NCBI GenBank assembly: GCA_022710935.1
Contig: JAKLFY010000066.1
Location: 1 to 35,300, forward strand
Reading direction: 5' to 3'
From: Verrucomicrobiota bacterium
Lineage (GTDB): Bacteria; Verrucomicrobiota; Verrucomicrobiia; Limisphaerales; J093
DNA: 35,300 nucleotides
Shown: one piece after another, positions 1-35,300 of the stretch
How the letters are laid out: every line of letters begins with the position of its first letter
Position numbering within the stretch: position 1 is the first letter of the stretch
The notes under the pieces: generated by a model
The model's database searches: none
What the model was told of the DNA's origin: nothing
What the model saw: only the letters and a program-made list of their open reading frames with translations
Position numbers and translations under genes: made by a program

Positions 1-310
1 CGTGAAACGCTTTCAGTTTGTTTCCATGCGCTTATAGGCGCACGCAAAACGCCGAAAAGCGACCCCGCCGTCGACTCCGCCGCTACTGGACTGCCCTGGG
101 AAAAGCGCTGGCTCCCCAAGCGGAACGCCAATCGAACTCTTCCAGAGACGCCGGCAAAGACAGTACATGCTGGAGCGGATAACCAAAAACATCATATCTC
201 GTTGCGGCAAAACAAACTATCAGGCGGTGACACGAGGCGGCGGGTCTGATAGTGTCAATTCATCATCCAATATTGGGCTCATCTCCGCAAGATCCCAGAG
301 GTTCCACGGC
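1..310. other. No gene recognised at the left edge
   Basis: This stretch precedes the first supported gene. A plus-strand frame beginning at base 2 encodes a dozen residues and stops near base 37; it could be the tail end of a gene lying to the left, but it is too short to judge. A minus-strand frame across 13-210 has no recognisable domain. An ATG at 167 is in frame with the TcmP gene, but the residues it would add resemble nothing in that family, so the stretch is treated as non-coding leader. Confidence 0.4.
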
Positions 311-1420
311 GTGGCTCGTACTGGCAATTTTCACCGCACCAACTTCGACGAGGGCACGAACACTAAGCTAGAGTTGTTTCGGATGTACCTCCGCTCGTGG
401 CTGCCGGTGTTCATTAGCAGCTCTCCACGTGGCTCCACGATAAACATCGTGGACCTGTTCGCCGGGCCCGGCACCGATCAAGCTGGCAATCCGGGAAGCC
501 CACTAATCGCGTTGGAAGAAATCCAAAACTACTCCCGGCAGATCGCAACAAGTGGTGTCAAAATCCGCCTTATTTTGAATGATCGCGCTGCGCGAAAGGC
601 GCGTGCGCTCGAAGCTCGACTGCTAGCCACGGTGATGCCTGGCTCATGCTCATGGTCGGTCGACAACCTCGATGCGGGTGCCGCGTTCACAAAACACCAT
701 GACCTGATGACTCCAGGCCCCAATTTGATGTTCCTCGACCAATTCGGGATGACATTCATCACCGAAGCCATGTTCCATACACTCATCAGCCTGCGCAAGA
801 CCGACTTGCTGTTCTTCATCTCATCCTCTCACCTGCGGCGATTTGCGGACCACCCCGCCATCAAGAACCGCATCGTCATTCCACACAGAGCACTTCGGGC
901 TGCGACCTTTGAGGACACCCACCGAGCCGTCGCCGAGTACTACAAGTCCCTCGTTCCTCAGGCCAGCGAATACTATATCGGCTCATTCTCCATCAAGAAG
1001 GGCAGCAATCTCTACGGCCTGATTTTCGGTTCCGGTCACCCGCTGGGCATCGAGAAGTTCTTGCAAGTTTGCTGGAAGATCGCGCCGAATTCAGGAGAGG
1101 CCAACTTTGACATCGACCACGACGGCATAAGCGCCGAAGCACCGAGGCTCTTTGCAGACATGGATCGGCCGCGTAAGCTCGATGTATTTCGGCAAAGATT
1201 GCGAGACGAAGTGCTGTCCGCTAAATTGAAGACAGACCGCGCCGTATATCTATTCGCGCTTCAGAATGGCGTTCCGCCCGCTGAAGCGAAAACTGTGCTC
1301 CGGGAGCTGCGGCGCGAAGCGCGCATAGCACCCGCCGTCGCCGGAACGCAGTTCCGCGTTTCAAAGGACGGCTACAAAGATCCTCGCGCAATAGAGGTGC
1401 TCGGCCGTGGCAACCAATAG
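311..1420 (+). CDS. tcmP: Three-Cys-motif partner protein TcmP
   Basis: This resembles the TcmP family, proteins of about 350-400 residues with a Rossmann, SAM-methyltransferase-like core. TcmP genes regularly sit beside Gp37/Gp68 (three-Cys-motif) genes, as here. What is seen: from the GTG at 311 the product is 369 residues and opens with the family-like stretch NFHRTNFDEGTNTKLELF; the nucleotide-binding-type motif DLFAGPG follows near residue 47. An AGAGG lies about ten bases before this GTG. An in-frame ATG at 167 would add 48 residues unlike the family, so 311 is preferred. The gene overlaps the next by 14 bases, so the two are probably translationally coupled. The biochemical activity of the family is unknown to me. 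Its place next to a restriction system suggests, by inference only, a role in defence or inter-element conflict. Confidence 0.8.
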   Translation: MARTGNFHRTNFDEGTNTKLELFRMYLRSWLPVFISSSPRGSTINIVDLFAGPGTDQAGNPGSPLIALEEIQNYSRQIATSGVKIRLILNDRAARKARALEARLLATVMPGSCSWSVDNLDAGAAFTKHHDLMTPGPNLMFLDQFGMTFITEAMFHTLISLRKTDLLFFISSSHLRRFADHPAIKNRIVIPHRALRAATFEDTHRAVAEYYKSLVPQASEYYIGSFSIKKGSNLYGLIFGSGHPLGIEKFLQVCWKIAPNSGEANFDIDHDGISAEAPRLFADMDRPRKLDVFRQRLRDEVLSAKLKTDRAVYLFALQNGVPPAEAKTVLRELRREARIAPAVAGTQFRVSKDGYKDPRAIEVLGRGNQ

Positions 1421-2126
1421 ATCGAAGATTGAGTGGACAGAATCCACTTGGAATCCCGTCACTGGCTGTACGAAGGTCAGCCCTGGCTGCAAACACTGCT
1501 ATGCCGAACGAATGGCACAGCGACTGCAGGCGATGGGCCAACCTAACTATGAACGCGGATTTGAAGTCTCTCTCCACGAGCACACGCTTCGATTGCCGCT
1601 CAGCTGGAAAAAGCCTCAAGTGATTTTCGTCAATTCCATGAGTGATCTCTTCCACGAGGCAATTCCAGATTCCTTCGTGCATCGCGTCTTCGACGTGATG
1701 CGCAGCGCATCGTGGCACACCTTTCAAATCCTTACAAAGCGGGCTGAGCGACTGGATACTCTAGGACAGTCAATAGATTGGCCCCGCAATGTATGGATGG
1801 GCGTGAGCGTGGAAACGTCGTCGTATCTCTATCGCATCGATCATCTTCGCCAGACACCGGCACATGTTCGGTTCATCTCTTTCGAACCGCTCCTGGGGCC
1901 GCTCGGCACGATCGAGCTCAGCGGCATTCACTGGGCAATTGTTGGTGGCGAGTCCGGGCCCGGATCGAGGCCTATGGACCCAGAGTGGGTGAAAGACATA
2001 CGTGACCAGTGCTTGGCATCTGATGTTCCGTTCTTCTTTAAGCAGTGGGGCGGACCCAACAAGAAAAGAACGGGCCGCGCACTAGAAGGGCGCAATTGGG
2101 ATGGTATGCCCGCCATACCCGAGTAA
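1407..2126 (+). CDS. Gp37/Gp68-type three-Cys-motif protein (DUF5131 family)
   Basis: The 239-residue product starts at GTG 1407, with GAGGTG about eight bases upstream, and overlaps the end of tcmP. The N-terminus carries the family signature IEWTESTWNPVTGC followed by a C-x6-C-x2-C cluster (Cys21, Cys28, Cys31, with YAE just after). This could bind a metal or iron-sulfur cluster, as in radical-SAM-like proteins. Other conserved blocks are the SMSDLFHE region, FQILTKRAERL, WMGVSVE, FISFEPLLGP, IVGGESGPG and FFFKQWGG, all typical of the phage Gp37/Gp68 family. Length is normal for the family and the gene looks intact. Its molecular function is not established. The constant partnership with TcmP suggests the two work as one unit. 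Confidence 0.87.
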   Translation: MATNRSKIEWTESTWNPVTGCTKVSPGCKHCYAERMAQRLQAMGQPNYERGFEVSLHEHTLRLPLSWKKPQVIFVNSMSDLFHEAIPDSFVHRVFDVMRSASWHTFQILTKRAERLDTLGQSIDWPRNVWMGVSVETSSYLYRIDHLRQTPAHVRFISFEPLLGPLGTIELSGIHWAIVGGESGPGSRPMDPEWVKDIRDQCLASDVPFFFKQWGGPNKKRTGRALEGRNWDGMPAIPE

Positions 2127-2339
2127 AGGCATACGGTCAACGCCACGCGTTCGGCCGCCGCTGCAACCGCTGCTGACACGGCAGTCGTATGCTCAGGCGC
2201 CACCCGCCGCATGACGGACGGCCCCCAGCGATCCACAATGGCACGACGCATCGGGCACTGGACAAGGCGATGCGCATGCAATATCCTCTCAATTCGCGCT
2301 GGACCAGTCAGTTATCTAGATCCGGCTGCTCGTGGATCT

Positions 2340-4712
2340 ATGGCCAAACGAGCCGATGCCACCATGAACGAAGCCGACACCTGCCGTACCCTGGTTCTCC
2401 CGAAGCTCCAAGCCGCTGGCTGGGAGGACGATCCGCATTCGATTGCTGAGCAGCGGTCGATTACGGACGGACGGATCGTCCCGGTCGGCTCAGGCTTCGT
2501 CCGGCGCCCCCCGAAGCGGGTGGATTACCTACTGCGCTTCACCCGTGACTTCCCCCTGGCCGTGGTCGAGGCTAAGCCATCCTACAAGGCGGCCGCCGAC
2601 GGACTTCAGCAGGCCAAGGACTACGCGGAAATGCTGGGCCTGAAATTCGCCTATGCGACTAACGGCAGCGAGATCATAGAGTTCGACTACTTCACAGGCC
2701 AAGAGCGCAATGTGAACGCGTATCCCGGGCCTGACGAGCTTTGGCGCCGATATAGGGCTGGTGCGGGCCTGGCAGCCGACCAGACCGCCGAACGCTTGCT
2801 CACACCGGCCAACTTCCAGACTGGCAAGGGCGAGCGCTATTACCAGCAGATCGCCATCAACCGCGCGGTTGAGGCAATCCTGAAGGGCGAACCCCGTCTG
2901 CTCATCACCATGGCCACCGGGACGGGCAAAACTGCTGTCGCGTTCCAGATCTGCTGGAAACTTTGGTCTGCCCGCTGGAACCGAACCGGCGAGCACCGGA
3001 AGCCGCGCATCCTCTATTTGGCCGACCGCAACATTCTGGTCGATCAGCCGAAGGACGGCATCTTTGCCGCCTTTGGCGATGCCCGACAGAAGATCGAATC
3101 CGGCGAGGTGGTCCAGAGCCGGGAAATGTACTTCGCCATCTACCAGGCTCTAGCCGAGGACGAACGACGCCTCGGCTTGTTCCGGTCTTATCCGCCCGAC
3201 TTCTTCGACCTGATCATCGTCGATGAGTGTCATCGCGGGAGCGCCCGAAATGACAGTGCTTGGAGGGTGATCCTCGACCACTTCGGACCGGCCGTGAAGC
3301 TGGGCATGACCGCTACGCCGCTGCGCGAGGAAACGCGTGACACGTACCAGTATTTCGGCAACCCCATCTACCAGTACAGCCTGAAGCAGGGGATCGAAGA
3401 CGGCTACCTCGCCCCGTATCGCGTTCACCGGGTCATCACTGACTGGGATGCTGCTGGCTGGCGCCCCAACCAAGGCGACTTGGACCGCTATGGGCGCGCC
3501 ATCCCCGACGACGAATACCAGACCAAGGACTTTGAGCACGTCGTCGCTCTCAGGGCCCGCACCGAAGCCATCGCGCGCCACCTTACCGAGTTCCTGCGCC
3601 GCACGGATCGATACGCAAAGACGATTGTCTTTTGCGTTGACCAAGAGCACGCGAGCGAAATGCGGGGAGCGCTTTCACGCCTGAGCCCCGATCTCTTGTC
3701 CCTGCACCCCGATTATGTTTGCCGCGTGACCTCTGATGAGGGGGATATCGGCAAGGGGCATTTGAGCCGATTCCAGGATGTGGACACGAAGGTGCCCGCT
3801 ATCCTAACTACGTCGCAACTCCTGACTACGGGCGTGGACGTGCCGACCTGCAAGAACATCGTCCTTGCCAGAGTCATCGGCTCTATGAGCGAGTTCAAGC
3901 AGATCATCGGCCGAGGCACGCGCGTCCGAGACGACTACGGGAAGCTGTGGTTCAACATCATCGACTACACCGGCTCAGCGACCCGCATGTTTGCCGATCC
4001 AGCTTTCGACGGCGAGCCAACCCTCGTGACCATGGAGGATCTCGAGGGCGTGAATGAACCGATCGTCGCGGGCGAGGAAGCCCAGCCGGACTACCCTGAC
4101 CCGAAAGAGCCTGGGGTCATCGAACCGCCCGCGGACGCGCGCCGCAAGTTCTATTTTGACGGCGGGCAAGTGGCAATTGCAGCTCACCTTGTATACGAAC
4201 TCGATCCTGACGGCAGACAACTGCGTGTCATCCGGTATACTGAGTATGCTGCAGAAACTGTCCGAACCATCTGCCCAACCGCCCCACAGCTCCGAGCGCG
4301 ATGGGCCGACCCTGAACAGCGCGCGGAGATCATCCGCCTCCTCAAGGAACGTGGCATAGATTTCACCGACCTTGCTGAGGCCACCAATCAACCGGACGCC
4401 GACCCCTTTGACTTACTATGCCATCTGACATTCAACGCGCCGCTGCGAACCCGTCGCGAACGCGCGCAGCAGTTGAAGCAGGCGAGAAAGGACTTCTTCG
4501 AGCGTTTCGCTCCCGAAGCCCGGCAGGTGCTAGAGGAACTGCTGGAGAAGTATGCCCTGCACGGCGATGCCCAGTTCCTATTACCTGATGTTCTCTATGT
4601 CCCCCCGCTGTCTGCACATGGCCAAGTGGGCGACATCATCAAGATCTTCGGCGGAGCCGATCAGCTGCGCGACGCCGTAACCGAGCTGCAAAGGTGCTTG
4701 TATGCCGCGTAA
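2340..4712 (+). CDS. hsdR: Type I restriction endonuclease subunit R (EcoEI-like)
   Basis: This is the motor and nuclease subunit of a type I restriction system; it translocates DNA with ATP and cleaves unmodified DNA. From ATG 2340 the product is 790 residues. An N-terminal PD-(D/E)xK-like nuclease site is visible (Asp62, then Glu77-x-Lys79 in VVEAKPS). It is followed by a superfamily 2 helicase: Walker A ATGTGKT near 192, DECH at 295-298, TATPLREE near 324, and motif VI QIIGRGTRVRD near 521. The C-terminus, rich in FERFAPEAR and LPDVLYVPPLS-type sequence, matches the EcoEI R C-terminal domain. A second start at ATG 2364 (MNEADTC) is equally possible because neither has a strong ribosome site. 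An upstream in-frame start at 2211 adds low-complexity residues and was not used. The gene overlaps the next one by 11 bases. Confidence 0.93.
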   Translation: MAKRADATMNEADTCRTLVLPKLQAAGWEDDPHSIAEQRSITDGRIVPVGSGFVRRPPKRVDYLLRFTRDFPLAVVEAKPSYKAAADGLQQAKDYAEMLGLKFAYATNGSEIIEFDYFTGQERNVNAYPGPDELWRRYRAGAGLAADQTAERLLTPANFQTGKGERYYQQIAINRAVEAILKGEPRLLITMATGTGKTAVAFQICWKLWSARWNRTGEHRKPRILYLADRNILVDQPKDGIFAAFGDARQKIESGEVVQSREMYFAIYQALAEDERRLGLFRSYPPDFFDLIIVDECHRGSARNDSAWRVILDHFGPAVKLGMTATPLREETRDTYQYFGNPIYQYSLKQGIEDGYLAPYRVHRVITDWDAAGWRPNQGDLDRYGRAIPDDEYQTKDFEHVVALRARTEAIARHLTEFLRRTDRYAKTIVFCVDQEHASEMRGALSRLSPDLLSLHPDYVCRVTSDEGDIGKGHLSRFQDVDTKVPAILTTSQLLTTGVDVPTCKNIVLARVIGSMSEFKQIIGRGTRVRDDYGKLWFNIIDYTGSATRMFADPAFDGEPTLVTMEDLEGVNEPIVAGEEAQPDYPDPKEPGVIEPPADARRKFYFDGGQVAIAAHLVYELDPDGRQLRVIRYTEYAAETVRTICPTAPQLRARWADPEQRAEIIRLLKERGIDFTDLAEATNQPDADPFDLLCHLTFNAPLRTRRERAQQLKQARKDFFERFAPEARQVLEELLEKYALHGDAQFLLPDVLYVPPLSAHGQVGDIIKIFGGADQLRDAVTELQRCLYAA

Positions 4713-6804
4713 GCCCACCGTCAAGAGTACCCCACCCCCGACAACCGCCCAAACCCTATCAAGCCTTCTGAAGTCGGCACGCGACATCATGCGCAAAGAC
4801 AAGGGCCTGAACGGCGACCTCGACCGACTGCCGCTGTTGACATGGATCATGTTTTTGAAGTTTCTCGACGATCTTGAACTGCAGAGAGAGCAAGAAGCGA
4901 AACTGGCAGGGAAGCGATTCCGCGCCGCAATCGAAGCACCGTATCGCTGGCGCGATTGGGCGTCCAACCCCCACGGCGTGACGGGGGACGAACTACTTAC
5001 ATTCATCAACCAGGACGAATGTGTCCGCCCTGACGGCCAGCGGGGCTTGGGGCTATTCGCCTACCTCCGCGGCTTGACAAGCGCAAACGGAGACGAACGA
5101 CGCGACGTGGTCGCAACGGTATTTAGAGGCGTCGACAATCGCATGAAGAGTGGATACCTGTTGCGTGATGTAGTGAATAAAGTCGCGGGTCTCCATTTTA
5201 CCGCCAGTGAAGAGCTGCATACACTCGGGGCCCTTTACGAGTCGATGCTACGAGAAATGCGCGACGCAGCGGGCGATTCGGGCGAATTCTATACTCCGCG
5301 CCCCGTCGTGCGATTCATGGTTGACGTGATTGACCCTCGCCTCGGCGAAATTGTCCTCGACCCAGCTAGCGGCACGGGCGGGTTCTTGGTGGAAGCGTAC
5401 AAACACCTCGGCACGCAGGTGAAAACCGTCCAAGATCGCAAGTTTCTTCAAGAGAGATCCCTCCTCGGCTGCGAACCCAAGTCGCTACCCTACCTGTTGT
5501 GCCAAATGAACCTACTCCTGCATGGACTCAATTTCCCAAATATTGACCCGGGAAACGCCCTGCGCTTCCGATTGACTGAAATTGGCGAGAAGGATCGGGT
5601 GGATGTCATCCTCACGAACCCTCCGTTCGGTGGCGAGGAGGAGAAAGGCATCCAGGGCAACTTCCCCGATGATCGCCAGACATCGGAGACGGCTCTTCTA
5701 TTCATGCAGCTGATCATGCGCAGGCTCAAACGTCAGACCTCATCTGATGGTCGTGTCGCTCGTGCTGCGGTTGTGGTCCCCAACGGAGTGTTGTCGTCCC
5801 CGGGTGCGGCAAAGCGCATTCGGGCCGATTTGCTCGCTGACTTCAATCTTACGGCAGTAGTCCGTCTCCCTCACAATGTCTTTGCTCCCTACACGGACGT
5901 AAAGACCAACATCCTGTTCTTCGATCGGTCGGGACCCTCAACTGATATCCTATACTGCGAGCCACAGATTCCGCCCGGAGTCACATTAAGCAAGACAAAG
6001 CCGCTACAGTACGAATGGCTTACGACCCTGACCGAGGTCATCGCGCGTCGCGCTGCAAGCGACACATCGTGGCTCGTTCGGGTTGATGAGCTGGGCGCGG
6101 ACCTAAATCTTGATGTCAAGAATCCACGCCTGACGCTAGGCTCTATTGGCGATGCCGATACACTTGAGTGTCTGGCGGCGTCAATGAACCAGCTCGCGCT
6201 CGAGGCGGAATCAATAGCGAGAGTGGCGTCTGATTTGACGTCGCAAGTGCACGCTGCGCCACGTCGCCCTCTGGGGTTGCTCACATCAGAATCTGATGCA
6301 CGCATTGGCGATGACTACAGGCCAGACATTGCGCTCATTGGTGTTTCCGCGTCCGACGGACTATGTGCGCCGAAGACCGCCATTGGGAGCAATCCCAAGA
6401 GGTACAAGTTGCTGAAGCGGGGATTTCTTGCCTACAACCCGATGCGTCTGAATATCGGTTCCATTGGGTTTGTCAGATCTTCGAGCGAGGAAGGCATTAC
6501 AAGCCCAGACTACGTCGTCTTCGTGTGTGGCCAGTCTCTGTTGCCTGAGTTCGTCTACCACTATCTGCGAAGCGAACCGGGTCGTCACGCCATTAACCAG
6601 AAGACCAAGGGTTCAGTCAGGTTCCGCCTCTATTATGACCAACTTGCCAGTATTGAAATCCCTTGCCCCGAGGATCTCGAATTGCAGCGTAGATTCGCAG
6701 AGGCATGCACTCGACTTGAACAGGTGCGAGCGTCACTCTCCAATTGTGACGGCACTGCACGACGGTGTCTTAGTGCGATGACGCGAGCCGCCTTTCTCGA
6801 CTAG
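4702..6804 (+). CDS. hsdM: Type I methyltransferase with fused half-specificity domain (HsdM-HsdS)
   Basis: This protein methylates adenine in the system's target and, by inference, also selects it. The 700-residue product is some 200 residues longer than EcoEI-type HsdM. Residues 1 to about 480 form a complete HsdM: helical N-terminal domain, SAM motif DPASGTGGFLVEA near 220, catalytic motif NPPFGGEE near 305, and VVVPNGVL. Beyond residue 480 a helical linker leads into one HsdS-like target-recognition domain (LKRGFLAYNPMRLNIGSIG, then SPDYVVF, YHYLRSE and a final helical arm). No separate hsdS lies before or after. AAGGTG sits before ATG 4702, which overlaps the end of hsdR. Known M-S fusions with one recognition domain dimerise and read symmetric sites, so a palindromic bipartite target is plausible here. 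Confidence 0.9.
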   Translation: MPRKPTVKSTPPPTTAQTLSSLLKSARDIMRKDKGLNGDLDRLPLLTWIMFLKFLDDLELQREQEAKLAGKRFRAAIEAPYRWRDWASNPHGVTGDELLTFINQDECVRPDGQRGLGLFAYLRGLTSANGDERRDVVATVFRGVDNRMKSGYLLRDVVNKVAGLHFTASEELHTLGALYESMLREMRDAAGDSGEFYTPRPVVRFMVDVIDPRLGEIVLDPASGTGGFLVEAYKHLGTQVKTVQDRKFLQERSLLGCEPKSLPYLLCQMNLLLHGLNFPNIDPGNALRFRLTEIGEKDRVDVILTNPPFGGEEEKGIQGNFPDDRQTSETALLFMQLIMRRLKRQTSSDGRVARAAVVVPNGVLSSPGAAKRIRADLLADFNLTAVVRLPHNVFAPYTDVKTNILFFDRSGPSTDILYCEPQIPPGVTLSKTKPLQYEWLTTLTEVIARRAASDTSWLVRVDELGADLNLDVKNPRLTLGSIGDADTLECLAASMNQLALEAESIARVASDLTSQVHAAPRRPLGLLTSESDARIGDDYRPDIALIGVSASDGLCAPKTAIGSNPKRYKLLKRGFLAYNPMRLNIGSIGFVRSSSEEGITSPDYVVFVCGQSLLPEFVYHYLRSEPGRHAINQKTKGSVRFRLYYDQLASIEIPCPEDLELQRRFAEACTRLEQVRASLSNCDGTARRCLSAMTRAAFLD

Positions 6805-6997
6805 GTGAATGAGGCGTGGAACTTTGGGGCTTTCGGCTTGGCGCCAGTGGTGCCCCACCGGCATCGGCCCGGTCGATTTGCCCCATTGAGCGCTAAACTA
6901 GCTATTCAGTTGTCATTGAGGCCATACGGTTGAGCCTCGGACTTGACGAACTCTTATCCGATTCATGCGCAGGTGACGGCGTTGGGATCGGCAGCCA

Positions 6998-7963
6998 TCA
7001 AAGCCTGGATGCCGCCTCCCGGTCCGTCTTGCCAAGTGCAGCTTTCAGCTTGTTAAACGTCGGCCAGTGCACGTGAACTACGCTACCCGTGTTCAGATCG
7101 CTATCGTATTTCTTGAGGATCATGCTGCTGGTTTCGTTGCGGTATTCAACTATCTCGTTCTGGAAGACGGCACCCATTCGGTTCTGAACCGGTTCGTGCG
7201 AGACGGAAGTCGGTGTGCCATTGGCTTCGGCAAAGAGGCCCTTGATTCGCTCGAATCCATCGGACCGGCCAGTTGTTTCGACGTAGAAGAGCAAGGGCTC
7301 CCCTGAGTCGGTCGGTTGGTAGAAATAGAACGTGGTAGTAGCCCATTGGTCACCGAGCCACAGCCCTGCCTCGGAATACGACACCCGCGGCTTGTGGTCC
7401 GAGCGCCATTTGCGATCCACTTGCGGATAGTAGAGTTCGCCCTTGATGACGCCTGCGTCGGCCCAAGCACCCAGATAGGTGATCGTGGGCAAATCCGCCT
7501 GGGGTGGGTGCACATAGCACAAGACATCCGCGTACTTGGCGAGGTCCTCCTTCTTTACCGGTTTGATGTAGTTGTTTTCGTCGTGGCGATAGGGCTCGGG
7601 ATCACCCTCCAACTCGGCATCTGTGAATTCGAACGGCAGTATGTGCCGAATGTCTTTGATCGGGACCCAACGGGTGTGCTCGTTCTCTTTCCAGCTCCGG
7701 TGCATTGCCTTCCGGATGTCTGCGAGGGGCAACCAGGCATCGGTGGCCCACACGTAGGTCTGCTCTGAGGAGAAGAACATTCTCCCGCCTGGCCAGTCCT
7801 TGGAATCCGGATACGCCAGCGCAGCGATCTCGCTGATAGTAGCGCCGAGACGGTAGGTGCGCCGGGCATAGGACATATCGCCAGCGCTGCACGGGAACAC
7901 GGCGGTTGCGATGGCGAACAGCGCCAGTGCCAAGACGACAAGTCGACGCGTATTGCGGTTCAT
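6998..7963 (-). CDS. Secreted protein of unknown function
   Basis: The 321-residue product starts at ATG 7963 (minus strand), chosen because GGGAGG lies just upstream and the frame opens with a clear Sec signal peptide: MNRNTRR, a hydrophobic stretch of about 15 residues, then a plausible cleavage after CSAG. The mature part is soluble-looking, rich in Trp and Tyr, with no membrane span, lipobox or motif I recognise. A longer in-frame reading from 8089 would bury the signal peptide and was rejected. The gene is 133 bases beyond the holin gene and in the same direction, so it could be read through from the lysis operon, but its strong own ribosome site and lower GC suggest acquired cargo or host DNA at the phage edge. 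Function unknown. Confidence 0.7.
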   Translation of the reverse strand: MNRNTRRLVVLALALFAIATAVFPCSAGDMSYARRTYRLGATISEIAALAYPDSKDWPGGRMFFSSEQTYVWATDAWLPLADIRKAMHRSWKENEHTRWVPIKDIRHILPFEFTDAELEGDPEPYRHDENNYIKPVKKEDLAKYADVLCYVHPPQADLPTITYLGAWADAGVIKGELYYPQVDRKWRSDHKPRVSYSEAGLWLGDQWATTTFYFYQPTDSGEPLLFYVETTGRSDGFERIKGLFAEANGTPTSVSHEPVQNRMGAVFQNEIVEYRNETSSMILKKYDSDLNTGSVVHVHWPTFNKLKAALGKTDREAASRL

Positions 7964-8096
7964 GTTGCCTCCCTCTGCAAGAACAAAAGTGGGTCGCGTC
8001 GAATATCGGACCAGAAATAGAAAACATGATCGGAAAGTGCACACAAGGTGCATGGCGGCCGGGGCGAGAAGCCCGTCCCGGCCGTTCACAAGTTCA

Positions 8097-8498
8097 TCAG
8101 CCCTTCCTTATTGCGGTTACCAGGTCTGGCAACACCTTTTCCGCCGACCGTCCAATGACGTAGCCACCTAGGCCAATCTCGACGATGTCCCAGAGCTTCA
8201 GGACCTCGGCCTCTCCCAGGTTCGGAGCCGACCACCCCAGCCACCGTGCCACAATCAGCGCCACGAAGGTGAGCATCGTAATCGGCCGCCAGGTCCGCTG
8301 CAGCCAACTCTGGCCCTGCGCCTCGGTCCTGACGACCTCGGCGGCCGCCCGTTCGATCTCGGACGAGCGTTCGAGAACGGCCGCCTGGAGCGCCTGCTGA
8401 AGCTCGATACGCTTCAATTCGTGCTCGGGATCGGGGAAGATCCGGTCCGCGACCGAACCCGCGACCTTCCCCAGAATCCCCAGAATCTCGCCAACCAT
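8097..8498 (-). CDS. Phage holin, GTA-type 3-TM family
   Basis: This is a predicted inner-membrane holin that would let the neighbouring endolysin reach the cell wall or time lysis. The 133-residue product from ATG 8498 (AAAGAGG upstream) begins with an amphipathic segment and a charged helix of roughly 45 residues (HELKRIELQQAL onward). It then has SWLQRTWRPITMLTFVALIV, which is the characteristic start of the GTA holin 3TM family, followed by a short periplasmic turn and a last hydrophobic segment (IVEIGLGGYVIGRSAEKV). It follows the endolysin gene by 11 bases in one operon, the usual lysis-cassette arrangement. Family assignment rests on this motif and context. Confidence 0.85.
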   Translation of the reverse strand: MVGEILGILGKVAGSVADRIFPDPEHELKRIELQQALQAAVLERSSEIERAAAEVVRTEAQGQSWLQRTWRPITMLTFVALIVARWLGWSAPNLGEAEVLKLWDIVEIGLGGYVIGRSAEKVLPDLVTAIRKG

Positions 8499-8509
8499 CG
8501 CGACCTCTT

Positions 8510-9004
8510 TCAGGCGTATGCCCGGTTGAGCCAGCCGCCCTGGAACACAATCTGATCTGCGCTCCGGGCGACCCGGAGCCTGTACTCCCCTGCCGCTTCG
8601 GATCGCAGCGCCGCCATCAACGCTGCCTGGTCGGCCCGCCTCGCGGCGCCACACGTCTCCGCCCCAAGACGACCGTCGAGTGCCACCCGTAGGCCGCAAG
8701 CATGAAGAGCCCGCTGCAGACAGGTCACCGCGGTCTGGTGTCCCAGGTTGACGGCCAGGTCGAAGACCTTGATGGCGATCACCTCGGGCAGGAACTCGTA
8801 CCGGTGCCCATGCCAGTAGCGCTCCCAGTAGACCTCGATCGCTTGGGCCCGGGTCAGGTTCTTGACGTCCAGGTCGGGATTCCAGCGCTGGGCGATTCCG
8901 AACCTGGTCGGTCCGCCGTGATCAACGGGGTTGTCGGTGTAGACGTCGCCTTCATGCTCGAGGACGACCTCGATCGCTCGGTCGAACAGTTCTCTGCTGG
9001 TCAC
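8510..9004 (-). CDS. Endolysin, glycoside hydrolase 108 family muramidase
   Basis: This enzyme would cleave peptidoglycan glycan strands to release phage. The 164-residue product starts at GTG 9004, preceded by AGGGAGG, and overlaps nothing. The N-terminal half carries the GH108 signature VLEHEGDVYTDNPVDHGGPT followed by RFGIAQ; Glu18 in the EGD triplet is the likely catalytic acid. VFDLAVNLGHQTAV and LQRALHACG fit the family's second, peptidoglycan-binding-like half. Length is typical of this family. There is no signal peptide, so it would depend on the adjacent holin. Position between a one-TM protein and the holin supports the lysis role. Confidence 0.9.
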   Translation of the reverse strand: MTSRELFDRAIEVVLEHEGDVYTDNPVDHGGPTRFGIAQRWNPDLDVKNLTRAQAIEVYWERYWHGHRYEFLPEVIAIKVFDLAVNLGHQTAVTCLQRALHACGLRVALDGRLGAETCGAARRADQAALMAALRSEAAGEYRLRVARSADQIVFQGGWLNRAYA

Positions 9005-9005
9005 C

Positions 9006-9365
9006 TCAACCCTCCCTTCGGGCCATTTCCAGGCGCAGCGCGCTGAGGATGTCGCACAGGCGCTGGCTGCGGTCCTTCATGTCCGTCTCGATCACCTTCT
9101 GGGTCTCGTTGAGCCGCTCCATGCCGCTGCGGATCTGGATCAAGACCTCGTGCACGTCGTCCAGGGAGTGGCGTCCCGGCGCCAGTGGGCAGACAACCTT
9201 GAGTTCCTCGAAGGCGACCTTTGTCCCGTTGGTCCCATTTCGCCGCCCCATCTGGTTGCGCGCCAGATCGACGGCCTGGATGGCCAGCTTCACGGCCAGC
9301 ATCGTCGCCATCAGCCCCAGCCCTCCGAGTCCGAAGCTGCGGGCTACTTCAAATGCAAGTTCCAT
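9006..9365 (-). CDS. Small membrane protein in lysis operon
   Basis: The product is 119 residues from ATG 9365, with GGAG about a dozen bases before it; an upstream in-frame start at 9398 lacks support. One strong hydrophobic segment lies near residues 10-35 (GLGGLGLMATMLAVKLAIQA). A cytoplasm- or periplasm-facing domain follows, ending in a probable helical coil (VLIQIRSGMERLNETQK to the C-terminus). This layout is common for phage accessory holins, anti-holins or inner-membrane spanins, but no family can be assigned. It lies immediately upstream of the endolysin, one base from its start, so it is very likely co-translated with it. Confidence 0.65.
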   Translation of the reverse strand: MELAFEVARSFGLGGLGLMATMLAVKLAIQAVDLARNQMGRRNGTNGTKVAFEELKVVCPLAPGRHSLDDVHEVLIQIRSGMERLNETQKVIETDMKDRSQRLCDILSALRLEMARREG

Positions 9366-9384
9366 CGAATGTGCTCCTGCTCCG

Positions 9385-9885
9385 TCACGGGGACTCAAGT
9401 ACCCAATCGAACGGCGGATCGTTCTTACTCGGCTGAACGTACGAGGCGATCAACGTGGCCCAGGGCACACTCAACCATGCGGGCGTCAAGGCCTCGAGTT
9501 CGATCTCGACGCGGTAGGTGGTACCGACTGTCAGACCGGACATGGTCAATCGATTGCTCGACGTAGTCGTCCAACCGCTCGTCGAGATGACCGCGGAGTC
9601 GCTGATCCGGATGATTCTCGCCCTCGCTCTTGCTTCGGACAGCGGAGCGTTGAGGTACACGTAAGCGTAGGCGTTGGTGCCGCCGGCTAGGAATGACGCA
9701 GGGGGCGACATGGCCAGAGTGACGGGTGGTAGCGCGCCCGCCACCGATCGCGGCGGCAGGGGCACACCCATGCCGTTGGCCCAGCCACCGCTGTGCAAGG
9801 CGCCTCCGTACTGCGCCCAGGCGACCGGGGACACCGCCACCGCGGCCAAGCAGAAGACGACCCGCCAGCAAACCTGAGATCGCAT
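9385..9885 (-). CDS. Small secreted protein, fibronectin-III-like C-terminal half
   Basis: The 166-residue product starts at ATG 9885, with GGGAG upstream; an in-frame GTG at 9900 would add five residues. It has a clear Sec signal peptide (MRSQVCWRVVFCLAAVAVSP, cleavage expected after VAWA). The mature part is Gly-, Pro- and Thr-rich, then becomes a beta-rich domain with RLTMSGLTVGTTYRVEIELE, a pattern typical of fibronectin III-like or bacterial Ig-like folds. It lies 5 bases after the stop of another secreted-protein gene and within the portal-lysis operon, an unexpected location for two secreted proteins. It might act at the cell surface or in the outer-membrane step of lysis. That is inference; no family is recognised. 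Confidence 0.65.
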   Translation of the reverse strand: MRSQVCWRVVFCLAAVAVSPVAWAQYGGALHSGGWANGMGVPLPPRSVAGALPPVTLAMSPPASFLAGGTNAYAYVYLNAPLSEARARARIIRISDSAVISTSGWTTTSSNRLTMSGLTVGTTYRVEIELEALTPAWLSVPWATLIASYVQPSKNDPPFDWVLESP

Positions 9886-9890
9886 GACGG

Positions 9891-10265
9891 TCACTCCCAC
9901 ATCAAATCCGCTCGCCCATCACCCGAGAGGAACGCGGCGTCCGGGGCATTCGGCTCGAAGATGAAGCGGACGGGCAAGCCCTCTCTCAGCGTGAAGGCCG
10001 TGTCTCCCAGGGCCACCTTCGGCTTGAGCTTCGACCAGGTGCTCGTGGTTGCGTTGTAGGACCAGAACGACATTGAGACGGCGCCCAAGTCGGGCAGCGC
10101 GTACATGTCGAGGATGTGCGCTCTCTTCGATCCCACCTGGCCCGTGCCGTAGAAGGGCACCCAACCGGTGACACCGGCTCGGGCCCCATCCTGAGCAGCC
10201 AGGCCAGGCAGAGGCGGCCACGCGACGGCCACGATCAGCAGCAGACAGATGACGATCTTCCTCAC
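9891..10265 (-). CDS. Small secreted protein of unknown function
   Basis: The 124-residue product starts at GTG 10265, with GGTGGAG seven bases before it. It opens with a signal peptide (RKIVICLLLIVAVAWPPL, cleavage expected after LAA). The remaining ~100 residues are beta-rich with several aromatic residues (WVPFYGTGQVGSKRAHIL, MSFWSYNATTSTWSKLKP) and end in DLMWE. An upstream extension in this frame runs through the antisense of the portal C-terminus and was not used. It directly precedes a second secreted-protein gene. The pair may function together; nothing in the sequence shows how. Confidence 0.62.
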   Translation of the reverse strand: MRKIVICLLLIVAVAWPPLPGLAAQDGARAGVTGWVPFYGTGQVGSKRAHILDMYALPDLGAVSMSFWSYNATTSTWSKLKPKVALGDTAFTLREGLPVRFIFEPNAPDAAFLSGDGRADLMWE

Positions 10266-10323
10266 AACTCCACCTTTCGCTTCGGCCCCGGCTTCAGGGC
10301 GCCCATCGGGTTGCACCGCACCT

Positions 10324-11835
10324 TCAGCGGGTCTCGTGCACACTCGCGCTCTTCTTGTTCGAATCGTCGTCGCTGGCGACGTCATCAGGTTCGTCCTCCG
10401 GCTCCTTCTGGCTTGCCGCCACTTCACCGGAGACGCTGATTCCGTATTCCTCGGCCAACGCCTGCTCTCGGGCCAGCTCGGCGAAGACGTCCTCGATGTC
10501 CTCACCCTTCTCAGCCAGGAACCCCGTGCGCGTGCCCAGGCCGTTCTGGATCGAGATCACCGCGGCCCTGGCTTCCTTCTCGGGGTCGATCCACTGCCAG
10601 CCGCGCGGGCGATGCCGGACGGCCATGTAGCGGGATGGATCTCGGGAGGCGAGCTTCAACGTCCCGGTCAGCATCGCCATGCCGAGCCAGGCCGTGTACA
10701 GCGGCCGACGCCACATGTCGATGAAGTCCTGCTGGATGGACCGCCAATCGTCGCGCTCGACAAGGGCGAAGCTCCGCATGGTGGAGTAGCTGACGCCCTC
10801 AGCGTCGTTGGCGAGCACGTTGTAGAAGACGCTGAATCCCGAGGCGATCTTCCGCAGCATCTGCTTGATGAACGCTGGGAACTGCGCCGTCGGGTGGTCC
10901 GGCTCCCAGGCCTTGAACTCGTAGCCGTCAGGCACGATCTCAAATGTGCCGGGGTTGGCCTCCATGGTAGCGGGCCGGGGGTCGCTCGACAGATCCCCAG
11001 CCAACGAGTCGGCGCGCTTCTCGAACAGCCCCATCTTCGAGGCGCCGATCCTGGCGGCGACGGCCTCCGACTCCTCGTAGGCGTTCAGCATGTGCGCCGG
11101 GACCATGACCGCGTGGACCCAGGTTACCCCGCGGGTCTGGTTCACCCGTTCCGGGTCATACAGGTGGAGCATTTCGGTCGCGGGGACGAAGTAGCGCTCC
11201 CGCACCAGGTCGGTGCCCACGGCATTCCAGACCCAGTAGCCGACTGCACGCCCGATGGCGTCGATCTCGACGCCCATGCGGATCTCGTTCTGAGTGCCGC
11301 GGCGGGGCCGATTGAACGTCTCGTCGATCAGGTCGGCGTCGATCGCCTGCAGGGCCAGACCATGGGGATTGCCCTCGAACCCCCGCCACAGGCGGACGAA
11401 GGCCTCGCCGTCACAGGCCACGGTCTTGAGGATTAGCTTCTCGAAGCGGCGCAGGGTGAGCTTACCGTCAACGGTGACCGGCGAGTTGGCCCAGGCGTTC
11501 CAGGCGGCATCGATGGCGGTGTTGGCCTTCGTGTCCGGCTGGTCCCCGGCCCAAACCTGGGCCTGGAGCTTGATCCCCATCGGACCGATGACGTTGTTCA
11601 CCAGCAGCCGGAAGTAGCGTTTGACGTAGCTGTTGTTCCGGCCGAGCTCACGAGCCCGGGCGCGCAGCATCCGAATGTCGCCACGGATCTCGTCGTCCGC
11701 GGACCTGGCTTGGGCGATCCAGTCCAGCAACAGGCGGTGGACACCCGCCCCGTCGAAGGCGCCGTGCTGGCCGCGGATCTCGCGCCAGGCGAGTTGGATG
11801 GCGCGGCTGAGGCGCTGGTGGAGTGGGCGCGTCAT
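10324..11835 (-). CDS. Phage portal protein, lambda family
   Basis: The portal forms the dodecameric ring at one capsid vertex through which DNA is packaged and to which the tail joins. The 503-residue product starts at ATG 11835, which overlaps the stop of the upstream head gene in an ATGA. It has the lambda gpB-type N-terminus with RNNSYVKRYFRLLVNNVIGP, then VACDGEAFVRLWRG, LQAIDADLIDE, GWQWIDPEKEARA and an acidic, Lys/Ser-rich C-terminal tail. Length is normal for the family. It is on the strand opposite to the capsid gene, which is unusual since the two are normally adjacent and co-directional. An upstream in-frame start at 12057 lies inside the preceding gene and was rejected. Confidence 0.93.
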   Translation of the reverse strand: MTRPLHQRLSRAIQLAWREIRGQHGAFDGAGVHRLLLDWIAQARSADDEIRGDIRMLRARARELGRNNSYVKRYFRLLVNNVIGPMGIKLQAQVWAGDQPDTKANTAIDAAWNAWANSPVTVDGKLTLRRFEKLILKTVACDGEAFVRLWRGFEGNPHGLALQAIDADLIDETFNRPRRGTQNEIRMGVEIDAIGRAVGYWVWNAVGTDLVRERYFVPATEMLHLYDPERVNQTRGVTWVHAVMVPAHMLNAYEESEAVAARIGASKMGLFEKRADSLAGDLSSDPRPATMEANPGTFEIVPDGYEFKAWEPDHPTAQFPAFIKQMLRKIASGFSVFYNVLANDAEGVSYSTMRSFALVERDDWRSIQQDFIDMWRRPLYTAWLGMAMLTGTLKLASRDPSRYMAVRHRPRGWQWIDPEKEARAAVISIQNGLGTRTGFLAEKGEDIEDVFAELAREQALAEEYGISVSGEVAASQKEPEDEPDDVASDDDSNKKSASVHETR

Positions 11836-12389
11836 CGTTCGAACCCAGGGCCGGTGAACGACACGAGGACCGGCCGGGTGACGAAGCCGGGGTTCTTGAG
11901 GCTGGCCAGGCGGGACTCGAGGTTGGTCAGGAGGCCGACCGCCTCCTTGACCGGCATCTTCGCGACCACCCGACCGGCGATTTGGTAGCTCTCCATCCCA
12001 GCCGGCAGGCGGCCCTCGATGTGGGCGCGCAGCGCCACGACCGCCCGCTCGATCCACTCCTGTTCGCTGCCCTCGGTGGCCTCGGCCAGGTTAGGCAACA
12101 CGGTGACCGACCCCTTGGCGATCTCGTAGACCTCACCGCCGACGCCCGTGACCCGCTCGACCCACTTGTAGAATCCAGGGGCGAATCCGCCGGCCGTATC
12201 TGAGGCAGCGATGGTGACGACAAAGTCGTCTCCGTCCGCGGCAGCGGTCTTGGCCAGAACGCTCGCGCCGGCCAGATAGACCTGCAGCGTCCACCCTTCT
12301 GAGGCCGGAAAGTCGGCCAGCCGCCTGCGGTAGCAGACGGTCGTGCCGGCGGCGAACTGATCGGGGAGGTTTGCGAGTTCTTGTGCCAT
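11832..12389 (-). CDS. Phage head protein with gpW-like C-terminus
   Basis: The 185-residue product starts at ATG 12389. The N-terminal ~105 residues look like a beta-sandwich (LPDQFAAGTTVCYRRRLADF, GWTLQVYLAGAS, FVVTIAASDTAGGFAPGFYK). The C-terminal part is helical with ESYQIAGRVVAKMPVKEAVG and a final LLTNLESRLASL helix, which resembles the short gpW-type sequences found just upstream of portals in many siphoviruses. It is first in the minus-strand operon and overlaps the portal start, so a role in head completion or head-tail joining is likely. An alternative ATG at 12437 lies inside the operator-like palindrome and adds residues not seen in this family. Confidence 0.72.
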   Translation of the reverse strand: MAQELANLPDQFAAGTTVCYRRRLADFPASEGWTLQVYLAGASVLAKTAAADGDDFVVTIAASDTAGGFAPGFYKWVERVTGVGGEVYEIAKGSVTVLPNLAEATEGSEQEWIERAVVALRAHIEGRLPAGMESYQIAGRVVAKMPVKEAVGLLTNLESRLASLKNPGFVTRPVLVSFTGPGFER

Positions 12390-12418
12390 GCGCTCACGGT
12401 GCCACCCTGCGCAGAAGC

Positions 12419-12449
12419 CGACCAATCTAAATGACATTTAGATTGGTCG
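12419..12449. promoter_or_regulatory. Perfect palindrome in divergent promoter region (probable operator)
   Basis: Two 15-base arms (12419-12433 and 12435-12449; core GACCAATCTAAATG) are perfect inverted repeats around a single A at 12434. The element is AT-rich inside GC-rich phage DNA and lies between the start codons of the divergent portal-lysis operon (12389) and capsid-tail operon (12480). There is no T-run, and no gene ends here, so a terminator is unlikely. It best fits a dimeric repressor or activator site controlling both late operons. No confident -35 and -10 pair could be assigned. Confidence 0.7.
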
Positions 12450-12479
12450 AGCTTTCGCGAATGCAGCACTACTGGATGC

Positions 12480-14459
12480 ATGAGCACACCGACTGCCATC
12501 AACACGCGCACGGTCAAGGTGCCGCGGATCCAGTACCGGGACTTCGAGGTCGAAGTCGAGTCTCGCGCTGACGGCGAAAACGGCCAGGTCCGCCTCTACC
12601 CCGTCTCGTTCTCCAGCGAGGTGCCCGTCCGCCGCTTCTCCTGGGACACCTGGGAGGAGTACGACGAGGTCCTGTCCCACGCGAACGGCGACGTGGACCT
12701 CACCCGGGCCAAGAACGGCCTGCCCCTGATCAAGTCCCACCAGCGGCTGCTGCACTTCGGCTCGGTGAACGACATCGAGCTCGACGAGAAGAAGGGGCGC
12801 CTTCGCGGCCAAGCGAGCTTCTCGTCGATCCCCCTGGGCCAGGAGCAGGAAACGATGCTCCGCGAGGGGCACATCAAGACCGTGTCGGTCGGCTACCAGG
12901 TCCTGTCGATGGAGATGGTGGCCAAGGACAAGAAGACCGGCGTCGCCACCTACCGCTGCCGCTGGATGCCCTACGAAGTCTCCACCGAACCCATCCCCGC
13001 TGACCACAAGGTCGGTTTCGGGCGCACCCGCGCCGCGGCCGACCTGGACCTGGTCGAGTTCACGATCGAAGAGCCCGCCAACGAAGGAGTACGAACCATG
13101 AGTGTCGATGCAGGAACCCCGCCCACCGCGGTCACCACGCCCGCGCCGGGCACCGAGACCCAGGTCGGGTCGGCGGCGGCTGCGCCGGCACCCACCTTCG
13201 TCCAGGCTCGCGATCGCGGCGCCGAGGCGGCCGAGATCATGGACATGGCCCAGGCCCACGGCGTGACCGACAAGGCGTCCGGCTGGATCCGTCAGGGCCT
13301 CAGCCCCGACCAGGTCTCGCGAGAGATCCTGAATGCCGTCCGCACCCACGGCCACGCCCAGCCCGCGGCCGAGGCCCTAGCGGCGATGCCGACCCGCGAC
13401 AAGAAGCGCTACTCCATCCACCGCGCCATCCGCATGCAGGCCGAGCTGATGGACGGCAAGCGCAGCCGGTACGACGGCCTGGAGGCCGAAGTCCACGAGG
13501 AACTCACCAAGCATCGCACCGGCGCCGATCACGGCGGAGTGCTGGTCCCGTGGCGTCTGCACGATGACGACCAGCAGCGTGTGCTGGGCACGGCCCAGCC
13601 CACCGGCGGGGCCACGCTTGTCGGTCAGCAGGTCATGCCCGACATGATCGATCTGCTGCGCAACCGCGCGCTGGTGCTGGTCGCTGGCGCCAAGCTCTAT
13701 CCGGGCCTGCAGGGCGTGGTCTACTTCAACAAGAAGACCGGCGCTCCGAGCGTGACCTGGATGGAGGAAAACCCGCCCAGTGACGCCCCGCAGTCCGAGC
13801 CGGCCTTCGGCTACGTGTCGCTCTCGCCCAAGACCCTGATCGGCCAGGTCCAGATCCCCCGGCAGCTGCTGGTGATGTCCTCGATCGACGTCGAGGCGGA
13901 CATCCGCAGCGACCTCGCGACCGGCCATGGCCTGGCCCTGGATCTCGGCGCGCTGCACGGCAAGGGCACGGACAAGCAGCCGGTCGGCATCTACGGCGCG
14001 GCCGACGTGCAGTCCCACGCCGTGGGCGGCGTGCCCGACCTGACGGACATCACCACGATGCCCGCCCTGGTCGCGGACAAGAACGCCGACCTCGGCGCGC
14101 TGTCCTGGATGTCCACCCCGCTGATGGCGGGCGTGCTCAAGCGTACGCCCCTGGTCAGCGGCTACCCCGTGTTCCTGTGGTCGGGCACGTACCGCGAGGG
14201 CGAGCTCGGCGGCTACCCCGCCCGCACCACGAACCAGATCTCCAAGACCCTGGGTGCCGGCAGCAACGAGCACGGCCTGGTCTTCGGGAACTGGAACGAC
14301 CTCTTGGTCGGCATGTGGGGCAACGACCTCGAGATCGTGGTCGACGTCGTCACCAAGGCCGCCCGCGGCCAGATCCTGATCACCAGCTACTCGATGGCCG
14401 ACACCGCGGTTCGCCGCGGCGAGTCGTTCGTCAAGGGCACCGGCGCGACGCTGTCGTAA
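12480..14459 (+). CDS. Prohead protease-major capsid protein fusion
   Basis: One 659-residue polypeptide supplies both head maturation protease and HK97-fold capsid subunit. Residues ~1-200 are a prohead-protease domain with the likely catalytic His87 in LIKSHQ and Ser136 in TVSVGYQ. Next comes an Ala/Pro/Thr-rich linker (about 203-240) and a helical scaffold-like segment (to ~350). The capsid domain runs from about 365 to the end (GGATLVGQQV, NRALVLVAGAKLYPG, FGYVSLSPKTL, IDVEADIRSDLATGHGLALD, VDVVTKAARGQILI). The expected cleavage lies between scaffold and capsid. Start at ATG 12480 has only a weak ribosome site; no better one exists in frame. It is the first gene of the plus-strand head and tail operon. 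Confidence 0.9.
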   Translation: MSTPTAINTRTVKVPRIQYRDFEVEVESRADGENGQVRLYPVSFSSEVPVRRFSWDTWEEYDEVLSHANGDVDLTRAKNGLPLIKSHQRLLHFGSVNDIELDEKKGRLRGQASFSSIPLGQEQETMLREGHIKTVSVGYQVLSMEMVAKDKKTGVATYRCRWMPYEVSTEPIPADHKVGFGRTRAAADLDLVEFTIEEPANEGVRTMSVDAGTPPTAVTTPAPGTETQVGSAAAAPAPTFVQARDRGAEAAEIMDMAQAHGVTDKASGWIRQGLSPDQVSREILNAVRTHGHAQPAAEALAAMPTRDKKRYSIHRAIRMQAELMDGKRSRYDGLEAEVHEELTKHRTGADHGGVLVPWRLHDDDQQRVLGTAQPTGGATLVGQQVMPDMIDLLRNRALVLVAGAKLYPGLQGVVYFNKKTGAPSVTWMEENPPSDAPQSEPAFGYVSLSPKTLIGQVQIPRQLLVMSSIDVEADIRSDLATGHGLALDLGALHGKGTDKQPVGIYGAADVQSHAVGGVPDLTDITTMPALVADKNADLGALSWMSTPLMAGVLKRTPLVSGYPVFLWSGTYREGELGGYPARTTNQISKTLGAGSNEHGLVFGNWNDLLVGMWGNDLEIVVDVVTKAARGQILITSYSMADTAVRRGESFVKGTGATLS

Positions 14460-14482
14460 CCGGGCACGAAGGGACCAGACGC

Positions 14483-14788
14483 ATGACGGAGCAAGGCACG
14501 CTCACCATCGAGGTCACGACGGGTCACTGCCTGGGTGGCGAAGGCAACGACGTCTTCCCTGGCCAGATCCTGGTGGCTCCGAGGGACCTTTCGATCGCGG
14601 AAGCGCGCAAGAAGGTCCGGATGGGCTACGCCCGCGTCGTCCCGTTCGTGCCCGAGGCGGGTCCGGAGGCTCCCGCAGTCTCCGGGCCCGCCGCCATCAA
14701 TCAAGGGGACCCGACGCCTGAGAACCGGGAACCCGACACCATGGCGCCCCAAGGGCGCGGAGGCCGGCCTCGCGCCGGCGGGAGGTAG
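14483..14788 (+). CDS. Small phage head-region protein
   Basis: The 101-residue product starts at ATG 14483 with AAGGGA ten bases upstream, 24 bases after the capsid gene. The N-terminal half is a plausible small fold (GTLTIEVTTGHCLGGEG, ILVAPRDLSIAEARKKVRMG). The C-terminal half is Pro/Gly/Arg-rich and probably disordered. Small proteins at this position are often head-completion or decoration proteins, but no family is recognised. A longer in-frame reading from 14177 is a shadow of the capsid gene. Confidence 0.65.
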   Translation: MTEQGTLTIEVTTGHCLGGEGNDVFPGQILVAPRDLSIAEARKKVRMGYARVVPFVPEAGPEAPAVSGPAAINQGDPTPENREPDTMAPQGRGGRPRAGGR

Positions 14789-14794
14789 ATCCGA

Positions 14795-15184
14795 ATGACT
14801 CACCTGCTCAATGCCCTGGCCCAGACCGTGGGCGCAGCGCTGGCCACCGCGGCCCGCCGCACGTCGACGCTGACCGGTACCGGCATCGACGTGCTCGAGT
14901 ACGAGGGCGTCGCCCTGGTGCTGCTGAACACCTCGGCCGGCACCGGAACCACTCCGACGCTCGACGTGAAGCTGCAGCATTCGGACGACAATTCGACGTT
15001 CAGTGATGTGACCAGTGGCGCGTTCTCCCAGGTCACCGACGTGGCCGGGACGGCCGGCGTCAAGGTCATGAAGCTGAACGTCTCGGACCTGAAGCGTTAC
15101 CTGCGCGTGGTCGGGACGATCGCCGGCACGACGCCGTCGTTCGACTTCGGCGTGGAGTTCGTGGGGATCAAGAAAGCGAGCTGA
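14795..15184 (+). CDS. Phage head-region structural protein (beta-sandwich)
   Basis: The 129-residue product starts at ATG 14795 behind GGGAGG. After an Ala-rich start it is all beta-like, with LDVKLQHSDDNSTFSDVTSG, VMKLNVSDLKRYLRVVGT and SFDFGVEFVG. This pattern is common in small conserved proteins between capsid and connector genes of siphoviruses, perhaps a decoration or stabilisation protein. The gene is co-directional with tight spacing on both sides. Specific function is not established. Confidence 0.72.
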   Translation: MTHLLNALAQTVGAALATAARRTSTLTGTGIDVLEYEGVALVLLNTSAGTGTTPTLDVKLQHSDDNSTFSDVTSGAFSQVTDVAGTAGVKVMKLNVSDLKRYLRVVGTIAGTTPSFDFGVEFVGIKKAS

Positions 15185-15187
15185 ACG

Positions 15188-15493
15188 ATGTACCTCGGCG
15201 AGTCCGACCTCACCGCGATCCTGGCCGACCTGGCCGCCGCCGGTGGCGGCGTCGAAGTCACTCTTGGCGGGGTCACGGTGACGGGGCTGCTCGACCGCGA
15301 GGCCATTGAGATCCTCGCCGGCGACATGCCGGCTGTCGTTGCCGCTGAGGAGATCGTCCACGTCCAGAGCGGGGCGCTGCCCGGCTTGCAATCGGGGGCC
15401 GCGATCACTGTCGGCGGGACGGCCTACGTCGTCCTGAAGGTCCTGCCCTACGGTGACGGGGCCATGGTCCGCGCCCTGCTGAGGACGCCATGA
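15188..15493 (+). CDS. Head-tail connector protein (lambda FII-like)
   Basis: The 101-residue product from ATG 15188 begins 3 bases after the preceding stop. It starts with MYLGESDLTAILADLA, has an acidic middle (EAIEILAGDMPAVVAAEE) and a beta-rich C-terminus (GAAITVGGTAYVVLKVLPYG). This length and pattern fit small head-tail joining proteins of the lambda FII / phage attachment type. Its order, just before the tail-terminator gene, supports the call, and the two overlap by four bases. Confidence 0.7.
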   Translation: MYLGESDLTAILADLAAAGGGVEVTLGGVTVTGLLDREAIEILAGDMPAVVAAEEIVHVQSGALPGLQSGAAITVGGTAYVVLKVLPYGDGAMVRALLRTP

Positions 15494-15960
15494 GCACGAT
15501 CCGGGAGCAGATCGTCTCGGCCGCCGTCCTGGCGCTGGCCACGGGAGCCCCCACGGGCGTCCCCACTCCGGTGCGGACGCGCCTGGACTCGCCTGGCGCG
15601 GACCAACTGCCGGCGCTGACGGTCTACCAGGGCGTCGAGACGGTCGAGTCGATGCGGGATGCCAAGACGGGCACGTCCAGCCGCGGCCCCATCGTGCGGC
15701 GGTCGGTGCTGCTGAGCGTCGAGGTTCTGACGAAGGCCGAGGCGTCCGAGGAGCCCGACAAGGCGGCGGACATGATCCTGGCCTGGGCTACGGGCTCACT
15801 CGCTGCCGCCGGCAGCTTCGGCGGCCTGGCCAACGGCCCTGCCGACGAGCTCGGCACGAAGTTCGAGTACGAGCAGTCCGAGACGTCGTTCTGCCGCGCC
15901 ACGCAGACGTTCCGAATCGAATACCAGACCCGCACGGGTGACGCGGAAAGCCTGACCTGA
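15490..15960 (+). CDS. Tail terminator-like protein
   Basis: The 156-residue product starts at ATG 15490, overlapping the connector stop. It has an N-terminal helix (TIREQIVSAAVLALATG), a beta strand with LPALTVYQGVETVE, a second helix (EEPDKAADMILAWATGSL) and a terminal strand set ending in CRATQTFRIEYQTR. This helix-sheet order is typical of lambda gpU / minor-tail-type terminator proteins that cap the tail tube and dock it to the head. It lies immediately before the tube gene, as expected. Assignment is by pattern and position. Confidence 0.75.
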   Translation: MSTIREQIVSAAVLALATGAPTGVPTPVRTRLDSPGADQLPALTVYQGVETVESMRDAKTGTSSRGPIVRRSVLLSVEVLTKAEASEEPDKAADMILAWATGSLAAAGSFGGLANGPADELGTKFEYEQSETSFCRATQTFRIEYQTRTGDAESLT

Positions 15961-15973
15961 CAGGGAGGAAACC

Positions 15974-16741
15974 ATGCCCGAGGTCGTCAACGGCAACAAC
16001 ATCCTGCTCGGCAGGGGCAAGATCTATTTCGACCGGTTCGATGCGAACGGCGTGCGAACCGGCGAGCTGTTCCTGGGCAACTGCCCGACCTTCGAGATCA
16101 CGCCCACGAGCGAAGACATCAAGAAGTACTCGAGCGCCGACAGGTCGGCCGACCTGATCGCCTCGGATGTGCTGCGCACGACGCTCGCCATCCGCATAGT
16201 CGGCGATGAGTTCTCCAAGGAGAACCTCGCCATGGCCCTGTTCGGCGACACGGCGACGCTGTCGCAGACGGGCGCCGCGGTCACGAACGAGGCCATCGCG
16301 GACGTGCTGCAGGGGCGGTACTACGCGCTGTCGAAGCGCCAGGTGAGTCTGGTCTCGGTGAGCGGGCCCAGCGGCACGCCCACCTACGTGGTGGACGACG
16401 ACTACAAGGTCGATGCCGTGACCGGCCGCATCTACATCGTCGAGGGCGGCGACATCACCGATGGCTCGGACATCGAGGTGGACTTCACCTTCGGAACGAT
16501 CGCGCTGCCGACCATCCGCGGCATGAACCAGACCTCGGTCAAGGGCTACCTGCGGTTCATCGGCGACCCGGCCCGCGGCCCCAAATACGAGTGCGAGATC
16601 TGGCGGGCGTCGCTGCGCGCTGACGGCGCCATCGGGTTCATCTCGGACGAGTACGCCAGCTTCACCATGGCCGGAGACATCGAGTCTGACGCCGCGAGCC
16701 ACCCGAACGAGCCGCACTACCGGCTGATCAGGATCGTGTGA
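15974..16741 (+). CDS. Major tail tube protein
   Basis: The 255-residue product from ATG 15974 (GGGAGG upstream) begins with NGNNILLGRGKIYFDRFDA and TGELFLGNCPTFEITPTSED, which is the usual N-terminus of siphovirus major tail proteins. It also has the conserved RFIGDPARGPKYECEIWRA stretch and a final SFTMAGDIESDA. It polymerises into the hollow tail tube. Position directly before the frameshifted chaperone pair and tape measure is canonical. Confidence 0.9.
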   Translation: MPEVVNGNNILLGRGKIYFDRFDANGVRTGELFLGNCPTFEITPTSEDIKKYSSADRSADLIASDVLRTTLAIRIVGDEFSKENLAMALFGDTATLSQTGAAVTNEAIADVLQGRYYALSKRQVSLVSVSGPSGTPTYVVDDDYKVDAVTGRIYIVEGGDITDGSDIEVDFTFGTIALPTIRGMNQTSVKGYLRFIGDPARGPKYECEIWRASLRADGAIGFISDEYASFTMAGDIESDAASHPNEPHYRLIRIV

Positions 16742-17265
16742 TGACGGAGAAGCACACCCTCGGCGGTCGCACGTTCCTGCCGGTGCACGAACCCACCGTT
16801 GAGCAGGACTTCCGGTTCCTGGCCCTGATCAAGCGGGCCCGGATCGACGAGGTCGTCATGCAGCCCGGCGAGCGCCCCGAGGCCTTCGCCCGGCGGCTGC
16901 TGGAAGTGACCATCGAAAGCGGCGTGATCCTGGATCTCCTCGGGTGCCTCCTGGTCCCGGAGGACACCGCACCCCGGGACCGGGACCCCGGGGAGGTCTG
17001 GACCTCTGAGGTAGGACGTGAGACCGCCCTGTTTCTGGGGCAACTGCGGGACCCCAAGGACAAAGCGGAGGTGCGCGGTCTGGTCCTGTCGCTGCTGGTC
17101 TCTTTTTTCGAGAGCGGGATCGTCTCTTTGTGGAATTCGACGACCTCCTTCGCCGAGGCGATCCCGAACCCCAACAGCAGTCAGGCACACCAGGCCGGTA
17201 CGGCCCCTGGACCGAGCTCGTCCGGGAGCTCGCCGCAGGGGACCACGACCGAGCCGAGCGGATAA
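16741..17265 (+). CDS. Tail assembly chaperone, short form (gpG-like)
   Basis: The 174-residue product starts at ATG 16741, sharing its A with the tube stop (TGATG); an in-frame GTG three bases earlier is also possible. The first ~125 residues are a compact, mostly helical domain (EQDFRFLALIKRARIDEV, VIESGVILDLLG-like region, LSLLVSFFES). The last ~35 are Ser/Thr/Pro-rich and lie opposite a second coding frame. In lambda-type phages gpG alone and a less abundant gpG-T frameshift product coat the tape measure during assembly. The slippery site T_TTT_TTC in the SFF codons and the open -1 frame after it support the same arrangement here. Confidence 0.8.
   Translation: MTEKHTLGGRTFLPVHEPTVEQDFRFLALIKRARIDEVVMQPGERPEAFARRLLEVTIESGVILDLLGCLLVPEDTAPRDRDPGEVWTSEVGRETALFLGQLRDPKDKAEVRGLVLSLLVSFFESGIVSLWNSTTSFAEAIPNPNSSQAHQAGTAPGPSSSGSSPQGTTTEPSG
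17103..17109 (+). other. Programmed -1 ribosomal frameshift site T_TTT_TTC
   Basis: The heptamer fits X_XXY_YYZ exactly in the gpG-like reading frame (codons TCT TTT TTC). After a one-base backward slip, reading continues at 17109 in a frame open to 17453 that encodes a gpT-like domain. This would give a 237-residue G-T fusion next to the tape-measure gene, as in lambda-type tails. Downstream RNA structure was not evaluated. Confidence 0.8.
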
Positions 17266-17453
17266 TCCGCTGGCCACTGCGGGTCGCCCTTGCCTCGTAC
17301 CGCCGTCTGATGAGAGAGCAGGCGCTGGCAGACTTCCGCCATCGGTACCTCTGCTGGTGTGTTCTGGCGCCACACAGTGCCAAGGGATCGCGGCCGCGCC
17401 CGCCGGCGCTGCCTGACATGCTCAGAGGAAGGTCCAGCGATGGCCACGCCTGA
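17109..17453 (+). CDS. Tail assembly chaperone extension (gpT-like), made by -1 frameshift
   Basis: This frame has no convincing start of its own and is expected only as the C-terminal 114 residues of a gpG-T fusion made at 17103-17109. It reads RERDRLFVEFDDLLRRGD, then GRYGPWTELVRELAAGDHDR, RIIRWPLRVALASYRRLM and a basic C-terminal tail. The charged, helical character is typical of gpT, which binds the tape measure. It overlaps the tape-measure start by 14 bases. A GTG at 17130 could in principle start it separately but has no ribosome site. Confidence 0.72.
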   Translation, partial: RERDRLFVEFDDLLRRGDPEPQQQSGTPGRYGPWTELVRELAAGDHDRAERIIRWPLRVALASYRRLMREQALADFRHRYLCWCVLAPHSAKGSRPRPPALPDMLRGRSSDGHA

Positions 17454-19998
17454 TGTCAGGGTCCGGTTGTCGGCCGAAGGCGTCGCCGAGGTCGTGGCCG
17501 CACTCAAGAAGGTCCAGGCCGAAGCCGAGAAGGCCTCGGCCAAGCAGTCGCATGGCTTCCTCGGTCTGAACCGTGTTCTGGGCTCCACCTCGGCACTTCT
17601 CAGCGGTCTGGGGGTCGCCCTCGGGGTGGGCCAGTTCCAGCAGTGGATCCGCTCTTCGGTGGACGCCGCCGACAAGATCGACGAGCTCGGCCAGACGATC
17701 GGCGCCTCAACTGAGAACCTGTCTGCCCTGCACATGCTCGCCCGCACGTCCGCTTCGAGCCTGGAGGAGATGGGCGCAGCCCTGGCCAAGCAGAACAAGT
17801 TCATCGGCGAGGCCGCCGCCGGAAACCCCAAGGCCACCGCCACGCTGCGTGACCTCGGGCTCACCCTGGCCGACTTCAAGGGCAAGGACGCGGTCCAGAT
17901 CTTCGAGTTGTTCGCCCAGCGGATCAGCGCGCTGCCCTCTCCGATCCAAAAGACCAAGACCGCCATGGACATCTTCGGGCGGTCCGGGGCGAATCTCGTG
18001 CCCACGATGACCGCGCTGGCCGACGAAGGGCTCGGTGCGGTCATCGAGCGCGCCCGCGAGCTGGGCGTCTTGATCGACAGCAATCTGGCTCAGTCCGCCG
18101 CACAGATGAACGACGACTTCGAGCTCCTGAAGGCCCAGAGCGAAGGTCTGGGTGCCCGGCTCGCCGCTGGCTTGGTTCCCCAGTTATCCCAGGCTCTGCA
18201 GATCATGAGCGGCGACCTCAAGCAGACGACCGAAGCCTGGGAACGCTTCGGCCAGGGCATTGGCCTGGTCGTGAAGTTCATCGTCGCGGTGGTGTCGTCC
18301 GCCTTTGACATCGTGGGGACCGCCCTGGCAATGATCATGATGCGGGTCGATGCCGGCGTGCGCGCGGCGTGGGCGCTGCTGCATGGCAATCTGGATGAGG
18401 CCAAGACCTACCTCAGGGCCGCCATGGTAGCCATCAGCGCCGAGCAGGCCGACCTGGAGGACCGCCTCAAGGCCCGATTCGAACTGACCGTCTCGACCCC
18501 GCCCAAGCCAGCCGCTCGCCCGAATGCGCCCACCGGGGACCTCCCGGAAGATCCGGCCGCACTCGCGGCCCAGCGCGCCCAGGCCATGCAGGCCACCCTT
18601 GATCGCGAACTGGCGCTCGTTCGCGCGGCAGCCAGCCTGCGTACAGCGGCCGAGAAGAGGGCGTTCGACGAGGGTCTCAAGGACGTTCAGGCCTACTACG
18701 CCGAGCGTCGCCGGATTGCCGAAGAAGCGCAGGCCAAGGAGATCGAGGTCCTCCAGCAGAAGCGCGCGCTGCTGGCCAGCGAGCCCGACCCCAGCCGCCG
18801 CAGCGACGAGCAGGGAAAGCTCGACGCCGAGATGGCCAAGGCCCGCCTCGAGTACGAAGACCAGACCGCCGTCCTCCTGGCTGAAGAGCGCGATGCGGTC
18901 CAGAAGCTCGCCGAGGAACGGCTCGCCCTGGAGAAGACTCTGCTCGAGGCCCAGGGCCGCCGGCACGAAGCCGCGCTCCTGGGCATCGACGAGGAGATCC
19001 GCCGGGCCGATCTGCTGCTCAAGAAGCAAGGTGCGTCCGATGCGGAGCGCGAGTCGACACTCGCCCGGATGCGCCGGTCGATGGAATCCGGCGCCAACTT
19101 CGACGATACCAAGCGCCAGGCCGAGGCCGCGTTGGCGGACCTTGACGCCACCCGCTCCGAGATCGAAGCCCGCGTCTCGGCGGGTCTGCTCTCACAGGTC
19201 GAGGGTGAACAGCAGATCCTGGCCATCGAAGCTGAGCGCCTGGTCGCCCTGCAGAACCTCGCGACTGCCCTGGAGCAGGCCGCCTGGGCCACCGGCGACC
19301 CGGAGCGGATCGCTCAGGCCCAGGGCTTCACTGCGGCTGTGCGCGACCTCGGGTTCGCCGTCGAAGGCGCTCGTGCATCGTTCGTGGCTTTCGGCAAGAC
19401 CGCCCTCGATAGTGGGCGCGACGCCCTGACCGAGTTCTTCGACACCGGTATCACCGGCGCGAAGTCCCTGGGAGACGCCTTCCGCAACCTGGCCCTGTCC
19501 ATCATCGCCGACCTCAAGCGCATGGCTGCCCAGCTTCTGGCCACGGCCATCATGAAGAAGATCGCCGGGGTGTTCAGCGATGGCGGCCAGGTCGGCGGCG
19601 CCGACAAGAAGGCTACCGGCGGCGTCCTGGGCGGCATCGGCACCGGCACGTCGGACTCGAACCTCGCCTGGTTCTCGCGCGGCGAGTACCTCGTGCGCGC
19701 CGCGGTGGTCCGCGAACCCGGTGTCCTGCGCCACCTCGAGGATCTGAACCGCCGTGGGATCCAGGCGCTGGTCCAGAACCCGGTCCTGATCGAAGCGCCC
19801 GTGCCCAGGTTCGCCGAAGGCGGCCTGGTCGACGGGCCCGCCCCCGCGGACCCGCAGGCCTCGAAGGACAGCCAGATGCTGATCGGCCTCGAAGAAGGCC
19901 TCATCCTGCGCCACCTTGAGAGCCCGGCTGGTCAGCGCATCCTTGTGAAAGCCATGGCCAAGAATCGCCGAGCGATCCGTTCGGCGTTGGGGACGTGA
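17440..19998 (+). CDS. Tail tape measure protein
   Basis: The 852-residue product starts at ATG 17440, behind AGAGGAAGG. It sets tail length and is ejected with DNA. The N-terminus (VRLSAEGVAEVVAALKKVQA) is followed by a domain common in tape measures (DELGQTIGASTENLSALHML, DIFGRSGANLVP). Hydrophobic segments lie near 275-300 (GLVVKFIVAVVSSAFDIVGT). A long Ala/Glu/Arg-rich coiled-coil region occupies about 370-610. The C-terminus has a helix region (SLGDAFRNLALSIIADLKRM) and Gly-rich repeats with FSRGEYLVRAAVV. The length is short for the class and would suggest a tail of roughly 120-130 nm using the usual 1.5 angstrom-per-residue rule. An upstream in-frame start at 17359 lies in the chaperone frame and was rejected. 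Confidence 0.93.
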   Translation: MATPDVRVRLSAEGVAEVVAALKKVQAEAEKASAKQSHGFLGLNRVLGSTSALLSGLGVALGVGQFQQWIRSSVDAADKIDELGQTIGASTENLSALHMLARTSASSLEEMGAALAKQNKFIGEAAAGNPKATATLRDLGLTLADFKGKDAVQIFELFAQRISALPSPIQKTKTAMDIFGRSGANLVPTMTALADEGLGAVIERARELGVLIDSNLAQSAAQMNDDFELLKAQSEGLGARLAAGLVPQLSQALQIMSGDLKQTTEAWERFGQGIGLVVKFIVAVVSSAFDIVGTALAMIMMRVDAGVRAAWALLHGNLDEAKTYLRAAMVAISAEQADLEDRLKARFELTVSTPPKPAARPNAPTGDLPEDPAALAAQRAQAMQATLDRELALVRAAASLRTAAEKRAFDEGLKDVQAYYAERRRIAEEAQAKEIEVLQQKRALLASEPDPSRRSDEQGKLDAEMAKARLEYEDQTAVLLAEERDAVQKLAEERLALEKTLLEAQGRRHEAALLGIDEEIRRADLLLKKQGASDAERESTLARMRRSMESGANFDDTKRQAEAALADLDATRSEIEARVSAGLLSQVEGEQQILAIEAERLVALQNLATALEQAAWATGDPERIAQAQGFTAAVRDLGFAVEGARASFVAFGKTALDSGRDALTEFFDTGITGAKSLGDAFRNLALSIIADLKRMAAQLLATAIMKKIAGVFSDGGQVGGADKKATGGVLGGIGTGTSDSNLAWFSRGEYLVRAAVVREPGVLRHLEDLNRRGIQALVQNPVLIEAPVPRFAEGGLVDGPAPADPQASKDSQMLIGLEEGLILRHLESPAGQRILVKAMAKNRRAIRSALGT

Positions 19999-20001
19999 GC
20001 G

Positions 20002-21639
20002 ATGTTCACCACCGGAACCGCGACCGACTACAACGACTTGGCCGAGCGGTTGCACACGTTCCTGACCGCCAAGGGCTCGGCCTTCGGGCTCGCCTACACG
20101 GGGACCGGCAATGGCAGCCTGACCGGTTACTCCGGCGGAGCGGCGTCGGTGGCCGAGACTTTCACCATCACGGCCACCTCTCCCACGTCCTTTGATGTGG
20201 TTGGCGGCGTCACGGGCTCGATCGGCCCTGCGACTGTCGGCACGCCCTTCGCCCATGCGACGCTGGAGTTCCTGATCACTGCCGGGGCGACGCCCTTTGT
20301 CGCGGGCGATCAGTTCACCCTGTCGACCGCGCCGAAGTGGACCAGCCTGCGCCGATCCCGCGGCTGCCGGCTCGTGTCCACCCAGGTCAACGAGGGCATC
20401 TACGCGGTCCAGAACATGGTGGACGGGAAGCTCGACATCTGGCCGTTCAACATCTCGGGCCTGACCAACCGCTCCTGGAACATCTACACGACGGTCACAC
20501 TTCCTCAAGAGGTGGAGATCACGTTCTTCGAGCCCGTGACCATCGCTGCCTACGAGTTGACCCTTCACGACACGACCGGCTCGGCTCCCGACGACTGGCA
20601 AATGCAGTACTGGGACGGCGCCGCGTGGGTGACGCTCGACACCCGGGTTGGGATCATCTTCTTCAATGGTATCCCCCAGACCTTTACCATCGCCGCGCCT
20701 GTGTCGGCGACCCGCTACCGGTGGCACATCACGGGTCTGCGCTACAGCCAGTGCCATATGGGTACGCTGCGCATGTTCCGGCAGGCCGACGGCGTCGATG
20801 CGTGCTTCCACGAATACGCCTGGATGGCCCCGGGCAATGATGGCACCTCCGAGATATTCGTCGGCATCCACGGCTTCGAGCGCCAGGACGCCGACTACCA
20901 CAACTGGGAGATCGCCGGCATGGACGGCTGGGCCTCAGGGTCCAGGCTCTACCAGCAGCCCGGCTTCCAGGGAAATCTCTACCTGCCGCTCTGGAACGCT
21001 GCCATCCCCTACTGGTTCATCGCGGACGGGCGCCGCGCCGTCGTGATCGCCAAGATCTCGAACCAGTACGAAATCGCGGTCTTCGGCTTGCTCGAACCCT
21101 ACTACTCCCCGAACCACTGGCCGTACCCGTTGGTCCTGGGCGGGTCGATGTCCCACGGCGAGTTATCGGCCTGGAACGACACGGACTACCGCTGGTCTCT
21201 GTCCGACAACCGCCACCGCATCTTCACCCACGCCGACGTCGGCGGCGCCCCGGTTAGCGCCGGCGAGCGCGATCCATGGGACACCCAACTCCGCGTTCGG
21301 AATCTCGACGGCGGCTGGAAAGCAATGGAAGGAACGCAGCTCGACGCCATTGGATCCACGCCCAGCACCTACTACCACATCATCTGGCCGACGCGGTGCG
21401 GCCTGTCGCTCCTCGATCCTGGCCCCGGCGCCACCTACGACCTATGGCCGGCAATGCTCATGCTCGGCGACGTCGGAGGCGGCTACAACACGCCGGGGCA
21501 GCTTCCGGGCATGGCGCTGGTCACCGGCCAGGGATTGACGGCCGAGACCCTGATCCGGCAGGGCGCCGTCGACTGGATCGTCATCCCCAACGTGTTCCGC
21601 AACGACCGCGACGACTTCTGCGCCGTGAGGTTGGACTGA
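20002..21639 (+). CDS. Distal tail protein with discoidin-like domain
   Basis: The 545-residue product starts at ATG 20002, three bases after the tape-measure stop. The N-terminal ~110 residues are Thr/Gly-rich beta structure. Residues ~115-260 have the pattern of an F5/8 type C (discoidin) or other galactose-binding-like sandwich (NMVDGKLDIWPFNISGLT, TLPQEVEITFFEPVTIAAYE, YRWHITGLRY). The remainder is aromatic-rich (FVGIHGFERQDADYHNWEIA, LYLPLWNAAIPYWFIADGRR) and resembles conserved distal-tail proteins of siphoviruses. Position right after the tape measure, plus a putative carbohydrate-binding fold, suggests a tail-tip or receptor-contact role. Confidence 0.7.
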   Translation: MFTTGTATDYNDLAERLHTFLTAKGSAFGLAYTGTGNGSLTGYSGGAASVAETFTITATSPTSFDVVGGVTGSIGPATVGTPFAHATLEFLITAGATPFVAGDQFTLSTAPKWTSLRRSRGCRLVSTQVNEGIYAVQNMVDGKLDIWPFNISGLTNRSWNIYTTVTLPQEVEITFFEPVTIAAYELTLHDTTGSAPDDWQMQYWDGAAWVTLDTRVGIIFFNGIPQTFTIAAPVSATRYRWHITGLRYSQCHMGTLRMFRQADGVDACFHEYAWMAPGNDGTSEIFVGIHGFERQDADYHNWEIAGMDGWASGSRLYQQPGFQGNLYLPLWNAAIPYWFIADGRRAVVIAKISNQYEIAVFGLLEPYYSPNHWPYPLVLGGSMSHGELSAWNDTDYRWSLSDNRHRIFTHADVGGAPVSAGERDPWDTQLRVRNLDGGWKAMEGTQLDAIGSTPSTYYHIIWPTRCGLSLLDPGPGATYDLWPAMLMLGDVGGGYNTPGQLPGMALVTGQGLTAETLIRQGAVDWIVIPNVFRNDRDDFCAVRLD

Positions 21640-22712
21640 TGGCCGCCGCGTACCAGACCGGGATCAGCAGTTCACCCACGAGTCTCCTGCAGGCCCTGGT
21701 GACCTGGCTCGCTGGCCAAGGCTGGACCGTGAATCAGTCCGAGCAGGACAGCGCCGGCTGGCGCGCCCACCTCGTGAAGGCGGGCAGTCTGCACCTGAAC
21801 CTGCGCGCAGCCGAGAACGAGCGGATCTGGAAGCGGGGCATCAGCACCTACCACGACGTGGGCAATGGTGGCTACGGGATCGGCCTGTATCTGGGGACTG
21901 GCTGGGATGGCGGAGCCGCCTGGCATGTCCAGGCGGGCGGGCCGATGCGGCCGTACGATCTGACGACGTCCGGCTGCGGCATGAACCTGCCCCAGGGCTC
22001 GGTGGCTGCGTACCACTTCTTCGACGACGGCAACGACCACATCACAGTCGTGGTCGAACGCGCGCCCGGGATCTTCTGCCACATGGGTTGGGGACCGTCC
22101 CTGGAGCGGGCGTCGTTGCCGGAACCGTTCCCCTACTTCTTCGCCAGCTCGAGCGCCAAGCTCAACACCGCCGAGACGGCCGACATCCTGACCGGCAACC
22201 GGCGCGGCATCGACCTGACCGCCTATCCGCCGATGTCCCACACGGACAAGGACTACTCGACGATCTCCGGCAGCACCGGTCTGACCCATTGCACCGCGTT
22301 TGTCCGCGTCGATGCGGCTTCGTTCTCTGGCCGCTGGATCGGCGACTGCAAGCCCGAGGACGAGGGCTTCGGCTGGACCGGCCGCCGCATGCGCGACGCT
22401 CTGAACAAGTGCACCGAGGCCCTGGGCGGCATGGAAGAGGACGAGTACGTCAACTACCAGTACCTGTGGAACAGCGGGACGAGCGGACCTGGTGAACGCA
22501 CGCTTCAGAGCGCATTCGGAGGCGCGCTGCTGCTGCCCTTGCACTGCTTCATGGAGGCTGAGCCGCAGAATCGCTGGGCCCCGATCGGCTACCCGCCCAC
22601 CGTGTTCTGGACCGAGGCTGTCGGCCACGGCTACAGCGCCGGCGACATCTACCAGCTGGGTGGCCAGAACTTCATGCTGTTCCCGTTCTTCGCTGTGAAG
22701 AAGGCCGTCTGA
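21639..22712 (+). CDS. Distal tail protein
   Basis: The 357-residue product starts at ATG 21639, sharing a base with the previous stop (TGATG). It opens with SPTSLLQALVTWLAGQGWTV and continues with LHLNLRAAENERIWKRGIS, HFFDDGNDHITVVVERAPG and IFCHMGWGPSLERAS; the last is a recurring pattern in phage tail-tip proteins of Proteobacterial siphoviruses. It ends in GQNFMLFPFFAVKKAV. No enzyme motif is seen. Like its neighbour it probably forms part of the tail-tip complex. A longer in-frame reading beginning at 21276 is a shadow of the upstream gene. Confidence 0.7.
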   Translation: MAAAYQTGISSSPTSLLQALVTWLAGQGWTVNQSEQDSAGWRAHLVKAGSLHLNLRAAENERIWKRGISTYHDVGNGGYGIGLYLGTGWDGGAAWHVQAGGPMRPYDLTTSGCGMNLPQGSVAAYHFFDDGNDHITVVVERAPGIFCHMGWGPSLERASLPEPFPYFFASSSAKLNTAETADILTGNRRGIDLTAYPPMSHTDKDYSTISGSTGLTHCTAFVRVDAASFSGRWIGDCKPEDEGFGWTGRRMRDALNKCTEALGGMEEDEYVNYQYLWNSGTSGPGERTLQSAFGGALLLPLHCFMEAEPQNRWAPIGYPPTVFWTEAVGHGYSAGDIYQLGGQNFMLFPFFAVKKAV

Positions 22713-23788
22713 TGGCCACCGCGGTTCGGGTCCCCGGCCCCTTGATCCTCGGCTCCGCGGCGGCGCTGTCGATCAACTTGACCTCGGCCGCTATCGACCC
22801 GATCAGCACGCGCCCTCTGCACGTTGTCGGGATGAACGCGGGCCCCCGCCTGGCTCTGGCCGACCCGCGGCCGGCTGCATTCGAGGTGGGCGGAGGCATT
22901 GCCCCAGTCCACGGCATGGCGGTTCTCGGCCGGATCCACGTGATCCCGCGCCGGCATGACCTTGGAGCGGTGGTCTCCGAACAGGAAGCCGAGGTCGAGG
23001 TCTGGAACGCCAACATCCAGCGCGCTCAGAGCCTCGAGGAGATCACGGTCGCCGGACCTGCTGGAATCGCGATCGTGGATCACCTTGGCCAGCCGGCGCA
23101 GTTCCCGGCATCGAGTTCGCAGGTCTACTTAGTCAAGGTCCTGAGCGACGGCGACGCCCTGATCGACAACCTGGTCACGTGGGTGTTCACCGGGCAGGAC
23201 CGCCTGGGGACCAACCTCCGGCTGCTGGGGTTCCGGCTGATCCCGTTCCCGTTCCCGCCGAACTGGGCTCAGCCGGTGACCGAGACCTTTGGGTTCATGA
23301 CCGACGTCATCGTCTCCTACCGGGGCATGGAACAGCGCATTCAGCTGCGCGCTGTGCCTGTGGGCACGATCCGCTACGCGACACTTCTGGACGATCTGCG
23401 CGACGCCCAGATGGCGGGCGCCATCATCTTCGGCAACCAGGCCCGGGCGTTCGGCGTCGGCCGCTGGCAGTTCCAGACCAGGCTGCTGCAAGACGCAAGC
23501 GCGGGCGACCACGACATCCTCTGCGACACCTCCGACATCCCGTTCGAGCCCGGCGGCATGGTCCTGCTCTGGACCGACCCCTACCACTGGGAGGTCCAGA
23601 CGATTGAGAGCGTGCTGCCGGACCGCGTGGTCCTGGACTTCGGCCTCATCCAGCCCTGGACCGCGGGGCTGACCATCGTCCTGCCGATCGTGGTCGGCCG
23701 GTTGTCGGATGACGAGGGGTTCACCTGGGACGCGCTCGCGATCGGTTCGACCGCGCTCACCTTCGACATCGACGGGTTCCGGCCATGA
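22712..23788 (+). CDS. Distal tail protein
   Basis: The 358-residue product starts at ATG 22712 in a TGATG overlap with the preceding gene. It is beta-rich throughout (ALSINLTSAAIDPI, EQEAEVEVWNANIQRAQSLE, VLLWTDPYHWEVQTIESVLP). RYRGMEQRIQLR-type sequence near the middle (VSYRGMEQRIQLRAVP) recalls the N-terminal ring domain of distal tail proteins. It precedes two GTA-like tail genes. No catalytic motif is visible. The call rests on operon position and general fold pattern. Confidence 0.68.
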   Translation: MATAVRVPGPLILGSAAALSINLTSAAIDPISTRPLHVVGMNAGPRLALADPRPAAFEVGGGIAPVHGMAVLGRIHVIPRRHDLGAVVSEQEAEVEVWNANIQRAQSLEEITVAGPAGIAIVDHLGQPAQFPASSSQVYLVKVLSDGDALIDNLVTWVFTGQDRLGTNLRLLGFRLIPFPFPPNWAQPVTETFGFMTDVIVSYRGMEQRIQLRAVPVGTIRYATLLDDLRDAQMAGAIIFGNQARAFGVGRWQFQTRLLQDASAGDHDILCDTSDIPFEPGGMVLLWTDPYHWEVQTIESVLPDRVVLDFGLIQPWTAGLTIVLPIVVGRLSDDEGFTWDALAIGSTALTFDIDGFRP

Positions 23789-24405
23789 CGTACCTCGGAT
23801 ACGACGTCCTGGAACTCAACTACAACCGCGTCGGGGCATTCGAGGAACGCCTCAAGCGGAAGTTCGTGCTGTTGAGCTCGAAGACCGGCCGGCGCATCGC
23901 TGACGAACAGGCCCCAGCCCCCGCGGCAATGCGTCCGTTCACCTGGACCGCGCTCGGCCGCGACGAGATCACGGCCATGCGCGCCTTCCTCGATGCCCGC
24001 AAGGGGCGCGCGGTCCCGTTCTGGCTGCCCAGCTTCCAGTGGGACCTCGCCCTAGCCGAGGACATCGCCCAGAACCAGTCCGGCGCGACGGTCAGGTGGG
24101 TCAGGTACAAGCAGCAGATGTGGGGCACGACCGGAGCCCGACGCCACCTTGCGCTCTGGTCGCTCGGCAACGGCGCCATGGAATACTGCCGGATCACCGG
24201 GGCCACCGATCCGGCCAACTACCTGACCGAGACCCTCACGCTCGACCCGGTGGCCCAGCGCGACTACTCGCGCGCGCAGACCGTGCTGTCGTTCCTGAAG
24301 TTCTGCCGCCTCGATGAAGACCGCATCGAGGTCTCCTACCCGAGCCCTCAGGTGGCTGAGGCCACGATCCGGGTCCGTGAACTCCCCCTGGAGGCGCCGC
24401 TGTGA
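23785..24405 (+). CDS. Tail-tip hub-region protein
   Basis: The 206-residue product starts at ATG 23785, overlapping the previous stop by four bases. Typical sequence of small phage minor tail proteins is seen: RPFTWTALGRDEITAMRAFL followed by DARKGRAVPFWLPSFQWDLA. The C-terminus (TVLSFLKFCRLDEDRIEVSY) is beta-rich. In many siphoviruses a protein of this type directly precedes a BR0599-type gene, as it does here. It probably links the distal tail ring to the hub. Confidence 0.7.
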   Translation: MTYLGYDVLELNYNRVGAFEERLKRKFVLLSSKTGRRIADEQAPAPAAMRPFTWTALGRDEITAMRAFLDARKGRAVPFWLPSFQWDLALAEDIAQNQSGATVRWVRYKQQMWGTTGARRHLALWSLGNGAMEYCRITGATDPANYLTETLTLDPVAQRDYSRAQTVLSFLKFCRLDEDRIEVSYPSPQVAEATIRVRELPLEAPL

Positions 24406-25202
24406 CCTACGACGCCAGAGAGAAGAGCCGCTATCTGGGCCAGCCCATCGAGGGGTTCCGGTTCACCCAGGGCAGCAACATGTGGTTCTACACCTCGGCG
24501 GATCGGGCGATCACGCTGCCGGCTGGCGTGTTCGCCCCGGAAGCCATCGTGCGCAGCGAGCTCGACTTCTCCCAGGAGGACACCGGCGAGACCATCGACC
24601 TGACACTGCCGCGCGCCAACCCAGTGCCCGCGCTGTTCATCGGCGACCTGCCGTCCACCCCCGTCTGGGTGACGATCTACCGGGCCCACCGCGGCGAAGA
24701 GTCGCTCGCGGTGACCATCTTCAGCGGCAAGGTCGTCCGCGCGCGGTTCGAGGAGTCCGAGGCCATTCTCACCGGCGCCAGCCTGATGGCCATGCTGGCC
24801 CGCACGGTGCCAATCCTGGCCATGCAGACCCCCTGCAACCACGTGCTGTACTCGTCGGCGTGCGGCGCCGACCCCGCCGCCTGCCGCGACCTGGTCTCGG
24901 TCACGTCGGTCACGGGCGCGACCGTGGTCTCCAACGGGTTTGCCCTGCGCCCCGACCAGTGGTTCCGCGGAGGGCGTCTCGAGTCCACCACCGGCGAAAC
25001 CCGCTTCATCGTCAGCCACCAGGGCAACACCGTCACCCTGATGTCGCCCATGCCGGGCCTGACGTCATTGGACCAGGTCAGGGCCCACTGGGGCTGCGAC
25101 CACCTCGAGGCCACCTGCCGGGACAAATTCGGCAATCTCACAAACCACCTGGGATGGTCTCGCCTGCCGGGCCGCAATCCCTTCTCGGGGAGGATCGACT
25201 GA
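24402..25202 (+). CDS. BR0599 / DUF2163-type tail protein
   Basis: The 266-residue product starts at GTG 24402, in a GTGA overlap with the preceding gene. It has the N-terminal beta region of DUF2163 (FRFTQGSNMWFYTSADRAIT, ELDFSQEDTGETIDLTLP) and the family's C-terminal Cys pattern: QTPCNHVLYSSACGADPAAC in the middle and WGCDHLEATCRDKFGNLTNH then PGRNPFSG at the end. The cysteines may bind metal or form disulfides in the tail hub. This family is shared by gene transfer agents and siphoviruses and lies directly before a J-like gene. Confidence 0.85.
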   Translation: MTYDAREKSRYLGQPIEGFRFTQGSNMWFYTSADRAITLPAGVFAPEAIVRSELDFSQEDTGETIDLTLPRANPVPALFIGDLPSTPVWVTIYRAHRGEESLAVTIFSGKVVRARFEESEAILTGASLMAMLARTVPILAMQTPCNHVLYSSACGADPAACRDLVSVTSVTGATVVSNGFALRPDQWFRGGRLESTTGETRFIVSHQGNTVTLMSPMPGLTSLDQVRAHWGCDHLEATCRDKFGNLTNHLGWSRLPGRNPFSGRID

Positions 25203-27652
25203 TGGCCTTCTGGCTCCTGGCCCTGGTCTATATCGTGGGCACGGTCCTCTACGACGTTCTGCGCCCCAAGCCGAAGTTTGACGCGCCGGCGCCATCCAGC
25301 CTCGGGGATTTCCAGTTCCCCACGATCGGCGAGGGTCGTTCCATTCCGGTCGTCTGGGGAACCTGCAAGCTGTCGGGCCCCATGGTCACCTGGTACGGCG
25401 ACCTGCAGGTCCAGGCCATCAAGAAGGAGGTCAAGACGGGGCTGTTTTCCTCCGACGAAATCACCACCGGTTACCGCTACTTCCTCGGCGCCCAGCTGGT
25501 CCTGTGCGGTGGCGAGGTCGACGAAGTCCTGAAGATCCGCTTCGATGACCGCGCCCCCCCGGCGAACTACGCCCACCTCCCGGACCTGACTCAGATCCAC
25601 ATCAACGCCCCGAACTTCTTCGGTGGTGAGGAATCCGAAGGCGGTGTTGCAGGCAGCATCTACGTCTACCACGGGACGGCCACCCAGCCGGTGGACACCT
25701 ACCTCGAGGATCGCATTAACCAGAGCCTGCCCGCCTGGCGGCGCGTCAGCTACGCCGTGTTCCGGCATGTCTATCTGGGGACGAGCCCGTACATCAAGGC
25801 CGTCTCGTTCGTGGTCCGGCGCTGCCCGAACGGCCTCGGGCTGTCGGGCGGCGCCGAGAATATCGACGGCGATGCCAATCCGGCGGCCATGATCTACGAC
25901 ATCCTGATTTCGCCGGCTTCGGGGAACGGACTCGGGCTGCCGGTGGGATTCCTGGACGTGGCTGCGTTCCGCGCGGTCGGTCAGACCCTGGCCACCGAGG
26001 GTCTCGGACTCTCCATGCTTCAAGACCGCTCCACGACCGCGAAGGACCTCGTCCTTGAGATCCTGCGCCACATCGACGGCGTCATGTACGTCGAGCCCAC
26101 GACTGGACTCCTGACGATCCACTTGATCCGGTACGACTACGACCCCGAGGCGATCCCGGTGCTCGATGCGGACTCGTGCACGGTGAAGTCGTTCGCCCGG
26201 CCATCCTGGGGCGACCTCAAGAACACCGTGCGGGTGGGCTACGTCAGCCGCGACGCCGGATTCATCGAGAAGACCGCTCAGGCCCAGGACCTGGCCTCGA
26301 TCGAGATCCAAGGTGGCGAGGTCTCGCTCCAGGAGATCACGTTGCGAGGGCTGTCCAATCCCACGACGGCGCAGCAGGCGGCCGCGAGGGCGCTGGCCGC
26401 TCTCGCCTATCCGCTGGCCACGATCACGATCGAGGCTGATCGCTCAGCCTGGGCGTTCCGTCCCGGGGCGGTGTTCAAGCTCGTCTGGGACCCGCTTGGC
26501 ATTGGCGGCATGGTGTGCCGGGCGGTCCGCGTCGGCACCGGCCGGCTCGATTCAGGGAAGATCGAGATCGAGGCCATGGAGGACATCTTTGCCGTGGACT
26601 GGACGGGCTATTCGGCTCCGCCGGCTTCCGGGTGGGAAGACCCCTCCGGAGACGCGCCCGCGTTGACCGATCAGGCCGTCCTGGCCGCGCCCTATGAGGC
26701 GGCTAAGACCTACGGGAGCCTGACGCCCGGCGTGCAGTTGGCCATCACGCTCGCGGCCCGAGGAGCGACTGGGATCTCCCTCGGATACCGCGCCCATGCG
26801 GCCGATGGTGTGGGTGGTTGGGCACCGCCTGTCGACGTCCCGTTCTTCACGCCGTCGGGGGTTCTCAGCACGGCGATCGACGAGCTCACCAGCGAGATTG
26901 TCGTGGCTTCCGGCCTGGATACCGACCTGGTCGCTTCGGTCAGCGGCCCCGACTTCTCGCTCGGAGTCAACGTCGCCTGGCTGGCCCATGACGGGCTGGA
27001 GGAGTTCATCGCGTTCCAGAACGTGGTCCAGGATGGGGGTGGCATCTCACTGCAGGTCGTCGCCCGCGGCTGCTTGGACACTGCGCCGACGGCGTTCCCC
27101 GCCGGCACGCGCGTGTGGTTCATCTCCTACGGCAGCCAGGTCGTGAACATTCGCGGGCCAGTGCCGCCGACCGTCAACGTCAGCAACGACATACGCCTCC
27201 AGCCTTTCAACAACCAGAGTGAGTACAACTTCTCGTCGTGCCCGACGTCGCAAGTTGTGGCCCCCACGCCGGCGCGGTCGGCGAAGGTCTACTGCCCGAC
27301 CGACGTGCGATTCAACGGGGAGAGCTATCCGGCGTCCATCACTGGTGAGTTGTCCGTGTCCTGGTCACACCGGAATCGGCTCGGGACGTGGAGCTATACC
27401 GACTCGGGCAAGACGACCACGCCTGAGCCGGGAACCGAATACGATGTTCTCGTTTACGGCGAGCTCGGCACGCTTGTCCATACCGCTGCCGGGCTGACGG
27501 GTACGTCTTGGTCGTATCTCGAGGCGACTGAGGTCACCGAGTCTGGCCTGGCTCGGCTCAACAATCATCTGCGGGTGGTCATTCGGACCTACGGAGCGGG
27601 GCGAGCTCACGTGGCGATTCGGGAGATCGAGTGGGTGTTCGGCAGAATCTGA
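25202..27652 (+). CDS. Tail tip attachment protein (J-like)
   Basis: The 816-residue product starts at ATG 25202 in a TGATG overlap with the BR0599 gene. An N-terminal hydrophobic helix (FWLLALVYIVGTVLYDVL) is followed by the typical hub start FPTIGEGRSIPVVWGTCKLS. Next come YRYFLGAQLVLCGGEVDEVL, a central region resembling the putative phage tail domain (TTAKDLVLEILRHIDGVMY, ADRSAWAFRPGAVFKLVWD), and C-terminal beta-rich domains with a terminal lectin-like stretch (VCPTDVRFNGESY-type region). It would form the tail tip and contact the receptor. It ends the plus-strand operon, 65 bases before a convergent gene. The NlpC/P60 peptidase common before J in related phages is absent. Confidence 0.85.
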   Translation: MAFWLLALVYIVGTVLYDVLRPKPKFDAPAPSSLGDFQFPTIGEGRSIPVVWGTCKLSGPMVTWYGDLQVQAIKKEVKTGLFSSDEITTGYRYFLGAQLVLCGGEVDEVLKIRFDDRAPPANYAHLPDLTQIHINAPNFFGGEESEGGVAGSIYVYHGTATQPVDTYLEDRINQSLPAWRRVSYAVFRHVYLGTSPYIKAVSFVVRRCPNGLGLSGGAENIDGDANPAAMIYDILISPASGNGLGLPVGFLDVAAFRAVGQTLATEGLGLSMLQDRSTTAKDLVLEILRHIDGVMYVEPTTGLLTIHLIRYDYDPEAIPVLDADSCTVKSFARPSWGDLKNTVRVGYVSRDAGFIEKTAQAQDLASIEIQGGEVSLQEITLRGLSNPTTAQQAAARALAALAYPLATITIEADRSAWAFRPGAVFKLVWDPLGIGGMVCRAVRVGTGRLDSGKIEIEAMEDIFAVDWTGYSAPPASGWEDPSGDAPALTDQAVLAAPYEAAKTYGSLTPGVQLAITLAARGATGISLGYRAHAADGVGGWAPPVDVPFFTPSGVLSTAIDELTSEIVVASGLDTDLVASVSGPDFSLGVNVAWLAHDGLEEFIAFQNVVQDGGGISLQVVARGCLDTAPTAFPAGTRVWFISYGSQVVNIRGPVPPTVNVSNDIRLQPFNNQSEYNFSSCPTSQVVAPTPARSAKVYCPTDVRFNGESYPASITGELSVSWSHRNRLGTWSYTDSGKTTTPEPGTEYDVLVYGELGTLVHTAAGLTGTSWSYLEATEVTESGLARLNNHLRVVIRTYGAGRAHVAIREIEWVFGRI

Positions 27653-27676
27653 CGTTTGCAGGGTCCAAGAATGCAC

Positions 27677-27703
27677 CGGACGAACTTTAAGAATCACCGT
27701 CCG
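27677..27703. terminator. Possible hairpin between convergent genes
   Basis: CGGACG at 27677-27682 pairs with CGTCCG at 27698-27703, with a 15-base loop, in the 64 bases between the end of the J-like gene and the convergent end of the HEPN gene. There is no U-tract on either side, so it is at best a weak bidirectional terminator. Confidence 0.25.
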
Positions 27704-27716
27704 CGGCGACATGTGG

Positions 27717-29123
27717 TTACGGCATCTTCTTCCTGCCCAACCTGTCAAAAGCAACACCAAGGCTGACATCAGTAGCCTGATTCTTGGTCGTTAGACAGTG
27801 AAATAGGTCCATAGCTCCAATGAGGCCGTTGGCGCAGAAGTAGTCTCCATAGGTCCCGCCCCACTCAAGTCGCCTTGCATCCGGCAAATCATCGCCATGC
27901 ATGATCTCGCAGCGCAAATCGTAAAACTTCACCAAATCGGATTCAAGCTCTTCTTGTGGATACTTGCTGTTAGTTCCCTTCAACAGCAACGCCATCCGGA
28001 ACACGAGTTTGCGCGAGACATTATTCCCTTTCCCCGTGATCACAAGTCTTTCCATGCACGCTGAGTATTTTGCAATCTGGCTCGGAAGGTGATCGTCCCG
28101 GATGGCCTCGCCGTACCAGCGCAAAGCCTCTAGATAACGCCTCCAGATTGGGGCAGGGGCCTTGTCCGTGGTGAGTGCATGAAGGAGATGGCCGCCAATT
28201 GTGAAGAACCACTTCCAGTTGTGGCCGATCACCTCAGCCCAACCATCACCCATCGCAACGCCGCGCATGCTGCTACTGTGCGAGAACAGTAGCCTCCCTT
28301 CATGAGTCTCGCTCAGCCAGGCCTTCTGAGTCGGCTCCATCGCTCCGTACCCGATGCGCATTCGTCGCCCTCGTTCTCCCCGTGTAGCGACACAGAGAAG
28401 ATCGATCGCCGATTGAACGGTACTGATAGCGCGCTCTCGGGAAACACCAGAATGGCATGGATCAATCCAAACGGACGCTATCCACGGAAACGACGAGAAG
28501 AACTCACTATTCGCGCGCAAGTACGGGGAAATCTCCCCTCCGTCGGCGGCGGTCTTGAGGAGTTCCATCCCGCTCTGTGAACGTGCTGCGTTGGTCTTCT
28601 CGATGTGATCATTTTCCCACTCAAGAATCGCTTGCTGCTTGTCCGCGAGGAACTGGGCGGTCTCGGTAAAGCGCACCGGACCAATCGCGAACCAGTGCGG
28701 ATTCGTTTCGTGAACTGTCACACACGGGATATGGTGCGTCAGGCCGAGGCTCTTGCGATCGAGCGTCGCGGTCAGTTTCACCAGAATTGCTGACAGATCA
28801 TCGTCCTCAATATCCCGACCAGCCAACAAGATATCCTCAATGAGCATCTTCTTAACTTCTTTGACGACCACGTCACGGTCGTAATGATCTCGGTTTTCGC
28901 TGTACTCATGATAGAGATCGCAGAAATCAAGTACTCTAGCGCCGGCTGCGGCTCCGATAATCGTGGGCGACTTCTTGTCTGTTACCGCCGGCAACATGTG
29001 CATTAGATCTTGCTTCGGCTCATGTTTGAGAAGCTCTTCTGCCGGCATTTTGGCGAATCGCACCGCTTCATTTGCGATGAACTGGATGTGTTCCCAAGCT
29101 TTTTCGTAGTCGATGGAGTACAT
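27717..29123 (-). CDS. HEPN-domain protein (Apea-like)
   Basis: The 468-residue product starts at ATG 29123 (MYSIDYEKAW); an in-frame codon at 29153 adds a basic stretch without support. The first ~330 residues are unrecognised and mixed helical (EHIQFIANEAVRFAKMP, RDHYDRDVVVKEVKKMLIED). The C-terminal ~130 have the look of an Apea-like HEPN domain: ALRWYGEAIRDDHLPSQIAK, SRKLVFRMALLLKG, and the R-x4-H motif LRCEIMHGDD (Arg404, His409). HEPN domains with this motif are often metal-independent RNases in toxin and phage-defence systems. The gene follows a YaaC-like and a SIR2-like gene on the same strand, 118 bases after the former. Role in defence is inferred from partners and fold. Confidence 0.7.
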   Translation of the reverse strand: MYSIDYEKAWEHIQFIANEAVRFAKMPAEELLKHEPKQDLMHMLPAVTDKKSPTIIGAAAGARVLDFCDLYHEYSENRDHYDRDVVVKEVKKMLIEDILLAGRDIEDDDLSAILVKLTATLDRKSLGLTHHIPCVTVHETNPHWFAIGPVRFTETAQFLADKQQAILEWENDHIEKTNAARSQSGMELLKTAADGGEISPYLRANSEFFSSFPWIASVWIDPCHSGVSRERAISTVQSAIDLLCVATRGERGRRMRIGYGAMEPTQKAWLSETHEGRLLFSHSSSMRGVAMGDGWAEVIGHNWKWFFTIGGHLLHALTTDKAPAPIWRRYLEALRWYGEAIRDDHLPSQIAKYSACMERLVITGKGNNVSRKLVFRMALLLKGTNSKYPQEELESDLVKFYDLRCEIMHGDDLPDARRLEWGGTYGDYFCANGLIGAMDLFHCLTTKNQATDVSLGVAFDRLGRKKMP

Positions 29124-29241
29124 AACTACTCGCAAGTTTCTTCTTGGTCGCAAGTGAGCGGCGCTGTCCGGGCAGCTGCTGTCCCAGAAAGTCCAGCGAT
29201 GGCCTGTCGCCGCGCCCTTTGCAGCAGAGACCGGCTACAGG

Positions 29242-30324
29242 CTATTCACGAACCACGGCCATGGGCTTGACTACATCGACACCCGCCATTTCGCTGGCAA
29301 AAGTGTAGACGATCTGCAATGGAAGTGTCGCGAGCAATTCCTCGCATAGCCATCCGTACTTGCCAGCCCTGATCTTGTCGAAATCCGCTGGCTTGTATCG
29401 CGTAATTGAGCCCAAGTAAAACATTGCCGCCGTGGCGGCCGCCAGTGGCGGCAAGAACACCGCCTGGTCAGCAATACAGAGATAGTGCCGATACCCCTCT
29501 CCTGTGAGGATGGAACTCAACTGAATTCCACGTAGTTCCGCAGCGAGCGTCTTGAACGTGGGCGCGACGCCCTGCCCCCGAGCGCGCCTCCTGTCCGTCT
29601 CAAACCACACTTCACCCTTGTTCGGGGAGGATACTCGCTTGACCGGGCCACTGCAGGACATTCCTTGCCATATCTTCATCGCCTCGCGCTCCTTGTCGTT
29701 ACGCGGAGCCAGTATCACCCGTGACCAGGCGTGTGAGTCTTTGCAGACGAGCTCGATGCGTTTGACAGGAATGAACTGGTTCTTTGACGAGGCCACCTGC
29801 GCGTAGGTGCGGTGCACAGATGGTATTTGGGCGACCACCGTGAGGAACGAAATAGCCCGGTCACCGGAGACCGTGCCGCCCAGTGCGGCTAGAAACTCAG
29901 GGAACAGTTGCGAGTGATCGCCCGCGCGGTTCTGGATCAGGATGTTCTGTCCTTCAAGACGAAAGCGTTCACGAATATTCGCGCGGGGGTCAGAGATCCC
30001 GTGTCTGGCGGCAGATGGAATTGCTACGTTGCGGAGAAGCAGCAGAACTTTTTCAAGGTTCAGGAAGGAATAGTAGTACAATATCGGCTTGGACCCCAGG
30101 CGTGGGGCTGATGCCGCATCATAGAAATCCGAAGCTTGTTCAATGTATGCCCGAGCCTCAGGTCTCTTCGCGCTTGCCAGTTCAGATGTAACGAGATGTT
30201 CCATTAGGGCGAACGGATTAGAGGTTATTATCCGCTGCCGTTTCTTCTGAAAGAACATCGGGAAGCCGGATGTTCTGTCATCGACGACGCGCCCTTCACG
30301 AAACGCTGGATGTGGGGACGGCAT
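29242..30324 (-). CDS. YaaC-like protein
   Basis: The 360-residue product starts at ATG 30324, with AGAGG upstream. It matches the YaaC pattern: an early helix region, PILYYYSFLNLEKVLLLL near residue 81, and the C-terminal block FYLGSITRYKPADFDKIRAG, followed by KYGWLCEELLATLPLQIVYT and SEMAGVDVVKP. YaaC proteins are widespread and of unknown function; they appear to be mostly helical. The gene lies 56 bases after the SIR2-like gene on the same strand, suggesting an operon. In a defence setting it could be the sensor or regulator between the two putative effectors, but nothing in the sequence proves this. Confidence 0.75.
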   Translation of the reverse strand: MPSPHPAFREGRVVDDRTSGFPMFFQKKRQRIITSNPFALMEHLVTSELASAKRPEARAYIEQASDFYDAASAPRLGSKPILYYYSFLNLEKVLLLLRNVAIPSAARHGISDPRANIRERFRLEGQNILIQNRAGDHSQLFPEFLAALGGTVSGDRAISFLTVVAQIPSVHRTYAQVASSKNQFIPVKRIELVCKDSHAWSRVILAPRNDKEREAMKIWQGMSCSGPVKRVSSPNKGEVWFETDRRRARGQGVAPTFKTLAAELRGIQLSSILTGEGYRHYLCIADQAVFLPPLAAATAAMFYLGSITRYKPADFDKIRAGKYGWLCEELLATLPLQIVYTFASEMAGVDVVKPMAVVRE

Positions 30325-30380
30325 GCTCTAAACCTCTGCTGCTTCGAGTCCACTGATGTCGACGCAAAACGCTCGACATC

Positions 30381-31412
30381 CTATTGCTCGACGATACCTG
30401 CCTCATTAGAATGCTCCGCGGCTATGAAGGGACTTAGCCAGTCCACGAGGTCTTCCAGTTGGCTGCAATCTGGCATTCCGACAGGTTCGTATGGCTTCAA
30501 CTCCATTACGGATTGCCAGAATGCTTCGCACGAACGGCGCGGGTAGTCGACCGCGTATGAGAGTCTGTAATTATCAACGATGCCGTAGTGATGAGTATGC
30601 ACAAATGAGGACCACGTTTGCCGCAGCGTCGATTCGTCCTGAATGTCAATGATCTCGGTCTGCTCCAGATTTCTTTCCTCTGCTTTGCCCCAGGCCGACC
30701 TCAGTAATTCAATTGCCGCCACGTCGGCAGTCGGCGCGCTGTATCCAAACACGGTGAAGAAGTACGCAGCTTTCATCGATCGCTGCATGTCGATCCATTC
30801 GTGCCGGAGCACTTCGTCACTCGTGTAGTCCTTGTCTGCTACAGGGAAAAGCAGGCGCGATTGCTCAAATGTCCCCCCGCACTTCCTGCACGTGGCGCCC
30901 ACTGGGCCCTTGATAGGGTCTCGCTGACAGTATCCAACGGCGACATTTCCATGAAGGAACGCCACACGCGGGACGGGTGCATACCGAGAAACACGACAGG
31001 CCGCGGCCCACAAGAACGGATCCCAGTTGAATGTTGCGATCATGTCCTTAGCGCGCAGCGAGAGCACCATGATGTCGTAAAGCGTTGGTCCTGGCGATAA
31101 TTCCAGATTCGTGAAGTAGCTGACGACACGCTTCTCAATGTGACTGCGCAGCGCACCTCCGTCGTCGCGTGCAGCAATTTCCTGAAATAGTAGCTCGAAG
31201 TTGCGATCGACATTTGCAATTCCGAACTGTCGAAGTTCGGCTCGCAACTCAAGCACGTCGACGAAGTCCTTCATAACAGGCAACCGCCGACCCCACCTAT
31301 CTCCGTTCGGAAACGCCGCGCGGCTCGCCCCAGCGCCCAGCAACAGTACGTGTGGGCGGCCGAACTTCGTATTCGCGATCAGATCTTCGTTGCCATTGAT
31401 GGGGCACTTCAC
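30381..31412 (-). CDS. SIR2-like NAD-binding protein
   Basis: The 343-residue product starts at GTG 31412, behind GGGAAG. SIR2-type features are clear: VLLLGAGASRAAF (GAGAS at 26-30) for NAD binding, IATFNWDPF with Asn129 and Asp131, and a catalytic-type His154 in FLHGNV. One CRKCGG pair in the middle could be part of a metal site, and YFFTVFGYSAPTAD is the late glycine-serine motif. SIR2-like proteins in phage defence typically degrade NAD to stop infection; that role is inferred here from context. It is the first gene of the SIR2-YaaC-HEPN module and begins only about 20 bases after an attC-like site, so its expression may rely on readthrough from upstream cassettes. Confidence 0.78.
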   Translation of the reverse strand: MKCPINGNEDLIANTKFGRPHVLLLGAGASRAAFPNGDRWGRRLPVMKDFVDVLELRAELRQFGIANVDRNFELLFQEIAARDDGGALRSHIEKRVVSYFTNLELSPGPTLYDIMVLSLRAKDMIATFNWDPFLWAAACRVSRYAPVPRVAFLHGNVAVGYCQRDPIKGPVGATCRKCGGTFEQSRLLFPVADKDYTSDEVLRHEWIDMQRSMKAAYFFTVFGYSAPTADVAAIELLRSAWGKAEERNLEQTEIIDIQDESTLRQTWSSFVHTHHYGIVDNYRLSYAVDYPRRSCEAFWQSVMELKPYEPVGMPDCSQLEDLVDWLSPFIAAEHSNEAGIVEQ

Positions 31413-31432
31413 GATAGGGCACTTCCCAGCTT

Positions 31433-31534
31433 GCTAGCACCCAGATTCAGCACCAAAGACGGCCGGCACGTGCCGTGCGCAAGCACGGACCACGATAGGC
31501 GGCTTCGTCTGCTGCAAGATCTGGAGAGATCGGC
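31433..31534 (-). other. attC-like recombination site 1 (degenerate core sites)
   Basis: Read on the minus strand, a stem-loop region of about 100 bases runs from GCCGATCTCTCCAGATC through a conserved block to GAATCTGGGTGCTAGCA. The arms CCAGATC...CTGCTG and CAGATTCAGC are largely complementary. A 22-base block (31497-31518) is identical to one in site 3 (33418-33439). Both core sites depart from RYYYAAC and GTTRRRY, so recombination may be weak or lost. It separates the VanZ-like gene from the SIR2-like gene. Confidence 0.58.
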
Positions 31535-31596
31535 ATCAGCGCTTTCAAGTCCGCGCACCGGCCTCATGTCGCCAACAGGTATCGCGTCCACCCTGC

Positions 31597-32007
31597 TCAT
31601 GAAGTGCCCTGGTCTTTTCGCAGGATCAGCCTCGCGACGACGTATGCGGTTGAGGTACTAATCACCGACGCGACAAGGTCGACAGGGTCAAACGTGTAGT
31701 GCACCCGCGCTAGGACGCCAGGGCGCGGAAGCAATTGGACAAGCTCCAGCATCACCGACGTTGCCGCCACAAGAAGCGTGACTTGACCCAGGCTCAAGCG
31801 TGATATGCGTCCCGTGCTGGACAAGAGCAAAAACAGGAGCCCGGCCGGACCTAGGATGCTGGGGGCAACCCCGACCACCGCACCGCTCTCTCCGTGAGGC
31901 GCCAGGCGCAAGAGCTTGATCGGGAGTATCGCGAACAGAAGCACCATGCCCGCCCATCCAAATACGCGCTCGTTGGCGATAGAGGTTCTTCTGCGCTCGC
32001 GCATCAT
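31597..32007 (-). CDS. VanZ-like membrane protein
   Basis: The 136-residue product starts at ATG 32007 in an ATGA overlap with the GNAT gene. It has four hydrophobic segments (WAGMVLLFAILPIKLL, ILGPAGLLFLLLSS, VTLLVAATSVMLELVQLL, LVASVISTSTAYVVARLI). The VanZ-family pattern E-x2-Q in LELVQLLPRPG is followed by FDPVDLVASVIS. VanZ-like proteins are small four-TM proteins; the prototype affects teicoplanin resistance, while most are uncharacterised. This gene shares one cassette with the acetyltransferase, and an attC-like site follows about 60 bases after the stop. Confidence 0.72.
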   Translation of the reverse strand: MMRERRRTSIANERVFGWAGMVLLFAILPIKLLRLAPHGESGAVVGVAPSILGPAGLLFLLLSSTGRISRLSLGQVTLLVAATSVMLELVQLLPRPGVLARVHYTFDPVDLVASVISTSTAYVVARLILRKDQGTS

Positions 32008-32450
32008 TCAGATCGTCCACAACTACGCGGTCTTCCGGGCCGCCACATCAGCACCACGGGGCGTCCTGCTTCAAGGTAGCTCTCCAGTCGATTGACAAGG
32101 AACCCGGGCACCTCCATTGCGAAATCGTCTCCGAAGCCAATTGCCGCATAGAATTTGCGCAAGTGAGAATATGGGATGCACCAGCACCCTCGCAAACCTA
32201 AATGGCTCTCCACGGAAGCGAGCAGAGCGCTTCCAATCCCCTGTCGCCGAAAGCGCTCATCGACATACATTCCGCGCAGGACCAAGTGGCCGTTCTCGCT
32301 GGCGACACGAACTGCGGCGACCATTTTCCCTCCCATGCGACCCCCAATTACGGTGTCGCTGGCCCCAATGCCGCCACCGTAGCCAACACGGCAATAGAGC
32401 GCAGCCACCTCGCCGTGTTGCTTCGCAGCTACCTCGCTTACCTCAAGCAC
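32004..32450 (-). CDS. GNAT-family N-acetyltransferase
   Basis: The 148-residue product starts at GTG 32450 behind GAGGAG, only about 15 bases after the core of attC-like site 2, as is usual for integron cassettes. It has the GNAT acetyl-CoA site RRQGIGSALL (R-x-x-G-x-G/A) following MYVDERF, and a C-terminal FYAAIGFGDDFAME strand that matches the family. The substrate cannot be told. The extreme C-terminus is Arg/Pro-rich and overlaps the VanZ-like start, so the two proteins are probably made together. GNAT genes are frequent cassette cargo. Confidence 0.85.
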   Translation of the reverse strand: MLEVSEVAAKQHGEVAALYCRVGYGGGIGASDTVIGGRMGGKMVAAVRVASENGHLVLRGMYVDERFRRQGIGSALLASVESHLGLRGCWCIPYSHLRKFYAAIGFGDDFAMEVPGFLVNRLESYLEAGRPVVLMWRPGRPRSCGRSE

Positions 32451-32463
32451 CGGAGGCTCCTCT

Positions 32464-32560
32464 GACTAACACCTGATTCAGCAGTGGGCGCTGTTCGCGC
32501 GGGCCGCGCGTTGCACCGACCGTGACGGCCGCGACCATCCGCTGCGACCTGAGGTTAGGC
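32464..32560 (-). other. attC-like recombination site 2
   Basis: On the minus strand the 97-base site opens with the perfect R'' core GCCTAAC (32560-32554), 14 bases after the stop of the PH-domain gene, and ends with GTTAGTC (32470-32464), immediately followed by the leader of the GNAT gene. The arms (GCCTAACCTCAGGTCGCAGC against GACTAACACCTGATTCAGCA on the plus strand) form an imperfect stem of the kind seen in attC. Length is within the normal 57-141 base range. Confidence 0.75.
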
Positions 32561-32573
32561 AACTATCTCCGAC

Positions 32574-33005
32574 TCAAGGTGCTTGCACCCTAATCCCAGG
32601 CGACATTGCCCGAAGATCACTCAGGAATGCGACCGTATCAACAGGCGCGATCTCAATGGATGCCCGACCGCGTCCGTATTCCAACCTGATTCGGTCACAC
32701 GACAGGGCGGCACTGGATGCAATGCTATGGATGCGCGATACGGCGCGAATGTCCTGCACCGGTATGACCCACCGCAGCAGCCCATGGCGCACGCACAGTT
32801 GGCCGTCGCCCAGATCGTAATGTGTCCGGATTAGAAGCAACAAGACAAACACGCCCGCCCCGACAATCACCAAGAAACCTGCTGATTTCACAATCGCCCC
32901 GGCGGACGATTCAATTAGCGCGGGAATGGATGCGACACAAAGTGTCACTGTTACCGACAACATGATTACTGCCCACCTATCGCGCTTTCCTTGATATCGC
33001 CTCAT
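32574..33005 (-). CDS. Bacterial PH-domain membrane protein (DUF1200-like)
   Basis: The 143-residue product starts at ATG 33005, with AGAGGGGG upstream; a longer in-frame reading to 33062 passes into the attC-like site and was rejected. Two membrane spans (WAVIMLSVTVTLCVASIPAL and VKSAGFLVIVGAGVFVLLLL) are followed by the YyaB/DUF1200 pattern: THYDLGDGQLCVRHGLLRWV, IPVQDIRAVSRIHS, and IEIAPVDTVAFLSDLRAMSP near the end. The PH-like fold is probably cytoplasmic and of unknown ligand. It occupies a single cassette between attC-like sites 4 and 2. Confidence 0.72.
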   Translation of the reverse strand: MRRYQGKRDRWAVIMLSVTVTLCVASIPALIESSAGAIVKSAGFLVIVGAGVFVLLLLIRTHYDLGDGQLCVRHGLLRWVIPVQDIRAVSRIHSIASSAALSCDRIRLEYGRGRASIEIAPVDTVAFLSDLRAMSPGIRVQAP

Positions 33006-33037
33006 AGAGTCCCCCTCTTGCTCCGTTATCACTGTCC

Positions 33038-33122
33038 GCCTAACACCTTCCGCCGCCGCCAATGTACTTCATGGCCATGACGCGCGTTTCTTCGGGGTAG
33101 TGCGACTAGCTGCGCTATGGCC
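33038..33122 (-). other. attC-like recombination site 4
   Basis: On the minus strand the site ends in a perfect core GTTAGGC (33044-33038), preceded by GCGGCGGAAGGT, and the next gene follows after about 33 bases. The opposite core is poor: it would be GGCCATAGC at 33114-33122, overlapping the TAG stop of the preceding small gene. Stop codons inside the R'' core are common in cassettes. The stem is weaker than in sites 2 and 3. Confidence 0.5.
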
Positions 33123-33330
33123 TTCTCAGGCGTCTGACTGCAACGAGGAGCAGCGTCTGGGTGAGGGCGCTTACAGGTACGGCAACCCAGACAACTGTCC
33201 ACTCGAGCGCGAGGTCGGGCTCCACCCCCTGCATTATGTCGAGGAGTGCCAGGAACTCGGCGGCGATCAGCACCAGGCCAAGGCCGCCCAATCCGATGGC
33301 TGCCCCGATGAGCTTCTGTGCGTAGCGCAT
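33115..33330 (-). CDS. Small two-TM membrane protein (cassette gene)
   Basis: The 71-residue product starts at ATG 33330, with GGAGG five bases upstream. Two hydrophobic segments are seen (LIGAAIGLGGLGLVLIAAEF and VVWVAVPVSALTQTLLLVAV), separated by a short acidic loop, and it ends in RRLRRP. An in-frame extension upstream to 33489 translates attC-like site 3 and was rejected. Tiny hydrophobic proteins are typical of cassette arrays and usually lack known functions. It begins about 23 bases after site 3 and stops inside site 4. Confidence 0.62.
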   Translation of the reverse strand: MRYAQKLIGAAIGLGGLGLVLIAAEFLALLDIMQGVEPDLALEWTVVWVAVPVSALTQTLLLVAVRRLRRP

Positions 33331-33352
33331 GCAACCTCCGTCTGGTTCGTGA

Positions 33353-33451
33353 TTCTGACACCTTGCTTCAGGAGTGAGCCCGGATGCCGTTGGGCGTGTG
33401 CAATCTCCGACCGTGACAGGCGGCTTCGTCTGCTGCAAGCTTTGGTTAGGC
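33353..33451 (-). other. attC-like recombination site 3
   Basis: On the minus strand the 99-base site opens with perfect GCCTAAC (33451-33445), continues with CAAAGCTTGCAGCAG, and closes with CTCCTGAAGCAAGGTGTCAG. Arms pair imperfectly around the AGCTTGCAGCAG and CTTGCTTCAGGAG stretches. The closing core is GTCAGAA rather than GTTRRRY. Part of the site (33418-33439) is identical to attC-like site 1. The next gene, for a 71-residue membrane protein, begins at 33330. Confidence 0.7.
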
Positions 33452-33476
33452 TGCCGCGCCACTGCAACTCCAATCC

Positions 33477-33563
33477 CTAGAACGCCCACGAGACCTGGCC
33501 GAGTACATATTCCACGCGCCGGTCGTCCAGCACCAAGATCCGCAGCGAAGCCTTTACATCAAT
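33477..33563 (-). pseudogene. Possible gene remnant: 28-residue C-terminal end
   Basis: An open stretch of 28 residues ends in VEYVLGQVSWAF and a TAG, preceded in frame by a stop at 33564-33566. The alternating hydrophobic pattern with a final aromatic residue is the style of the last strand of an outer-membrane beta-barrel protein. There is no start codon or ribosome site of its own, so it may be the residue of a decayed gene between the lipoprotein gene and attC-like site 3. Chance cannot be excluded. Confidence 0.28.
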
Positions 33564-33610
33564 CTATCGGCGCACGGACACTTCCTACCTCTCGAAAGGT
33601 GTCCTAGAAT

Positions 33611-33976
33611 TTACCTCGCGATCGGCACCACACGCGCGGTATCGCCTTCAAATCGTATTTCGTAATCGTAGCAGTACTCAGCCTGAAAATCGGTGTAGTA
33701 TGGTACTGGAATATCGCCCCAAGTAAGTGCCAGATCTGTCACACCGGTCGGGATTACTCGTCCTTCAGTAGACACCCCACCCTCCACTTCGCCAAAATTC
33801 AGTGAGGTGCCATCGCTCATCTCTACGTAGGCCACAACGATTCCTGACGTGTTATTCACAACGGCTATCGTTGGGTCCTCTTCATCACAGCCGCAGCCAG
33901 CCAGGGCGAAACAGAGTACAGAAGCCAGAACTGGAAAAACCGGCCTTCTCCAACTCGACAGCGTTCCATGCGTCAA
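33611..33976 (-). CDS. Small lipoprotein (cassette gene)
   Basis: The 121-residue product is read from TTG 33976, behind GAGGAG at a suitable distance. It has a lipoprotein signal: basic N-terminus, hydrophobic VFPVLASVLCFALAGC with a LAGC lipobox, then acidic CDEEDP. The remaining ~85 residues are beta-rich (PTIAVVNNTSGIVVAYVEMS, VTDLALTWGDIPVPYYTDFQ). No family is recognised. It follows attC-like site 5 by about 50 bases and so looks like the first cassette gene of the array in this window. The TTG start is uncertain, but the lipobox makes a true gene likely. Confidence 0.62.
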   Translation of the reverse strand: MTHGTLSSWRRPVFPVLASVLCFALAGCGCDEEDPTIAVVNNTSGIVVAYVEMSDGTSLNFGEVEGGVSTEGRVIPTGVTDLALTWGDIPVPYYTDFQAEYCYDYEIRFEGDTARVVPIAR

Positions 33977-34027
33977 TACGATGCTCCTCAGCGATTACGG
34001 CGCACCACGAAACCAGGACCTACACTT

Positions 34028-34120
34028 GCCTAACACGAATTGGCCGACGGCGGCATCAGGTGGGCAGCCCGCCAGAAAACTATCGGCGTCGATCCCGGCC
34101 GCAACCGGAATTCAGGTCGA
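34028..34120 (-). other. attC-like recombination site 5
   Basis: On the minus strand the site ends with a perfect core GTTAGGC (34034-34028), preceded by GGCCAATTCGT. Its other arm, GACCTGAATTCCGGTTGCGG, pairs partly with it through GAATT and GCGGC. The opposite core is degenerate. It marks the upstream boundary of the lipoprotein cassette. Confidence 0.48.
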
Positions 34121-34321
34121 TTCCCGGGCACTGTCGTCGAGATTCGCTGGTCAGAATATCAGATCAGCCCCGGCTTGAAATCACCCTGATCTTACCATTT
34201 CACCCCTGCGTGGTCAAAACCCCCGTTCCGCCCCGACACATCAATCACCCACGGGGTACATAACCAAGAGAAGGACACTCTGCGCTTTAGGCAGGGCCCA
34301 GGTTTCGCCCCGGGAGTGACG
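34121..34321. other. Boundary between cassette array and resumed phage genes
   Basis: No gene is supported here. An integron integrase and attI site would be expected on this side of a complete integron because the cassettes read leftward, but the next gene is an HTH protein in the opposite direction. Sequence GC rises toward 34270. No strong promoter or terminator was recognised. Confidence 0.4.
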
Positions 34322-34624
34322 ATGTTCCGCCGCGAGGCGCTTGAACTCGGCAGGTACAAGCGCGATCCCGACCGCTGGCAGACCGAGTTCGGCCGCTGGG
34401 TGGCCGATTTCGGCGTGCCCCGGATCGTCGCCGTCTTGGGCCAGGACCCGGACCTGCGTGTCACGAAACACGCCGTCTACCACTGGCTGAAGGGGTACGC
34501 ACCGCGTCCCGACAGGGCGCTGGCCCTCGTCGAGATGTCCCAGGGCCGCCTCACGCTCGATGCCATCTACCAGCACGGCCGGCAGATGAGGCAGTCCGAG
34601 GGCGACGCCGGAGGCCCGCAGTGA
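34322..34624 (+). CDS. Small HTH DNA-binding protein (phage)
   Basis: The 100-residue product starts at ATG 34322, with GGGAG at a good distance; an in-frame GTG at 34316 is less favoured because that ribosome site would be too close. The middle part reads as a helix-turn-helix (FGVPRIVAVLGQDPDLRVTK then HAVYHWLKGYAPRPDRALAL), close in style to Cro/YdaS-like regulators, followed by VEMSQGRLTLDAIYQH. It overlaps the next gene by four bases. It might regulate phage genes, including through the 12434-centred palindrome, or act as a small packaging protein. The codon use and GC match the phage operons. Confidence 0.68.
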   Translation: MFRREALELGRYKRDPDRWQTEFGRWVADFGVPRIVAVLGQDPDLRVTKHAVYHWLKGYAPRPDRALALVEMSQGRLTLDAIYQHGRQMRQSEGDAGGPQ

Positions 34625-35286
34625 GGATCGACCTCCAGATCGACTCCGCCCCTCTGGTCCTGCGCCTGCAGAACGGCCAGCGTCGCCTGGCCTACGCCGT
34701 CGTCAACGCCATCAACAACACCGCCAAGCGGATCCAGGCCGTCGAGCGGCGGCGGGTCGAGGAAGAGTTCACGGTCCGCAAGAAGGAGTTCATCAGCCGC
34801 CAGGCCGCGGTCATCAAGCCGTTCGCCAACGTGCAGCAGGGACGGCCCTACGCTGAGATCGGGGTCGGGCAGAAGCCCCGCCTGCTGCTGTCCGCCTTCG
34901 AGCGCGGAGCCGAACGCAAGCCGTTCACGCAGGGCGCCAGACGTGTCGCCGAGCCCGTGGTTGGTGGACCCGCCCGTCCGCAGTTCGCAGCGCAGGTCAC
35001 GCCCGAACTACGCGTCGGCCGCCTCCGCTTCGACCGCACCAAGACCGGCCGAAGCCGGGTCGGCGTCACGCGCACCAAGACTTACCTCGTGCCCGAGGTC
35101 GGGATCTTCCAGCGCATCAGCCCGACCGCGACGCGCCTCGTCTACTTCTTCGCCAAGGGCAAGAAGATCAAACCGCGTCTGCACTTCGTCGAGACTGCCG
35201 AGAAGGAAGCGGACAAGTGGTTTCGCGAGGAGATGGAGCGAGAGGTTCTCAATGCGATCGCGAGGTCGCGGGGCGAGGGCCTGTGA
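34621..35286 (+). CDS. Minor tail protein Z-like protein
   Basis: The 221-residue product starts at GTG 34621, overlapping the HTH gene in GTGA. It has a conserved-looking N-terminus (LAYAVVNAINNTAKRIQAVE, VRKKEFISRQAAVIKP), a basic middle and a C-terminal helix DKWFREEMEREVLNAIARS. This layout resembles the prophage minor tail protein Z / HK97 gp10-like proteins that lie near the head-tail interface. It normally sits between connector and tube genes, so its place here, away from them, is odd. The assignment is by pattern only. Confidence 0.6.
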   Translation: MRIDLQIDSAPLVLRLQNGQRRLAYAVVNAINNTAKRIQAVERRRVEEEFTVRKKEFISRQAAVIKPFANVQQGRPYAEIGVGQKPRLLLSAFERGAERKPFTQGARRVAEPVVGGPARPQFAAQVTPELRVGRLRFDRTKTGRSRVGVTRTKTYLVPEVGIFQRISPTATRLVYFFAKGKKIKPRLHFVETAEKEADKWFREEMEREVLNAIARSRGEGL

Positions 35287-35300
35287 AAGAAGGGCAAGAA
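35283..35300 (+). CDS. Start of a gene cut by the window end
   Basis: A GTG at 35283 overlaps the preceding stop (GTGA, the same coupling seen throughout the phage operons) and stays open for six codons to the window end. Function cannot be judged. Confidence 0.35.

Follow-up and report, generated by a model that had tools for sequence, protein, structure and literature searches.

A single-copy 31-bp palindrome between divergent phage late operons in Verrucomicrobiota, probably a shared operator

The window (the whole 35,300-nucleotide stretch analyzed here) contains two divergent late operons of a phage element, with a 31-bp palindrome between them. The minus-strand operon runs from a head-tail joining gene through a portal gene, three unnamed genes and an endolysin gene to a holin gene. 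The plus-strand operon runs from the capsid gene through genes for head completion, the major tail protein, the tape measure and further tail proteins to a tail tip gene that ends at position 27652. From the center of the palindrome at position 12434, the start codons of the two first genes are 45 nt (minus strand, 12389) and 46 nt (plus strand, 12480) away. The features discussed below are as follows:

8097..8699, minus strand: holin of the GTA_holin_3TM type (profile match)
8510..9004, minus strand: endolysin (phrog_315, E 8e-36)
10324..12057, minus strand: portal protein ORF, putative start (phrog_21, E 8e-100)
11832..12389, minus strand: head-tail joining protein, opening the minus late operon (phrog_5774, E 5e-25)
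12396..12401, minus strand: CACCGT, conserved -10-like block (YANNNT), its T 7 nt before the start codon
12419..12449, no strand: 31-bp dyad, proposed shared operator (perfect 15-1-15; symmetric change across lineages)
12420..12425, minus strand: TTGGTC, mirror hexamer, possibly -35-like, of the presumed minus promoter
12443..12448, plus strand: TTGGTC at the outer end of the right arm, possible -35-like hexamer of the presumed plus promoter
12467..12473, plus strand: CACTACT, conserved -10-like block (YANNNNT), its T 7 nt before the start codon
12480..14459, plus strand: major capsid protein with protease domain, opening the plus late operon (phrog_617, E 7e-82)
14795..27652, plus strand: head-completion and tail genes through the tail tip protein (profile matches)
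34316..34624, plus strand: small helix-turn-helix (HTH) protein, candidate dyad binder (predicted HTH fold, family conservation)

Because the minus-strand genes that could be named encode head-tail joining, portal, endolysin, and holin proteins, the label "head/lysis" that the original prediction gave to this operon is correct. The unnamed proteins of the operon were considered as regulators and rejected: by eye they look secreted or membrane-bound, and they have no family match. At the other end of the late region, the tip gene is directly followed by a small HTH gene and a minor tail gene in the records of three relatives (L083, L084, and L085), whereas in the window 6.7 kb of cargo with lower G+C content separates the tip gene from the HTH gene. 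Contigs that bear the HTH gene continue with a ParB-like/methyltransferase protein, the small and large terminase subunits, and a convergent early operon that encodes a Prim-Pol, a helicase, exonuclease VIII, and a sigma factor. With a serine recombinase on one relative and several copies in one assembly, the elements have the look of integrated or integrating DNA.

The cargo of the window (positions 1-6804 and 27717-34263) includes type I restriction genes, a PDC-M30 candidate defence pair, and YaaC-like, GNAT, and PH-domain genes. Beside a sister element on contig C11 of the same assembly (L101, 686-16702), there are HmaA/HmaB and TmtA-like proteins. Imperfect repeats are located among small minus-strand genes of the window (31474-31524, 33395-33445, 32516-32560, and 33407-33451), two of them ending in GTTAGGC; we presume that they may be integron attC-type sites.

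The palindrome, CGACCAATCTAAATG-A-CATTTAGATTGGTCG, is exact over positions 12419-12449, with 15-base arms around one central base, and only 12 of its 31 bases (39 per cent) are G or C in a stretch of about 65 per cent G+C, just as the original prediction had described an AT-rich site between divergent operons. Its further claim that such a palindrome is improbable by chance also holds: when the window was resampled 200 times with a first-order Markov model, the longest perfect arm (loop of 0-4) measured 7-12 bp, and the 15-bp arms of the dyad exceed chance expectation. No second dyad of matching quality is present in the window. A scan for further copies, which had been proposed alongside the prediction, found neither copies nor half-sites above chance in the window and five relatives, and ATTTAGNTTGGT, allowing at most one mismatch, is absent from nine contigs taken from the other half of the phages. 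The site is single-copy per phage, and the one extra copy in the whole assembly lies at the same junction of the sister element on C11, from which the window copy differs by one outer base. A search for distant DNA matches among cultured phages gave none. Another perfect 15-1-15 dyad, CGGGTCCAAATCGGG-G-CCCGATTTGGACCCG, lies past the endolysin gene at L090 8529-8559 (record G387), among many short GCGTCA-type repeats.

Relatives were gathered by searches with a 25-mer core of the palindrome, with a 21-mer, and with the capsid protein, and a search with the HTH protein added one more. The 25-mer core occurs in eight IMG/VR contigs and the 21-mer in four genome contigs, at the same junction every time. 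In total, we read 29 homologous junctions (the window, C11, 4 genome contigs, and 23 IMG/VR contigs), and the dyad is retained in 28 of them. The exception, L067 (52 per cent capsid identity to L029), has a divergent junction about 88 bp wide that lacks a dyad, and similar blocks (CACTTT and CACCCT) precede both of its start codons; it was omitted from the dyad alignments. The letters of the site vary among the relatives. The center bases can be GAC, CAT, or TAG; one group carries CCAACCTAAATG/CATTTAGTTTGG with one pair broken; and the more distant lineages L029, L086, L083, and L084 have new letters at the same place, those of L029, CCGCCAAGACAAATC-A-GATTTGTCTTGGCGG, forming a perfect dyad.

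Distances to the flanking genes were counted on 26 junctions, with L067 and with L081 and L082 (identical to L083 here) left out. The minus start codon lies 44-46 nt from the center in all 26, and the plus start codon lies at 46 nt in 22, the four without an ATG there being L029, L086, L083, and L084. From the center outward, information content is 1.41 and 1.46 bits in the two arms, falls to 0.80 and 0.53 bits over the next 14 nt, and rises again at offsets 30-41 to 0.92 bits on the plus side and 1.28 bits on the minus side.

The two arms of the dyad change together. Relative to the window, and counting over 15 pairs, L029 carries six compensated double changes and no broken pair, L086 eight and two, L083 six and four, and L084 five and five, with the qualification that two other places nearby score equal to the dyad of L084; the L146 record has one broken pair. 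Covariation was quantified on 12 chosen rows (11 distinct), from which near-identical rows and L146 were left out. In this set, 87.9 per cent of 165 cells are paired, as opposed to 24-41 per cent when the arms are slid by 1-3 columns. Two-sided change occurs at 10 of the 15 pairs (shuffled mean 6.4; 10 or more in 3 of 500 shuffles) and in 25 cells (10.0 when shuffled), with a covariation score of 0.406 (0.161 when shuffled), all against shuffles that ignore the relatedness of the sequences. The same 12 rows contain 13 further pair types, no excess over the shuffled 12.9. The invariant positions outline a half-site, C-N-A-N4-A-A(-T) from the outer to the inner end. One-sided change is found at none of the 15 pairs in this set. 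An RNA stem is expected to change via G-U pairs, and the alignment therefore offers no wobble path of the kind that such a stem would allow. As far as aligned sequences can tell, this symmetric turnover points to a two-fold symmetric DNA-binding protein rather than to an RNA hairpin or a terminator.

The second conserved block, 32-39 nt from the center of the dyad, resembles a -10 element. Among ten chosen lineage representatives, [C/T]A-N3/4-T starts at offsets 32-34 on 18 of 20 sides, compared with a mean of 1.8 and a maximum of 7 in 2000 within-side shuffles, a contrast to be read with the facts that the pattern was noticed before it was counted and that the sequences share descent. Minus sides carry the 6-mer form of the block and plus sides the 7-mer form; the two exceptions, the plus sides of L086 and L084, have GATATT at 33-38. 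A search for sigma-70 consensus promoters returned no match here. A TTGGTC hexamer at the outer end of each arm precedes the -10-like block by 18-19 nt, and its equivalents in relatives read TTGGCG, TCGACG, and TTGCCG. We infer that the blocks are the -10 elements of two divergent promoters. Their spacing, with the T of the block about 7 nt before the start codon, recurs in all 26 junctions on the minus side and in 22 of them on the plus side, counting sequence spacing alone, and suggests that the late messages are probably leaderless or nearly so. Since the plus start codon departs from 46 nt in 4 of 26 junctions, a leaderless start would not be general on the plus side. Akkermansia, of the class Verrucomicrobiae, is recorded as having few Shine-Dalgarno sites (PMC10783764).

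Taken together, we consider it probable, at roughly 70 per cent, that the palindrome is a single-copy operator for a symmetric protein, placed at the center of two back-to-back late promoters and setting both operons together. A dimer or a dimer of dimers would bind the palindrome, with one operator per genome, and each arm would reach into the -35 region of one late promoter. Each promoter would use the -10-like block 32-39 nt off center, and in the window RNA would start at or near the start codon. One binding event could thereby set both the head-joining, portal, and lysis operon and the capsid and tail operon, presumably by activation rather than repression. Candidate binders would be the phage HTH protein, another regulator, or RNA polymerase with a phage sigma factor. 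The core of the original prediction, a shared symmetric operator for two divergent late promoters, is well supported by these comparisons. Its dimeric regulator for both operons gains from a symmetric, dimer-type site in 28 of 29 junctions and from arms that co-change.

Several known systems resemble parts of this arrangement. In phage Mu, a dimeric activator (protein C) binds just upstream of the -35 region of late promoters (PMC4461284), much as proposed here; however, Mu has several separate one-way late promoters, whereas here one symmetric site per genome serves two divergent operons. No C/Mor homolog was found among the scanned proteins of the window and its relatives, whose contigs are partial genomes. 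The divergent and bidirectional promoters described by Warman, Grainger, and colleagues likewise yield back-to-back transcripts from a symmetric region, but bidirectional promoters in that work share a -10 element and have start sites mostly 10-23 bp apart (PMC12825309). Here, separate -10-like blocks are about 67-77 bp apart, and the start codons, or presumed starts, about 91 bp. Under the definition in PMC12825309, the junction would therefore fall outside bidirectional promoters and be read as a divergent promoter pair with a shared central site. Regulators of the Cro/CI/YdaS type offer a further likeness in their dyad operators, and YdaS and the N-terminal domain (NTD) of TP901-1 CI are the nearest structures to the HTH model. 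Such regulators, however, act on multiple short operators at an immunity region, in contrast to the one 31-bp dyad at the late junction. The site would be of a known kind, a symmetric operator, and new in that one such operator is shared by two divergent phage late promoters. Literature searches found no published description of such a site, which is weak evidence of absence.

The HTH protein that the original prediction named as a candidate regulator remains one, with mixed evidence. Its model has a mean pLDDT of 81; a Foldseek search of the model against the PDB gave nothing at E 0.001 or better, and a second-look structural alignment placed YdaS first (Z 5.5), followed by the TP901-1 CI NTD (Z 4.8), both modest values. 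The gene is conserved in the family, with three copies (C223, C63, and C81) and two partial ones in its own assembly and 22 IMG/VR loci. The broken partial copies (L112 8372-8543 and L113 4954-5097) lie just upstream of the intact gene on C63 and C81 and look as if they had been duplicated by cargo exchange. The protein differs where dyads differ: six same-sample contig pairs with window-like dyads, assumed to belong to the same phage, carry the helix NQAVYEWL(Q/R)G, and the L083, L084, and L146 records combine a different dyad with an HTH gene that has other helices. Identity by descent could alone produce this match across lineages. Against the protein as reader, the predicted recognition helix of the window is KHAVYHWLKG where most close relatives have NQAVYEWL(Q/R)G, yet the window dyad is unchanged, and the gene is placed within the late region, outside the early operon and any immunity region. 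Upstream of the HTH gene, a conserved promoter-like CGACAC..CGGGGTA.ATA is present in the window (about 34250-34300) and in L120, L132, and L133; a different block, with CCCCCCCTTT, is common to other relatives.

If a Cro/CI-like protein such as this one read the dyad, the site might instead be a repressor operator that silences both late operons in the prophage. The integrated look of the elements, the resemblance of the model to YdaS and TP901-1 CI, and the overlap of the site with the presumed -35 regions, at which a bound protein could obstruct polymerase, are all compatible with repression. We nevertheless think this unlikely, given that the HTH gene sits among late genes with a promoter-like sequence of its own, that its helix is altered in the window next to an unaltered site, and that phage late operons are more usually off through the absence of an activator.

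A second candidate beside the HTH protein, encoded outside the window, is a sigma factor of 203 aa in the early operon of a relative (L139:4563-5174, contig 3300033145_003439), where it adjoins the exonuclease VIII, helicase, and Prim-Pol genes. Over residues 16-171 it matches TIGR02937 at 61.8 bits (cut-off 42.9), and it also matches PF04542; with regions 2 to 4 above the curated cut-off, it belongs to the sigma-70 family (NCBIfam sigma-70/ECF). A search by sequence found no PDB relative at E 0.1. A homolog, 66-67 per cent identical, is encoded on contig C25 of the window's own assembly (C25:7859-8479, L150) with matching gene order and neighbors, and because the gene order matches, C25 is likely part of the same element as the window. 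With such a factor, the dyad arms and -10-like blocks could simply be two head-to-head sigma-factor promoters that need no separate regulator. The [C]ANNNT block is indeed unlike the housekeeping TANNNT, and a TTGNCG-like hexamer in the outer arm lies 18-19 nt before it. However, a simple -35 hexamer has no room for offsets 2-4 of the inner arm or for the three central bases, perfect 15-bp arms exceed the needs of two -35 elements, and the arm letters turn over between lineages where the -10-like block stays almost constant. When viral contigs were scanned with the sigma protein, no second contig was found, most of them ending before that gene. On balance, promoters of this kind without a regulator appear quite improbable.

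A role of the palindrome as a hairpin in the RNA of the two leaders, in stability, attenuation, or translational control, is very improbable. The intergenic strand does fold at -38.9 kcal/mol (z -5.1), as any perfect palindrome must, but beyond the lack of one-sided wobble-type change at the 15 pairs, the broken pairs (L021-type, L083, L084, and L086) are mostly C-T, C-C, A-A, and A-G, and messages that start near the start codons would leave the dyad untranscribed. The hairpin was rejected, despite its strong fold, on the pattern of arm changes. An intrinsic terminator, the case that the original prediction had set against itself, is not supported either: there is no T-run on either side and no terminator-like match. 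A packaging, recombination, or telomere-resolution site is barely credible, for although protelomerases use long perfect palindromes and the capsid relatives include the telomere phages VP882 and phiHAP-1, this is an odd one-base-centered 31-mer at a fixed distance from two starts between structural promoters, the terminase and recombinase that were found sit elsewhere, and no contig among those read ends at the dyad.

Returning to the shared operator, the gene order of relatives suggests how its setting arose. Rhodobacter, Roseobacter, and Synechococcus phages (RcCronus, vB_DshS-R4C, and S-LBS1) share the same head genes, with 28-30 per cent identity in capsid/protease, but theirs form a one-way head-joining, portal, and capsid operon, whereas the joining/portal block is inverted here, giving rise to the divergent junction in which the dyad lies. 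In two cultured phages with a homologous capsid, head-joining (or its neighbor), portal, and capsid genes all point in one direction, and portal and capsid are co-directional in all nine distant relatives from the phylum in which both genes matched. An inversion of the joining/portal block is therefore the likely origin of the junction. A bolder proposal, which we regard as speculative and rather unlikely, is that the single site is a master late switch at which an early sigma factor, with or without a dimeric protein, fires two leaderless promoters, and that its letters have been replaced on four or more occasions together with the reader protein while the geometry stayed fixed, leaving related phages in one host mutually deaf.

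If the shared-operator reading is true, one 31-bp symmetric site would control nearly all particle genes of these phages, with its spacing fixed and its letters free, and would form a compact divergent promoter with matched output. It would also explain how the inversion of the portal block became workable. The family would then provide a natural series of operators and regulators for studying shifts in DNA recognition, and the analysis indicates a phage-encoded sigma factor in a little-studied bacterial group.

Follow-up and report, generated by a model that had tools for sequence, protein, structure and literature searches.

The window analysed here is an entire contig of 35.3 kb (35,300 nucleotides) from a 7.5-Mb genome assembly. 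It is a tailed phage or prophage, with genes for a helicase, a methyltransferase, a major head protein, a tape-measure protein and tail proteins, and could be a phage contig mis-binned with this genome. Between a tail gene that ends at 27652 and a cro-like gene at 34316 lies an interval (27653-34307) whose genes and repeats, as described below, are read on the minus strand. From the cro side, these are a 121-aa ORF called p121 (33611-33976; an ORF call, first cassette gene on this side, no family match), a small membrane-protein gene (33115-33330, the ATG version, read from the sequence, of the ORF 33115-33489), the ORF of a bPH_4-domain membrane protein (32574-33062; Pfam PF06713, E 3.9e-15), and the GNAT acetyltransferase gene (32004-32450; PF13508, E 4.6e-10), whose cassette includes as its second gene that of a VanZ-like small membrane protein (31597-32007; a weak Pfam match below the cut-off). 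Beyond these lie the genes of a SIR2-like protein of 343 aa with a GTG start (30381-31412), with the motifs GAGAS at residue 26, TFNWD at 127 and LHG at 153, of a YaaC-family protein of 360 aa (29242-30324; PF14175, E 9e-30), 56 nt beyond SIR2, and, a further 88 nt on, of a HEPN-like protein of 478 aa (27717-29153) with an RCEIMH motif at 414. A perfect 8-bp inverted repeat, GATGTCGA ... TCGACATC, is located between SIR2 and YaaC (30380-30355, minus strand).

Three repeats are interspersed among these genes, namely site 1 (31432-31530), with R'' ATCTCTC at 31524-31530, R' GCTAGCA at 31432-31438 and an intact central stem; site B (32464-32560), the best preserved, with R'' GCCTAAC and R' GTTAGTC; and site 3 (33353-33451), with an intact R'' GCCTAAC and a decayed R' GTCAGAA. 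The alignment indicated that the three are homologous over their full length of ~99 nt, with a mean column identity of 80%.

The window repeats belong to an attC type found in integron arrays

Three covariance models were used: a general model of 19 proteobacterial attCs (class 1, Shewanella, Vibrio and Thiodictyon arrays), a window model of the three window sites only, and an outside model of outside attC sites only, with the window sites left out. All E-values are rough, owing to the short calibration, and the genome samples were drawn rather than exhaustive. The general model recovered the sites in known attC arrays and missed those of the window, which therefore represent another attC type; resemblance to familiar attCs alone could thus not have settled their identity. 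A strict RYYYAAC/GTTRRRY scan was rejected as a site finder, as it missed the window sites because of the decayed boxes in two of them and the GTTAGTC end of site B.

Over 286 genomes of the class, the window model gave matches at E ≤0.001 in nine, the window's own genome included. At E ≤0.05 it gave 73 matches in loci of other genomes, some of them in arrays near integron integrases; three of these are palindromic sites read on the opposite strand, and some sites are counted twice because a few loci overlap. In five genomes (G141 C1, G046 C5, G156 C5, G261 C24 and, across an apparent contig origin, G092 C1) matches on the expected, canonical strand lie near an integron integrase scoring above its family cut-off, and another locus (G144 C10, L127) carries about 28 tandem sites of this type on one strand within 14.7 kb. 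The structure common to the 73 outside matches has 29 predicted pairs, 20 of which show at least one double compensatory change.

Searched with the outside model, the window yielded site 1 as its top match (37.7 bits, E 3.9e-9), followed by site B (35 bits, E 2.7e-8) and, weakly, site 3 (11 bits); the matches of this model at E ≤0.01 across 53 other loci all fall in integron loci. Since a model trained on outside sites recovers it, site 1 is a genuine attC. Neither of its boxes (R'' ATCTCTC, R' GCTAGCA) still follows the patterns RYYYAAC and GTTRRRY, and with both mutated the site is a decayed relic; what the original prediction had called an attC-like, dying site is therefore a true attC and is indeed in decay. 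The single-strand fold of site 1 had a z-score of -3.2 on the plus strand and -2.0 on the minus strand.

It is extremely improbable that the repeats are some other repeat of the phage. Such a reading would accord with the misses of the general model and with the folding of sites B and 3, which was no better than that of shuffled sequences, but other genomes have arrays of this repeat family close to integron integrases, and the repeat is absent from all phage relatives searched. An exact 20-mer of the sites was likewise sought in viral contigs and not found.

The attC cluster occupies a hypervariable phage cargo locus

IMG/VR relatives and two further contigs of the window's own genome keep one gene order: a tail gene, the variable interval, the cro-like gene and a minor tail gene. 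In relatives, this interval can be as short as 35 bp or as long as 7.9 kb, and the homology of the window to them ends at about 27652 and 34308. The interval that the cassettes fill (27653-34307) is thus a hypervariable cargo locus of the phage, a point that goes beyond the original prediction. Some relatives carry putative defence genes without attC sites in this interval, and the cargo of several others is not recognisably defensive. No attC or cassette was found in the 37 loci searched from other members of the phage family.

The cargo was seen to be very diverse in loci L017, L019, L020, L024, L027, L032, L033, L035, L061, L067 and L068; its putatively defensive items include a HerA-type ATPase with a methyltransferase (L068), a cytidine-deaminase-domain protein (L067), PIN and a phosphorylase. 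In the two other own-genome copies, the right edge of the cargo carries duplicated pieces of the cro-like gene (L068 8374-8543 and L067 5044-5079), possibly a trace of the way in which cargo is inserted.

A TIGR02249 search of the window's own genome found no integron integrase on the window contig and two full ones on other contigs, both of which also carry matches to the outside model. Sites 1, B and 3 lie within about 2 kb, and at least two clustered attC sites define a cluster of this kind; with no integrase on the contig, the array is therefore a phage CALIN, an attC cluster without integrase. A host integron integrase may insert cassettes directly at a preferred place in the phage cargo locus, which we consider quite unlikely; if true, integrons would regularly supply phages with defence genes.

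SIR2 is spaced from site 1 like a cassette gene

The cassettes would derive from an integron with the attC type of this lineage, and would run, away from cro, in the order p121, site 3, small membrane gene, bPH, site B, GNAT/VanZ, site 1 and SIR2. Two GTTAGGC boxes, recognised by sequence and pattern, mark cassette boundaries: one at 33038-33044, opening the bPH cassette, is exactly complementary to the site B R'' GCCTAAC, and another at 34028-34034, on the cro-side edge of the array, is exactly complementary to the site 3 R''. In the bPH and p121 cassettes, R'' is thus complementary to the first bases of the cassette at 7 of 7 positions. No full attC was recognised around the first box, and neither a full attC nor an attI around the second. 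The true start of the bPH gene probably lies inside this ORF, downstream of the box at 33038.

The gap between site 1 and the GTG start of SIR2 is 19 nt. Counted from the first base of R', the start of SIR2 follows after 26 nt, that of GNAT after 20 nt behind site B, and that of the small membrane gene after 25 nt behind site 3; the spacing in outside arrays is mostly 7-25 nt, and 26 nt still falls inside the span of true arrays. The gap of about 20 bases that had been predicted from the sequence, and its likeness to that of the GNAT and small membrane genes, were accordingly both upheld by measurement. At 10% of random positions, and after 52% of outside attC sites, an ORF of at least 60 aa begins no more than 30 nt away, so that the spacing alone is about fivefold, modest evidence.

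Search for a terminal attC

Using the three models with filters off, no acceptable attC was found after SIR2, YaaC or HEPN in 27640-31400, and the SIR2 gene thus lacks an attC of its own at the 3′ side. The sole R''/R' pair at the expected 3′ end is a weak one at 27735-27796 (minus strand, GTCTAAC ... GTTGGGC), which overlaps the end of HEPN.

This pair would have to end a single cassette of about 3.7 kb comprising SIR2, YaaC and HEPN, a reading that we regard as very unlikely. Strict R''/R' pairs occur at 0.013 per kb of strand in relatives, and a Markov simulation gave P about 0.006 for one in the last 220 nt, so a pair in this position is rare; the best window match of the general model also falls here, though on the plus strand and with E=1. 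On the other side, the arms of the pair match no better than chance (P 0.17), the outside model scores it at 8 bits and on the plus strand only, the HEPN coding sequence extends about 20 nt beyond the crossover point, and the three genes were not seen together elsewhere. The exceptionally long three-gene cassette that had been suggested, with its terminal attC near the end of HEPN to be sought by folding and covariance model, consequently did not hold up, whereas the placement of SIR2 as a cassette gene did.

Homologues as cassettes and the origin of the SIR2 gene

A SIR2 homologue with 40% identity in Pseudoalteromonas piscicida (L099) is a single-gene cassette with its own attC: its start follows GTTAGAGC, and the attC lies at 7011-7065 (E 2e-4) with R'' GCTCTAAC. 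A neighbouring cassette gene there belongs to PF13289. A YaaC homologue with 25% identity in Vibrio sp. HDW18 (L108) is also a single-gene cassette, flanked on both sides by VCR-like repeats, which were read from the sequence and score weakly with the general model. Most SIR2 homologues do not adjoin an attC; eleven other loci with a SIR2, YaaC or HEPN homologue showed no attC, and the integron arrays found in the host's phylum contained no SIR2 or YaaC homologue. The homologues occur apart, and SIR2, YaaC and HEPN were not reunited in the loci found elsewhere. The expectation that the module would recur between flanking attC sites in other genomes therefore stands in part: a SIR2 and a YaaC homologue each form a single-gene cassette, and the trio was not seen together. 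The opposite outcome named in the original prediction, that homologous modules never adjoin attC sites, is contradicted by the SIR2 homologue with its own attC.

The Pseudoalteromonas locus also contains two copies of a transposase-bearing element that end nearly identically, directly before GTTA (5930-5943 and 10160-10180), as if this element targeted attC sites.

Taken together, the spacing, the exact 7/7 complementarity of R'' in two neighbouring cassettes and the cassette homologues elsewhere point to a cassette origin, and SIR2 probably came as a cassette that has lost its 3′ attC. Alternatively, SIR2, YaaC and HEPN arrived separately by another route, such as recombination between phages, and came to abut a dying attC by chance. 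The hypervariability of the cargo locus, the putative defence genes without attC in L068 and L067, the missing terminal attC and the 10% of random positions at which an ORF starts within 30 nt would all agree with this; the junction, however, would have to fall inside the 19 nt that separate R' from the GTG, and a SIR2 homologue is a cassette elsewhere, so we hold separate arrival to be unlikely.

Under the favoured cassette origin, SIR2 would have arrived as the gene of a cassette, placed 26 nt behind the R' of site 1, and its own 3′ attC would since have been lost, so that it would no longer be mobile as a cassette. YaaC and HEPN would be cassettes fused by the same attC loss, or genes that arrived separately. 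The SIR2 unit is presumably transcribed from upstream, since a promoter of its own, apart from the attC itself, would not fit into the 19 nt.

Relation to known systems

CALINs and integrons have been reported in phage genomes (Qi et al., 2023, PMC9892861), where the main examples are Vibrio, Escherichia, Shewanella, Tetrasphaera, Polaribacter and Pseudoalteromonas phages. Like these phage CALINs, the array of the window lies in a phage genome and comprises attC sites and cassette genes but no integrase; it differs in its partly decayed sites, its hypervariable cargo locus and the SIR2-like candidate defence gene at its end. Taxon-specific attC sites of chromosomes have been modelled for 11 taxa, Planctomycetes included (Ghaly et al., 2021, PMC8352920), and the sites described here similarly share sequence and structure within one lineage.

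Integrons are reported to hold collections of cassettes that act against phages (Darracq et al., 2025; Kieffer et al., 2025; Getz et al., 2025; as cited in PMC12409362 and PMC12444791). The window resembles these collections in that a candidate defence gene occupies the position of an integron cassette; it differs in the phage location, the decayed attC, the lack of a terminal attC and the putative nature of the function. Hotspots of antiviral systems are known in P2-like phages and P4-like satellites (Cell Host Microbe, 2022, PMC9122126); there, as here, conserved phage genes flank a variable cargo that includes some putative defence genes, while the window belongs to another phage family, the cargo of several relatives is not recognisably defensive and the cassette array is present in one member.

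The window is thus one more case of a known route for moving defence genes, and brings together an integron cassette array, a variable phage cargo locus and a SIR2-like candidate defence gene, which are usually seen apart. The SIR2 and YaaC homologues as integron cassettes are a useful addition and, being single-gene cassettes in other bacteria, are good candidates for tests of integron-borne defence. A narrow literature search on YaaC with SIR2 returned nothing relevant, a result that does not prove the absence of reports.

Putative function of SIR2, YaaC and HEPN

In a seven-row SIR2 alignment, GAGAS, TFNWD and LHG were invariant, in agreement with the motif patterns GxGxS, TxNxD and HG. The SIR2 protein gave no Pfam or NCBIfam match, the HEPN protein no family match above the cut-off in either collection, and PADLOC profiles matched none of the three proteins. 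An AlphaFold2 model of SIR2 from three sequences had a pLDDT of 49, too poor for use. The phylum sample contained one remote HEPN homologue (23% identity); none was found in plasmids, and SIR2 relatives were absent from the viral contigs and phages searched.

The three genes would most likely be anti-phage cargo. The SIR2-like protein would serve as an NAD-degrading effector, with YaaC as its partner and HEPN as an RNase. In another genome (G457; L171, 6301-8376), a YaaC homologue with 43% identity adjoins a phospholipase of the patatin type that comes near the CBASS lipase model, scoring 188 bits against a cut-off of 200 for the CBASS phospholipase, and this CBASS-like neighbour fits a putative role of YaaC as a partner of defence effectors.
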